Source: Candidatus Omnitrophota bacterium
GTDB taxonomy: Bacteria > Omnitrophota > Gorgyraeia > DTHP01
Length of the DNA: 39,372 nucleotides
Direction of reading: 5' to 3'
Assembly (NCBI GenBank): GCA_023819145.1
Contig: JAMWCW010000013.1
Coordinates: forward strand, 1-39,372
Shown here: positions 1-39,372 of the stretch, piece after piece
How positions within the stretch are numbered: the stretch's first letter is position 1
Layout of the letters: the number at the start of each line of letters is the position of its first letter
Notes under the pieces: generated by a model
Databases searched by the model: none
What the model was told of the DNA's origin: nothing
What the model saw: the letters and a program-made list of their open reading frames with translations, nothing else
Made by a program: the position numbers and the translations under genes

Positions 1-218
1 AAATACCCTTTAAGATAACCGATGAATTTGGACAGTGGTTGAGTTTGGGGATTTTATTTATCTTAGCGATTGAGGTTCTGGTAAATATAGGAGTAACCCT
101 GGGAATTTTACCTACCAAGGGCTTACCATTGCCATTTATCAGTTATGGTGGTTCAGCACTTATTTTTAATTTAGCCTATGTGGGTTTACTTTTGAATATC
201 GCTAAGGAGAGGAAATGA
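1..218 (+). CDS. ftsW: FtsW, lipid II flippase/SEDS glycosyltransferase, C-terminal fragment
   Basis: The reading frame is open from base 3 to the TGA at 216-218; the 5' part lies outside the window. The last ~71 residues carry the SEDS-family C-terminal signature: a membrane helix, then NIGVTLGILPTKGLPLPFIS and YGGSAL, then a final helix and a short basic tail (AKERK). This loop and helix pair is typical of FtsW and RodA. FtsW is preferred because murG follows directly, as in most dcw clusters. FtsW polymerises septal peptidoglycan at the division site in the inner membrane. Its stop overlaps the murG start (ATGA), which implies translational coupling. Confidence 0.93.
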   Translation, partial: IPFKITDEFGQWLSLGILFILAIEVLVNIGVTLGILPTKGLPLPFISYGGSALIFNLAYVGLLLNIAKERK

Positions 219-1333
219 TAAGGATGCTCATTGTAGCGGGAGGAAGTGGAGGCCATATTTTCCCTGCCTTTGCCTTAACCGAGGAGATGGAGAAAAGGAG
301 AGATTCTCTGAAAATTATGTTGGTAATTTCGGGGAGACCCGCGGAGATAAAGATAATTGAGTATATGAAAAAGAAAATAAGAAACCTCAAGATTTATATT
401 GTCCCCGTTTTCCCTCTCCGTGAAGGGGAGGGAGTTTTTCACTGGTCTGTTTTTTTATTTCGTTTTATAAGGTGGAGTATTTACTCATTTTTGCTTACCT
501 TACTTTTTCGTCCCTGTATAGTGGTAGGATTTGGGGGGATTCTCTCTTTGCCATTGATTCTATCTGCATCTTTATTAAGAATTCCCACTTTAATCCATGA
601 ACAGAATGTTTATCCTGGGAAAGCAAATCTTCTACTTGCTCACTTTGCCCAGAAGGTTGCCCTGAGTTTTGAGGATTCTAAGCATTATTTTAAAAATAAG
701 AGTAAACTCATTGTTACCGGAAACCCTCTGCGTCCTGACCTGAAGGTCATAGAAAGAGAAGAAGCGCTAAGGAGACTAGGGCTTGAGCCTTCCTTTTTCA
801 CATTGCTTATCTTGGGAGGCAGTCAGGGAGCGACCAGTATCAATCGTTATTTTGTAAATTTATGGAAAAATTTTAAGCAGGAGGATTTGGGATTTCAGGT
901 TATTCATATTACCGGTTTAAAAGATTGGCACTGGGTATCAGAAAAATACAGAGAAATAAATATAACCGCAAAACTTTTCTCTTTCTATGAAGAGATGGAA
1001 GTTATCTATAGTGCATCCGATTTAGTAATCGGCCGTGCAGGCGCCGCTACCCTCAATGAAATATCCTTTTTTGCCAAACCTGCAATTATCATCCCTTATC
1101 CTTATGCAGAACAACATCAATTGCATAATGCCCTCTATTATCTAAAGAAAGGGGGTATCCTTCTCTTAGAAGAAAAGGATTTAGCTCAAGATAAGACCCG
1201 GGATTTTATTTATAAAATAATAAAAGATAGAGAGAAACAAGGTTTATTGAGTAGAGAGATAAAGAAAATAAATAATCCCTTTGCCACCAAGTTATTGGCT
1301 GATGTGGTAGAGGGGATTTTGTTTTTAAACTAA
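215..1333 (+). CDS. murG: MurG, UDP-GlcNAc:lipid I N-acetylglucosaminyltransferase
   Basis: MurG adds GlcNAc to lipid I to make lipid II at the cytoplasmic face of the membrane. The 372 residues match the family length. Visible motifs are the N-terminal glycine-rich loop GGSGGHIFPA (about residues 9-18), the HEQNVYPGKAN segment of the N-domain, GGSQGA at the start of the C-domain, and the donor-binding stretch GRAGAATLNEI followed by PYPYAEQHQLHNA. The start at 215 is chosen because AAGGAGAGG lies just upstream at good spacing and the ATG overlaps the ftsW stop. An ATG nine bases later is also possible. The gene belongs to the ftsW-ftsA dcw operon. Confidence 0.96.
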   Translation: MIRMLIVAGGSGGHIFPAFALTEEMEKRRDSLKIMLVISGRPAEIKIIEYMKKKIRNLKIYIVPVFPLREGEGVFHWSVFLFRFIRWSIYSFLLTLLFRPCIVVGFGGILSLPLILSASLLRIPTLIHEQNVYPGKANLLLAHFAQKVALSFEDSKHYFKNKSKLIVTGNPLRPDLKVIEREEALRRLGLEPSFFTLLILGGSQGATSINRYFVNLWKNFKQEDLGFQVIHITGLKDWHWVSEKYREINITAKLFSFYEEMEVIYSASDLVIGRAGAATLNEISFFAKPAIIIPYPYAEQHQLHNALYYLKKGGILLLEEKDLAQDKTRDFIYKIIKDREKQGLLSREIKKINNPFATKLLADVVEGILFLN

Positions 1334-1337
1334 GGTT

Positions 1338-2711
1338 ATGTTGAAGTTAAATCAATTTAAGAAAATTCACTTCGTAGGGATTGGGGGAATTGGGATGAGT
1401 GGTCTGGCAAGGATTTTTAAGGAATTGGGCTACGAAGTGACGGGTTCGGATAAAATAGAAAATTACTGCACGCACAAACTCCAAGAAATGGGGGTTAAGG
1501 TATATCTGGGACATCGGGAGAGTAACATAGATAGGGATACGGAAATTGTAGTTTATTCCTCGTCTATAAGTTGGGATAACCCTGAGTTATTAGAAGCGAG
1601 AGAGAAGAAAATCCCCATTTTACACCGGGCAGATGTGTTAGCATTTCTTATGCAGTCAAGGATAGGGATTGCCGTAGCGGGTGCCCATGGCAAGACTACA
1701 ATTACTGCCATGACCGCCCATCTCCTTTCTCAAGCCGATTTTACCCCTACCGTAGTTATCGGAGGTGTGGTCAATCAATACAATACAAATGCCTGGTTAG
1801 GTAAAGGTAATTTTATGGTGGCTGAAGCCGATGAGAGTGATGGCTCGTTTATAAAACTTTCTCCATTCTATACCATCATCACTAACATTGATTTTGAGCA
1901 TCTTGATTATTATAAGAATATAGAAAAAATTGTTTCCGCCTATCAGCGCTTTGTAGAAAAGACAAGGGAGACAGGTTGTGTATTCTTCTGTTACGATGAC
2001 CCTTACCTTAAGAAAATTATTCCGGGATTACCTCTGCGTTCTGTAAGTTATGGACTTAATCCTCTATCCGATGTATATCCGCAGGATATTGTTCTCAAGG
2101 AAAATCAAGCAGAGTTTGAATGTGTTTACTTTGGTAAGAATATGGGTAAATTTAGATTACAGATTCCTGGTAAGCATAATGTTTTAAATGCACAGGTAGC
2201 GATTGCCTTAGCCAGAGAATTGAATATAGATTGGGAGAAAATAAGACAGGTTTTATTTACCTATCCGGGAACAATCCGCAGGTTCCAGATAAGAAAATTT
2301 GAACCGGTAATGGTTGTTGACGATTATGCTCATCATCCCAGTGAGATAAAGGCGACTTTGGAGGCAGCTTCCACATTTAAAAAGAAGCGCATCATCGCTG
2401 TATTTCAGCCACATCGTTATTCCCGTATTTACTATCTTAAAGAAAAATTTGCCGAGGCTTTTACACTTGCCGATAAATTATTAATTACGGAAATCTATTC
2501 TGCCGATGAAAAACCCATTACCGGAGTAAATGGTTGTATGCTTTATGAAGAGATAGTGAGGAAAATAGGAAATGTTAAGGAGGTTTTATTTTTAAGAAAA
2601 GAAAAAATAATTTCCCATCTGTTGGATATAATTAAGAAAGATGATCTTATTCTTATGTTGGGTGCAGGCGATATTACTAAAGTTACTGATGAATTGGTGA
2701 TGAGGATTTAA
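1338..2711 (+). CDS. murC: MurC, UDP-N-acetylmuramate--L-alanine ligase
   Basis: MurC is a cytoplasmic ATP-dependent ligase that adds L-Ala to UDP-MurNAc, the first step of stem-peptide synthesis. The 457 residues are full length. The N-terminal Rossmann-like domain begins with GIGGIGMSGLA. The central domain has the ATP P-loop GAHGKTT (about residues 116-122) and the Mur-ligase acidic motif ADESDGSF, followed by ITNIDFEHLDYY. The C-terminal domain has the DDYAHHPSEI and VFQPHRYSR motifs characteristic of MurC. The gene starts four bases after the murG stop, and only a weak AAGG precedes the ATG, which suggests coupled translation. Confidence 0.96.
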   Translation: MLKLNQFKKIHFVGIGGIGMSGLARIFKELGYEVTGSDKIENYCTHKLQEMGVKVYLGHRESNIDRDTEIVVYSSSISWDNPELLEAREKKIPILHRADVLAFLMQSRIGIAVAGAHGKTTITAMTAHLLSQADFTPTVVIGGVVNQYNTNAWLGKGNFMVAEADESDGSFIKLSPFYTIITNIDFEHLDYYKNIEKIVSAYQRFVEKTRETGCVFFCYDDPYLKKIIPGLPLRSVSYGLNPLSDVYPQDIVLKENQAEFECVYFGKNMGKFRLQIPGKHNVLNAQVAIALARELNIDWEKIRQVLFTYPGTIRRFQIRKFEPVMVVDDYAHHPSEIKATLEAASTFKKKRIIAVFQPHRYSRIYYLKEKFAEAFTLADKLLITEIYSADEKPITGVNGCMLYEEIVRKIGNVKEVLFLRKEKIISHLLDIIKKDDLILMLGAGDITKVTDELVMRI

Positions 2712-2716
2712 GATAG

Positions 2717-3673
2717 ATGTTAGTTAAAACCGCATTAGATTTGACTAAGGGAATAAAAGATTTAAAAATAGAGGGGAAAATTGTAGAAGGGAAAGAGTTA
2801 AAGGACTATTCTACTCTAAGGATAGGCGGACAGGCAGAAGTTTTTGTTGAGCCGTTTTCCTGGAAAGATATAGAAAAAGTAACCATTTTTACCCAGAAGA
2901 ATAAAATCCCGCTCCTTATTTTGGGTGGAGGGAGTAAAGTTCTTTTTTCTGATGAAATGTTTAAAGGGGTTGTGTTGTATCTCAATAATTCTTTTTTTAA
3001 AAAAATAGAATTAGGAGAAGATTTTGTAAAAGTTAGCTGTGGGGTAACCATAAACGAACTTTTGAACTGGATGGTAGAAAATTCCTTAGGAGGATGGGAA
3101 TTCTTAGCCGGAATTCCTGGAACCTTGGGAGGGACGCTATGTTTAAATAGCGGTGTAAGAGACTGTCTCGGAGGAGAGGGATATATTGAGATAGGTGATT
3201 TTGTGAAAGAGGTAACAGTACTGGATAAATCCGGTAATATTTTAAAACTGAATAGAGATAATTTGATTTTTGAATATCGTAAGAGTAACCTCTCTGATTT
3301 TATCATCCTGGAAGCAAAATTAATAAAAAAAGAAAGAAAGAGCCGGCAACAAATTAGGGAGAGAATATCTAAATTTATTAATTACCGGAGAGAGACCCAG
3401 GAATTAAGATTTCCCAGTGCAGGATGTGTATTTAAGAACCCTTTCTCCAATAGGAGTAGCGGAGAACTTATTGAACTTTCGGGTCTGAAAGGTAAATGTA
3501 TTGGAGACATAGCGATTTCTGAGAAACATGCTAACTTCTTTATCAATTTAGGTAAAGGCACGGCAGGTGATTTTCTTTCCCTTATGGAGTATGTGCAGAA
3601 AAAGGTTAAATTTGACCATGGGATATGGCTTGAGCCAGAGATAAAAATAATAAGAAATTCGTTAATGCTCTAA
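2717..3673 (+). CDS. murB: MurB, UDP-N-acetylenolpyruvoylglucosamine reductase
   Basis: MurB is an FAD- and NADPH-dependent reductase that converts UDP-GlcNAc-enolpyruvate to UDP-MurNAc in the cytoplasm. The sequence has the FAD-binding motifs YSTLRIGG and LGGGSKVLFSD, then GIPGTLGG, YRKS, and the C-terminal block PSAGCVFKNP and ISEKHANFFIN, ending in the catalytic-Glu motif LEPEIK (Glu307). At the proton-donor position the residue is Cys237 rather than Ser; as far as I recall this variant occurs in other MurBs, so an active enzyme is expected. The 318-residue length is normal. The stop codon's last base is the first base of the ddl start. Confidence 0.95.
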   Translation: MLVKTALDLTKGIKDLKIEGKIVEGKELKDYSTLRIGGQAEVFVEPFSWKDIEKVTIFTQKNKIPLLILGGGSKVLFSDEMFKGVVLYLNNSFFKKIELGEDFVKVSCGVTINELLNWMVENSLGGWEFLAGIPGTLGGTLCLNSGVRDCLGGEGYIEIGDFVKEVTVLDKSGNILKLNRDNLIFEYRKSNLSDFIILEAKLIKKERKSRQQIRERISKFINYRRETQELRFPSAGCVFKNPFSNRSSGELIELSGLKGKCIGDIAISEKHANFFINLGKGTAGDFLSLMEYVQKKVKFDHGIWLEPEIKIIRNSLML

Positions 3674-4632
3674 TGGAATGTACAAGTTGGAAGAATTTTA
3701 AGATCGGAATCTTTATGGGGGGTCCTTCGGTTGAACATGAGATTTCTTTGAAATCAGGGAAGGCGGTTTATACTGCCTTAAAGGAATTGGGATTAAAGGT
3801 TATTCCCGTAATTCTGCCTAAAGACTTTGATACCTTGGCAGATAAGTTAGAGTATTTATTTAGAGAATTACTGGAGGAATCGGGAATAAATTTGGTCTTT
3901 AATGCCCTGCATGGGAATTTTGGAGAAGATGGTAAGTTGCAGAAGATTCTGGAAAAATTGGAAATTCCTTACACAGGTTCGGATAGCCAGGCGAGTTATT
4001 TAGGGATGGATAAAGTTGCTTCCCGAAAAATTTTTAAAAAATCGGGTATTCCTGTACCTAAATATAAAATCTTGTATAAAAAATCAAATTTTAATGAGAT
4101 TGATTTCACTTTCCCTTGTGTAATAAAACCAGCAAGAGGAGGTTCAAGTATTGGTGTTTCTATAGCGGAGAAAAAAGAAGATTTAGCAAAGGCCCTTGCC
4201 ATAGCCTTTAATTACGATGACGAATTAATAGTTGAAGAATATATTGTAGGTAAAGAAATCACGGTTGCTATTTTAGAGAATAAACCTCTCCCCGTGATTC
4301 AGATTGTTCCTCAACAGAGATTTTATAGTTATGAGGCAAAATATAAAGACAGAAATACGCGCTATCTTTTGCCCGCTCCCATAAATAAAATTATACAAGA
4401 GAAGGCACAAGAACAGGCAATCAAGGCACACCATTCTTTGGGATGCAGTGGTTTTTCACGCGTGGATATGATTTTAAATAAAGAAAGCGTCCCTGTAGTT
4501 TTAGAAGTGAATACTATACCGGGATTAACCTCCCGTAGCCTTTTACCCAAAGCTGCGCAGGCAATGGATATCTCTTTTCCTGAACTCTGCCTTAAAATCC
4601 TTAAATCTGCATTGGATAAAAAGGGATGCTGA
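3673..4632 (+). CDS. ddl: Ddl, D-alanine--D-alanine ligase
   Basis: Ddl is a cytoplasmic ATP-grasp ligase that joins two D-Ala for the pentapeptide. The N-terminal domain shows GGPSVEHEISLKSG and the HGNFGEDG loop. The ATP-grasp core has the lid GGSSIGVS (about residues 155-163) and EEYIVGKEITV. The metal- and substrate-binding C-terminal motif EVNTIPGLT is intact. The 319 residues match the family. The ATG overlaps the murB TAA by one base and the gene overlaps ftsQ by seven bases. Position between murB and ftsQ is the classical dcw position of ddl. Confidence 0.95.
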   Translation: MECTSWKNFKIGIFMGGPSVEHEISLKSGKAVYTALKELGLKVIPVILPKDFDTLADKLEYLFRELLEESGINLVFNALHGNFGEDGKLQKILEKLEIPYTGSDSQASYLGMDKVASRKIFKKSGIPVPKYKILYKKSNFNEIDFTFPCVIKPARGGSSIGVSIAEKKEDLAKALAIAFNYDDELIVEEYIVGKEITVAILENKPLPVIQIVPQQRFYSYEAKYKDRNTRYLLPAPINKIIQEKAQEQAIKAHHSLGCSGFSRVDMILNKESVPVVLEVNTIPGLTSRSLLPKAAQAMDISFPELCLKILKSALDKKGC

Positions 4633-5420
4633 AGAGAAGGTTTAGAAAAACAAGAATAAAGAAAGGGAATCTCCTCCCCGAGTTTATCCCACGGATTCTT
4701 ACCAGATTTTTTCTTTTAGGATTTATTTTCTTCTTTTTAGTTTTTTGGTTCCAGAAATTATCCCATTTATTTTTAACAAATCTTTCCTATTTCAGACTTT
4801 CTGAGGTCTATATAAAAAATCATTCCTATCTTGAGGGAGAAGAAGCCTTTGAATTTATACGCTTAAAGCCAGGAGTAAATATTTTTAATATAGATCTTTC
4901 TTCTCTGGCAAGGGAACTTAAAGAAAGACATCCCCAATATGCAGAAATAACTGTAAAAAGAATTCTCCCTCATAAACTATTAGTGGTGCTTAAAGAGCGG
5001 GAGCCTATAATGCAGATAAAGATGTCTAAGTTTTATCCGGTAGATAAGAATGGTTTTATCATTCCCTATGCTAAAGAAACACCGTATGCTAATTTACCGG
5101 TTATCTTAGGGGTAGAACCGGGAGAGATTACGCTCAATAATTTTTCTAATTCCTTAAGGATTAAGAAAGCAATAGAAATAATTGATGCACTTATAAAAGG
5201 AAATTTCTCTTGGCGGGTGAGGGTAGCTAAGATAAATCTCTCCAGTTTAAATGATATATCTTTTTTCTTAGATGATGGTGTAGAGGTTAGATTTGGGGCT
5301 CTGGTCAAGAAAGAAAAATTTGAACGCCTCTCTCAGGTTTTAGAGGAGATTAAGATAAAAGCGCTTTCTCCAGGTTTCATTGATTTAAGATTTAAAGATG
5401 TTATTTTAGGACCCCGATGA
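4626..5420 (+). CDS. ftsQ: FtsQ/DivIB-type cell division protein
   Basis: FtsQ is a bitopic inner-membrane protein that recruits FtsB/FtsL and later divisome proteins. The 264 residues show the expected architecture: a basic cytoplasmic N-terminus (about 1-27), one hydrophobic membrane segment (about 28-48), and a periplasmic POTRA domain (about 55-125) with LSEVYIKNHSYL and NIFNIDLSSLARELKERHPQ. A beta-rich FtsQ/DivIB C-terminal domain follows. Sequence conservation in this family is low, so the call rests on architecture and on position between ddl and ftsA. It overlaps both neighbours. Confidence 0.88.
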   Translation: MLKRRFRKTRIKKGNLLPEFIPRILTRFFLLGFIFFFLVFWFQKLSHLFLTNLSYFRLSEVYIKNHSYLEGEEAFEFIRLKPGVNIFNIDLSSLARELKERHPQYAEITVKRILPHKLLVVLKEREPIMQIKMSKFYPVDKNGFIIPYAKETPYANLPVILGVEPGEITLNNFSNSLRIKKAIEIIDALIKGNFSWRVRVAKINLSSLNDISFFLDDGVEVRFGALVKKEKFERLSQVLEEIKIKALSPGFIDLRFKDVILGPR

Positions 5421-6634
5421 GAAAAGAGATAATTTGTGGATTGGACATCGGTACGAGTAAAATTTCTGTTGTCTTAGGAGAATTGAATGCTTCTAATAAT
5501 AAATTGGGCATACTTGCTAAGGCAAAAGTGAATGCAGAGGGACTGGAACGGGGTAAGGTATTGGATATAGAAAAGTTTACTCATTCCATAGAATTGGTTA
5601 TGCATATGGCAGGGACGGATAGGGAACTAAAACCGGCAAAGATTATTTTGGGAATTGGGAATGACAGTTTGAGGGTTTACCGTTATCGGAGAACTACCAT
5701 TATTTCGGAACGGATTCAGGAGATAAAAAACTTTCATATAGAGCACTTAATAGAAGAGACCCTGAATATGGCAGTCCCTTTTGACTATGAGATTTTACAC
5801 ATCTTTCCTGAAGAATTTATAGTGGATGGACAAGGTAAAATTAGGGACCCCCGCGGAATGTTTGGAAATAGGATTTCTGCAGATTTTCTCCTGGTGACTA
5901 TCTCCTCTTCTGTTTTACATAATATCAAAAAAGGTATTTATAATGCAGGTTATGCGGCGGATACCATATTATTCACTGATCTGGCTTCTGCTTTCACTTT
6001 TTTGGATGAGGAGGAGCGTAACGCGGGTGTCATCTTCTTAAAGATAGGTGGAGGAATGACCAGTGTGATAAAATTTTTAGGGGGGGTTCCTGTGTTTTTG
6101 GAAATTATTCCCTTTGGCGGAGTAGATATTGATACTGCCATTGCTAAGGCAACCGGAGTTTCTGTGGAAGAAGCAAAGGAATTAAAGGAGAGGTATGGTG
6201 GTCTTTCTTTGGAAATTCCTCAGGAGAAAATAATTCTGAAAAAGTCTGGGAAAATGTTGAAACGCGATGAATTAGTGAGGATTATAAATAGAATATTAGA
6301 ACGAGTTTTATTTCAGATAAAAAAGAAGATAGAAAAATATGAGAACCTTTCCTGTTTGCCTTATGGTATTGTTTTAGGAGGAAATACTTTTCTTCTGGAA
6401 GATTTGGTAGAAAAAGTTGAGGAAATATTCCGTCTTCCCGTAAGGTTAGGAGGTGTAAAAGGCATTGAGGACTTTACTGGCGGAGAAAGTAATCTCTATA
6501 GTTGGGCAGACTCGCTGGGTTTACTCCGTTTTAATTCTTTTTCCAAGGTTTCTAAACAGAATATAGATAAACATCTCCATCCTTTCCAAAAATTCCTCTT
6601 ACATACAAAGAAAATCTTTGAAGAATATTTCTGA
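5417..6634 (+). CDS. ftsA: FtsA-like divisome actin homologue with altered ATP motifs
   Basis: FtsA anchors FtsZ to the membrane. The 405 residues begin with an intact phosphate-1 motif GLDIGTSKI (Asp10). They continue through the SHS2 (1C) insert and the FtsA-typical segment HIFPEEFIVDGQGKIRDPRG. They end in a probable amphipathic membrane-binding helix (about 387-405, FQKFLLHTKKIFEEYF). Two nucleotide-site motifs deviate: phosphate-2 reads FLKIGGGMTS, so the usual Asp is Lys209, and the adenosine motif reads GIVLGGNTFLLED where most FtsA have LTGGGA. It could be a weakly or non-hydrolysing FtsA. It overlaps ftsQ (ATGA) and ends the dcw cluster; ftsZ does not follow. Confidence 0.9.
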   Translation: MRKEIICGLDIGTSKISVVLGELNASNNKLGILAKAKVNAEGLERGKVLDIEKFTHSIELVMHMAGTDRELKPAKIILGIGNDSLRVYRYRRTTIISERIQEIKNFHIEHLIEETLNMAVPFDYEILHIFPEEFIVDGQGKIRDPRGMFGNRISADFLLVTISSSVLHNIKKGIYNAGYAADTILFTDLASAFTFLDEEERNAGVIFLKIGGGMTSVIKFLGGVPVFLEIIPFGGVDIDTAIAKATGVSVEEAKELKERYGGLSLEIPQEKIILKKSGKMLKRDELVRIINRILERVLFQIKKKIEKYENLSCLPYGIVLGGNTFLLEDLVEKVEEIFRLPVRLGGVKGIEDFTGGESNLYSWADSLGLLRFNSFSKVSKQNIDKHLHPFQKFLLHTKKIFEEYF

Positions 6635-6652
6635 CAATAAGCGGTTAAAAAG

Positions 6653-6682
6653 TTGACAATTTCTCTCCCCTTAGACTATAAT
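6653..6682 (+). promoter_or_regulatory. Near-consensus sigma-70 promoter of the glycan operon
   Basis: TTGACA at 6653-6658 and TATAAT at 6677-6682 are separated by 18 bases, so both hexamers are perfect consensus. A transcript would start near 6689, about 19 bases before the ATG at 6708. It lies in the only real gap between the dcw cluster and the glycan genes and probably drives the long + strand operon that follows. Confidence 0.85.
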
Positions 6683-6707
6683 TAATTAGTTATCAACATT
6701 GTCTTTT

Positions 6708-7859
6708 ATGTCCTTCAGAAGAATTAAGATTTTGCATATCATTACCCATTTAGAATTGGGAGGAGCACAAAGGACTACGCTTGCCCTTATTCAAGGGATT
6801 AATCGGAAGAATTTTGAGATACATTTTATAACTTCTCCTTATGGATATTTAGTTAAAGAACTAAAGAAGATAAGCGGGATTAAGGTTAAATTAATTCCCC
6901 ATTTAAGAAGGGAAATAAACTTAGTAGATGACCTTATTGCTTTTTTAAGATTGTTCAACTATATAAGAAAGAATCATTTTGACATAGTTCATACTCATTC
7001 TCCCAAAGCAGGATTTCTGGGACGCTGGTCAGCGAAATTGGCGGGAGTTCCTTTTATTGTGCATACTGTTCATGGTTTTCCTTTTTATGAAAAAGAAAAT
7101 TTTTTCCTCAAAAGGCTTTACATTCTTGCTGAGAGATTTACAGCGGAAATAACCGATAGACTTATTGTAGTCTGTGAGAGCGATAGGGAAAAAGGAATCT
7201 CTGCCGGCATAGGTTATTATGAAAAATATGTTTTGATTAGAGAGGGGATAGAAGTGGATAGAGGTGGGATTTTTTCTTCCGATATTTTGTACAATAGGTT
7301 AAGAGAGGTTTCTCCGATAATGGGAATGGTTGCTTGTTTAAAAAAGCAAAAAGCTCCTTTTGATTTTGTAAAAATGGCATCTTTGGTCAAGAAAAGATTT
7401 CCTGAAGCAAAATTTGTTCTGGTGGGAGGGGGACCATTGTACAAGAAGGTAGAGAGATTGATCAGGAGGTTAGGTTTAGAAAACAATTTTTTTCTCTTGG
7501 GTTGGAGAGAAGATGTTCTGAAAATAATCTCTTTTTTAGATATAGTTGTGCTTACCAGTTTATGGGAGGGACTACCTCTGGTAATCCTGGAAGCAATGGC
7601 TTTAAAAAAACCAATCGTGGCCACTAGGGTAGATGGTATAAAAGAATTAATTAGGGATGGAGAAAATGGTTTTTTAGTGGAACCCGGTGATTACTGTGGG
7701 CTTGCTCAGAGAGTAATCTTTCTTTTGGAAAATAAAAAATTACAGATAAGTTTTGTAGAGAGAAATCAAGAAATTTTGTCCAAATACAACCTTTCTTCAA
7801 TGATTAAATTGACAGAAGAACTTTATTATAAACTTATGGGGGTGAGTTATGTCCATTAA
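6708..7859 (+). CDS. Family 4 (GT-B) glycosyltransferase
   Basis: This is a retaining GT-B glycosyltransferase expected to extend a lipid-linked glycan at the cytoplasmic membrane face. The N-domain has HIITHLELGGAQRTTLAL and the HTHSPKAGFLGRWSAKLAG acceptor-side loop. The C-domain carries the EX7E-type donor motif EGLPLVILEAMALKKPIVAT followed by DGIKELIRDGENGFLV, typical of GT4. I start it at ATG 6708 (MSFRRIKIL) rather than the in-frame TTG at 6699, because the predicted transcript start would leave almost no leader for the TTG. No clear Shine-Dalgarno is seen. It overlaps the next gene by 11 bases. Substrate is unknown. Confidence 0.88.
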   Translation: MSFRRIKILHIITHLELGGAQRTTLALIQGINRKNFEIHFITSPYGYLVKELKKISGIKVKLIPHLRREINLVDDLIAFLRLFNYIRKNHFDIVHTHSPKAGFLGRWSAKLAGVPFIVHTVHGFPFYEKENFFLKRLYILAERFTAEITDRLIVVCESDREKGISAGIGYYEKYVLIREGIEVDRGGIFSSDILYNRLREVSPIMGMVACLKKQKAPFDFVKMASLVKKRFPEAKFVLVGGGPLYKKVERLIRRLGLENNFFLLGWREDVLKIISFLDIVVLTSLWEGLPLVILEAMALKKPIVATRVDGIKELIRDGENGFLVEPGDYCGLAQRVIFLLENKKLQISFVERNQEILSKYNLSSMIKLTEELYYKLMGVSYVH

Positions 7860-8835
7860 TGTTTTTTTGAGTATTTTTTTATCGGGATTAGTTTTTATCT
7901 TTATCCTCAGGAAATTTTTTCTCCTAATTAAACCGAAAGGATTTTTTGTTGAGAAGGACAAAAGAGGGGTTGTAAAAGTTGGGGGTATAATTTTATGCTT
8001 CTCTTTCTTGTTTGCAGGATTATTTTTCTATCATGATGCTTTCTTTAAGGATTCGCTTAATCTGAAGATTATTCTTACCACTTTTCTTGTTTTTATCCTC
8101 GGTTTAATTGATGATGGAAAGGAATTAAAAATCTGGCAGAAGTTCTTAGGAGAATTAATTATTACTTTCTTTTTTATCCTCATCTCCGGTATGACCACGG
8201 AGATTATTTTTTTTCCTAAAAGTATAAATTTTATCATTACTCTGGTTTGGATATTAGGTATCACTAATGCTTTTAATCTTCTTGATATTCAAGATGGTTT
8301 AGCTGCGGGAGTGGGTTTTTTGATAAGCTTAGCCTTTTTATACTTGGCACATTTTACTGGCAATATCTTTGTAGAGCAAATTTCTTTAATTTTAGCCGGT
8401 GCATTATCAGCTATCCTTATTTTTAATCTTCCCCCGGCAAAAATATATCTTGGAGATTCGGGGAGCCTTTGTTTAGGCTATGTCCTTAGTATTCTGGCGA
8501 TTTCTCTAAGTTATGCTCAGGCTGCGCATGAAATGGCACTGCTCTCTCCTATTTTTATCCTGGGCTTTCCTATCTTTGATACAATTTTTGTAAGTTTAAG
8601 GAGGTTATCCCAGGGAAGGTCTATCTTTAAAAAATCCGATGACCATTTCATTTTCTGCTTGATTAAACAGGGGAGAAAAAAGAGTGCTTTATTTATCTGT
8701 TACTTATTAAGTTTGCTATTTATCAGTTTAGGAATCCTGTTTATGAAGTTAAGTAACCTTTTCAGTCTGGTCCTTATTATTTTATTTCTGAAATTATTAT
8801 ACCACATTTCTTTTAAGGTAAGCAGGGTTCAATGA
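7849..8835 (+). CDS. WecA/TagO/MraY-family polyprenyl-phosphate sugar-1-phosphate transferase
   Basis: This is a polytopic membrane enzyme that starts glycan synthesis by moving a HexNAc-1-phosphate from a UDP-sugar to undecaprenyl phosphate. Family motifs in order are FILGLIDDGKEL (acidic pair), NAFNLLDIQDGLAAG, KIYLGDSGSLCLGYVL, and a C-terminal DDHFIFCLIKQG at the place of the usual HxHH-type loop. That last motif is degenerate compared with WecA. About ten hydrophobic segments span the 328 residues. GTGAG precedes the ATG at good spacing. Murein-specific MraY is unlikely because this gene lies outside the dcw cluster among glycosyltransferases. It is the probable first committed step of the exported glycan. 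Confidence 0.88.
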   Translation: MSINVFLSIFLSGLVFIFILRKFFLLIKPKGFFVEKDKRGVVKVGGIILCFSFLFAGLFFYHDAFFKDSLNLKIILTTFLVFILGLIDDGKELKIWQKFLGELIITFFFILISGMTTEIIFFPKSINFIITLVWILGITNAFNLLDIQDGLAAGVGFLISLAFLYLAHFTGNIFVEQISLILAGALSAILIFNLPPAKIYLGDSGSLCLGYVLSILAISLSYAQAAHEMALLSPIFILGFPIFDTIFVSLRRLSQGRSIFKKSDDHFIFCLIKQGRKKSALFICYLLSLLFISLGILFMKLSNLFSLVLIILFLKLLYHISFKVSRVQ

Positions 8836-10109
8836 AAAATATTTTTATTTTGGGAGCAGGTTTATCGGGACTGAGTTTAGCCTATCATTTACAGAAAAAA
8901 AAGATAGATTGTCAGATTTTTGAAAAAGAGAATGAAATCGGTGGGTTGGCACGGTCTAAAAGGATTTCGGGATTTTGTTTTGACTACGCCGGTCATCTTT
9001 TACATTTCCGCGATAAAAAATTGTTTTCTTTTGTGAAAGGATTGCTTGGGGATAATCTAATCAGACATAAACGGAATGCTTCCATATATTCTTTTCGTAA
9101 GTTTGTTCCCTACCCATTCCAGGCTAATCTCTTTGCTCTCCCCCAGAAAATTAAAGAGGATTGTCTTAAGGGCTTTATAGATACAGGAGAGCATAAAATT
9201 AATAACAATTTTCAAGATTGGGTAATAGAAAAATTTGGTAAAGGGATTGCCAGGTATTTTATGCTTCCCTATAATCACAAATTTTGGACAATTCCCTTGA
9301 AAGAATTGACTTATCTCTGGGTAGATAGATTGATCCCAGTTCCTTCTTTTAGGGAAATAATTGAGGGAGCAAAAGGAAAACTCGATAAAAATTTTGGTTA
9401 TAATGTTTTCTTCTGGTATCCCAGGAATGGGATTTGTGAACTTCCTTTAGCTTTGAGTAAGGAGGTAAAGAATATTTTTACTGATTGTAAAATAAAGGAA
9501 ATCGATCTGAAAAATAAAAAAATTAAATTGGCTAATAATACCTGGGAGAGGTTTACTTATTTATTTTCCACCATTCCCTTACCAGAGTTAATGGACCTTA
9601 TAAAAAATATACCTAAGGAGATGGTTTATTCTTACAAAAAATTACGCTGGAATTCCATATTCAATCTAAACCTCGGCATAGATGGGGAGATCAAACTCCC
9701 TTACCACTGGATATATTTTCCTGAGAAAAAAATATCTTTTTATCGGATAGGTTTTTTTCATAATCTTTCCTCCGAATTGGTTCCTCAAAGAAAAAGTTCT
9801 CTCTACATAGAAATTTCTTATTCAGAATCTAAACCTATCAACAAGAAAGAAATTGTCTTCCGGGCGATAAAAGATTTGATCAGGATAGGTATTCTTAAGA
9901 AAGAAGACCAAATTTTAGTTAAGGACATCAACGATATAGAGTATGGCTATCCCATTTATGATTTTGACTATCCGCAAGCAAGAGAAAATACTTTAAATTA
10001 TTTAAAAGAAAATAATCTTATCTCCTTTGGTCGTTACGGCTCCTGGCGCTATATGTCTATGGAGGATGTTCTTGCAGAAGGTAAAATTTTGGCGATGAGT
10101 TTGAAATGA
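8832..10109 (+). CDS. FAD-dependent amine-oxidase/UDP-galactopyranose-mutase-like protein
   Basis: The N-terminus has a Rossmann FAD-binding motif, FILGAGLSGLSLAYHL, with the acidic end of strand 2 (FEKENEIGGLARS). This is followed by FDYAGHLLHF, as in protoporphyrinogen-oxidase-like and UGM-like proteins of polysaccharide loci. The C-terminus, with GRYGSWRYMSMEDVLAEGK, resembles the closing FAD-contacting segment of that superfamily. The 425 residues are full length. It overlaps both neighbours by four bases. A role in sugar-nucleotide or glycan rearrangement or oxidation is inferred from context only; UGM identity is not established. Confidence 0.78.
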   Translation: MKNIFILGAGLSGLSLAYHLQKKKIDCQIFEKENEIGGLARSKRISGFCFDYAGHLLHFRDKKLFSFVKGLLGDNLIRHKRNASIYSFRKFVPYPFQANLFALPQKIKEDCLKGFIDTGEHKINNNFQDWVIEKFGKGIARYFMLPYNHKFWTIPLKELTYLWVDRLIPVPSFREIIEGAKGKLDKNFGYNVFFWYPRNGICELPLALSKEVKNIFTDCKIKEIDLKNKKIKLANNTWERFTYLFSTIPLPELMDLIKNIPKEMVYSYKKLRWNSIFNLNLGIDGEIKLPYHWIYFPEKKISFYRIGFFHNLSSELVPQRKSSLYIEISYSESKPINKKEIVFRAIKDLIRIGILKKEDQILVKDINDIEYGYPIYDFDYPQARENTLNYLKENNLISFGRYGSWRYMSMEDVLAEGKILAMSLK

Positions 10110-11380
10110 GAATAGAAAGGCATATAAGGAAAAGAGTCCATTTTAAAAGGAGAAGAGATTTTTATAAATATAAAATTGGTGATTTTTTTTACGGCTTGAG
10201 ATACTATTGGCAGGAATATTTAGTAAGTGCGGGCATATTAAAAAACTCTGTTTTTACCGGCCCCACCCTTGTCCAGATAGACCTTACCAATAAATGTAAT
10301 AGTAAATGTCTTGTTTGTTGGCAACGTTCTCCATATTTAGGAGAGTTGAGGGCGACCGGAGAGTGGGAAAACCAAGAAATTTCTTTTACAAGGATAATTA
10401 GTTTATTAAGGGAATTAAAGAAAATGGGAACAAAAAAAATATTTTTTTCCGGTGGAGGGGAACCCCTCATGTATCCTAGATTCTGGAAAGTAATTTCCTA
10501 TGCTAAAAAAATGGGTTTCGTTTGTATACTCAGTTCAAATTTTACACTTGTAGATAGAGAAAAAGCAAAGATATTTATTGATCTAAACTTTGACCATATA
10601 AATGTAAGTTTATGGGCAGCAACTCCTGAGACTTATATGCGCGTGCATCTGGGGAGAGATAAGGAGTGTTTTTACAGAACTAAAGATATATTGCGTTTTA
10701 TTTATGAGCATAAAAAGATTAAACACCTTCCCCATATGAATATTTATAATGTAATTTTTAAAGAAAATTTTTATGAAGTAGACAAGATGGTAGAACTTGC
10801 TTTTGAGGTGGGAGCAGATTCTATTCAGTTTGTCCCTATGGATCCGGTTGTTGGTAAAACTGATTTTTTGTTATTGAATTATAGAGAAAGGGAGATTGTA
10901 AAGGAGAAACTAAAAATGATTAAGCAGAAATTACTTGACGACAATCCCGAGAATAAAAGAGGTCCCAATCTGTTTATCTGTGATTATGAAGATTTTTTAC
11001 GCCGTCTTTCTAATGAGAAAGCAGATAAGGGAGAATACGATTCCTTAGTTAAAGATATCCCCTGTTATATTGGCTGGGATTTTATGCGTATAACTGCTAA
11101 TGGCGATGTTTATCCCTGTTTAAAAGTAAATGTTCCTGTAGGAAATATTTATGAGGAAGATTTGCTTAAAATTTGGTATGGTGAGAAACAGAGGATATTT
11201 AGAAAACTTGCGAAAGAGAAAAAAGAAAATACATATTTTTCTCCTCAGAGGTGCTCTTTAAGCTGTGACAATCTTGCTCAGAATATAATTTTACAGAAAC
11301 AGATTGTTTCTCTTTCCAAGTTAGATAAAATGTTTATGTATTTTTTAAACTATTATGTTTTTTCTGAAAAGATTTACTAA
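10106..11380 (+). CDS. Radical SAM/SPASM protein (paralogue 1 of 3)
   Basis: The radical SAM [4Fe-4S] motif CX3CX2C is at Cys64, Cys68 and Cys71 within LTNKCNSKCLVCWQRSP. It is followed by a SAM-binding glycine motif, SGGGEPLMYP. A C-terminal SPASM-like region with CYIGWDFMRITANGDVYPC and a terminal CSLSCDN cluster should bind auxiliary iron-sulfur centres. It shares the segments SLWA...TY...H and IYNVIF with the genes at 12751 and 18963. About 50 extra basic residues precede the radical SAM core. SPASM enzymes act on peptides, sugars and alcohols; here a sugar or glycan substrate is inferred from the neighbours. It starts inside the stop of the preceding gene. Confidence 0.88.
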   Translation: MRIERHIRKRVHFKRRRDFYKYKIGDFFYGLRYYWQEYLVSAGILKNSVFTGPTLVQIDLTNKCNSKCLVCWQRSPYLGELRATGEWENQEISFTRIISLLRELKKMGTKKIFFSGGGEPLMYPRFWKVISYAKKMGFVCILSSNFTLVDREKAKIFIDLNFDHINVSLWAATPETYMRVHLGRDKECFYRTKDILRFIYEHKKIKHLPHMNIYNVIFKENFYEVDKMVELAFEVGADSIQFVPMDPVVGKTDFLLLNYREREIVKEKLKMIKQKLLDDNPENKRGPNLFICDYEDFLRRLSNEKADKGEYDSLVKDIPCYIGWDFMRITANGDVYPCLKVNVPVGNIYEEDLLKIWYGEKQRIFRKLAKEKKENTYFSPQRCSLSCDNLAQNIILQKQIVSLSKLDKMFMYFLNYYVFSEKIY

Positions 11381-12770
11381 ATCACCAGAGATTGTCTTAG
11401 TTATATCTCCTCCCTGGGACACAATGATGCCTCCATTAGGAATTGCTTATTTAGAAAGCTATCTTAAGGAAAAAGGTTTTCATTCTATAATTCTGGATAT
11501 AAATATTGACCTTTATAATAGCGTAACAAAAAAAGAGAGAATTCTTTGGCGTCCAGAAATGTATCCACACTGGTTTGAAGAAGAGAAGTTTTTGCAATTG
11601 AAGAATTCTTGGGAAATTTATTTTGAAAGATATACTAAAAAAATACTTTTCTTTAAAACTTCCTTTATTGGCTTTTCTGTAAATACCAGTAATCGCCTTT
11701 TCTCCTTAGAATTGGCTAAGCGGATAAAATTAGAGGATAAAAGAAAGACGATAATCTTTGGAGGACCGGCTACTTTTGGCCTTCATTTAGATACTTTCTT
11801 CTTGCGAAAAAAGGACGATCTTCCGGTAGATATTTTTGTAATTGGGGAAGGGGAGGAGACATTATATGAGATTTTATTAACGCAGGACATAGCCAAAGTA
11901 AAAGGAGCAATTTTTAAAAAAAATGGAGGGTATTCTCTGCTTATTCCCCGTTTTCCAATCATGGATATTAATACCATTCCTTTTCCCACTTTTGAAAGTT
12001 TCCCTTTAAATAAATATCTTATTCCTGCTTTACCTTTACTTATTAGTCGGGGATGCGTTTCCAGATGTTCCTTCTGTAACGACCATCGTTTAAGTTTCCC
12101 CTATCGTTATAAAAATCCCCCTTATGTTATTAAAGAAATAGAGTATCATATGAAATACAATGGGATTAATTCTTTTTCTTTTAAAGACCTTCTCTGCAAT
12201 GGGAATATTCCGGTTTTAGAGACCCTTTGTAATTTAATTATTGAAAAAAAACTGAACATAAACTGGGATTCTCAAGCAATTCCCCGTAAAGAAATGGGTT
12301 TTCATCTCTTAGAAAAGATGAAGCGTGCTGGTTGTCATACTCTAATTTATGGTTTAGAAAGTGCCTCCAATAGAGTTTTAAATAAAATGAAAAAGATGTT
12401 CACTAAAGAAATCGCTGAAAGAGTAATCCGAGATACGCACAGAGCAGGCATAAGAGTTTATATAAATATCATTGTTGGTTTTCCTGGGGAAACTGAAGAA
12501 GATTTTATGGAGACATATAATTTTATAAAAGAAAATAGAAAATATATAGATTCCTTAGCTGCTTTGAGTGTCTGTTTGGTTAATGGAGAGACAGACTTAG
12601 AATTTAATCCTTCAAAATATGGGTTACTGCTTCCTGATGAACCAGAGAAGAGAGCACGCTTTTGGAAAGACATTTACGGTAACGATTATCACTTAAGAAA
12701 AGAGAGAGCGGAAAGAATACTTTCTCTTCTAAGAGAATTAAATCTTTCCTATGATTCCCTTAATGTCTAA
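11355..12770 (+). CDS. B12-binding-type radical SAM protein
   Basis: The N-terminal ~190 residues have the cobalamin-binding-domain layout seen in this superfamily: SPPWDTMMPPLGIAYLESYL, then GGPATFG and VIGEGEETL. I do not see the DxHxxG base-off histidine motif. The radical SAM core has CX3CX2C at Cys234, Cys238 and Cys241 (SRGCVSRCSFCN) and the downstream YGLESASNRVLNKM and IVGFPGETEEDF motifs. Such enzymes catalyse C-methylations, ring contractions and other difficult C-C or C-S chemistry. It overlaps the SPASM genes on both sides (26 and 20 bases), indicating one operon. Substrate is unknown. Confidence 0.87.
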   Translation: MFFLKRFTKSPEIVLVISPPWDTMMPPLGIAYLESYLKEKGFHSIILDINIDLYNSVTKKERILWRPEMYPHWFEEEKFLQLKNSWEIYFERYTKKILFFKTSFIGFSVNTSNRLFSLELAKRIKLEDKRKTIIFGGPATFGLHLDTFFLRKKDDLPVDIFVIGEGEETLYEILLTQDIAKVKGAIFKKNGGYSLLIPRFPIMDINTIPFPTFESFPLNKYLIPALPLLISRGCVSRCSFCNDHRLSFPYRYKNPPYVIKEIEYHMKYNGINSFSFKDLLCNGNIPVLETLCNLIIEKKLNINWDSQAIPRKEMGFHLLEKMKRAGCHTLIYGLESASNRVLNKMKKMFTKEIAERVIRDTHRAGIRVYINIIVGFPGETEEDFMETYNFIKENRKYIDSLAALSVCLVNGETDLEFNPSKYGLLLPDEPEKRARFWKDIYGNDYHLRKERAERILSLLRELNLSYDSLNV

Positions 12771-13962
12771 AAAAGAGAGAGTAAAATTATTAGCAGGGAT
12801 TTTTCATGGAAGAAAGGCTTTTCTTGGTCCACAGGTAATACATCTGGATTTAACCAATTTGTGTAATAATAATTGTATTGGTTGTTGGTGTCGTTCTCCA
12901 TTATTAAAAGATAAAGAGATGCCTGATTGGGAAAAAGGGTTATCCCTTCCTTTTGAAATTGTTAAAGGAGTAATTGATGATTGTTTAAAAATGGGAGGAT
13001 TGATACAGGTAAAACTTGTGGGTGGGGGAGAACCTTTTATGCATCCGGATATTTTAAAAATTATAAGATATATTAAAGGGAGAAAAAAAGAAATTGAGAT
13101 TGATATAAATACTAACTTTACCCTCGTAGATAAAAAGATTGCCCAAGAGTTAATAGATTTAGAAGTAGATTCGCTTACTGTAAGTCTCTGGGCGGGGGAT
13201 AGCAAAACTTATGCCATAACCCATCCCAATAAGGATGAAGATACTTTTTATCGTATTGAAGGGGTTTTAAAATATTTGGCGGAGAAAAAGAATAGTAAGC
13301 CCTATATAAAAATTTATAATGTTATTTTTAATCTCAATTATCAAAAAATTGAAGAGATGCTTCAGTTTGCCTTAGCAGTAAAAGCCGAAGACATTCAGTT
13401 TGTTCCCTTGGACCCCATCCCTGGGAGAACAGATTGTCTTCTGCTCAATAAAAAGGAAAAAGAAGAGTTATGGGAGAAATTATCTTTGCTTGAAAAATAT
13501 TACGACCCTCTAAATCAACGATACAATTACAATGGCAAAAGCATTATCGTTACCGATTTCCTTGGGTTTTTGAGAAGGTTAAAAGAAACTTCGGAATTCG
13601 GTGCTTACGATATTAAGTGTGTTGATAAATTTCCCTGTTATGTGGGGTGGTTATTTTCCCGGATAATGGCTACGGGAAATGTTGTTCCCTGCTGTAAAGG
13701 GCATCGCTTGGTTTTAGGAAATATTTATAAAAAAAGTTTCTACAAAATCTGGAATTCAGAACTCTACGAGCAATTCAGATACAAGGCTAAAAATTTGTCC
13801 AAAAAAGATACCTTTTTTTCTCAAATAGGGAATCAGGCAAATCCCGAGACCGGTTGTTACAATTGCGATAATCTCTGGCAGAATGAGCCAATGCATAGAC
13901 AAATTGAATCCTTAAATGGAAGAAAGAGAATATTAATTAAAGCCTTCTCATGGTTTTATTAA
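12751..13962 (+). CDS. Radical SAM/SPASM protein (paralogue 2 of 3)
   Basis: CX3CX2C is at Cys38, Cys42 and Cys45 (LTNLCNNNCIGCWCRSP), with the triple-Gly SAM motif VGGGEPFMHP. The C-terminal SPASM-like region has CYVGWLFSRIMATGNVVPCC and GCYNCDN. It shares SLWAGDSKTY...HP and IYNVIFNLNY with the 10106 and 18963 genes, so the three are clear paralogues. The N-terminus is shorter, with only ~28 residues before the core. The ATG at 12763 is an alternative start that reduces the overlap with the upstream gene. It overlaps the wzm gene by 13 bases, linking it to glycan export. Confidence 0.88.
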   Translation: MIPLMSKKERVKLLAGIFHGRKAFLGPQVIHLDLTNLCNNNCIGCWCRSPLLKDKEMPDWEKGLSLPFEIVKGVIDDCLKMGGLIQVKLVGGGEPFMHPDILKIIRYIKGRKKEIEIDINTNFTLVDKKIAQELIDLEVDSLTVSLWAGDSKTYAITHPNKDEDTFYRIEGVLKYLAEKKNSKPYIKIYNVIFNLNYQKIEEMLQFALAVKAEDIQFVPLDPIPGRTDCLLLNKKEKEELWEKLSLLEKYYDPLNQRYNYNGKSIIVTDFLGFLRRLKETSEFGAYDIKCVDKFPCYVGWLFSRIMATGNVVPCCKGHRLVLGNIYKKSFYKIWNSELYEQFRYKAKNLSKKDTFFSQIGNQANPETGCYNCDNLWQNEPMHRQIESLNGRKRILIKAFSWFY

Positions 13963-14732
13963 AGAGGATTAAGATTGTTTTTTTTAATCGGGAAATGCTT
14001 AAAAATTTAATCAAAAAAAATTTAAGGTCCTATTATGTAAATTCTTTATTGGGGATAAGCTGGGCAATTATTATCCCTTTAATTTTGATGTTTGTTCTAA
14101 GTTTTATTTTTCAAAATATTCTAAAAATTGAGATTGAGAATTTCCCTCTCTATGTTCTTTCAGGACTTATTCCATTTATGTTTTTTGCTTCTTCTTTAAC
14201 TCAGGCAGCCAATTCTTTGGTGGAGAATATTTATCTTTTAAGACAATTTAATTTACCCAAAGAGATAATCCCCCTTTCTATCATTATCACCAATTTTTTA
14301 AATTTTTTACTGGGCTTTTTGGTGCTTATTCCGATCTTTGTTCTTTCTAATCCTCGCATTCTTCTTTCACTATCTTTTTTATTCTTTATCATTCCCATAT
14401 TTTCAATTTTTGTAATGGGCATAAGTTTATTTTTTTCTGCGCTCAATGTTTTCTTTCGCGATTTATCTCATCTCTTAGGTGTTCTGATTATGTTTTTCTT
14501 TTGGATTACACCCATCTTTTATAAGGAAGAGATGATTCCTACTCAATATCGCTGGATTATTGATTTCAACCCTTTAAGCATTTATATAAATTTATTCAGG
14601 AATATATTGTTAAATGGTAGAGTTAGGGAGTTTAAGTTTATTTCTTTTAGTCTGTTATGGGCAGGGTTATTTTTTTTCATCGGCTATTATTTTTTTCTAA
14701 GAACGGAGTCAAATTTTCTTAAAAGGATTTAA
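13950..14732 (+). CDS. wzm: Wzm-type ABC-2 polysaccharide export permease
   Basis: This 260-residue integral membrane protein has the ABC-2 permease layout. An amphipathic N-terminal stretch ends in the conserved RSYYVNSLLGISWAIIIPLI, followed by about six membrane helices. The late segment FFWITPIFYKEEMI...RWIIDFNPLS is typical of O-antigen and teichoic acid exporters (Wzm/TagG). It forms the membrane channel for a lipid-linked glycan with the ATPase encoded immediately downstream, with no intergenic base between them. It overlaps the SPASM gene upstream. Confidence 0.9.
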   Translation: MVLLKRIKIVFFNREMLKNLIKKNLRSYYVNSLLGISWAIIIPLILMFVLSFIFQNILKIEIENFPLYVLSGLIPFMFFASSLTQAANSLVENIYLLRQFNLPKEIIPLSIIITNFLNFLLGFLVLIPIFVLSNPRILLSLSFLFFIIPIFSIFVMGISLFFSALNVFFRDLSHLLGVLIMFFFWITPIFYKEEMIPTQYRWIIDFNPLSIYINLFRNILLNGRVREFKFISFSLLWAGLFFFIGYYFFLRTESNFLKRI

Positions 14733-16760
14733 ATGAAAATTATAGAGTTAAAAGATGTCTGGGAAAGATATAGGATTAAATTTATTGAAAATGGTAAAGT
14801 TTTCTGGGAGGATTTCTGGGCTTTAAAAGGGATTAATCTGGAGATAGAAAAAGGAGAGACTATTGCCATTGTGGGAGAAAATGGAGCCGGCAAAACTACC
14901 CTTTTGAAGGTAATTGCCGGATTACTTGTTCCTGATAGAGGGGAAGTGAAAGTTGAAGGAAAAGTATCCAGTCTTTTTGAGCCAGGATTAGGGTTTCATC
15001 CTGAACTTACGGGAAAAGAGAATATCTATTTAACTGCGAGCTTATTTGGTCTAAAAAAGGAGGAAATAGATAGTTTGTTTGAACAAATTTGTGATTTTGC
15101 CGATATCGGTAAATTTATTAATTCCCCTTTAAAATATTATTCCCAGGGAATGTTTGTGAGGCTTTCCTTTTCCATTGCCGTGCATCTTTTCCCGGATATC
15201 TTTTTGATTGATGAGATTCTTACCGTAGGAGATATAGGATTTCAAAAAAAATGTATCCATAAATTGTTCGAATTAAAAGATAAAGGGCTTACTTTAATTT
15301 TAGTTACTCAGGATTTATCTCTGGCGCAAAAGATAGCAAAAAGAGGAATTTTTTTAAAGGAGGGAAAGATTATTAAAGATGATTCTATAGAGAAAGTAAC
15401 TTCTTCCTATATAGAGAGTATTAAAAAAGAAGAAACTTCTAATAAAAGAGAAACGAAGAAAGAAATTATCAGTGTTGACCGACTGAAGTTATTAGCTGAA
15501 GAAGGCAGTATAAAGATATTCTGGGAAGGGAAAGAAATAACCAAAGGTAAAGGACTTTATACAGCAATAAATTCACTTAATAAATGGTATCACTCTTTTG
15601 ATTTTCCCATAAAGATAGAAAAATTGAATGAAAAAAATCTTGCAATAATTGTTTACTATCCTCATTTATCCTTAAAAGAATATATTAAGCTCAATATTCT
15701 GACAGAGAAAGAAATATCTTTGGAAATAGAGATGGAATTAGAGAAAGAAATTCTTTTTTCAAATCGCGATGTTCGCCTGGAGGTTATCTCCATTTATCAA
15801 ACCTGGTTAACGGATGAAGAAGAGGGGTTTTTTTCAGAAAAATTTTTTAATGGAATAAGTCCGGTAAGATTAAAGAATAACCGCGTAAAAGCATTGGGAT
15901 TAAAAGAAAAAGATGGGCTTCCGCATTTTATTTTCTCCATTAATAATACAGGGAATTGGCTTTCTTCTCTTTACAAGAGAAAAGAAGAAGATGAAAAAAT
16001 AGTTCTTCAGTTTTCTGAAATAATTCCTAAGAAAAATCAAAAATTCTTTCCAGGAAGATATACTTTTTTTAAAGGAAAGATAATTTTTGACAGAGAATTG
16101 GCGAGAAAAGAAATAATTTCTTGTGTTTATCCTATAATTAAAAAGGAAGATTTGGAATTTGTTTTTGCAGAAGGAAGGGGAAGGATATTTTGGAAAGATA
16201 TGGAAATTACATCTGGTTTAGGGATGTATACATCTTTTCGGGTTAAAGGAATCTGGTATGATTCAAGTTTAGCCATATGGGAAATTAGAGAAAATACTTC
16301 CCGAGAAATAGAGGTTTTGGGAAGCTGGCCTTATATTTCTCTTTCTCAATTCTGGAAAATTTCTCTCTCAGATGTTGGAAAGATTCTCTGGAGAGTAGAA
16401 ACAGAGATAGCCGAGAAAACAGATTTGGAGTTGGAACACATAGGTCTTATGTTTATTCCTGAATACAAAAATTGGATAGCCCAAAATATCTATAAAGGTG
16501 ATTTTAGTGAGGAATTTTCTGAGGATTACGATATCCTTCCTTTTCGTTTTTTCTATGGTCGGGCAGATGAGCTGAAATCTTCTGTTCCAGGTCTTCCTTC
16601 TCTGATATTCAGAGTTTTAAATAAAGATAATTCTTTGCGAGCGATGATTGGAAATAGTGATTACTTATATAAAGCAAGACTCTTTCAATATCAGAGAAAT
16701 TTAGCAGGAGAAATATTAAAATTAAAAGAACATTTCTTAGGGGAGGTGGAGCTAAAATAA
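14733..16760 (+). CDS. wzt: Wzt-type ABC exporter ATPase with a long duplicated C-terminal region
   Basis: Residues 1-~230 form the ATPase that powers glycan export with Wzm. They show Walker A GENGAGKTT (about 48-56), the signature YSQGM (about 136-140) and Walker B IFLIDE (Asp160/Glu161) with the VGD motif usual in Wzt. The H-loop position reads LVTQDLS, so the switch histidine is Gln193. Residues ~251-455 and ~471-656 are two copies of an unrecognised domain opening with IFWEGKEIT and IFWKDMEIT. This domain recurs in the next protein. Wzt C-terminal domains commonly bind the glycan end; that role is inferred here. At 675 residues it is longer than most Wzt. Confidence 0.9.
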   Translation: MKIIELKDVWERYRIKFIENGKVFWEDFWALKGINLEIEKGETIAIVGENGAGKTTLLKVIAGLLVPDRGEVKVEGKVSSLFEPGLGFHPELTGKENIYLTASLFGLKKEEIDSLFEQICDFADIGKFINSPLKYYSQGMFVRLSFSIAVHLFPDIFLIDEILTVGDIGFQKKCIHKLFELKDKGLTLILVTQDLSLAQKIAKRGIFLKEGKIIKDDSIEKVTSSYIESIKKEETSNKRETKKEIISVDRLKLLAEEGSIKIFWEGKEITKGKGLYTAINSLNKWYHSFDFPIKIEKLNEKNLAIIVYYPHLSLKEYIKLNILTEKEISLEIEMELEKEILFSNRDVRLEVISIYQTWLTDEEEGFFSEKFFNGISPVRLKNNRVKALGLKEKDGLPHFIFSINNTGNWLSSLYKRKEEDEKIVLQFSEIIPKKNQKFFPGRYTFFKGKIIFDRELARKEIISCVYPIIKKEDLEFVFAEGRGRIFWKDMEITSGLGMYTSFRVKGIWYDSSLAIWEIRENTSREIEVLGSWPYISLSQFWKISLSDVGKILWRVETEIAEKTDLELEHIGLMFIPEYKNWIAQNIYKGDFSEEFSEDYDILPFRFFYGRADELKSSVPGLPSLIFRVLNKDNSLRAMIGNSDYLYKARLFQYQRNLAGEILKLKEHFLGEVELK

Positions 16761-18997
16761 TGATGTGGATAAAATCAAACTACCAGAAATTTAGAAAACA
16801 CTTTAAAGATAAGGGATTTTTTTATGCTCTCTGGAGGGGAATAAAATATTTTGTTTATCTTATAAAAAAATATAAAGGGGAGAAAAAACTGCACTTTAAA
16901 AAGAAGACCCTTAAGAAAGGAGGTACGGAGGTAGTTTGTTTTGATAAAAACATAAAGATTTTTTGGAAAGAAAAAGAAATTACTAAAGATGTGGGATTAA
17001 ATACATCTTTAATCATAAAAGGTAATTGTTTTACTTCTCCAAAGGCAAAATGGAAGGTAAAAATTATAGATACCGATATCCTTTCAATTTTAGTTATTTG
17101 GAAGAAAATTCCTATTAGACAGGATTGGTTAATAAAATTGGTCTCTCCCGATAAAATCGTATGGTTAGTAGATATAGAAATAAAGAAAGATATTTCTTTT
17201 GAAGAAAGAAAGGCCAGCATTATGGTTTCTTCTTTATATAAGCGCTGGATTAATTCCTATGAAGAAGGTTTTTTCCCAGTCATTAGAAACTGGGAAGAAA
17301 TTCCCCTGCAGTTAAAAGAAAGTAAATTTATTGGGGTTAGGACTTTTGAAAACGACTTACTCAATATTATCTTTGATTATGCAAAAAATTATTTTAAAAC
17401 TTCTCCTTCTCTACAGAATACTGGCAAAGAAAATAATGCCCGGGTTTTAAATGCCTGTATGGGTAAAGAGGATTACAAGAAAGGGAAATATCCATATTTT
17501 AGAGGAGAAATTTTATTAATTAAGGATGAGCAGATTTTGGAAAATTATATTGAAAAGGCAAGGGGAGAGTTCACAAAAAAAATTTTCTTAAATAAAAAAG
17601 ATGATTTTAAAGTTGTCTTAGTAAATCTTCCTTGGCAGAGAGATGGTAAATGGGGAGTGCGTGCCGGTTCACGCTGGCCACATATAAAAACTGAAGAAGA
17701 GAATAACTATCAACCTTTTCCTTTCTTTTTGGCTTACTCTGCCAGTCTCCTCAAAAATAATGGTTTTGAAGTTTATCTCATTGATTGTCTTGCAGAAAAG
17801 ATAGATTTTATAAAACTCAAGCAGAAAATCAAAGAGATAAAACCTCAGCTTTTGTTAGCCGAAACTTCTACCCCATCTCTGTATAACGATTTAGAGATTT
17901 TGGAACAGCTCTCTGGAAATTTTCCTATTGCCCTTTCCGGACCGGAGGCAAATATAAGAAAAAAAGAATTTCTGGAGAGGAATCCTTTTATTGATTTTGT
18001 TTTGGTAGGTGAATATGAAGTAACCCTTTTAGAGTTAGTAAAGAGCATAAAAGAGAATCTCTCTTTTCAAAATATCCTTGGTTTAATTTATAGAAGTGAC
18101 GGAGAGGTAAAGATAAATCCTCCGCGTCCACTGATTAAAGACTTAGACTCTCTACCCTGGCCATTAAGGGAAGGTTTACCCATGGAGAGTTATATTGATG
18201 CTCCCGGAGAGATGCCTTTACCCTCAGTGCAGATGTGGTCAAGCAGAGGCTGTATTTTTAAGTGTCTGTTCTGTCTCTGGCCATCGCTGATGTACCAAGG
18301 AAATATTTTTCGCACAAGAAATCCTTTAAAAGTTGTAGAGGAGATGGAATATTTAGTTAAAGAGATGGGATTTAGGTCTATTTATTTTGATGACGATACC
18401 TTTAATATTGGTAAAGAAAGAGTTTTAGAGATTTGTAGGCAAATAAGAAAATATAAACTCAACATTCCTTGGGCAATAATGGCAAGGCCGGATTTAATGG
18501 ATAAAGAGATGCTTTCTGCTTTGAAGGAAGCCGGTGTATGGGCAATAAAGTATGGTGTAGAATCAGGAGAGCAAAAATTATTAGACAAGATTGGTAAGAA
18601 TATGAATCTCCAAAAAGCGATAGAGATGATTCGTTTGACTAAAAAATTGGGGATAAAATTTCATCTTACCTTTATGTTTGGTCTGCCTGGAGAAACTATG
18701 GGCTCAATCAAAGAAACAATTGAGCTTGCAATAGACCTTGCTCCTTTTTCTCTCCAGTTTTCCTTAGTTACCCCTTTCCCGGGGACAAGTCTTTTTGAAT
18801 ACTGTAAAGATTCAGAGGAAATTGCTTCCTATGATTGGGAAGCGTATGATGGGAATTACAATTGTGTGATAAATACAGAAGCCTTAACCTCTAAGGAGAT
18901 AGAGAATTTTAAAAATCTTGCTTTGCAAATCTGGAGAGATTATCAAAAAGGGATTTTAAGCTATGCAGAGGCCTGTAAAATCCTACCAAAGACTTAG
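16760..18997 (+). CDS. B12-type radical SAM protein with N-terminal Wzt-tail-like domain
   Basis: Residues ~56-265 match the repeated domain of the Wzt tail: IKIFWKEKEIT at 65-75, then YKRWI...EEGFF at 160-172. Residues ~283-430 form a B12-binding-type domain without a visible DxHxxG. The radical SAM core follows with CX3CX2C at Cys498, Cys502 and Cys505 (SSRGCIFKCLFC), then YFDDDTFN, KYGVESGEQKLLDKIGK and FGLPGET. The shared domain suggests that it acts on, or docks to, the glycan handled by the exporter; this is inference. The ATG overlaps the last base of wzt. At 745 residues it is longer than the other B12-type proteins here by that extra domain. Confidence 0.88.
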   Translation: MMWIKSNYQKFRKHFKDKGFFYALWRGIKYFVYLIKKYKGEKKLHFKKKTLKKGGTEVVCFDKNIKIFWKEKEITKDVGLNTSLIIKGNCFTSPKAKWKVKIIDTDILSILVIWKKIPIRQDWLIKLVSPDKIVWLVDIEIKKDISFEERKASIMVSSLYKRWINSYEEGFFPVIRNWEEIPLQLKESKFIGVRTFENDLLNIIFDYAKNYFKTSPSLQNTGKENNARVLNACMGKEDYKKGKYPYFRGEILLIKDEQILENYIEKARGEFTKKIFLNKKDDFKVVLVNLPWQRDGKWGVRAGSRWPHIKTEEENNYQPFPFFLAYSASLLKNNGFEVYLIDCLAEKIDFIKLKQKIKEIKPQLLLAETSTPSLYNDLEILEQLSGNFPIALSGPEANIRKKEFLERNPFIDFVLVGEYEVTLLELVKSIKENLSFQNILGLIYRSDGEVKINPPRPLIKDLDSLPWPLREGLPMESYIDAPGEMPLPSVQMWSSRGCIFKCLFCLWPSLMYQGNIFRTRNPLKVVEEMEYLVKEMGFRSIYFDDDTFNIGKERVLEICRQIRKYKLNIPWAIMARPDLMDKEMLSALKEAGVWAIKYGVESGEQKLLDKIGKNMNLQKAIEMIRLTKKLGIKFHLTFMFGLPGETMGSIKETIELAIDLAPFSLQFSLVTPFPGTSLFEYCKDSEEIASYDWEAYDGNYNCVINTEALTSKEIENFKNLALQIWRDYQKGILSYAEACKILPKT

Positions 18998-20204
18998 AGA
19001 AATTTTTATGGATAACACATTTCCCGAGGCGATATCTAAAATTTTTAGCTATTTTAGACCTTCGGTAATCAAAGACAAATATTTTTACCTTAAAGGGATA
19101 AAGAGTAAACAGTTTGCCTTCTCTGGTCCGTTATCGGTTCAAATAGATTTAACTGATGAGTGTAATAGCCATTGTCTTGCCTGCTGGTGCAATTCTCCTT
19201 TACTGGGAGAAAACAATAAAAATAAGGATTCCCTTGCCTTTCCTTTAGTAATTAATCTTCTTGAAGAATTGGAATACTTAAGGACAAGAGAAATTGTTCT
19301 CTCTGGTGGAGGGGAGCCTTTTTTACATCCGCATATTCTTGAGATAATAAAAAGAATTAAGCAAAAAAAATTTATCTGTCACATCAATACAAATTTTACT
19401 TTATTAAATAAAAAAATCATAGATGAACTTATCAAATTGAGATTGGATTATCTTACCATTAGTCTCTGGGCAGGTTCAGTTAAGACCTATAGAATGGTTC
19501 ATCCTCATAGAACTGATGAAGATTTTTGTAGAATAAAAGAAAATTTAATTCTTCTAAATTCTTTAAAAAGAAAATTACCCAAAGTGAAGGTTTACAATGT
19601 GATTTTTAATTTAAATTACTTTGAAATGGAAGAGATGCTTGAATTTGCAGAAGATGTAAGGGCAGATTATATTGAATATACGATTTTAGATGTAATTCCT
19701 GATAAAACCGCTGTTTTATTGCCCAATAGGGAAGAATTTAATAGAATAAAAGAGATTTCTCAGAGAATTCTACAGAGAAAAAATAAAATAAAAATCTTAA
19801 ATTTTGAACATTTTTTAAGAAGAATTTCTCAAGAGGAAGCGATAAAAGGAGAATATGAAAAAAATTTTATTGAGAACATTCCCTGTTACAGTGGCTGGTT
19901 ATTTTCGCGAATTTTAGCCAATGGTGAGGTTACCCCCTGTCTTAAGGCGCATCGTTTTCCTGTAGGGAATTTGTATAAAAATAGTTTTAGGGAAATCTGG
20001 AATGGAGAGTTAATGCAGGAATTTAGAAGAAAAACTATTGATGGAAATAAAAACGATGGTCTTTTTTATCTTATAGGAAATGGAGACGGAAAGGAGATAG
20101 GTTGTTTGCGTATCTGTGATGATTTGATGCGCAATTTCTATTTTTATAATAAAATTAACTCTTTAACTTATTTAGAGGGGATAATCTATAGGCTAATTCC
20201 ATGA
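18963..20204 (+). CDS. Radical SAM/SPASM protein (paralogue 3 of 3)
   Basis: CX3CX2C is at Cys67, Cys71 and Cys74 (LTDECNSHCLACWCNSP), with the triple-Gly motif LSGGGEPFLHP. The SPASM-like region has CYSGWLFSRILANGEVTPC and a terminal CLRICDD. It shares SLWAGSVKTY...HP and VYNVIFNLNY with the 10106 and 12751 genes. The start given overlaps the upstream gene by 35 bases; ATG 19008 (MDNTFPEA) would leave a 10-base gap and is equally plausible. Its stop overlaps the start of the small membrane ORF at 20201. Function is probably modification of the exported glycan or its precursor (inference). Confidence 0.87.
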   Translation: MQRPVKSYQRLREIFMDNTFPEAISKIFSYFRPSVIKDKYFYLKGIKSKQFAFSGPLSVQIDLTDECNSHCLACWCNSPLLGENNKNKDSLAFPLVINLLEELEYLRTREIVLSGGGEPFLHPHILEIIKRIKQKKFICHINTNFTLLNKKIIDELIKLRLDYLTISLWAGSVKTYRMVHPHRTDEDFCRIKENLILLNSLKRKLPKVKVYNVIFNLNYFEMEEMLEFAEDVRADYIEYTILDVIPDKTAVLLPNREEFNRIKEISQRILQRKNKIKILNFEHFLRRISQEEAIKGEYEKNFIENIPCYSGWLFSRILANGEVTPCLKAHRFPVGNLYKNSFREIWNGELMQEFRRKTIDGNKNDGLFYLIGNGDGKEIGCLRICDDLMRNFYFYNKINSLTYLEGIIYRLIP

Positions 20205-20317
20205 GATTATATCGGGGTATTGTTATATTTTGCTTATTTTTAATGGGTATTTTTGTAGAGATTTATCTTTTATTTCTTAAAAAATTGCGGGGCTGGATAA
20301 TTTTCCCGGGAAGATGA
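20201..20317 (+). CDS. 38-residue single-pass membrane peptide
   Basis: This short open frame fills the 110-base space between the SPASM gene and the next glycosyltransferase. Its ATG overlaps the upstream TGA (ATGA) and its own TGA overlaps the downstream ATG (ATGA), so both junctions have the coupled-translation geometry used throughout this operon. The peptide starts with two basic residues and has one hydrophobic span (about residues 7-26), then KKLRG and an aromatic tail, FPGR. No family is recognised. The double overlap argues for a real gene, but no clear Shine-Dalgarno is visible, so a spacer that happens to be open cannot be excluded. Confidence 0.55.
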   Translation: MRLYRGIVIFCLFLMGIFVEIYLLFLKKLRGWIIFPGR

Positions 20318-21492
20318 GAATTTTAATGCTTCATCCCCATGACATATTTTCTCCTTTAGAGCCTTGGACGATAAGGATTGTTAGTTTTGCTAAGGAGTTT
20401 ACTAAGTTAGGCTATAAAGTAAAATTGGTTTATTTTCCTCTTGAGTTTAGTACTCAGACTAAACCCCAATATCTCAATCCCTCTTTAGAAGTAATCCCTT
20501 TGAGAAGAGAATTAGGTTTGATTAATTTTATTAAAAACATAATTATCGTAAATAAATTGGCAAAATGGGCAGAGATAATCCATTTTCAAAAATGTTTTTA
20601 TTGGGCGTCTATTCCTGCTTTGCTTGCTTCTTTTTTGAATAATAAACCTATCCATTACGACTGGGATGACTGGGAGACAGAAATATTTTATGAATGTCCT
20701 GATTCTCACTTTTTAAGGAATCTTGTAGGAAGATTTATGCGCCTTACAGAAAATTTAATTCCTCACTTGGTAGATACAATTTCTGTATCCAGTCAAGCCC
20801 TTTACGATTTATGTGTTAAATTGTGTATTCCTGAAGAAAAAATTTATATTGTTTCTGTGGGTGCAGATTTGGAGAAGTTTAATCCTAATGTTTCAGGAGA
20901 GGAGATTAAAAAAAGATTTAATCTCAGAGGAAAGGTTGTCCTTTATCTTGGTCAACTCCACAGTGGGCAATATGCGGAGCAATTTATTTATACAGCAAAT
21001 GAAATTTTAAAGGAAAAAAAAGATGAAGAAATTAATTTTCTTATTGTCGGAGGAGGGTTTAAACTAAATCATTTAAAGGAGCTTACAAAAAAACTTAATC
21101 TGGATAGCAGAGTTATCTTTACTGGACCCGTTACCCATAATGAGGTTCCTAAGTTTATTGCAGCCAGTGATATTTGCATAGCCTGTTTTGAAGATAACAG
21201 AATTACACGCTGTAAGAGCCCTTTAAAGATTACAGAATACCTTGCCTCGGGTAAGGCAATTGTTGCTTCGGATGTGGGCGAGGTGAGAAAAATGTTAAAT
21301 GGGGCAGGGATTTTGATTAAGCCTGAGGATATCCGGGCTTTAAAAAGAGGAATTAATGTGCTCTTAAAGGATAGATATTTAAAAGAGGATTTAGAAAAAA
21401 AATCCCGAGAAAGAGCAGAAAGATATACCTGGCGTATCTCGGCAGAAAAAATTCTTAATGCTTATTTAAAAAACCTTTCTAATAAAAGTTAA
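20314..21492 (+). CDS. GT4-type glycosyltransferase
   Basis: This is a GT-B fold glycosyltransferase. The N-terminus MRILMLHPHDIFSP carries the nucleotide-sugar enzyme start typical of GT4. The middle has the HYDWDDWE motif, which resembles DLDDWE in the gene at 26107. The C-domain has VVLYLGQLHSGQ, a second Rossmann sheet, and a donor-site segment SPLKITEYLASGKAIVASDVGEV with the conserved Glu. The 392 residues are full length. It starts within the small ORF at 20201 and is followed four bases later by a GT2 gene. Sugar specificity cannot be read from sequence. Confidence 0.85.
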   Translation: MRILMLHPHDIFSPLEPWTIRIVSFAKEFTKLGYKVKLVYFPLEFSTQTKPQYLNPSLEVIPLRRELGLINFIKNIIIVNKLAKWAEIIHFQKCFYWASIPALLASFLNNKPIHYDWDDWETEIFYECPDSHFLRNLVGRFMRLTENLIPHLVDTISVSSQALYDLCVKLCIPEEKIYIVSVGADLEKFNPNVSGEEIKKRFNLRGKVVLYLGQLHSGQYAEQFIYTANEILKEKKDEEINFLIVGGGFKLNHLKELTKKLNLDSRVIFTGPVTHNEVPKFIAASDICIACFEDNRITRCKSPLKITEYLASGKAIVASDVGEVRKMLNGAGILIKPEDIRALKRGINVLLKDRYLKEDLEKKSRERAERYTWRISAEKILNAYLKNLSNKS

Positions 21493-21495
21493 TTT

Positions 21496-22236
21496 ATGGC
21501 TAAAAATTTGACACTTATTTTTCCAGTAAGGAATGAGAAAGAGAATCTAAAGATTTTACTTCCCCGAGTAGAAAAATTATTGGATTCACGGACAGAAATA
21601 ATTATCGTAGACGATGGTTCAAACGATGGCTTAGAAGAAATTAAAGACATTTTTTCGTTTTTAAATCTTAAAATTGTTAAAAATAGAAAAAGAGGATTAG
21701 CCTCAGCCATTGATACGGGAATTAAAAATGCAACTACTGAAATTATTTGCTGGATGGATGCAGATTTATCTATGCCTGTAGAACTTATCCCCGAAATGGT
21801 TAAATTTATTTCTGAATACGCTATAGTGGTTGGTTCGCGTTATATATGTTCAGGAAAAGATAAGAGAAATAATAGAATACGCGTTTTAACTTCAAAATTA
21901 TTTAATTTAATGAGTAAAAAAATATTGAATACAGAAACTTGTGACCTCACTTCGGGGTTTATAGCTATAAGAAAAGAGGTATTGAAAGAATTAAAAATAG
22001 AAGGCAAACTTGGAGAATATTTTTTAAATCTAATTTTTCAAGCAGAAAAAAAGGGATTTAGAATTAAAGAGATTCCCTATATATTTCAAGAGAGAAGAAA
22101 AGGGAAAAGTAAAATCGCCCCCACTCCTTTTGTATTTTTAAGAAACTCTCTGTTTTACCTCAGGATGTTACTCCGGCTTAAATTTTGTAATTTATTTTCC
22201 GGTAAAGATAATAAAGTCTTGGATAAGGAGACTTAA
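21496..22236 (+). CDS. DPM1-like GT2, polyprenyl-phosphate glycosyltransferase
   Basis: This is a GT-A fold, inverting GT2. It has the N-terminal FPVRNEKENLKILLPR, the IIVDDGSNDG nucleotide motif, WMDADLSMP (metal-binding DxD) and GSRY, and TCDLTSGFIAIRKEV as in dolichol- or undecaprenyl-phosphate mannosyl/glucosyl transferases. At 246 residues it matches soluble or peripheral DPM1 forms without the C-terminal membrane pair. It probably makes a polyprenyl-phosphate sugar that the GT39-like enzyme on the opposite strand could use as donor. Its 3' end overlaps that convergent gene by 59 bases. Confidence 0.83.
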   Translation: MAKNLTLIFPVRNEKENLKILLPRVEKLLDSRTEIIIVDDGSNDGLEEIKDIFSFLNLKIVKNRKRGLASAIDTGIKNATTEIICWMDADLSMPVELIPEMVKFISEYAIVVGSRYICSGKDKRNNRIRVLTSKLFNLMSKKILNTETCDLTSGFIAIRKEVLKELKIEGKLGEYFLNLIFQAEKKGFRIKEIPYIFQERRKGKSKIAPTPFVFLRNSLFYLRMLLRLKFCNLFSGKDNKVLDKET

Positions 22237-23902
22237 AGATATTTCGGGGTAAAGTGATTTTCTGAATAAGTTCAAAATTATTTTTATACTTTTCTATATC
22301 GTGGGCAAGTTTAAAAAATAACTTTTTTGCCTGCGGAAAAGAAATTTTTTCGTTTTTTTCTCTTAAAAAGAAAGCATAAAAGAAACTTAACTGATGTCTG
22401 AATTTTGAATTTATCAATTGCTCATAAGATAGAAGAGCATCACTATATTTTTCAATTGGCTCCGGGATAAGTAGATAATCACAATCTTCTACCTGAGAAT
22501 ATATTTTAAATTTTCCTTCTCTATTCTTTTCTAAATCAAATCTAAGAAGTAAATTTCTACAAGTTATATTTTTGAAATTTTTTTTGATAATCTCAAATTT
22601 TAAGAAGTTATTAAATTCAGTAGGAATATCTAAACCGATATTTATTCTTTTTTCTTTACTTTCTTGAGCAAGCAAAGCAACAATTTCTTCTACAGGAGAA
22701 TATGCAAACCTATTGGGATGAAGCATTCCTGTGCGATGAATCCTGTAAGCAAAATCAAGGGTAGTAAAATTATCTTTGGGTTCCTTATAACTTATAAGAA
22801 GAAACTGGAATATGCAGAAAATAAAAAGAACAGCAATCAGAGATTGTTTTATTTTCTGTAATCCATTTTTATCTATGTTTATATATTCCAAAAAATGGTT
22901 CAAAACATAGGCAATAACTAAGCCAGTAGCAGGTAGAACTGGTAGAGTATGCCGGGGAAAATCTTCAAAGGTAAAAAATAAATAAAATAAAATTGGAAAA
23001 GATAGCCAGCCAAAAATAATTGCCCGATAATGAGGTTTTAAGAAATAAAGAATCAGGCAAAAATAAAAAATTAAAGTAAATATGGGATAAAGCTGAAACT
23101 GTATAGGATTTAAAATTGTAAAGGTATACAAGTTGAAAAGGTTAAGGCCTCTGCCTCCCTTCAATAAATATAATTGTCCGAAATAATTAGTTAGATACCA
23201 GGGAAGAGTAATAATCAGGGGCAGAAAGATAAGAAAAATAATTTGCATAAGAGTAATTTTTTTAAATCTATAAACGGTCTGAAATAAATAAATAAGAAAT
23301 GGCCCCACAAAATAGATTAGAAAAGTCTGTTTATGTAAAAGGCCAATGGCTATACTTAAACCTAAGAGGAAAGTCCATTTTTTGTTTTGAAAATATTCTG
23401 ACTTAAGCATAAAAAATATAGAGAGAGTAACTAAGGCAGTAATAGGAAAATCTAACATATATACCCTTGAGAAACCAAAAATTCCAGGATAGAAACTGAC
23501 CAGGAAACTGGCTACTAAGCCGGTTATTTCGTTGTCCAAGATTTTACCTATTCCATAAAGGGAAAAAATTAAAATAAAGAGATAAAAGAGATTGGATAAA
23601 ATGGCTACTTGGGGAGAAGGTCTTAAAAGAAGAAAAAAGGGTAAGGTGATAAAATTCCTTAAAAAGGGATAGATTTGTTTAGGAGGGAAAATTAGTTCAA
23701 ACCTTTCTTTAAAGGATAATTTTGGTAGAGTAAAAGCTTGATGGGCCATTAGAGAATATTGATAATATCCCAATTCGTCATAAATAAAAGGAGTATTGTC
23801 TTGAGAGACAATTGTAAAATTGTTTAGAGTATGGAAAAGAAAAATTAAAAGTAAAAAAAATTTAATTTTATTTTTTTGCCAGAAAAAGAATATGAAAGTC
23901 AT
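22178..23902 (-). CDS. GT39-like polytopic membrane glycosyltransferase
   Basis: This integral membrane protein of 574 residues has about ten or eleven hydrophobic spans in its first ~400 residues, followed by a soluble C-terminal domain. The first extracytoplasmic loop has FIYDELGYYQYS (Asp42-Glu43), the acidic pair used by GT39/ArnT/PMT-type GT-C enzymes. Later come FTFEDFPRHTLPVLPA and a tail with no recognised family. Such enzymes transfer a sugar from a polyprenyl-phosphate donor on the outer face of the membrane. It is encoded tail-to-tail with the DPM1-like GT2, a fitting partner. Its start overlaps the upstream methyltransferase by 35 bases. Confidence 0.82.
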   Translation of the reverse strand: MTFIFFFWQKNKIKFFLLLIFLFHTLNNFTIVSQDNTPFIYDELGYYQYSLMAHQAFTLPKLSFKERFELIFPPKQIYPFLRNFITLPFFLLLRPSPQVAILSNLFYLFILIFSLYGIGKILDNEITGLVASFLVSFYPGIFGFSRVYMLDFPITALVTLSIFFMLKSEYFQNKKWTFLLGLSIAIGLLHKQTFLIYFVGPFLIYLFQTVYRFKKITLMQIIFLIFLPLIITLPWYLTNYFGQLYLLKGGRGLNLFNLYTFTILNPIQFQLYPIFTLIFYFCLILYFLKPHYRAIIFGWLSFPILFYLFFTFEDFPRHTLPVLPATGLVIAYVLNHFLEYINIDKNGLQKIKQSLIAVLFIFCIFQFLLISYKEPKDNFTTLDFAYRIHRTGMLHPNRFAYSPVEEIVALLAQESKEKRINIGLDIPTEFNNFLKFEIIKKNFKNITCRNLLLRFDLEKNREGKFKIYSQVEDCDYLLIPEPIEKYSDALLSYEQLINSKFRHQLSFFYAFFLREKNEKISFPQAKKLFFKLAHDIEKYKNNFELIQKITLPRNIFKSPYPRLYYLYRKINYKI

Positions 23903-24632
23903 TGTCTTTTATTTTTCTGAATTCAAAAGAAGGATAAATATTTATTAGTTTTAAATTTACTAAGCTGAGATACCTTTCCAATTCATAAGGAAAGTAAATT
24001 CTTAAAATATGCGTTTCTCTGTAGTTTTTAAGAAGAATATCTTTTTTGAATAACTTTAGATTATAATCAATTCTACAAATTTGTTTTAATTTATCAATTT
24101 TTATTTTTCCTTCACGGATTAGTTTGCTATTATTAAATTTTATCTCTTTGAAACTTTTGGGAGAAAGATAATCCATTACTTTAGATGCATTCCAGACTTC
24201 AAAAATAAAAATACCATTTTTCTTTAGGCTTTGATAGACATTTTTAAATAACCGCTTTAGTGATTTTATTTCCGTAATATAATTTACTACCGCAAACATA
24301 GAGATTACTACAGCAAATTTTTTTCTCGGTTTATAGTTCACAATATCTTTTACTAAAAATTTCCCCTTTAAATCTGCTTTGTTTAATTTTTCTTTGGCAA
24401 TTTTAACCATATCTTCTGAAATATCCACTCCGGTAACCTGATATCCTCTTTTTATTAATCGCAGAGAATGATTTCCCGTTCCACAACCAAGGTCTAAGAT
24501 GCTTTCAGGTTTTTTCTTTAAATAATTCTTAAATAACCTTTCCAGAAAATCGGTCTCTTTTTTATAATCCTTATCCTGATAGATTAAATCATAGAAATTG
24601 GCGTATTCAGAGTTAAAGCATTTACTTTGCAT
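23868..24632 (-). CDS. Class I SAM-dependent methyltransferase
   Basis: The 254 residues show a Rossmann methyltransferase core. Motif I is ILDLGCGTGNHSLRL (about residues 45-59), followed by the acidic strand-2 end VTGVDISEDMVKIAKEKL, then VISMFAVVNYI at the motif IV position. The C-terminal half is beta-rich with THILRIYFPYELERYLSL, common in small-molecule methyltransferases. It lies one base after the radical SAM gene upstream and overlaps the membrane glycosyltransferase downstream, so the three minus-strand genes form one unit. It could cap or decorate the glycan, but a small-molecule role is possible. Confidence 0.82.
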   Translation of the reverse strand: MQSKCFNSEYANFYDLIYQDKDYKKETDFLERLFKNYLKKKPESILDLGCGTGNHSLRLIKRGYQVTGVDISEDMVKIAKEKLNKADLKGKFLVKDIVNYKPRKKFAVVISMFAVVNYITEIKSLKRLFKNVYQSLKKNGIFIFEVWNASKVMDYLSPKSFKEIKFNNSKLIREGKIKIDKLKQICRIDYNLKLFKKDILLKNYRETHILRIYFPYELERYLSLVNLKLINIYPSFEFRKIKDNDFHILFLAKK

Positions 24633-24633
24633 C

Positions 24634-26061
24634 TTAGTTTCTATAAGCGGTTAGATAGATTCTTAAAAATTGCAAAAATTCTCTGATTTTTATTTTATAA
24701 GGTAATCCCTTCATTAGATAATAACCATCCCAGAGATTTCCCAGAAACCGAAAGAGACCATTATTTTTAAAAGAGAAGAATTTCTGCAGGAGAAATAAAA
24801 AATTACTATTCCGGGAAAGAAAGCTAAAGAAACAGCGTAAGTTTTCTATTTTATTTAATTCTTTTTTGTCTTTAAATTTTAAAATTGAATAATGATGATA
24901 ATTTACCGGGAGTTTTTCATATTCACCCTCAAAATAATCATTCTTGATTGCATATTCAGTCAACTTTAATCCGGGATAGGGCGTAAAAAAAGAAGCAATA
25001 GCAATGTCTGGTTTGATTAGAGAATTTAATTTTAAAGTTTCCAGAGATAATTTATAGGTTTCCCCAGGTAATCCCAGCATATTTTCGGTAAGGATTTTTA
25101 TTCCAAATTTATTTAAAATTTTTACATTTTTAATAATTGTTTCATTAGAAATATTTTTGTTTAAGATATTTTTTCTTATCTCTTCGTTTCCGGTTTCAAT
25201 CCCTACATGCACAAGATAACAATTTGCCTCTTTTAAAAGAGAAACTATTTCTTCACTACAATTATCAAGACGGATGTTACAGGAAAAAGGAATGCCGATA
25301 TGTTTACGATAGAGAGGAGAAAACTTCTTTAGCCAATTTAGGTCTAAAGTAAAAACATCATCCACAAAATAGATGGATTTTATTTCTCTTAAGCTTCTTG
25401 CATATTCAATTTCCGCACAGATATTCTCGGGACTCCTTGAACGATAGATAAAACTGTAGTTTTTATAAAGTTCATTATAGGCATGATTAAAACAATAACT
25501 ACATTGATAGGGACATCCCCGGTGAGCAATTATTTCCTGACGCTTCCAGAGCTTTAAATGGGGGAATTTTTTAAGGAATAATTCAGTATCCGGAAAGGGT
25601 AAAATGTCTAAATCCCTAATTAGCGGTCCGACAAAATTTTTAAATATTTTACCATCTTTCCTAATCCAGAAATTGGGTATTTTTTCTGGTAGTTCTTTAT
25701 TTTTTTCCACCAATTGGACAAAGTTTAATAAAGCATTTTCTCCTTCCCCAATACATATGGCATCTATACCTGAATACCCAATTATTTGCGGAAAAAAAGT
25801 AGGATGCGGTCCACCTAAAACAGAGTAGAATTTCATTCTTTCTTTTAATTCCTGATTGAATTGAATAAAATTATGTTGACTTCCTGTGAATACTGTATAG
25901 CCAATTATTGCCGGACGAAATTTCAAAAGCTGATTAAGATGATGGTTTCCCATTTCAAATACCTCTACTGCGTATTCCCTTTTCTTTAATAGAGAAACTA
26001 AATAGGCAATGCCCAGAGGGATAGAAAAGCGCATTTTGTCTATAATAAAGGCAATTTTCAT
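24634..26061 (-). CDS. B12-binding-type radical SAM protein
   Basis: The N-terminal cobalamin-type domain has FSIPLGIAYLVSLL, IIGYTVFTGS, LGGPHPTFFP and CIGEGENAL, with no DxHxxG seen. The radical SAM core has CX3CX2C at Cys183, Cys187 and Cys190 (HRGCPYQCSYCFNHAY), then IYFVDDVFTLD, HVGIETGNEEIRKNILNK and MLGLPGET. The C-terminus is basic and helical. At 475 residues it is close in size to the 11355 gene. It is first in the minus-strand unit and is divergent, across 45 bases, from the glycosyltransferase at 26107. Substrate is unknown. Confidence 0.86.
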   Translation of the reverse strand: MKIAFIIDKMRFSIPLGIAYLVSLLKKREYAVEVFEMGNHHLNQLLKFRPAIIGYTVFTGSQHNFIQFNQELKERMKFYSVLGGPHPTFFPQIIGYSGIDAICIGEGENALLNFVQLVEKNKELPEKIPNFWIRKDGKIFKNFVGPLIRDLDILPFPDTELFLKKFPHLKLWKRQEIIAHRGCPYQCSYCFNHAYNELYKNYSFIYRSRSPENICAEIEYARSLREIKSIYFVDDVFTLDLNWLKKFSPLYRKHIGIPFSCNIRLDNCSEEIVSLLKEANCYLVHVGIETGNEEIRKNILNKNISNETIIKNVKILNKFGIKILTENMLGLPGETYKLSLETLKLNSLIKPDIAIASFFTPYPGLKLTEYAIKNDYFEGEYEKLPVNYHHYSILKFKDKKELNKIENLRCFFSFLSRNSNFLFLLQKFFSFKNNGLFRFLGNLWDGYYLMKGLPYKIKIREFLQFLRIYLTAYRN

Positions 26062-26106
26062 TGAAAATCATTTTATTATAGAATATTATATAAATCAATA
26101 TAAACG
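26061..26106. promoter_or_regulatory. Short divergent promoter region
   Basis: The very AT-rich 45 bases between the diverging radical SAM (-) and glycosyltransferase (+) genes must hold both promoters. For the + strand, TTGAAA at 26061-26066 and TATTAT at 26084-26089 are 17 bases apart, predicting a start near 26096, only about 11 bases before the ATG. For the - strand, TTGATT and TAAAAT are also 17 apart but would give an almost leaderless message. AT richness makes chance matches likely. Confidence 0.45.
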
Positions 26107-27201
26107 ATGAAAATTATTTTTATTACCCGTGAAGGTTATGATTTAGCGGGAGCAAGGATCCGTTGTTACAATTTTGCTAAGGAATTGAGAAAGTATGGCT
26201 TAAATACCGAAGTTCTATCTTTTGCAGATACCTTGGGAGCAAAATCGGGAAAAGAAGAATATAAATTAAGATCGATTGATAAAATAAGATATAATATTAA
26301 AGCCATACAAAAATTAAAGAAAGAAAAAGATACTATATTTTTTTTAAACCGTTTTCATTATCATTCCTTTGCTCCCTGGCTACTACATCTAATAAAGAGA
26401 AACAAAATAATTTTTGATTTGGATGACTGGGAGTTTAGAGAGAATCCCAAATATTATTTTGGGATTTTGCCAAGTTCCAAAGCAGAGTTTTTGGCCAGAA
26501 AATTGGCAAAAACCGCTTCTGTCTGTATTGGAGCAAGTAGATTTTTGGTAGATTATTTACTTCAGTTTAATAAAAAAGCCTATTATGTCCCTTCAGTGGT
26601 AGATACGGATTTATTTAGACCCAAAGGAAATAAAAGAAGCGATGGGAAAATTATTTTTTCCTGGATAGGAACAATGCACAGAAAAACTGATATAGAAAAT
26701 ATCAAATTTGTTATTGAATGTTTTTTAGAATTGAGAAGAAAATATGAAAATATTTTTTTAGAGATCGCTGGAGATGGAATTTATTTTAGCGATTTGAAAG
26801 CAATTTTAGAGGAAATAGGAGATAATAATATTTCTTTAAAAGGTTGGATTAATCCGGACAATATGCCGGATTATCTTTCTTCAATTGATATAGGTTTAGT
26901 TCCCTTAATTCAAAAGACAAAATTCAATTTTGCTAAAAGTCCGGTTAAGTTATTTGAATATATGGCGATGGCAAAATCTATTGTTTGTAGTGATATTGGT
27001 GAGTGTAGCCATATCATCAGAGATGGAGAAAATGGATTCTTAGGAAGAAACAGAGAAGATTTTATAAAAAAAATGGAAATTTTGATAAAAGATAAAAAGT
27101 TACGCGAGGATTTAGGGAGAAATTCCCGAATGGAAGTTGAGGGAAAATTTTCACTTGGGGAAATAGGAAAAGATTTATTTAAAATTTTGTCAAAATTATA
27201 A
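26107..27201 (+). CDS. GT4-type glycosyltransferase
   Basis: A GT-B fold enzyme of 364 residues. The N-terminus FITREGYDLAGARIRCYNFA has the GxxxR nucleotide-loop arrangement of GT4. The middle has FDLDDWEFRENP, echoing the DWDDWE of the 20314 gene. The C-domain shows FSWIGTMHRKTDIENIKFV, GWINPDNMPDYLSSIDIGLV and the donor-site stretch SPVKLFEYMAMAKSIVCSDI, then GECSHIIRDGENGFL. It opens the second + strand block, 11 bases before the first sulfatase-fold gene. Sugar specificity is unknown. Confidence 0.86.
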   Translation: MKIIFITREGYDLAGARIRCYNFAKELRKYGLNTEVLSFADTLGAKSGKEEYKLRSIDKIRYNIKAIQKLKKEKDTIFFLNRFHYHSFAPWLLHLIKRNKIIFDLDDWEFRENPKYYFGILPSSKAEFLARKLAKTASVCIGASRFLVDYLLQFNKKAYYVPSVVDTDLFRPKGNKRSDGKIIFSWIGTMHRKTDIENIKFVIECFLELRRKYENIFLEIAGDGIYFSDLKAILEEIGDNNISLKGWINPDNMPDYLSSIDIGLVPLIQKTKFNFAKSPVKLFEYMAMAKSIVCSDIGECSHIIRDGENGFLGRNREDFIKKMEILIKDKKLREDLGRNSRMEVEGKFSLGEIGKDLFKILSKL

Positions 27202-27212
27202 GGGAGACAAAA

Positions 27213-29012
27213 ATGAGAAAATTTTTCGTTTTGCTTATCTCTATTTTATTCCTGTATTTCCTTTTTGGTTTCAAGAAAAATGTTCAAAAGCCAAATGTTA
27301 TTTTAATCACTATAGATTCTCTGCGTCCTGACCATCTTGGCTGTTACGGATATCATAGAAATACCTCACCCAACATTGATAAGTTGGCAAGAGAAGGGGT
27401 TATTTTTAAAAATGTTATTGCCCAATCCAATCATACCTCCTCTTCTTTACCTTCCATAATGACCTCTACTTATTTACACACACATCGTGTTTATGATTAT
27501 GGCTATGATTTAGATAAGAATTTATCCACTTTGGCAGAGATTATGAAGGCAAATGGTTATCAAACCTGGTCCTGGATAGGAAATAGGGATATTCTTACAG
27601 GGGCAAACTATTTAGAACATGGATTTGATGTACAAGAGAGTTTCACTGTTAAAGAAAGTAGAAAGATAATCTATGGAGTAATAGAAAAAATAAAAGCAAA
27701 TTATAAAAAAAGTCCAATTTTTCTCTGGGTCCATTATTTTGATACCCATGCTCCTTATGATGTTCCTGAACCTTATCCCTCCTTTTTTCCTTATTATGAT
27801 ATAGTAAATATTCCTATTTTATCTTCTACCTCTGAACGGCCAGAAGATTATGAAGGGAGAGGAGGAATCCCCGGCTATGTTGCTGAGTTTGGAATTACCA
27901 ATGTAGATTATTATATTGCTAAATATGACCGAGCGATAAATTATGTAGATGCTCAGATTGGCTTATTGACAGAGACTTTGGAGAAATTAAGATTAGATAA
28001 TCGTACACTTATTATTATAACTGCTGACCACGGTGAATTTCTTGGAGAGCACAACATTTTCTTTTCCCATGTGATTCCCATGTTTGATGAAGTAATTAAG
28101 GTTCCCTTAATTATAAAATACAAAGGGAGGCTTCCAGAGAATAGAGTAATAGAGACCCAGGTAGAAACCATAGATATTATGCCCACAATCTTAGATTTAG
28201 TAGGGATAAAAAAACCCCCTTATATTCAAGGGGTTAACCTTTTTTCTTTTTTTAGGAAATTTAAAAAATATGCGCTTAGTGAAAATGGAAAGAAAGGAGT
28301 GTTTCACTATTGTATACGAACGAATGGTTGGAAATTACTTTCGCGAGATATTAATCGTGATATATTAAGACTTGTGAGATTTGAGGATATTTTGAATGAG
28401 TATAATTTTATGGTGGTGGATAAGAAAGAGTTTAAAAACATAATTAGTTCTCGTAAACGCATAAATGAAGATTTGGCTTTAAACAAAGAAAAGATTTCTC
28501 CGCTTCTTAAATGGATTGCGCAAGAGAATATGCCTATACTGTGGTTTCATAATTGTGAAAATTCTCAAGAGTGTTTACAGAATTTTTATGAGAATATATA
28601 TCTTACTGATCTGGATTATTGTTTATATTTAAACAAATTCAGGACAGAATTTCCTTACTCCTCAAGTGAAATAGAGATACTCTTGGAGGAAGCAGATAAA
28701 TTATCCTCTGATAAGGTAATTGCATTTTTACTTACAGCTAAGAAAGAGAGAAATATTTCAGATATTGCAGAGAATGGTAACTGGTATAAATTATATCAGG
28801 GGTTTTTTGTGGGCCCTAAGTGGTATGCCTTGTTTAATCTTAAGGAAGACCCTAAGGAAAAACAAAATTTATTCTATCTCGAAGAAAAGGTAAGGTTCTT
28901 AGAAAAAAAATATATTTCTCTGGTTAAAAAATCGAAAAAATTCAGGTCTATCAAAATAAATTTAGATAAGGAGACAAAAGAGAGATTAAAGGGATTAGGT
29001 TATCTGCAATAA
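27213..29012 (+). CDS. Sulfatase-fold (alkaline phosphatase superfamily) enzyme with inserted region
   Basis: The N-terminal hydrophobic stretch (about residues 3-20, no lipobox) is a signal anchor or signal peptide. The sulfatase core starts NVILITIDSLRPDHLGCYGY (metal Asp35) and carries the second metal motif ITADHGEFLGEH (about 269-280). The usual formylglycine motif CxPxR is absent; the aligned nucleophile position is Thr75 in HTSSSLPSIMTS. The enzyme may therefore be a phosphodiesterase or transferase rather than a true sulfatase. Residues ~376-535 are an insert absent from the close paralogue at 33627. It ends RLKGLGYLQ, the usual close of this subfamily. RBS AGGGAGA lies before the ATG. 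Confidence 0.83.
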   Translation: MRKFFVLLISILFLYFLFGFKKNVQKPNVILITIDSLRPDHLGCYGYHRNTSPNIDKLAREGVIFKNVIAQSNHTSSSLPSIMTSTYLHTHRVYDYGYDLDKNLSTLAEIMKANGYQTWSWIGNRDILTGANYLEHGFDVQESFTVKESRKIIYGVIEKIKANYKKSPIFLWVHYFDTHAPYDVPEPYPSFFPYYDIVNIPILSSTSERPEDYEGRGGIPGYVAEFGITNVDYYIAKYDRAINYVDAQIGLLTETLEKLRLDNRTLIIITADHGEFLGEHNIFFSHVIPMFDEVIKVPLIIKYKGRLPENRVIETQVETIDIMPTILDLVGIKKPPYIQGVNLFSFFRKFKKYALSENGKKGVFHYCIRTNGWKLLSRDINRDILRLVRFEDILNEYNFMVVDKKEFKNIISSRKRINEDLALNKEKISPLLKWIAQENMPILWFHNCENSQECLQNFYENIYLTDLDYCLYLNKFRTEFPYSSSEIEILLEEADKLSSDKVIAFLLTAKKERNISDIAENGNWYKLYQGFFVGPKWYALFNLKEDPKEKQNLFYLEEKVRFLEKKYISLVKKSKKFRSIKINLDKETKERLKGLGYLQ

Positions 29013-29057
29013 AAAAATTTTGGGTTCAATTATTTTGGATGAACTAGAAAGTCAAAG

Positions 29058-29096
29058 TAATTTGACAAAACAGGACAGTCCTTTATTGTAAAATTA
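29058..29096. repeat. 39-bp REP-like palindrome, copy 1
   Basis: The outer arms TAATTTGACAA and TTGTAAAATTA pair with one mismatch. The centre AGGAC-A-GTCCT is a perfect small hairpin, separated from the arms by 3-base unpaired spacers (AAC/TTA). It lies between the 27213 gene and the truncated TauE-like gene, whose homology begins at its right edge. It is the same element as the copies at 33589, 34984 and 35899. Confidence 0.88.
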
Positions 29097-29104
29097 CATC
29101 AGCG

Positions 29105-29560
29105 GTGAGTATTATTTTACTAATTATGGGAAGTTTAATTCTTAAGAATTTTATCTTTAAAAATAGAGAGATGAATAAAGAAATAAAATCATATTCAAAA
29201 AATAAACTTAAAATTTTAGGTTTTTTTGCCGGTTTTATTGATGCTATTGGTGGAGGGGGATGGGGTCCAATATATACCTCTACCCTTGTGGTTGGAGGAA
29301 CAGAACCTAACAAAGTAGTGGGTTCGGTTAATTTTGCTAAGTTTTTTGTTGCATTGGTGATGAGCTTTACATTTTTATCTCTTTTAAAGCCTGAAAATTT
29401 TCGCTGGGATATCGTCTTAGCGCTTTCCATAGGAGGAATTATTTCAGATCCTTTTGCCGCCTACATCTGTAATAAACTTCCAAAGCGTATTTTGGGGATT
29501 TTGGTAAGATTAATGGTAATCATTTTAAGCATATGGAGACTCTTAAGATGTCAGATTTAG
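29105..29560 (+). pseudogene. TauE/SafE-family anion exporter, N-terminal half missing
   Basis: The 151 residues carry one membrane helix and then the C-terminal half of a TauE/SafE permease: LGFFAGFIDAIGGGGWGPIY, followed by VGGTEPNKVVGSVNFAKFFV and two further helices. Family members are usually about 250 residues with two such halves, and here the first half is gone. The frame stays open upstream through ITSAVSII into the 39-bp palindrome at 29058-29096, where a TGA closes it, so the break coincides with the repeat. The only start is a GTG at 29105 with no good RBS. It may be a remnant, or a half-size protein. It overlaps cysD, consistent with a former sulfur-assimilation operon. Confidence 0.68.
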
Positions 29561-30354
29561 ATGAACTGGAGAACCAGAGTATTTTTATAATTCGTGAAGC
29601 ATACTGGCGGTATCGGGCTAAGTTAGCGGTTTTATGGAGCTGTGGTAAAGATTCTACTACTATGCTTTATTTAATCAGAAAAGCTTTTTTAGGAGATATT
29701 CCTCTTTCGGTAATTCATATTGATACCAGTTTTAAATTTAAAGAAATTTACAAATTTAGAGATAATTTAGTAAAGAAATGGCATCTGAAATTGATTGTGG
29801 CAAAAAATGAACTGGCTCTGAAAGAAGGGATGTCTCCAGAAAAAGGAAGATTTGAATGCTGTAATGCCTTAAAGACAGAAGCCCTGAAACAGACCATTAA
29901 AAAATATGGCTTTCAGGCTCTATTTCTTGCTATAAGAAGAGACGAACACGCAATTAGAGCCAAAGAGAGATTCTGGTCTCCTCGGGATAAAGATTTTAAA
30001 TGGGATTATCAAAACCAGCCCTTAGAGATGTGGGCAGAATTTTCTAAGGCAAAGGAAGAAAATGAGATACATTTTCGCATTCATCCTCTGCTTTCTTGGA
30101 GGGAAATTGATATCTGGGGATATATAAAAAGAGAAAAAATTCCCATAATAAATTTATATTTTGCGAAAAAAGGTAAAAGATATAGAAGTATTGGTTGTGA
30201 ACCATGCTGTGAACCAGTGCCTTCAGAGGCTAATACCATTGATAAAATTATTAAAGAGCTTGAAGAGACAAAAATTGCTGAAAGAACAGGACGTGCTCAG
30301 GATAAAGAGAAAGCCTATATGATGCAGAAATTGAGGACCTTAGGATATATGTAG
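29533..30354 (+). CDS. cysD: CysD-like sulfate adenylyltransferase subunit 2
   Basis: This is a PP-loop ATP pyrophosphatase that makes adenosine 5'-phosphosulfate (APS) from ATP and sulfate with CysN. The PP-loop reads LWSCGKDSTTML (about residues 35-46), a Cys variant of SGGKDS. Later motifs are the RRDEHAIRAKERFWSPRD stretch, HPLLSWREIDIWGYIKRE, RYRSIGCEPC and the C-terminal ERTGRAQDKEK, all typical of CysD rather than PAPS reductase. The 273 residues are near the usual length. It overlaps the TauE-like remnant by 28 bases and is followed by cysN. No cysC or cysH is in the window. Confidence 0.88.
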   Translation: METLKMSDLDELENQSIFIIREAYWRYRAKLAVLWSCGKDSTTMLYLIRKAFLGDIPLSVIHIDTSFKFKEIYKFRDNLVKKWHLKLIVAKNELALKEGMSPEKGRFECCNALKTEALKQTIKKYGFQALFLAIRRDEHAIRAKERFWSPRDKDFKWDYQNQPLEMWAEFSKAKEENEIHFRIHPLLSWREIDIWGYIKREKIPIINLYFAKKGKRYRSIGCEPCCEPVPSEANTIDKIIKELEETKIAERTGRAQDKEKAYMMQKLRTLGYM

Positions 30355-30401
30355 GTATTGAAGAAATATGGTTTGATGAACACAGATAAATAGAGTAGTA
30401 A

Positions 30402-31598
30402 ATGATAAAGATAGTATTTTTGGGAGAGTTGGATTGTGGTAAATCCACACTCATCGGTAGACTTTTATATGATACGGATTCTATTCCTCAGGAGGTAAAA
30501 GAGGAATTTTTGAAAATCTCACAGCAATATGGCAGAGAGTTAGAATTCGCATATCTATTAGACAGTTTTGAGGAAGAAAGAAGAGGAGAATTTACCTTAG
30601 ATACTACTCAGGTTTTTATAAACTATAAAGATAAAGAATACTTATTAATAGATGTTCCCGGGCATAAGGAACTCATAAAGAATATGCTTACAGGGACTTC
30701 CTATGCAAATTATGCGCTTTTAGTTTCTGATGTAGAAAAACCCTTGGAAGAACAGACAAAGAGACATATTTACCTTTTGAAATTTTTAGGAATAAAAAAT
30801 TTTATTATCGTGATTAACAAAATGGATAAATTAGGATTTAATGAATTGTCTTTTAACAAAGCGGTAAGAGAGATAGGAAGTTTTCTGACAGAAATGGATT
30901 TAAATCCATTAGAAATTATCCCCGTTTCTGCTAAAGAAGGAGAAAATGTAGTATCCATCTCTTCTAAGATGGACTGGTATAAAGGAATGACTTTAATTGA
31001 GGCAATGGGTAATTTAACTACAGAGATTGATGAAGATAAGGATTTACGCTTTTTAGTTCAGGACATTTATTATCGTGGTAAAGAAGAGATAGTCTTGGGC
31101 CGAATTGTTTCTGGAAAACTAAGGGTTAGAGATAAGATAAGAATAGTTCCCGAGGGATGGGAAAGTAGAGTCAGGAAAATAGTTGTTTTTGGAAAAAATA
31201 AAAAAGAGGCAAAGGCTAAGGAAAGCATTGGACTGATTTTAGATAAAAAAGGATTAAAAAGGGGAAATATTATTTATAAAAAGATACCGCCCAATATTGC
31301 TTCTGAATTTAGGGTAAAGATTTTTTGTTTACTTCCTTTTAGAGAAAATGATGAATTTAGAATTAAAATTAATGTTCAAGAAAGCAACTGTTATATAATA
31401 AAAATAAATGAGGTTATAGAAACAGATTCCTTTAAAAAGAGATTTTCTACTGCAGTCAGGGCTACAGATGTTGCCGAGATTTTTTTAAAAACCGATAAGC
31501 CTTTGGTAATAGAAAATTTTTATAAGACAGAAGAATTGGGGAGATTTATTCTCTATAAAAATGGAGAAATTTTTACAGTGGGAATAATCCCTGAATAA
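30402..31598 (+). CDS. cysN: CysN-like GTPase, sulfate adenylyltransferase subunit 1
   Basis: This EF-Tu-like GTPase activates CysD for APS formation. Motifs are G1 GELDCGKST (about residues 8-16), a switch I of the type EERRGEFTLDTTQ, G3 DVPGHKE, and G4 NKMD, followed by two beta-barrel domains. The 398 residues are shorter than E. coli CysN (about 475), and no fused CysC kinase domain is present. It follows cysD after 47 bases in which I see no gene. APS could feed sulfation of the glycan after phosphorylation by a CysC encoded elsewhere. Confidence 0.86.
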   Translation: MIKIVFLGELDCGKSTLIGRLLYDTDSIPQEVKEEFLKISQQYGRELEFAYLLDSFEEERRGEFTLDTTQVFINYKDKEYLLIDVPGHKELIKNMLTGTSYANYALLVSDVEKPLEEQTKRHIYLLKFLGIKNFIIVINKMDKLGFNELSFNKAVREIGSFLTEMDLNPLEIIPVSAKEGENVVSISSKMDWYKGMTLIEAMGNLTTEIDEDKDLRFLVQDIYYRGKEEIVLGRIVSGKLRVRDKIRIVPEGWESRVRKIVVFGKNKKEAKAKESIGLILDKKGLKRGNIIYKKIPPNIASEFRVKIFCLLPFRENDEFRIKINVQESNCYIIKINEVIETDSFKKRFSTAVRATDVAEIFLKTDKPLVIENFYKTEELGRFILYKNGEIFTVGIIPE

Positions 31599-31614
31599 GT
31601 AGCAATTTATAAAT

Positions 31615-33630
31615 ATGTTTCTCTATATTGATCCAGGGTCAGGATTTCCTTTTCTTACCGGTGCATCGTTTTTTTGGGCAATCCTTTTGGGATTTTTTGG
31701 TTTTCTTCTTTTATTCATTAAGCAATTTTTTAGATGGTTTAAAAAATTTTGGTGGATAATTATTTTTTTAATAATTATTTTTTTTCTATTAAAGTTTAAA
31801 GGAGAGGAAAGGATGAAGAAAAAAATAATCATTTTGGGGATAGATGCCATGGACCCTAAGATAACTGAGGGGTTAATTAGTGAAGGCAAATTACCCAATT
31901 TTTCTAAACTCAAAGATATGGGAAGTTATTCAAGATTAAAAACCACGGTTCCTGCGGAATCTATAGTTTGCTGGACTTCTTTTTCTACAGGGTCAAATCC
32001 TGGCGGACATGGAATATTTGATTTCATTATGCGCGACCCCAAGACTTATATTCCTTACCTTTCTTTAAATGAGGTTAAGGAAGAAAGATGGCTTTTATTC
32101 AAAAAACTTAAGATAGAAAATCGCAATAAAGGTAAAAATTTTTGGGAAATTCTCTCTGAAAAAAATGTTCCTTGTCAAATTTATTTCTGCCCCAATACTT
32201 TTCCCGCAAAGCCACTTAAAGGCACAATGCTTTCGGGGATGGGCGTTCCCGATTTATATGGAGTTATCGGGAGATTTTCTTTTTATACCACAAAGCCTCT
32301 TTTAGATGAAGATAAGGAAACAAGGGGTAAGGTTATCCCTGTAGAGGTAAAAAATAATTCTATTAATACCTTTATCTATGGTCCGCGTATGAGGTCAGGA
32401 GAAGAAAATAAAATTCCTCTTAAAATAAGATTTTTATCAGAAAATATGATTGAAATCAATTTACAGGGAGGGAAGGTTATACTTAAGGAAAAAGAATGGA
32501 GTCAGTGGCAGAGAGTTTACTTTAAAACTGGCTTATTTAGTAAAACCTATGGAATAATTAGATTTTATTTAGGAAGTATAGAGCCAGAATTTGCTTTATA
32601 TATGAGTCCAATAAATTTTGACCCCTGTAGTTCTATTTTTCCAATCTCTTATCCTAAAAATTATGCCAAAAAATTGGTAAAAAGAATTGGTTTTTATTAT
32701 ACCCAGGGTATGCCACACGATACCTGGGCGCTAACTGAGGATAGATTTGATGAGGAGGCATTTTTAGCACATGTAGATATTATTTTAGGAGAACGAAAAA
32801 GAATCCTAATAGAGGAGCTTAAGAGATTTAAAAAAGGTGTATTTTTCTTTTATTTTGATACCCTGGATGCAATTCAACATATGTTCTGGAGATATATTGA
32901 TAAAAAACATCCGCTTTATGAAGAAAATTCTAAATACAAGGAGGTGATTTTTTATTATTATAAAAAAATAGATGAGATTTTAGGTGAGGTTATGGAGATG
33001 ATGGGAGAGGAAACAAATTTGATTATTTTTTCTGACCATGGATTTGGGCCTTTTCGCAAAACGGTTAATCTGAATCGCTGGCTTTTGGAAGAAGGTTATT
33101 TGGTTTTAAAAGAAGGTTTTTCTGAAGGGAAAGAATTTTTTGAGAATGTGGATTGGACAAGAACACGTGCCTATGCTTTGGGATTTGGTGGAATATATTT
33201 GAATAAAACAGGAAGAGAAAAAATGGGGATAGTAAAAAAAGAAGAGGAATGGGTATTAAAGAAAGAGATTTCTAAAAAACTGGGAAATTGGCATGACCCA
33301 AAGACTGGAGAGAGGGTAATAAGTAAAGTTTATCTAAATGAAGAAATTTTTTCTGGGCTATACGCTCATGAAGGGCCTGATTTGTTTGTAGGAACCAATT
33401 CTGGATACCGTGTCTCTTGGAAGACCGCTTTGGGTATAGTTCCTCAGGATTTAATTGAAGATAATTTTAAGAAATGGAGTGGTGACCATTTAATTGACCC
33501 GGAGTTAGTTCCAGGAGTGATTTTTATCAATAAGAAGGTTGAACTAAACCAACCTCATATTACCGACATAATTTCTAATTTGATAAATAATTTTGACAAA
33601 ATAGGACAGTCCTTAATTGTAAAATTATGA
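31615..33630 (+). CDS. Membrane-anchored type I phosphodiesterase/pyrophosphatase-fold protein
   Basis: Residues 1-~62 start with the YIDPGSG motif known from small bacterial membrane proteins, followed by two hydrophobic spans. The alkaline-phosphatase-superfamily core then begins IIILGIDAMDP (metal Asp77). The nucleophile is probably Ser116 in VPAESIVCWTSFSTG, with the family motif NPGGHGIFDF next and FSDHGFGPFRKTVNL later. A second ATG at 31813 has a much better Shine-Dalgarno (GGAGAGGAAAGG at 31801-31812) and would give the soluble catalytic part alone. The last ~13 residues (FDKIGQSLIVKL) are encoded by the 39-bp palindrome. Substrate is unknown; phospho- or sulfo-glycan is possible. Confidence 0.8.
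   Translation: MFLYIDPGSGFPFLTGASFFWAILLGFFGFLLLFIKQFFRWFKKFWWIIIFLIIIFFLLKFKGEERMKKKIIILGIDAMDPKITEGLISEGKLPNFSKLKDMGSYSRLKTTVPAESIVCWTSFSTGSNPGGHGIFDFIMRDPKTYIPYLSLNEVKEERWLLFKKLKIENRNKGKNFWEILSEKNVPCQIYFCPNTFPAKPLKGTMLSGMGVPDLYGVIGRFSFYTTKPLLDEDKETRGKVIPVEVKNNSINTFIYGPRMRSGEENKIPLKIRFLSENMIEINLQGGKVILKEKEWSQWQRVYFKTGLFSKTYGIIRFYLGSIEPEFALYMSPINFDPCSSIFPISYPKNYAKKLVKRIGFYYTQGMPHDTWALTEDRFDEEAFLAHVDIILGERKRILIEELKRFKKGVFFFYFDTLDAIQHMFWRYIDKKHPLYEENSKYKEVIFYYYKKIDEILGEVMEMMGEETNLIIFSDHGFGPFRKTVNLNRWLLEEGYLVLKEGFSEGKEFFENVDWTRTRAYALGFGGIYLNKTGREKMGIVKKEEEWVLKKEISKKLGNWHDPKTGERVISKVYLNEEIFSGLYAHEGPDLFVGTNSGYRVSWKTALGIVPQDLIEDNFKKWSGDHLIDPELVPGVIFINKKVELNQPHITDIISNLINNFDKIGQSLIVKL
33589..33627. 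repeat. 39-bp REP-like palindrome, copy 2
   Basis: The centre AGGAC-A-GTCCT is flanked by spacers AAT/TAA and arms AATTTTGACAA and TTGTAAAATTA. It lies inside the 3' end of the 31615 gene, and its last base is the first base of the ATG of the 33627 gene. Bases 33592-33632 are identical to 35902-35942 over 41 positions. Confidence 0.9.
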
Positions 33631-34979
33631 AGTTTAAAATTATTGTACTATTTCTTCTTTTACTTTTTGGAAATACTCCTCGGATTCGGCCTTCACAGCC
33701 TAAGAGACTAAATGTGATTCTCATTACCGTAGACTCCCTAAGACCAGACCACTTGGGTTGCTATGGGTATAAAAGAAATACCTCACCCAATATTGATAGA
33801 TTAGCAAATGAAGGAGTGGTATTTACTCAGGCTATTGCTCAAGGACCTGCCACCATTCCCTCATTACCTTCCTTATTTTATTCCAATTATTTTAGAAGCG
33901 GAGACTGGGGTAAAGATTTGGCTGATGTAAAAGAAGTTGATATTTCTTTCTCTAATCTGGCAGAAATCTTGAGAACTAATGGATATTTTACTGTTTTTAT
34001 CTGTGCTCATTCAGTTATACCGGAGATAAAGGCTTTTCAGAAGGGATGGGATAATTTAATAAAATTTAAAAATAGGAAACCCAATGCTAAAATAGTTACT
34101 CAAAAAGCTATAGAGTTTATAAAGAGATCCGGTAACCAACCGTTCTTTGTCTGGATTCATTATATGGATGCCCATGCTCCTTATATAGTGCCTTATAAAT
34201 ATAAAAAATTATTTATTGGAGACAAATTTTATTTACCTCCTAAGAGGGTTAGCATAGTAAATAACAAAGAAGGAAGGGGTGGTATTTATAAGCCTTTGGT
34301 TTATAAAGGAATCACGGATCTAAGCTATTATATTGCTCAATACGACGCTGCTATAAAGTATATTGATGACCAGATATGGTTAATTATTAAAGAATTGTTC
34401 AGATTCGGCTTAGAAAATAATACATTAATAATCATAACCGCAGACCATGGAGAAGCCTTTGGAGAACATGGTTTCTTTTTAGTTCATAGTTATGCCTTAT
34501 TTGATGAATTCATAAAGGTTCCTCTAATTATAAAGATACCTTCCGTAACCCTTGGAGGGAAAATAATTGACAAGCAGGTTCAACTTGTGGATATAGTTCC
34601 TACTATTTTAGATATTTTGAAAATCGATAATAATTATAAAATGGAAGGGATTAGTCTTTTACCGTTGATTTTTACAGGAGAAGGATATAATAGAGAATAT
34701 GCTTTTAGTACAGCGGGAATAATGAGTTGTATAAGAACTTCGGGGTGGAAATTGATACTTTATGAAGACACGCAAAGAGGGAATAGTTATTTTTTGTTTA
34801 ACTTGAAAAAGGATAAGGATGAGTTAGTAAATTTAATGGGTTTTAGAAATAACCAATTTGAATTTCTAAGACAAATATTGGATAATTGTTTGAAGAGAGT
34901 TAGTTTTGATTTTATTGTAGGCAATTCATTGGATAGAGGAGTAAAGGAAAGATTAAAAAGTTTAGGGTATGTTCAATAA
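33627..34979 (+). CDS. Sulfatase-fold (alkaline phosphatase superfamily) enzyme
   Basis: A 450-residue paralogue of the 27213 protein. It has a hydrophobic N-terminus (about 4-15), NVILITVDSLRPDHLGCYGY (metal Asp36), ITADHGEAFGEH and the terminal RLKSLGYVQ. No CxPxR formylglycine motif exists; GPATIPSLPSLFYSN places Thr76 at the nucleophile position, as in Thr-type members of the superfamily. It is compact where the paralogue carries a ~150-residue insert. The start codon overlaps the end of palindrome copy 2 and the upstream stop (ATGA), with no visible RBS. It is probably periplasmic and acts on a sulfated or phosphorylated glycan (inference). Confidence 0.83.
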   Translation: MKFKIIVLFLLLLFGNTPRIRPSQPKRLNVILITVDSLRPDHLGCYGYKRNTSPNIDRLANEGVVFTQAIAQGPATIPSLPSLFYSNYFRSGDWGKDLADVKEVDISFSNLAEILRTNGYFTVFICAHSVIPEIKAFQKGWDNLIKFKNRKPNAKIVTQKAIEFIKRSGNQPFFVWIHYMDAHAPYIVPYKYKKLFIGDKFYLPPKRVSIVNNKEGRGGIYKPLVYKGITDLSYYIAQYDAAIKYIDDQIWLIIKELFRFGLENNTLIIITADHGEAFGEHGFFLVHSYALFDEFIKVPLIIKIPSVTLGGKIIDKQVQLVDIVPTILDILKIDNNYKMEGISLLPLIFTGEGYNREYAFSTAGIMSCIRTSGWKLILYEDTQRGNSYFLFNLKKDKDELVNLMGFRNNQFEFLRQILDNCLKRVSFDFIVGNSLDRGVKERLKSLGYVQ

Positions 34980-34983
34980 AGTA

Positions 34984-35022
34984 TAATTTTACAAAACAGG
35001 ACTGTCCTTAATTGTAAAATTA
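34984..35022. repeat. 39-bp REP-like palindrome, copy 3 (perfect arms)
   Basis: The arms TAATTTTACAA and TTGTAAAATTA are exact reverse complements. The centre is AGGAC-T-GTCCT, and the two 3-base spacers (AAC/TAA) would form a symmetric internal loop. It lies one base before the ATG of the RAYT gene and five bases after the stop of the sulfatase-fold gene. Confidence 0.92.
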
Positions 35023-35023
35023 G

Positions 35024-35914
35024 ATGGATAATTTGAATTTGATAGAGGAAGGAAAGATTAAACGGTATTTCAATTTGAAATATAGAATTATTTATCCTGA
35101 GGCAATTTATCATATAACCCAACGTGCTCCAGGGATGGAGCAGATATTTTTGGAGCGTGCTGACTATTTATATATGCTCCATCTGCTTAAGGAAAAATCA
35201 AGGGAATTTAAGTTAGATGTCTATGCTTATGCTTTCCTTCCCAACCATATACATCTTTTATTAAAGATTACTGAACCCAATTTAAGTAAGGCTCTTAAGA
35301 ATATTTTTGAAACCTATGCCATATATTTTAATAAAAAATATCAGAGAAAAGGGCATGTTTTTTGTGGCAGATTTAGAGCTTCATTATGTTTAGACGAAGC
35401 TTATTTTCTTGTTGCCTCACTTTACATCCATCTCAATCCTTATAAAGCTGGTTTAGCCCAAGAACCTGATAAATATCCTTGGTCCTCTTGTTCGTTATAT
35501 ACACAGCTTGGATCAAAGAAATCATTTATAAAGACAGAGATTATACTTAATTTATTGAACGAAGAGGAAAATGAAGCAAAAAAGAGATATTTTGAGTTAA
35601 TTTTAGAGGGAATGGGTTTAGAGATGGAGAATATTTTTGAAAATCCCAAGGTTGTAATCTCTTTGAGAAATAGACTATCTAAGAAAATTAAAGATTTGGC
35701 TAGATTAATTATGAAAAACGATTTATTTGTTGATGAAGATTTAAAAGAAGAAATCCAAAAATTTCAGAAAAAGAAAAAGATAAAAACACCTGAAGAATTG
35801 AACGCAAGAAAGTATCTGATTAAGCAACTTTTTAATAGAGGGTTTAGCATTTCCGAGATTGCTGAGAAATTGGGTAAGACAAGGCAGAGTATTTATTACA
35901 ATTTGACAAAATAG
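35024..35914 (+). CDS. REP-associated tyrosine transposase (Y1/HUH, IS200-like)
   Basis: Residues ~15-155 form a Y1_Tnp domain. The HUH motif HIH is at 75-77 (FLPNHIHLLLK), followed by GHVFCGRFRA and the catalytic Tyr segment SLYIHLNPYKAG (probably Tyr134), then YPWSS. Members cut and join single-stranded DNA at REP hairpins. A C-terminal extension to 296 residues is charged and ends in a helix-turn-helix, FSISEIAEKLGKTRQSIYYN, that could help recognise the repeat. The TAG stop lies within palindrome copy 4 and the ATG is one base after copy 3. No Shine-Dalgarno is visible, so expression is probably low. Confidence 0.88.
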   Translation: MDNLNLIEEGKIKRYFNLKYRIIYPEAIYHITQRAPGMEQIFLERADYLYMLHLLKEKSREFKLDVYAYAFLPNHIHLLLKITEPNLSKALKNIFETYAIYFNKKYQRKGHVFCGRFRASLCLDEAYFLVASLYIHLNPYKAGLAQEPDKYPWSSCSLYTQLGSKKSFIKTEIILNLLNEEENEAKKRYFELILEGMGLEMENIFENPKVVISLRNRLSKKIKDLARLIMKNDLFVDEDLKEEIQKFQKKKKIKTPEELNARKYLIKQLFNRGFSISEIAEKLGKTRQSIYYNLTK

Positions 35915-35937
35915 GACAGTCCTTAATTGTAAAATTA
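35899..35937. repeat. 39-bp REP-like palindrome, copy 4
   Basis: Arms CAATTTGACAA and TTGTAAAATTA, spacers AAT/TAA, centre AGGAC-A-GTCCT. It supplies the RAYT stop codon and ends on the first base of the ATG at 35937. It is identical to copy 2 over 41 bases, including the following TGAAG. Confidence 0.9.
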
Positions 35938-37406
35938 TGAAGATAGTTTTGGCAAATTCTATTGGAAAAGATAAAAATGGTTTTTATATAATACACTCTC
36001 CTTCACGCTGGTCAGAAGGGGTTAAGTCTTTGTATAACTGGTTTGCCTATTACCCCTGGGAATTGGCTTATACCTCTTCACTTCTAAAGAGAGAAACAAA
36101 TCATAAAGTTAAATTAGTTGACGGTTGCCTGGAGAGATTTGATTTAGAAAACTATTATAGAAAGATATTACAGGAAAAGCCAAATTGGTTAATTATGGAA
36201 TCCGCTACAAGGATGATTGAAGAAAATTTAGAATTGGCTATAAAGATTAAAAAAAAATTAGGGACAAAGATTGTTTTTGTTGGTCAGCATGCTTCAGCAT
36301 TTCCAGAAGAATTAATCAATAAAGGAGTAGATTATGTTTGTATTGGCGAATACGAATTAACGGTTTTAGAACTATTACAAGGTAAAGACCCTAAAAATAT
36401 TTTAGGGCTTTACCAAAATCCCAGAAGACCCCTCTTAGATATAAATTATTTACCTTTTCCTGAAGATGAAGATGTTAGGCGTATTGATTACGGTATCCCT
36501 GGAGAGCCATCTTCAGAATATATAGAGATTCAGATGTATGCTTCTCGTGGATGCCCCAGGTCTTGCAATTTTTGTGTAGCAAGGAATATTTATTATGCTC
36601 AAGCTAACTGGCGTCCCAGAAAAATTGAGAATATAATTTCTGAAATAAAATATTTAAAAAATAGATATCATCAAATGGAGGGAATATTTTTTGATGAAGA
36701 GGTGCATAATGTAAATAGAGATTTTGTATTGAATTTATGCCAGGCAATAAAAGAGAATGGTTTAAATAAACTTCATTATGAGGCGATGTGCGATATCTGG
36801 TTTATGGATGAAGAGGTGCTTGAGGCAATGCGTGAAGCGGGATATTATAAGATTAGATTTGGCATTGAAACTGCAAGCGAAGCAGTTGCTAATGGAATTA
36901 ATAAACAATTAGACTTGAAAAAGTTATTCCTTTTGCTTAACCGAGCAAAGGAAATAGGTTTTAAAAACTACGGAACATTTATGTTTGGTGCATGGAATTC
37001 TACAAAAGAGAACGATTTAGAGACTATAGACCTAATGAAGAGATTAATTATTAATGGTCTTCTTGATAATACCCAGATTTCTATCTGCACACCCCAACCT
37101 GGGACAAAATTCTATAGATTGGTAAAGGAAAAAGGTTATTTGGTAGAAAATGATTATTCTAAATTTGATGGAGGAAATTTCAGTGTAGTAAGTTATCCAA
37201 AATATAAAAAGGAAGAAATTGAAGAAATAAAAAATTTAGCCTTGAAAATAAGAGACCATTTATATTTTGTCTATCGCTTTAAAACTTGCTTATGGCTTAA
37301 TTGGCTAATTTATATATGGAAAAAATACGGATTTTGGAAAACAACTAAAAAAATCTTTATCCGTTTTTTGAAGGAACTTAACTTTTTATGGCAAAAATTT
37401 CAATAA
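35937..37406 (+). CDS. B12-binding-type radical SAM protein
   Basis: The N-terminal cobalamin-type domain has SPSRWSEGVKSL and YPWELAYTSSLL, similar in layout to residues ~300-340 of the 16760 protein, then VGQHASAFPEE and CIGEYELTVLEL. No DxHxxG is seen. The radical SAM core has CX3CX2C at Cys206, Cys210 and Cys213 (ASRGCPRSCNFC), then FFDEEVHN, RFGIETASEAVANGINK and FMFGAWNSTKEND. At 489 residues it lacks the extra domain of the 16760 protein. It starts on the last base of palindrome copy 4 and overlaps the downstream GT2 by 19 bases. Confidence 0.86.
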   Translation: MKIVLANSIGKDKNGFYIIHSPSRWSEGVKSLYNWFAYYPWELAYTSSLLKRETNHKVKLVDGCLERFDLENYYRKILQEKPNWLIMESATRMIEENLELAIKIKKKLGTKIVFVGQHASAFPEELINKGVDYVCIGEYELTVLELLQGKDPKNILGLYQNPRRPLLDINYLPFPEDEDVRRIDYGIPGEPSSEYIEIQMYASRGCPRSCNFCVARNIYYAQANWRPRKIENIISEIKYLKNRYHQMEGIFFDEEVHNVNRDFVLNLCQAIKENGLNKLHYEAMCDIWFMDEEVLEAMREAGYYKIRFGIETASEAVANGINKQLDLKKLFLLLNRAKEIGFKNYGTFMFGAWNSTKENDLETIDLMKRLIINGLLDNTQISICTPQPGTKFYRLVKEKGYLVENDYSKFDGGNFSVVSYPKYKKEEIEEIKNLALKIRDHLYFVYRFKTCLWLNWLIYIWKKYGFWKTTKKIFIRFLKELNFLWQKFQ

Positions 37407-38317
37407 TCATTGTGACTTGTAATGCGATAAAAATAATTAAAGATTGCCTTGATTCAGTCTTTCTACAGGATTTTAAGGATTTTGAGGTGATTGTAGTGGA
37501 CAATAACTCTTTAGATAGGACAAAAGAATTTATAAAAGATAATTTTCCTCAGGTAAAATTGATTGAAAATAAAAAAAATTTAGGATTTTGTCGGGCAAAT
37601 AATCAGGGGATTGAAATTGCAAGAGGGGAATTTATTCTTACACTAAATAGTGATGTGGTTTTAGAAAATAATTTTCTAACTGAGTTAATAAAGGCAGCAG
37701 AAGAGACCTCTCGAAATATCGGGATGTTCAGTCCAAAGATTCTTAAAATGGATAGAAAAACTATTGATTCTATGGGAATAATTTTGACCCGCATAAGAAG
37801 ATTTTATAACCGAGGAAAAGATGGGGTTGATTATGGTCAATATGATGATAAGAAAGAGATTTTTGGTCCATCGGCTGCCTGTGCTTTATATAAAAGAGAA
37901 ATGCTTGATAAAATCAAAAAAAATGTTGAATATTTTGATAACGATTTTTTCTTCTTAGTAGAGGATGTAGATTTAGCCTGGCGGGCAAATCTAAAAGGTT
38001 TTAGGGGATTATTTGTCCCTAATGCTATATGCTATCATTTAGGAAATGGTTCCAGAATGAGTAAAAAAAGACGTCAGTATTTATCTTTCCGCAATCGCTA
38101 TTTGATGATGATAAAAAATGAAAGCTGGAGCCATTTTTTAAAAATTTCGGGCTATTTTTTAATCTATGATATCTCAAGATTTTTCTATTTAATCTTTAGT
38201 AATCTACTTATTTTTAAAGCAATTTTTGAAATAATCTATCTTTTGCCAAAGATGCTTAAGAAACGCAGATTTTATTTTGGAGAAAGAAGTTCTATTTTAT
38301 ATAGAAATATTTTTTAA
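37388..38317 (+). CDS. GT2 glycosyltransferase, rhamnosyltransferase-like
   Basis: This is a GT-A fold, inverting GT2. It begins ISIIIVTCNAIKIIKDCLDS, has the VIVVDNNSLDRTKEF nucleotide motif, NLGFCRANNQGI, the DxD-position LTLNSDVVLE, and the FFFLVEDVDLAWRANLKGF acceptor/base motif typical of WbbL/RfbF-like rhamnosyltransferases. After ~230 residues come two hydrophobic stretches and a basic tail, as in membrane-associated members. It is the last glycan gene of the + strand block. Its 3' end overlaps the decayed minus-strand gene remnant. Rhamnose specificity is not proven. Confidence 0.85.
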   Translation: MAKISIIIVTCNAIKIIKDCLDSVFLQDFKDFEVIVVDNNSLDRTKEFIKDNFPQVKLIENKKNLGFCRANNQGIEIARGEFILTLNSDVVLENNFLTELIKAAEETSRNIGMFSPKILKMDRKTIDSMGIILTRIRRFYNRGKDGVDYGQYDDKKEIFGPSAACALYKREMLDKIKKNVEYFDNDFFFLVEDVDLAWRANLKGFRGLFVPNAICYHLGNGSRMSKKRRQYLSFRNRYLMMIKNESWSHFLKISGYFLIYDISRFFYLIFSNLLIFKAIFEIIYLLPKMLKKRRFYFGERSSILYRNIF

Positions 38318-38495
38318 GGAAAGATATAATAGAAGGACAATTCCAAAAACCAACCCATTGTAGCGGTAGATTTTTCGGAGGGAAATATGGTTTATATTTC
38401 TGTGGAGGAGAATTATAGTGAAAATAGAAAAGATAAAGTGATAGAATACCAATTAAGAGAGAAAATTTTGCAAAAGAGATAACTCTCAAGACAAA
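38297..38495 (-). pseudogene. Decayed 3' end of a membrane-protein gene, duplicate of 39168-39372
   Basis: Read on the minus strand, bases ~38490-38425 give ISFAKFSLLIGILSLYLF. A shift of frame near 38425 then gives SLRKIYRY-GLVFGI-LLLYL to a TAA at 38297-38299. The same order of residues is uninterrupted in the minus-strand frame at 39168-39372 (ISFCKFSFII, then SLRKIYRYAGLVFGISILLY). DNA similarity between the two stretches is plain on the + strand too (for example both contain TAGATTTTTC and GAAAATTTT/GAAAATTTA). It is a frameshifted, 5'-truncated copy that occupies the gap before the MNT gene. Confidence 0.62.
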
Positions 38496-38503
38496 AAGAA
38501 GAG

Positions 38504-38809
38504 ATGAAAGTTAAATTCAAACAAATAAAAATTTACGCTGAAAAAATAAAAGAGAAGTTTAGCCCCAAAAAGATTATTCTCTTTGGTTCTTATGCATCGG
38601 GTAAAATAACTAAAGATAGCGATGTGGATTTACTCATAATAATAGATACTAAAATAAGATCTATTAATCAGGCGGTCTTGATAAGAAAAGAAATCCCCTC
38701 GCCTTTTCCTTTAGATTTAATAGTTAAAACACCCGATGAGGTAAAGGAAAGAATTAAAAAGGGAGATTTCTTCATGAAAACAATCGTGAAAAAGGGAAAA
38801 CATTTATGA
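38504..38809 (+). CDS. mntA: MNT-type minimal nucleotidyltransferase (antitoxin)
   Basis: A 101-residue minimal nucleotidyltransferase. The motif IILFGSYASGKITKDSDVDL has the GS...(D/S)xD pattern of the polymerase-beta superfamily, with Gly28-Ser29 and the metal pair Asp40/Asp42. In known pairs the MntA antitoxin adds AMP to its HEPN partner and silences it. AAGAAGAG precedes the ATG at good spacing. It overlaps the HEPN gene by four bases (ATGA). The MNT-first order is common in such pairs. Assignment to the toxin-antitoxin class rests on this pairing. Confidence 0.86.
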   Translation: MKVKFKQIKIYAEKIKEKFSPKKIILFGSYASGKITKDSDVDLLIIIDTKIRSINQAVLIRKEIPSPFPLDLIVKTPDEVKERIKKGDFFMKTIVKKGKHL

Positions 38810-39186
38810 AGGAAATAACCAAAGAATGGATTAAAAAAGCTGAAGAGGATTATAGAGTCGCGATTAGAGAATTTAAAGCCAAACCCCTGGCATGTTATGC
38901 AGTATGCTTTCATAGTCAGCAATGTATAGAGAAATATATGAAGGCTATATTACAGGAGAATAATGTATCTTTTGAGAAAATACACGATTTAGAGATTCTT
39001 CTTAGTGACTGCAAAAAATTTACTCCTTCTTTAGAAAATTATAGAGAAGAATTAATCTGGCTTACCACATTTGCTGTAGAAGTTCGCTATCCTGGTTTTG
39101 AGATTAATAAAATAGATGCAGAGAAAGCTATAAATTTTATGAGAAAAATAAGGAGAATCTTGAGGGGCTACTTTAAAGAAAAATAA
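38806..39186 (+). CDS. hepT: HEPN-domain protein (probable toxin of an MNT-HEPN pair)
   Basis: The 126 residues are all-helical with the COG2250-type HEPN pattern: WIKKAEEDYRVA at the start, CYAVCFHSQQCIEKYMKAIL (about 30-49), KIHDLEILL, and VEVRYPGFEI near the end. The classical RX4-6H RNase motif of HepT is not obvious; Arg94-Tyr95-Pro96 occupies that region, as in many COG2250 proteins, so RNase activity is uncertain. It is coupled to the MNT gene by an ATGA overlap. It ends 19 bases inside the convergent membrane-protein gene on the other strand. Confidence 0.84.
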   Translation: MKEITKEWIKKAEEDYRVAIREFKAKPLACYAVCFHSQQCIEKYMKAILQENNVSFEKIHDLEILLSDCKKFTPSLENYREELIWLTTFAVEVRYPGFEINKIDAEKAINFMRKIRRILRGYFKEK

Positions 39187-39372
39187 CCATTAAAAAGAAG
39201 ATATAAAAGAATGCTTATTCCGAAGACCAAACCTGCATAGCGATAGATTTTTCTGAGAGAAGAGTAATTTATCTCTTTTTTAGTGAGAAGAATGGCTATG
39301 TGAAAGGTTAACAAAAATAAAAAGCCAGCAATTATAAAAGAAAATTTACAAAAAGATATAAATGCTAAGATT
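39168..39372 (-). CDS. Integral membrane protein, C-terminal part (LysE-like?), runs off the window
   Basis: An open minus-strand frame of 67 codons ends at a stop codon (CTA on the + strand) at 39168-39170 and has no start in the window. It encodes two hydrophobic helices joined by a basic linker: ISFCKFSFIIAGFLFLLTFH, then KKEINYSSLRKIYRYAGLVF and GISILLYLLFN. The last helix with AGLVFGISILLY resembles the C-terminal end of LysE-type exporters, but the fragment is too short to be sure. A decayed copy lies at 38297-38495. It converges with the HEPN gene, overlapping it by 19 bases. Confidence 0.6.
   Translation of the reverse strand, partial: ILAFISFCKFSFIIAGFLFLLTFHIAILLTKKEINYSSLRKIYRYAGLVFGISILLYLLFNGYFSLK

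Follow-up and report, generated by a model that had tools for sequence, protein, structure and literature searches.

Radical SAM enzymes that flank, and share a domain with, a Wzm/Wzt exporter in an Omnitrophota bacterium suggest glycan remodelling at the pump

What role could a group of radical SAM (rSAM) enzymes have in a gene cluster that is built around a polysaccharide exporter? This question was raised by a 39,372-nt stretch of DNA from an Omnitrophota genome (GCA_023819145.1, contig JAMWCW010000013.1), referred to as the window, to whose whole length all coordinates refer. Omnitrophota are little-known environmental bacteria. ORF and Pfam analysis showed that, in positions 10106-20204, three SPASM-type (S) and two B12-type (B) rSAM genes tightly flanked wzm and wzt in the order S1, B1, S2, wzm, wzt, B2, S3, all on the plus strand. 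A first-pass annotation had described this interleaving, with all genes overlapping. Neighbours indeed overlapped by 1-35 bases, with the exception of wzm and wzt, the sole pair among the seven cassette genes that abutted. Two additional B12-type genes that it had placed at 24634 (minus strand) and 35937 were also recovered. The features were as follows.

6699..7859, plus: GT4a glycosyltransferase, first in the conserved glycan operon (Pfam Glycos_transf_1; recurs upstream of Wzm in relatives)
7849..8835, plus: WecA/TagO-like polyprenyl-phosphate sugar-phosphate transferase for lipid-carrier chain initiation (Pfam PF00953; conserved neighbour)
8832..10109, plus: FAD-dependent oxidoreductase, PRK07208-like, conserved neighbour (Pfam/NCBIfam)
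10106..11380, plus: S1, radical SAM/SPASM enzyme (Pfam rSAM and SPASM; orthologs in four relatives by tree)
11355..12770, plus: B1, B12-binding-domain radical SAM enzyme (Pfam B12-binding and rSAM)
12751..13962, plus: S2, radical SAM/SPASM enzyme (Pfam rSAM and SPASM; ortholog group with strong tree support, 100/99)
13950..14732, plus: Wzm, glycan exporter ABC-2 permease (Pfam ABC2_membrane; NCBIfam Wzm/RfbD-like, below cut-off)
14733..16760, plus: Wzt, exporter ATPase, 675 aa, with a long C-terminal extension of two DOM copies (Pfam ABC_tran, residues 31-162)
15447..16124, plus: DOM copy 1 of Wzt, residues 239-464 (sequence/profile comparison)
16125..16757, plus: DOM copy 2 of Wzt, residues 465-675 (sequence/profile comparison)
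16760..18997, plus: B2, B12-binding-domain radical SAM enzyme, 745 aa, with N-terminal DOM, nearest HpnJ and AprD4 (Pfam, NCBIfam, PDB sequences)
16892..17557, plus: DOM copy of B2, residues 45-266 (profile of Wzt-borne copies from other genomes, E 2e-45)
18963..20204, plus: S3, radical SAM/SPASM enzyme, in relatives usually adjoining or fused with B2 (Pfam rSAM and SPASM; relatives' loci)
20314..21492, plus: GT4b glycosyltransferase, recurring partner of B2/S3, archaeal versions included (Pfam; relatives' loci)
21496..22236, plus: GT2 glycosyltransferase (Pfam)
22178..23902, minus: PMT/GT39-like membrane glycosyltransferase, without DOM here; relatives of this type have DOM (Pfam)
24634..26061, minus: B3, additional B12-type radical SAM enzyme, missing from the second locus copy (Pfam; copy comparison)
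26107..27201, plus: GT4c glycosyltransferase, conserved (Pfam; second copy; relatives)
35937..37406, plus: B4, B12-type radical SAM enzyme, AprD4-like, 91% identical to its second-copy counterpart (Pfam; copy comparison)
37388..38317, plus: GT2-family glycosyltransferase after B4, conserved (second copy; relatives)

At the gene level, the components of Wzm/Wzt export were present: an ABC-2 permease adjoining a polysaccharide-type ABC ATPase (Pfam, NCBIfam), linked to a lipid-carrier initiating transferase (PF00953, 7849) and to glycosyltransferases (GTs) at 6699, 20314 and 21496. All five cassette enzymes carried a Radical_SAM domain, and alignments of B2 and of the S enzymes showed an invariant CxxxCxxC cluster motif. 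The concentration of rSAM genes exceeded chance: with 7 SPASM and 14 B12-domain matches in the 1.5-Mb assembly, random placement predicted 0.14 per given 10.1 kb, and the Poisson probability of five or more was 4e-7, a crude estimate because genes that serve one pathway tend to cluster. All but one of the 7 SPASM matches belonged either to this locus or to the orthologous second copy on contigs C7/C8. Since the murG-ftsA genes were also doubled, at 57-71% identity, the bin is probably a mixture of two related organisms, and duplication of the cassette inside one organism is unlikely.

Profile comparison indicated that the two-copy tail of Wzt and the N-terminus of B2 are the same domain of ~220 residues, here named DOM. 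Profiles of the Wzt and B2 versions retrieved each other in both directions with E-values of 1e-40 to 2e-45. This shared domain, the strongest link between exporter and enzymes, was absent from the first-pass annotation. Searches of Pfam and of PDB sequences with DOM returned chance matches only. Wzt_C (PF14524) occupies the same position after the ATPase domain, but neither sequence nor profile comparison detected any similarity between it and DOM; the idea that DOM might be a divergent form of Wzt_C was discarded (hhalign probability <1%), and the genome itself had no PF14524 match. Overall, Wzt, each of the three rSAM types and PMT-type GTs were all found as fusion partners of DOM. In loci selected by B2, it occurred on Wzt in 31 proteins, on B2, SPASM or B1, in some combination, in 50 proteins and on one GT.

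DOM is best read, from these comparisons, as a candidate new glycan-binding module that stands in place of the classical Wzt domain of other lineages. Alternatively, it could mediate protein-protein docking, assembling enzymes and exporter into a complex without touching the glycan, with channelling by a scaffold instead of by chain binding. Tandem and standalone DOM proteins beside Wzt and B2, the splicing of DOM to either end of the enzymes and its lack of similarity to known carbohydrate-binding families are all compatible with docking. However, loci selected by DOM also carried it on PMT-type membrane GTs, after the membrane part, where cytoplasmic docking is harder to picture (the orientation being assumed), and archaeal, Desulfobulbaceae and other Omnitrophota versions had a true, glycan-binding Wzt_C in the slot where DOM stands here. 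Docking is considered rather unlikely.

A glycan-binding role for DOM would tie the enzymes to the exporter, and DOM and B2 were found to travel together. Among 99 related genomes, mostly metagenome assemblies, 18 encoded DOM and B2, 3 encoded only one of them and 78 neither (Fisher 1.4e-16, 11 families), whereas the canonical Wzt_C domain showed no such link (p=0.77). Conservation in relatives was a test that the first-pass annotation had set for its interpretation, and the outcome was favourable: in many Omnitrophota families rSAM genes adjoined wzm/wzt, with their order reshuffled and their content kept. The same five-enzyme set was found again in four other genomes (tree). B2 and SPASM enzymes were fused in 23 of 50 Omnitrophota loci. 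Some relatives encoded ~1920-aa proteins with four rSAM cores (B2 and three SPASM), adjoined by a ~1310-aa protein with three, and in one relative a single 1902-aa protein had the architecture Wzt-DOM-DOM-B2-DOM-SPASM. Outside Omnitrophota, B2 relatives often lacked Wzm/Wzt nearby, so that B2 chemistry is not bound to this exporter in every lineage. Some relatives also had a recurring ~98-aa ORF, without a Pfam match, between Wzt and B2; its candidacy as a RiPP precursor or RRE was rejected, as it resembles a small membrane protein.

Curated families gave a direction for the chemistry. None of the rSAM proteins reached any NCBIfam cut-off, those of tRNA and cofactor families included, so that the assignment to unrelated functions against which the first-pass annotation had also been set did not arise. 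The top curated family for B2, B3 and B4 was HpnJ (TIGR03471), with 244.1, 118 and 155 bits, respectively, against a cut-off of 577.6. B2 scored 110.6 bits with the AprD4 family (NF033070, cut-off 500), and AprD4 (PDB 6FD2) was the closest solved structure by sequence for B4 and for B2 (E 1.6e-32 with the B2 profile, 1e-29 by sequence match). The B2-AprD4 match spanned the rSAM core and C-terminus only; the B12-binding Pfam domain of B2 lies outside it, and cobalamin use by B2 is thus putative. B1 weakly resembled RiPP/P-methyltransferase rSAMs, below every cut-off (112.1 bits with the RiPP rSAM C-methyltransferase family TIGR03975, cut-off 281.85). SPASM proteins scored at best 94-105 bits, against 380, with TIGR04317, PqqE and other SPASM cofactor/RiPP maturases. 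BtrN, which oxidises an aminocyclitol, was among their closest solved structures (E 1e-8, SPASM profile), although similarity to BtrN and other SPASM/twitch enzymes was weak and limited to the auxiliary-cluster region.

The nearest characterised enzymes AprD4, HpnJ and BtrN thus act on aminosugars, a glycosylated lipid and a cyclitol, respectively. HpnJ, the rSAM enzyme of the hopanoid cyclitol ether, acts on a lipid-bound aminosugar (PMC12583986); B2 differs in scoring far below the HpnJ cut-off and in bearing DOM, and no hopanoid genes were seen in the window. AprD4, a radical SAM diol-dehydratase of apramycin biosynthesis, deoxygenates the free pseudodisaccharide paromamine (PMC5461906). 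Because AprD4 and HpnJ dehydrate or rearrange sugars, C-methylation, which had been assumed for B12-type enzymes, is unsupported as a default for B2.

Several known sugar rSAMs, however, use free small molecules, as AprD4 does, or nucleotide-bound sugars, as does DesII of the TDP-desosamine pathway (PMC11434129). The cassette enzymes might likewise serve the cytosolic synthesis of unusual nucleotide sugars and be merely co-operonic with the exporter, the fusions reflecting co-expression only. A domain common to the exporter ATPase and a single Wzt-rSAM-rSAM protein would be unexpected for such a soluble pathway, which makes this explanation improbable. That the SPASM enzymes (commonly peptide maturases) mature a ribosomal peptide or glycopeptide for export by the ABC pair is very improbable despite the weak B1 score with RiPP C-methyltransferases (112 bits, cut-off 282), given that positions 10106-20204 leave no gap for a precursor gene, that no RRE-type domain was found among the scanned window proteins, that the ~98-aa ORF of relatives looks like a membrane protein and that GTs and a WecA-type enzyme make up the neighbourhood; the peptide-glycan proposed earlier is likewise unsupported.

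rSAM enzymes that lie beside the pump, share a domain with it and are once fused to it suggest that the chain is remodelled at the pump just before export, in line with the export-linked surface-glycan pathway of the first-pass annotation. On the gene and domain comparisons, we regard as probable, with some reservation, a radical remodelling of polyprenyl-linked glycan at the exporter. The locus would make a surface polysaccharide exported through the ABC-transporter pathway: a WecA-like enzyme would start the chain on polyprenyl phosphate, GT4 enzymes would extend it and the rSAM team would remodel it on the cytoplasmic side. SPASM enzymes probably contribute dehydrogenation or epimerisation; B12-domain enzymes would join in, B2 most likely by sugar deoxygenation or rearrangement. 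By keeping the Wzt ATPase and the enzymes together on one chain, DOM would pass the modified chain directly to the exporter, which would probably not accept an unmodified one. A more demanding version is put forward tentatively, as a plausible one: an rSAM assembly line with up to seven radical centres on few giant proteins, once fused to the exporter ATPase, held on membrane-bound glycan by a new carbohydrate-binding family, in which export needs completed modification.

ABC-transporter-dependent O-antigen systems (E. coli O9a, with WbdD and Wzm/Wzt; A. aeolicus; K. pneumoniae O4/O7/O12) have in common with this locus a lipid-carrier start, GTs, Wzm/Wzt, a C-terminal extension of Wzt and chain-modifying enzymes coupled to the exporter. 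In known systems, recognition of the cap by the Wzt domain gates export (PMC9445017, PMC11231755), and a CBM-like domain is predicted in the K. pneumoniae O7 terminator enzyme (PMC11231755). Here, in contrast, rSAMs take the place of a kinase/methyltransferase or Kdo transferase as modifying enzymes, Wzt is extended by a domain of a different family that also occurs in the modifying enzymes, and one relative has the exporter ATPase fused to rSAM enzymes. The literature search turned up no paper joining radical SAM/SPASM enzymes with Wzt, although the survey by Mann, Kimber and Whitfield on how chain termination and CBMs connect with ABC transporters (2019; cited in PMC11231755) may already mention the combination.

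The literature found says little about Omnitrophota surface chemistry. Radical SAM enzymes have been studied mostly on small molecules, peptides or RNA. The proposed remodelling, if true, would extend radical chemistry to polymers located at the membrane, carried out by several rSAMs on an exporter through a shared domain and some fusions. DOM, if read correctly, may represent a glycan-binding module of a new class. For structural work, the naturally occurring fusion of Wzt and rSAM enzymes in a single protein is a direct target. Chemically unusual surface glycans would then be expected in Omnitrophota.

The window opens with the cell-division and wall genes murG, murC, murB, ddl, ftsQ, and ftsA, followed by a glycan operon with a GT4 glycosyltransferase, a WecA/TagO-type initiating transferase, and an FAD oxidoreductase. 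Downstream of the latter, seven overlapping or abutting plus-strand genes were found in the order S1-B1-S2-wzm-wzt-B2-S3, and then two further glycosyltransferases. S1, S2, and S3 encode radical SAM (rSAM)/SPASM proteins with a mutual identity of 38–43%, while B1 and B2 encode B12-domain rSAM proteins (cobalamin binding by B2 is putative). The first-pass annotation, which described SPASM and B12-type genes interleaved around the exporter genes wzm/wzt, was accurate on this point.

Wzt (675 aa) and B2 (745 aa) each carry a long extension that Pfam does not recognize. Pairwise comparison identified the same domain of ca. 220 residues, here termed DOM, twice in the Wzt tail and once at the N-terminus of B2 (E 1e-15 to 3e-17). 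A profile made solely from Wzt-borne copies of other genomes matched the B2 copy (E 2e-45), and one made solely from rSAM-borne copies matched both Wzt copies (E 6e-41 and 2e-40). Within DOM, the residues W, Y, W, F, and P are almost invariant. Comparison of 140 members with Pfam yielded no meaningful match (two single chance-level hits), and comparison with PDB sequences yielded nothing better than chance.

Of 99 genomes sampled around the assembly, 20 carried DOM and 19 carried a close ortholog of B2, the latter set apart by a clear gap (E 1e-172 versus 1e-117). Both were present in 18 genomes and neither in 78 (Fisher 1.4e-16, 11 families; indicative only because the genomes are related). 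The classical domain Wzt_C, present in 27 of the 99 genomes, was unlinked to B2 (p = 0.77). A B2-profile scan of species genomes gave 80 named loci, mostly from Candidatus Omnitrophota. Among those of the 50 Omnitrophota loci that had sufficient flank, B2 was accompanied by a SPASM gene of the type found here (39/42), DOM (34/36), and Wzt (27/36). The set of S1, S2, S3, B1, B2, Wzm, DOM-Wzt, and the glycosyltransferase GT4b recurred in L058, L093, L102, and L103, with tree support for orthology of S1 (95/89), S2 (100/99), and, more weakly, S3 (83/65). Gene content of the locus is kept; gene order varies.

Domains of these proteins are frequently joined in relatives. Of the 50 Omnitrophota loci, 23 had a B2-SPASM fusion; DOM-B2-B1 fusions were present in L093 and L102. 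A Pfam-confirmed 1680-aa protein of L075 combines DOM, B2, SPASM, and B1, and a 1902-aa protein of L065, devoid of internal stops, combines ABC_tran, B12-binding, two rSAM domains, and SPASM. Three genomes (L183, L184, L185) encode proteins of ca. 1920 aa with four rSAM motifs (for this type, Pfam was applied to the L078 version); the next gene encodes a three-rSAM-motif protein (1310–1311 aa in L184/L185, cut by the stretch end in L183). DOM-bearing proteins in B2-selected loci comprised 31 Wzt, 50 rSAM, 17 DOM-only proteins, and 1 glycosyltransferase; in DOM-selected loci, PMT-type glycosyltransferases also bear DOM, C-terminal of their membrane segments. In L085, a run of eight proteins of ca. 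330–357 aa with the rSAM cysteine motif (12786–21112; one of the eight checked against Pfam) lies downstream of a B2-SPASM fusion, and similar arrays occur in L090, L092, L104, and L109. A conserved small membrane protein of ca. 98 aa, possibly a membrane anchor, is predicted between Wzt and the B2-SPASM fusion and had no Pfam match:
L083, 6304–6603
L085, 9696–9995
also in L076, L088, L089, and L094

The neighboring glycan genes point to a glycan substrate, and the presence of DOM on exporter ATPase, rSAM enzymes, and membrane glycosyltransferases suggests the chain as their common factor. In archaea (AR15, a closed genome, L139; L140) and a Desulfobulbaceae genome (L143), the Wzt encoded close to B2-type genes has a true Wzt_C (E 1e-23 to 1e-27), the glycan-recognizing domain of known exporters (PMC9445017). 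DOM-less Omnitrophota (L176, L177) can retain the GT4a-WecA-FAD-Wzm-Wzt backbone, again with Wzt_C. DOM therefore occupies the position expected of a glycan-binding domain and may itself bind glycan; the main alternative is a pure docking role. DOM-less B2-type genes with GT4b and SPASM-type neighbors or fusions (L098, L126, L139, L151) occur in Woesearchaeota, Nanoarchaeota, and AR15, which suggests exchange across domains of life.

Sugars are also indicated by the closest characterized relatives, which are AprD4 for B2 and B4 (a further B12-type rSAM protein), HpnJ for B2, and BtrN among the closest matches of the SPASM proteins. AprD4, with its partner AprD3, deoxygenates paromamine (PMC5461906), and HpnJ converts bacteriohopanetetrol glucosamine to the cyclitol ether (PMC12583986); two structures listed under no functional name, 9ccb and 8vpo, were also matched. 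Since none of the rSAM proteins of the locus reached curated family cut-offs, they were not assigned to these families. C-methylation, which the first-pass annotation took as standard for B12-type enzymes, is not the likeliest reaction for B2; several B12-dependent rSAM enzymes are non-methylases (PMC13142503). A peptide or peptide-glycan substrate is unlikely, because the stretch from 10106 to 20204 leaves no room for a precursor gene and the window proteins scanned included none of RRE type.

The same assembly contains an orthologous locus, wall genes included, on contigs C7 and C8 (L022, 1–20000; L023, 1–13300), where it is divided by a contig end. Between the copies, identity was 57–71% for wall genes and 76–91% for rSAM and exporter genes (33–45% and, for the cassette, 45–76% at fourfold sites). 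This pattern, with the cassette less diverged than the wall genes, suggests that the bin mixes two related organisms and that the cassette has a more recent shared ancestry, or underwent exchange. Other genes toward the window end were:
27213–34979, two sulfatase-family, TauE-like, CysD- and CysN-like, and phosphodiesterase-family genes; missing from the second copy, between the GT4c (glycosyltransferase) and B4 orthologs; similar sulfatase, phosphodiesterase, and CysD genes lie close to B2 in AR15
35024–35914, IS200/Y1-type transposase-like gene adjoining this block, immediately before B4
38504–39186, MNT-like nucleotidyltransferase gene paired with a HEPN-domain gene, an arrangement typical of toxin-antitoxin modules

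The first-pass interpretation was partly right; the enzyme-exporter link is stronger than proposed, and a peptide is an unlikely substrate. A literature search, short of one key survey, found no earlier report of such a system. Judged from sequence, the locus would be a variant of ABC-dependent glycan export, in which the new elements are a domain common to enzymes and exporter that is absent from Pfam, and predicted enzyme-exporter fusions.

What the first reader, a model, noticed from the sequence alone, without database searches (positions are those of the whole stretch)
15483..17554. An unrecognised ~190-residue domain shared by the exporter ATPase (two copies) and the adjacent radical SAM enzyme (one copy)
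Seen: Wzt residues ~251-455 and ~471-656 and residues ~56-265 of the 16760 protein align along their length. All open with IFW-x-(E/D/K)-(K/M)-EIT followed by G(L/M)xT(S/A) (Wzt 262-278 and 485-501, radical SAM 67-83). They share a Y/W-x-W segment and an EEGFF-like turn (Wzt 355-367 and 578-591, radical SAM 160-172), then an (L)P/N-x-IF strand and an aromatic/basic close. Known: Wzt C-terminal domains recognise the exported glycan. Inference: this is a glycan-recognition or docking module that delivers the radical SAM enzyme to the same substrate the exporter reads, which would couple modification to export.
Basis: partly seen in the sequence, partly recalled or inferred. Interest (0 to 1): 0.85.

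Follow-up and report, generated by a model that had tools for sequence, protein, structure and literature searches.

The report
Shared sugar-type domain on exporter and enzymes
In Omnitrophota bacteria the motor of a sugar-polymer exporter and the radical enzymes encoded beside it carry copies of one previously unnamed domain, sometimes in a single protein chain, which suggests that unusual radical chemistry on a surface sugar polymer is physically tied to its export.

Summary
Wzt carries two copies (residues about 244-460 and 467-675) and the B12-type radical SAM protein one (about 49-261); pairwise E is 6e-16 to 3e-17. AlphaFold2 gives all three the same strand order. The best PDB matches are galactose-mutarotase-like beta-supersandwiches of glycosidases and lyases. 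No Pfam, NCBIfam or PDB sequence family covers the domain, here called DOM. It is not the described Wzt carbohydrate-binding domain (Wzt_C), but it sits where Wzt_C sits in Wzts of comparable clusters that lack DOM. DOM occurs in 74 of 384 genomes of the phylum, in a conserved cluster: Wzm, Wzt with 1-5 DOM, B12-radical SAM with DOM fused or as a separate gene, and SPASM radical SAM enzymes (some with 1-4 DOM). Copies group by position in the array more than by genome. In two genomes exporter ATPase, DOMs and radical SAM enzymes form one open frame (1,902 and 1,856 aa). Most likely DOM is a glycan-recognition module that lets exporter and radical enzymes engage the same lipid-linked glycan, coupling modification to export. 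Binding, the glycan and the chemistry are not shown. New variant of a known kind: the carbohydrate-binding checkpoint of ABC glycan exporters.

The parts
15462..16112 (+). DOM copy A, Wzt residues 244-460
   Evidence: profile boundaries; AF2 all-beta, pLDDT about 90
16131..16757 (+). DOM copy B, Wzt residues 467-675
   Evidence: profile boundaries; AF2 same strand order as copy A
16904..17542 (+). DOM copy C, radical SAM residues 49-261
   Evidence: profile boundaries; AF2 same strand order
14733..16760 (+). Wzt: ABC exporter ATPase (PF00005, Walker A AIVGENGAGKTT) with two DOM; no Wzt_C match
16760..18997 (+). B12-binding-type radical SAM protein with N-terminal DOM; shares its first base with the last base of Wzt
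16763..16876 (+). Two N-terminal helices of the radical SAM protein (residues 2-18 and 20-39), probable membrane-surface anchor (inference)
   Evidence: AF2 secondary structure
17729..18037 (+). B12-binding domain PF02310 of the radical SAM protein (residues 324-426)
   Evidence: 34.4 bits against cut-off 32.1
18242..18730 (+). Radical SAM domain PF04055 (residues 495-657); CIFKCLFC cluster motif at residues 498-505
13950..14732 (+). Wzm: ABC-2 permease partner (PF01061)
12751..13962 (+). SPASM radical SAM enzyme without DOM
18963..20204 (+). SPASM radical SAM enzyme without DOM
10106..12770 (+). SPASM radical SAM (10106-11380) and B12-type radical SAM (11355-12770), both without DOM
6699..10109 (+). 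Glycosyltransferase (6699-7859), PF00953 polyprenyl-phosphate sugar transferase type protein (7849-8835) and FAD amine-oxidoreductase-like protein (8832-10109), likely same pathway
20314..22236 (+). Two glycosyltransferases (group 1 and family 2) downstream

Best explanation
The shared segment is a beta-supersandwich domain (DOM) that most likely recognises a glycan. On Wzt it takes the place of the classical Wzt_C carbohydrate-binding domain, so that the exporter can recognise its lipid-linked polysaccharide. On the B12-type and SPASM radical SAM enzymes of the same cluster it holds the same glycan so that its sugar residues can be modified by radical chemistry. Because exporter and enzymes carry related readers, and in some genomes share one chain, modification is coupled to or checked against export. 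Shown here: homology, shared predicted fold, absence from the sequence libraries searched, replacement of Wzt_C, conserved gene order, fusions. Inferred: glycan binding, identity of the glycan, the chemical step, the order of events.
For: Homology of the three copies and same predicted fold. Foldseek: supersandwich domains of carbohydrate-active enzymes for both models. Same place as Wzt_C: 4 of 5 Wzts without DOM beside a related radical SAM gene carry Wzt_C, no DOM-bearing Wzt that was scanned does. Conserved order Wzm - Wzt-DOM - [DOM] - B12-radical SAM - SPASM in many Omnitrophota and single loci of other phyla. Single frames ATPase-DOM-DOM-B12rSAM-DOM-SPASM (L048, 1,902 aa) and ATPase-DOM x5-SPASM (L165, 1,856 aa). 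DOM also on PMT_2 glycosyltransferases. Radical SAM closest to enzymes acting on sugars: AprD4 by fold, HpnJ by family score (HpnJ role from PMC12583986). Conserved Trp/Tyr, no conserved acid/His pair. Known paradigm: a carbohydrate-binding domain on Wzt reads a chemical modification of the chain end (PMC9445017; PMC11231755).
Against: No ligand or binding data. The fold class also contains domains that do not bind sugar (YidC and viral capsid chains are among the matches). 12 of 34 loci with DOM on Wzt show none on or beside the best-matching radical SAM. The association has only 2 independent contrasts on the tree, so it is not statistically established. Conserved aromatics may be core residues. 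Both fusions come from draft metagenome contigs.
Confidence: 0.6

Rival explanations
1. DOM is a protein-protein docking or oligomerisation module: copies on exporter and enzymes bind each other and hold the radical SAM enzymes at the exporter without touching glycan.
For: Same domain on both partners, arrays of several copies, natural fusions.
Against: It replaces Wzt_C, whose characterised members bind glycan (PMC9445017). The best fold matches are carbohydrate-active enzymes. In 12 of 34 loci Wzt has DOM while neither the best-matching radical SAM nor a nearby stand-alone gene does. Loci in CSSED10-310 and one deltaproteobacterium have DOM on Wzt only.
Confidence: 0.22
2. The B12-radical SAM protein is the chain terminator: it caps the growing end of the glycan and the Wzt DOM reads that cap, as WbdD and Wzt do in E. 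coli O9a. A special case of the best explanation.
For: Gene directly beside Wzt, including in clusters where Wzt has Wzt_C (gaps 45-77 bp in L147, L154, L163). Caps are chemical modifications in known systems (PMC9445017).
Against: The clusters hold several radical SAM genes, sometimes eight or more SPASM paralogues, more than a single cap needs. Position classes differ between Wzt and enzyme copies.
Confidence: 0.25
3. DOM is itself an enzyme, for example an epimerase or lyase, as other mutarotase-like domains are.
For: Fold class.
Against: No acid or His column reaches 60% among 196 copies (best Glu24 57%, Asp43 53%); several copies per chain.
Confidence: 0.05
4. The similarity is a recent local duplication in this genome without functional meaning.
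For: The three copies lie in adjacent genes.
Against: Copies are only about 25-33% identical and the same arrangement recurs in many genomes with position-specific conservation.
Confidence: 0.01

Closest known systems
Wzt C-terminal carbohydrate-binding domain (Pfam Wzt_C, PF14524) of ABC O-antigen exporters
   Same: Follows the Wzt ATPase domain; same place in comparable clusters; presumed reader of the exported glycan
   Different: No sequence match; different predicted fold class; occurs in 1-5 copies; also found on radical SAM enzymes and PMT_2 glycosyltransferases
Galactose-mutarotase-like beta-supersandwich domains (GH97, GH38, LacZ, PL17, YidC)
   Same: Best Foldseek matches for both models
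   Different: No sequence-family match; about 215 residues; no conserved acid/His pair; attached to an ABC ATPase and radical SAM enzymes
WbdD-type chain terminators paired with Wzt carbohydrate-binding domains
   Same: Modifying enzyme paired with an exporter that carries a recognition domain
   Different: Radical SAM instead of kinase/methyltransferase; recognition domain shared between enzyme and exporter. PMC11231755 reports one CBM-like Ig fold in a Klebsiella O7 terminator and none in other terminators known then
HpnJ and AprD4 radical SAM enzymes
   Same: Same core with a B12-binding-type domain; HpnJ is the best family score (244 bits), AprD4 the best fold match (TM 0.83 on target length); both act on sugar-like substrates
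   Different: Below the curated cut-offs of both families; carries DOM and an N-terminal helix pair; lies in a polysaccharide export cluster

Membership tests
Wzt_C (PF14524) carbohydrate-binding domain | Sequence match to the Pfam model | tested here: not met
   0 of 46 copies match at E<=1; positive control: 4 of 5 Wzts without DOM match at E 7e-18 to 2e-25
Wzt_C (PF14524) carbohydrate-binding domain | Fold like solved Wzt carbohydrate-binding domains | tested here: not met
   None in the best 50 Foldseek matches; supersandwich enzymes instead. Lower ranks were not shown.
Wzt_C (PF14524) carbohydrate-binding domain | Position C-terminal to a Wzt ATPase encoded next to Wzm | tested here: met
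Wzt_C (PF14524) carbohydrate-binding domain | Binds the exported glycan | not testable with these tools
   needs a binding assay
Galactose-mutarotase-like beta-supersandwich | Fold | tested here: met
   Foldseek E down to 6e-9, probability 1.00, on a confident model; same kind of matches for the radical SAM model
Galactose-mutarotase-like beta-supersandwich | Catalytic acid/His residues of the enzymatic members | tested here: not met
   no acid or His column above 57% in 196 copies
Cobalamin-dependent radical SAM enzymes | CxxxCxxC motif, radical SAM domain and B12-binding domain above cut-off | tested here: met
HpnJ (TIGR03471) | Score above the curated cut-off | tested here: not met
   244 bits against 577.6
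AprD4 family (NF033070) | Score above the curated cut-off | tested here: not met
   110.6 bits against 500
Glycan chain terminator of ABC export systems | Installs a terminal cap required for export | not testable with these tools
   needs glycan analysis of a deletion or in vitro assay; no substrate known

The most novel reading that the evidence does not exclude
A membrane-bound radical-SAM production line built into a polysaccharide exporter: an ordered array of position-specific supersandwich glycan readers shared by the export ATPase, B12- and SPASM-type radical SAM enzymes and a glycosyltransferase, in some genomes as one chain, carries out radical rearrangement of sugar residues on a lipid-linked polymer and licenses only the finished polymer for export.
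Probability: 0.35. Interest if true: 0.87.

Novelty: new variant of a known kind. Interest (0 to 1): 0.68.

Why it matters
Radical SAM genes sit in surface-polysaccharide clusters of uncultured bacteria, and what they act on is unknown. A recognition domain shared with the exporter, and natural fusions of the two, point to the lipid-linked glycan as the substrate and make this testable with isolated domains. It would also be a second, unrelated solution to the carbohydrate-binding checkpoint of ABC glycan exporters, using one domain family on both exporter and modifying enzymes; PMC11231755 knew of a CBM-like domain in only one terminator enzyme.

Tried and rejected
Chance similarity: rejected by shuffles. 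Ordinary Wzt_C: rejected. Local duplication in one genome: rejected. Catalytic mutarotase: unlikely. Statistical proof of co-occurrence on Wzt and radical SAM: attempted on a tree of radical SAM cores, but only 2 independent contrasts exist, so it cannot be decided. Searching all genomes with the domain itself failed because no stretch is conserved enough; the named-genome survey was therefore anchored on the radical SAM core and is biased to those clusters. Centring genome searches on other phyla was not possible, so the spread outside Omnitrophota is known only from single loci. Side of the membrane for DOM on PMT_2 glycosyltransferases: a hydropathy count was inconclusive. Literature: no paper naming Omnitrophota, radical SAM and polysaccharide together, none on a mutarotase-like domain on an ABC exporter; the 2019 survey of CBMs linked to ABC exporters (Glycobiology, cwz066) is not held.
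Full report
OBSERVATION. The ORFs are Wzt (14733-16760, 675 aa) and a B12-type radical SAM protein (16760-18997, 745 aa). The quoted motifs are present at the quoted residues. BLASTP between the copies gives E 3e-16 (A-B), 6e-16 (A-C) and 3e-17 (B-C), and Smith-Waterman scores are 20.7 to 24.6 SD above 2,000 shuffles. Profile boundaries: Wzt 244-460 and 467-675, radical SAM 49-261.

SECOND CLUSTER IN THE SAME BIN. Contig 7 of the same genome bin carries the same gene series with the same domain copies, 73-76% identical in protein and 78.6% identical in DNA over 11.4 kb. An FtsA-like gene lies on the same side of both clusters but is only 58.6% identical. This is either a duplication or a second population in the bin (estimated contamination 4.85%); not resolved.

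THE FAMILY. Pfam finds only the ATPase, B12-binding and radical SAM parts. Of 46 copies none matches any Pfam family in a consistent way, and no PDB sequence matches significantly. The NCBIfam matches listed for the two proteins are ATPase or radical SAM families. Of 59 genomes (its own and relatives up to class level) 9 have the domain, of the phylum sample 74 of 384.

STRUCTURE. AlphaFold2 on Wzt 244-675 with 28 relatives: mean pLDDT 90.6, pTM 0.85; both halves are all-beta with closely matching strand order. On the full radical SAM protein with 23 relatives: mean pLDDT 88.9, pTM 0.67; residues 49-254 have the same strand order, preceded by helices at 2-18 and 20-39. Foldseek against the PDB gives for the Wzt pair 1,2-beta-oligoglucan phosphorylase (5h42, E=6e-9), GH38 mannosidases, FpGalNase, GH97/SusB, LacZ, PL17 lyases, rhamnogalacturonan lyase and YidC; no Wzt carbohydrate-binding domain is in the best 50. 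For the radical SAM protein the core matches AprD4 (6fd2; TM 0.83 on target length), TsrM, OxsB, CysS and TokK, and FpGalNase, GH97 and YidC also appear; since that last group also matches the Wzt model, the three copies very probably share one fold. That these matches belong to the galactose-mutarotase-like fold class is my own knowledge of those proteins.

ARCHITECTURES. A scan of GTDB genomes anchored on the radical SAM core gave 80 loci. With those from related genomes the domain appears as: ATPase-DOM(1-5); DOM-B12rSAM; B12rSAM-DOM; B12rSAM-DOM-SPASM-DOM; DOM(1-4)-SPASM; stand-alone genes between Wzt and the radical SAM gene (L051, L089, L106, L112); and C-terminal to PMT_2 glycosyltransferases (L049, L146). 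Counts overlap slightly because some contigs were fetched twice. Two frames join exporter and enzyme: L048 (G011), ATPase-DOM-DOM-B12rSAM-DOM-SPASM, 1,902 aa, its ATPase, B12, radical SAM and SPASM parts confirmed by Pfam on one chain; and L165 (G255), ATPase-DOM x5-SPASM, 1,856 aa, whose copies are closest to Wzt-first, Wzt-middle, Wzt-middle, SPASM first and SPASM third copies. In L048 the first copy groups with Wzt-first copies and the other two with radical SAM copies.

REPLACEMENT OF Wzt_C. Five loci have a Wzt without DOM beside a related radical SAM gene. Four of these Wzts carry Wzt_C (L142, L147, L154, L163); the fifth (L128) has neither. The DOM-bearing chains scanned (window Wzt, L138, L048) and the 46 copies show no Wzt_C. 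DOM on or beside the best-matching radical SAM was seen in 22 of 34 loci with DOM on Wzt and in 0 of 5 without. On the radical SAM tree there are only 2 independent contrasts, so this is suggestive, not significant.

POSITION CLASSES. In a tree of 196 non-redundant copies the classes (Wzt-first, -middle, -last, B12 N-terminal, B12 C-terminal, SPASM and others) need 45 changes against 137 in shuffles. Arrays are therefore old and mostly position-specific rather than fresh duplications. Stand-alone copies L106 and L112 fall inside the fused B12 N-terminal group, so fission or fusion happened more than once. Deep branches are weakly supported (FastTree, short domain).

MECHANISM. Known: in E. coli O9a, Klebsiella and Aquifex systems a carbohydrate-binding domain on Wzt recognises the chemically modified end of the lipid-linked glycan and licenses export (PMC9445017; PMC11231755). 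Here Wzt has a different domain at that place, and the neighbouring radical enzymes bear the same domain. Proposed: the glycan is started by the PF00953 transferase at 7849-8835, extended by the nearby glycosyltransferases, held by the DOM of the radical SAM enzymes at the membrane surface, modified, recognised by the Wzt DOM array and exported through Wzm. Everything about the substrate and the reaction is inferred. The best family score of the enzyme is HpnJ, which is needed to turn BHT glucosamine into the cyclitol ether (PMC12583986) and is listed as a non-methylating cobalamin-dependent enzyme (PMC13142503); the closest structure, AprD4, was solved with its substrate paromamine. A sugar ring rearrangement or deoxygenation is thus as plausible as a methylation; curated cut-offs of both families are not reached.

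CONSERVED RESIDUES. Among 196 copies (model numbering): Thr26 86%, Gly30 89%, Trp49 86%, Trp74 89%, Tyr111 89%, Trp114 86%, Phe123 90%, Pro155 90%, Phe203 87%; polar Gln72 70%, Asn174 73%, Arg182 72%; best acids Glu24 57% and Asp43 53%. This fits binding better than catalysis, but some of the aromatics may simply be core residues.

VERDICT. Glycan binding is unproven. It is a new variant of a known kind: ABC glycan export guided by a recognition domain, with a new domain and a new enzyme class.

Noticed in passing
L006 (G000 contig 7, 1-12000) against window 6600-19100: A second version of the whole cluster lies in the same genome bin, 78.6% identical in DNA over 11.4 kb, with an FtsA-like gene (58.6% identical) on the same side; duplication or second population.
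   Followed up: partly
L086 1251-4268, also L095 and L173: Some Wzts have a long charged, coiled-coil-like stretch between the ATPase and the DOM copies, recalling the molecular ruler of chain terminators but here on the exporter itself.
   Followed up: no
L086 4265-4561, L094 6304-6603, L095 9702-10001, L098, L099, L104: A small membrane protein of about 96-104 aa (MRTAQ...) lies between Wzt and the radical SAM gene exactly in the group whose radical SAM protein lacks DOM; a possible alternative link.
   Followed up: partly
L100 12195-20110 and L153 12249-20856: Long runs of up to about nine SPASM radical SAM paralogues in a row, of unknown purpose.
   Followed up: no
L049 5015-8938 and L146 2645-4915: PMT_2-type membrane glycosyltransferases with C-terminal DOM copies; the side of the membrane is unresolved.
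   Followed up: partly
L127 (Aminicenantes) 9881-11368: A radical SAM protein without DOM falls inside the DOM-bearing Omnitrophota group of the radical SAM tree, which suggests gene transfer.
   Followed up: no
L142 and L128 (archaea); L147, L154, L163 (bacteria): The same radical SAM subfamily lies near or directly beside Wzt in archaea and other bacteria with Wzt_C (L128 with neither domain), so the pairing of this enzyme with the exporter is wider than DOM.
   Followed up: partly
window 27213-29012 and 33627-34979: A sulfatase-family protein (PF00884) and a second ORF with a similar N-terminus lie downstream of the cluster.
   Followed up: no

Follow-up and report, generated by a model that had tools for sequence, protein, structure and literature searches.

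Palindromes and RAYT gene in the window

The DNA analysed here, referred to as the window, is a 39,372-nt stretch of contig JAMWCW010000013.1 from a Candidatus Omnitrophota bacterium. It carries four copies of a palindromic element, two of which flank a gene for a RAYT-like transposase, and the features relevant to the analysis are the following.

27202-35896, plus strand: 8.7-kb block absent from a paralogous segment on contig C8 of the same genome; its right boundary is at most 3 bases from the left edge of copy 4
29058-29096, plus strand: element copy 1; its right edge adjoins a TauE/SafE gene without the N-terminal ~97 residues
33589-33627, plus strand: element copy 2, traversed by the 3' end of a phosphodiesterase ORF; its last base is the first of the next ATG
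34984-35022, plus strand: element copy 3, whose arms are perfect; it flanks the RAYT gene on the upstream side, the start codon lying 1 nt past the element
35024-35914, plus strand: RAYT-like Y1/HUH transposase with H75-x-H77, Y134...N138 and a C-terminal HTH_23-like segment at about residues 262-291
35899-35937, plus strand: element copy 4, which flanks the RAYT gene on the downstream side and includes its stop codon; the ATG of a radical SAM (rSAM) gene starts at the element's last base

Each element is 39 nt long and consists of an 11-nt arm, a 3-nt internal loop and a 5-bp core around one central base, followed by the mirror image. The window contains exactly four matches to the core, AGGACWGTCCT (at 29072, 33603, 34998 and 35913), and allowing one mismatch adds none; the number expected from shuffled sequence is 0.25, and none of 100 shuffles reached four. 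These data bear out the original prediction of four two-tier palindromes with a common architecture, all on the plus strand and with no counterpart elsewhere in the window. Copy 3, for which perfect arms had also been correctly claimed, has a predicted DNA fold of -8.1 kcal/mol (z -4.2), while copies 1, 2 and 4 contain one or two arm mismatches and fold more weakly (-4.8 to -5.5 kcal/mol, z -1.75 to -2.3). Copies 2 and 4 are indeed identical over 41 bases (33592-33632 and 35902-35942), although the final few of these bases (TGAAG) are the start of the next gene; the recent copying or gene conversion proposed from this identity is compatible with the data but not proven by them. In the 1.5-Mb genome (31 contigs) the core is present five times, compared with zero for a reversed-pattern control, the fifth copy being located at C8:10839-10877. 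With only five copies, current activity of this subfamily is unproven.

The 35024-35914 ORF matches Y1_Tnp (PF01797) with 35.6 bits against a cut-off of 23, and its product retains H75, H77, Y134 and N138, which make up the HxH motif, the one catalytic tyrosine and the Y---N signature. The score against the NCBIfam equivalog NF047646 (61.4 bits) lies under the cut-off of 80, which makes the protein a divergent relative rather than the NCBI equivalog. The best C-terminal match is to HTH_23 (residues 262-291, E 0.0011), under the curated cut-off, a threshold that the same domain exceeds in a homologue (L104). The AlphaFold2 model of the protein has a mean pLDDT of 84.6, and its best match in the PDB is 4er8, the Escherichia coli RAYT in complex with a REP hairpin (E 2.9e-7), followed by IS608 and ISDra2. 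The Y1 match, the catalytic residues, the HTH_23-like segment and the predicted fold together argue that the gene probably encodes an intact RAYT-type enzyme with an additional HTH.

Elsewhere in the window, two ORFs at 29533-31598 appear CysD/CysN-like (sulfate activation) from their translations and lie beside two sulfatases and the phosphodiesterase. Two small ORFs at 38504-39186 read as a putative pair of MNT-like nucleotidyltransferase and HEPN-like protein, a common toxin-antitoxin arrangement.

Palindromes at the flanks of other RAYT genes

Contigs were searched with seven RAYTs as queries and 80 loci were kept; the scored set comprised 59 of these and the two loci of the window's own genome, 61 in all, mostly from Omnitrophota and deltaproteobacterial lineages. 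A 39-nt palindrome was sought within ~200 nt of the gene ends. One passing the score was found upstream at 48 of the 61 loci and downstream at 42, compared with 5% of random places, and thus the predicted linkage of the elements to RAYT genes extends across phyla. In these related bacteria the palindrome-RAYT-palindrome arrangement is kept while the hairpin sequences differ. An alignment of 50 elements has only C9 and G31 invariant, with A10, T30 and T32 nearly so, showing that it is the architecture that is conserved and not the sequence.

Within a locus, by contrast, identity between the flanking copies is 92% (48% between loci), and for 25 of 27 upstream copies the nearest sequence is the downstream partner at the same locus. 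Core divergence displays a small correlation with Y1-domain divergence (Mantel rho 0.26, p 0.001), and arm divergence none. In partial Mantel tests of the HTH against the element the core gave a weak signal (0.12, p 0.047); those for the whole element and the arms were not significant. Among 35 scorable loci with both flanks passing, 21 pairs favoured the direct orientation and 11 the inverted, with 3 ties. The 11 that favoured inversion are mostly near-perfect palindromes with small margins, and strongly asymmetric pairs are direct.

The window's genome encodes a second RAYT (C2:79585-80466), 44% identical to the first. Its flanking elements have outer arms of the same kind as those in the window (AATTTNACA / TGTAAAATT) and a different core (AAGTTCAACTT). 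This subfamily has members at 79580, 80468, 84792 and 89423, all on the strand of the RAYT, so that two copies lie beyond the flanks, at distances of 4.3 and 9 kb. Upstream ORFs extend into these elements as they do in the window, and at three of the four an ATG follows after a few bases.

Solo copies, gene junctions and rearrangements

A covariance model was built from 50 RAYT-flanking elements and searched in 39 relatives, with both strands counted. At E<=0.001, at least ten matches were found only in G000 (the window's own genome), G012, G013 and G016, all of which encode full-length homologues of the window RAYT; G016 and G013 belong to the same class as the window's organism. G018, the fifth genome with a full-length homologue, has matches just above the cut. 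Three other genomes gave one or two matches and the remaining 31 none; these 31 include all eight genomes in which the homology search had found no counterpart of the window RAYT. The hypergeometric probability of this distribution (four of five genomes versus three of 34) is ~0.002, although elements from these genomes went into the model, making the association partly circular for flanking copies and less so for solo ones. The elements are therefore not a genome-wide motif that is common without RAYTs: relatives do contain core matches, but these lack the arms, and matches to the full model concentrate in RAYT-bearing genomes, at most one or two occurring where a full-length RAYT of this kind is absent.

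Solo copies are scattered at gene junctions in the RAYT-bearing genomes, at ~35 places in the richest relative, and are nearly absent from the others. Of 72 copies located between two called genes, 67 have co-directional neighbours; four more copies lie inside called ORFs. Outside G012, 33 of 49 upstream stop codons fall inside the element or no more than 15 nt short of it, and 14 of the 49 are exactly the element's own TAA. G012 carries head-to-tail tandem arrays that repeat every 41-45 nt, and at 14 of 16 loci there the elements point the same way with respect to the genes (two-sided p 0.004). The junctions are unrelated to one another, and the gene contexts rule out a conserved regulator site upstream of orthologous genes. 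G012 contains ~30 copies of one palindrome subfamily (L204-L223), some in tandem arrays.

Several loci carry signs of movement. A RlmN-rSAM-RsmF operon is present in two Omnitrophota with RAYTs that are mutual closest relatives in the set (53%), yet the RAYT gene follows rSAM and precedes RsmF in L076, and in L095 it is located ahead of RlmN. In two further species (L074 and L085) the RAYT shares one junction, downstream of threonine synthase, and each locus has three elements; the elements are alike within a species and different between the two, a sequence pattern that looks like concerted evolution.

Positions 18039-38268 of the window and C8:1-13211 are diverged paralogous segments, 71-87% identical in pieces, which contain glycan-type genes (radical SAM/B12 proteins and glycosyltransferases). 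The 8.7-kb block is absent from the C8 segment, and homology resumes within 3 bases of the left edge of copy 4. The TauE protein at copy 1 matches only positions 98-235 of the 237-position profile. Both breakpoints, the resumption of C8 homology and the TauE truncation, fall at element edges. No empty site was found at nucleotide resolution; for the G016 family the search yielded one other genome, which was too diverged.

Candidate explanations and relation to known repeat systems

Very probably, the HTH-tailed RAYT whose gene lies between copies 3 and 4 has the 39-nt palindromes as its cognate substrate repeats. The Y1 domain would recognize a folded single strand, in which the core hairpin stands over the 11-bp stem with the 3-nt internal loop between them, cut at or near the hairpin foot through Tyr134 and rejoin the strands. 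Such activity could copy single elements to new sites, move an element-RAYT-element unit or cause occasional deletions and rearrangements that stop on one side at an element edge; insertions would survive mainly at gene junctions. The HTH may bind the duplex or contribute to autoregulation. Several observations count against this explanation: no cognate RAYT for the abundant G012 subfamily was found in that assembly, the search for empty sites and for a shared flanking tetranucleotide came up negative, the window subfamily numbers only five copies, and the correlation between core and Y1 domain is small.

Other roles for the palindromes can be envisaged. They might be duplex operators through which the RAYT, by means of its HTH, or a different regulator controls adjacent genes, as their palindromic sequence, the HTH-like segment of the protein and the location of copy 3 directly 5' of the RAYT start codon would suggest. 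An operator, however, has no need of a two-tier hairpin with an internal loop, nor would it be expected in tandem arrays, as in G012, or between unrelated co-directional genes, often overlapping the 3' end of the upstream ORF; as a general account we consider it very unlikely, although copy 3 could serve as the RAYT's own operator, which is compatible with the substrate explanation. An RNA function under selection at gene junctions (terminator, 3'-end stabilizer or translational coupler), with the RAYT incidental, is more improbable still. It would explain the placement at junctions, the orientation bias at the G012 loci and the frequent use of the element's TAA as the upstream stop codon, but junction placement could equally come from purging of intragenic insertions, and RAYT flanks are matched at most loci across phyla with locus-specific sequences. 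In addition, no T-run follows the window copies, ruling out intrinsic terminators.

Movement of gene cassettes is a less remote prospect, though still unlikely. Segments between direct copies would here travel with neighbouring genes, like composite transposon ends acting through single strands, and the direct orientation, the division of the region into blocks by the four copies, the end of the 8.7-kb difference at an element edge and the truncated TauE next to copy 1 all fit such a process. Conversely, no block was found to have moved as a unit elsewhere, the genes between copies in G016 are housekeeping operons (for example ATP synthase and pilus genes), and the C8 case is explained by element-adjacent deletion. 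A bolder form of the idea, to which we give a similarly low standing, is that the transposase reads the palindrome in two forms, as a duplex through the HTH and as a folded single strand through the HUH domain. Direct palindromes might then act as universal ends, so that any block between two copies could be excised or inserted, a single-strand counterpart of gene cassettes.

If the palindromes are substrates of the RAYT, their nearest known counterparts can be sought among published Y1 systems. The original prediction that they are REP elements of the RAYT holds for the RAYT link, evident from the recurrence of the arrangement in other phyla, the second RAYT and the covariation of element sequence with locus, but fails for canonical REPs. 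These have a GT[AG]G foot (PMC6006769, PMC8266576), a motif found at only 1 of 182 and 3 of 178 element feet, against a background of 4%, which rules out a canonical GTAG REP. As in REP/RAYT systems (REPtron, REPIN; TnpAREP), each RAYT is flanked by palindromes of a family specific to it, 20-40 nt long and with further members scattered between genes, and the catalytic fold is that of 4er8. The differences include copy number, as canonical REPs typically exceed 100 per genome and the window subfamily has five members; furthermore, clustered copies follow one another head-to-tail instead of alternating or forming inverted pairs, flanking pairs are mostly direct and the enzyme carries the extra HTH. 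The IS200/IS605 elements IS608 and ISDra2 similarly combine a Y1/HUH catalytic domain with hairpins in one orientation at both ends. In contrast to these elements, the window's genome has one RAYT copy per subfamily and solo hairpins away from the gene. No conserved tetranucleotide was found beside the palindromes; the copies in G012, G013, G016 and G000 have no shared left flank, and the eight copies in G040 have a constant A there.

A closer parallel is provided by TIRYTs (TIRtrons), RAYT relatives with terminal inverted repeats that often, but not universally, contain GGGGWSAS (Di Nocera 2013, PMC3733652). Most belong to TnpAY1 subclass 2.1, which has a C-terminal HTH (HTH_23, HTH_28 or Bac_DnaA_C) and near whose genes a survey reported no REP-like sequences (Quentin 2018, PMC6006769). 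Both groups combine a Y1/HUH domain and an HTH_23-like C-terminus with a repeat-flanked gene, and in both the genome holds further, moderately repeated families, some of them self-complementary. The repeats described here differ in being a fixed 39-nt two-tier palindrome that is mostly direct, and GGGGWSAS is absent from the window elements. Set beside the published descriptions, the elements are best read as the cognate repeats that go with a group of HTH-tailed RAYTs, of which TIRYT/TnpAY1 subclass 2.1 is the nearest known relative, which points to an undescribed relative of REP/RAYT mobile repeats; on these features the group is filed as a variant of the RAYT/TIRYT kind. If it belongs to subclass 2.1, the palindromes would be the missing substrates of HTH-tailed Y1 genes. 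They offer testable element-enzyme pairs, including two from a single genome whose cores differ, with which substrate choice by Y1 enzymes and the origin of REP-like repeats could be studied. A search of the open-licence literature on Omnitrophota and Velamenicoccus transposases found nothing, and no report of such repeats was found there for these phyla, of which Omnitrophota is poorly known. A further Y1 gene of the window's genome, at C1:216177 (L006, C1:214701-218027), is flanked by AAAAGGGGCCAGACCCCTTTT / ATTAAAAGGGGTCTGACCCCTTTTAAT, which resemble the GGGG-type repeats of TIRYTs, and thus repeats of the AAAAGGGGCCAGACCCCTTTT type and 39-nt palindromes coexist in one genome.
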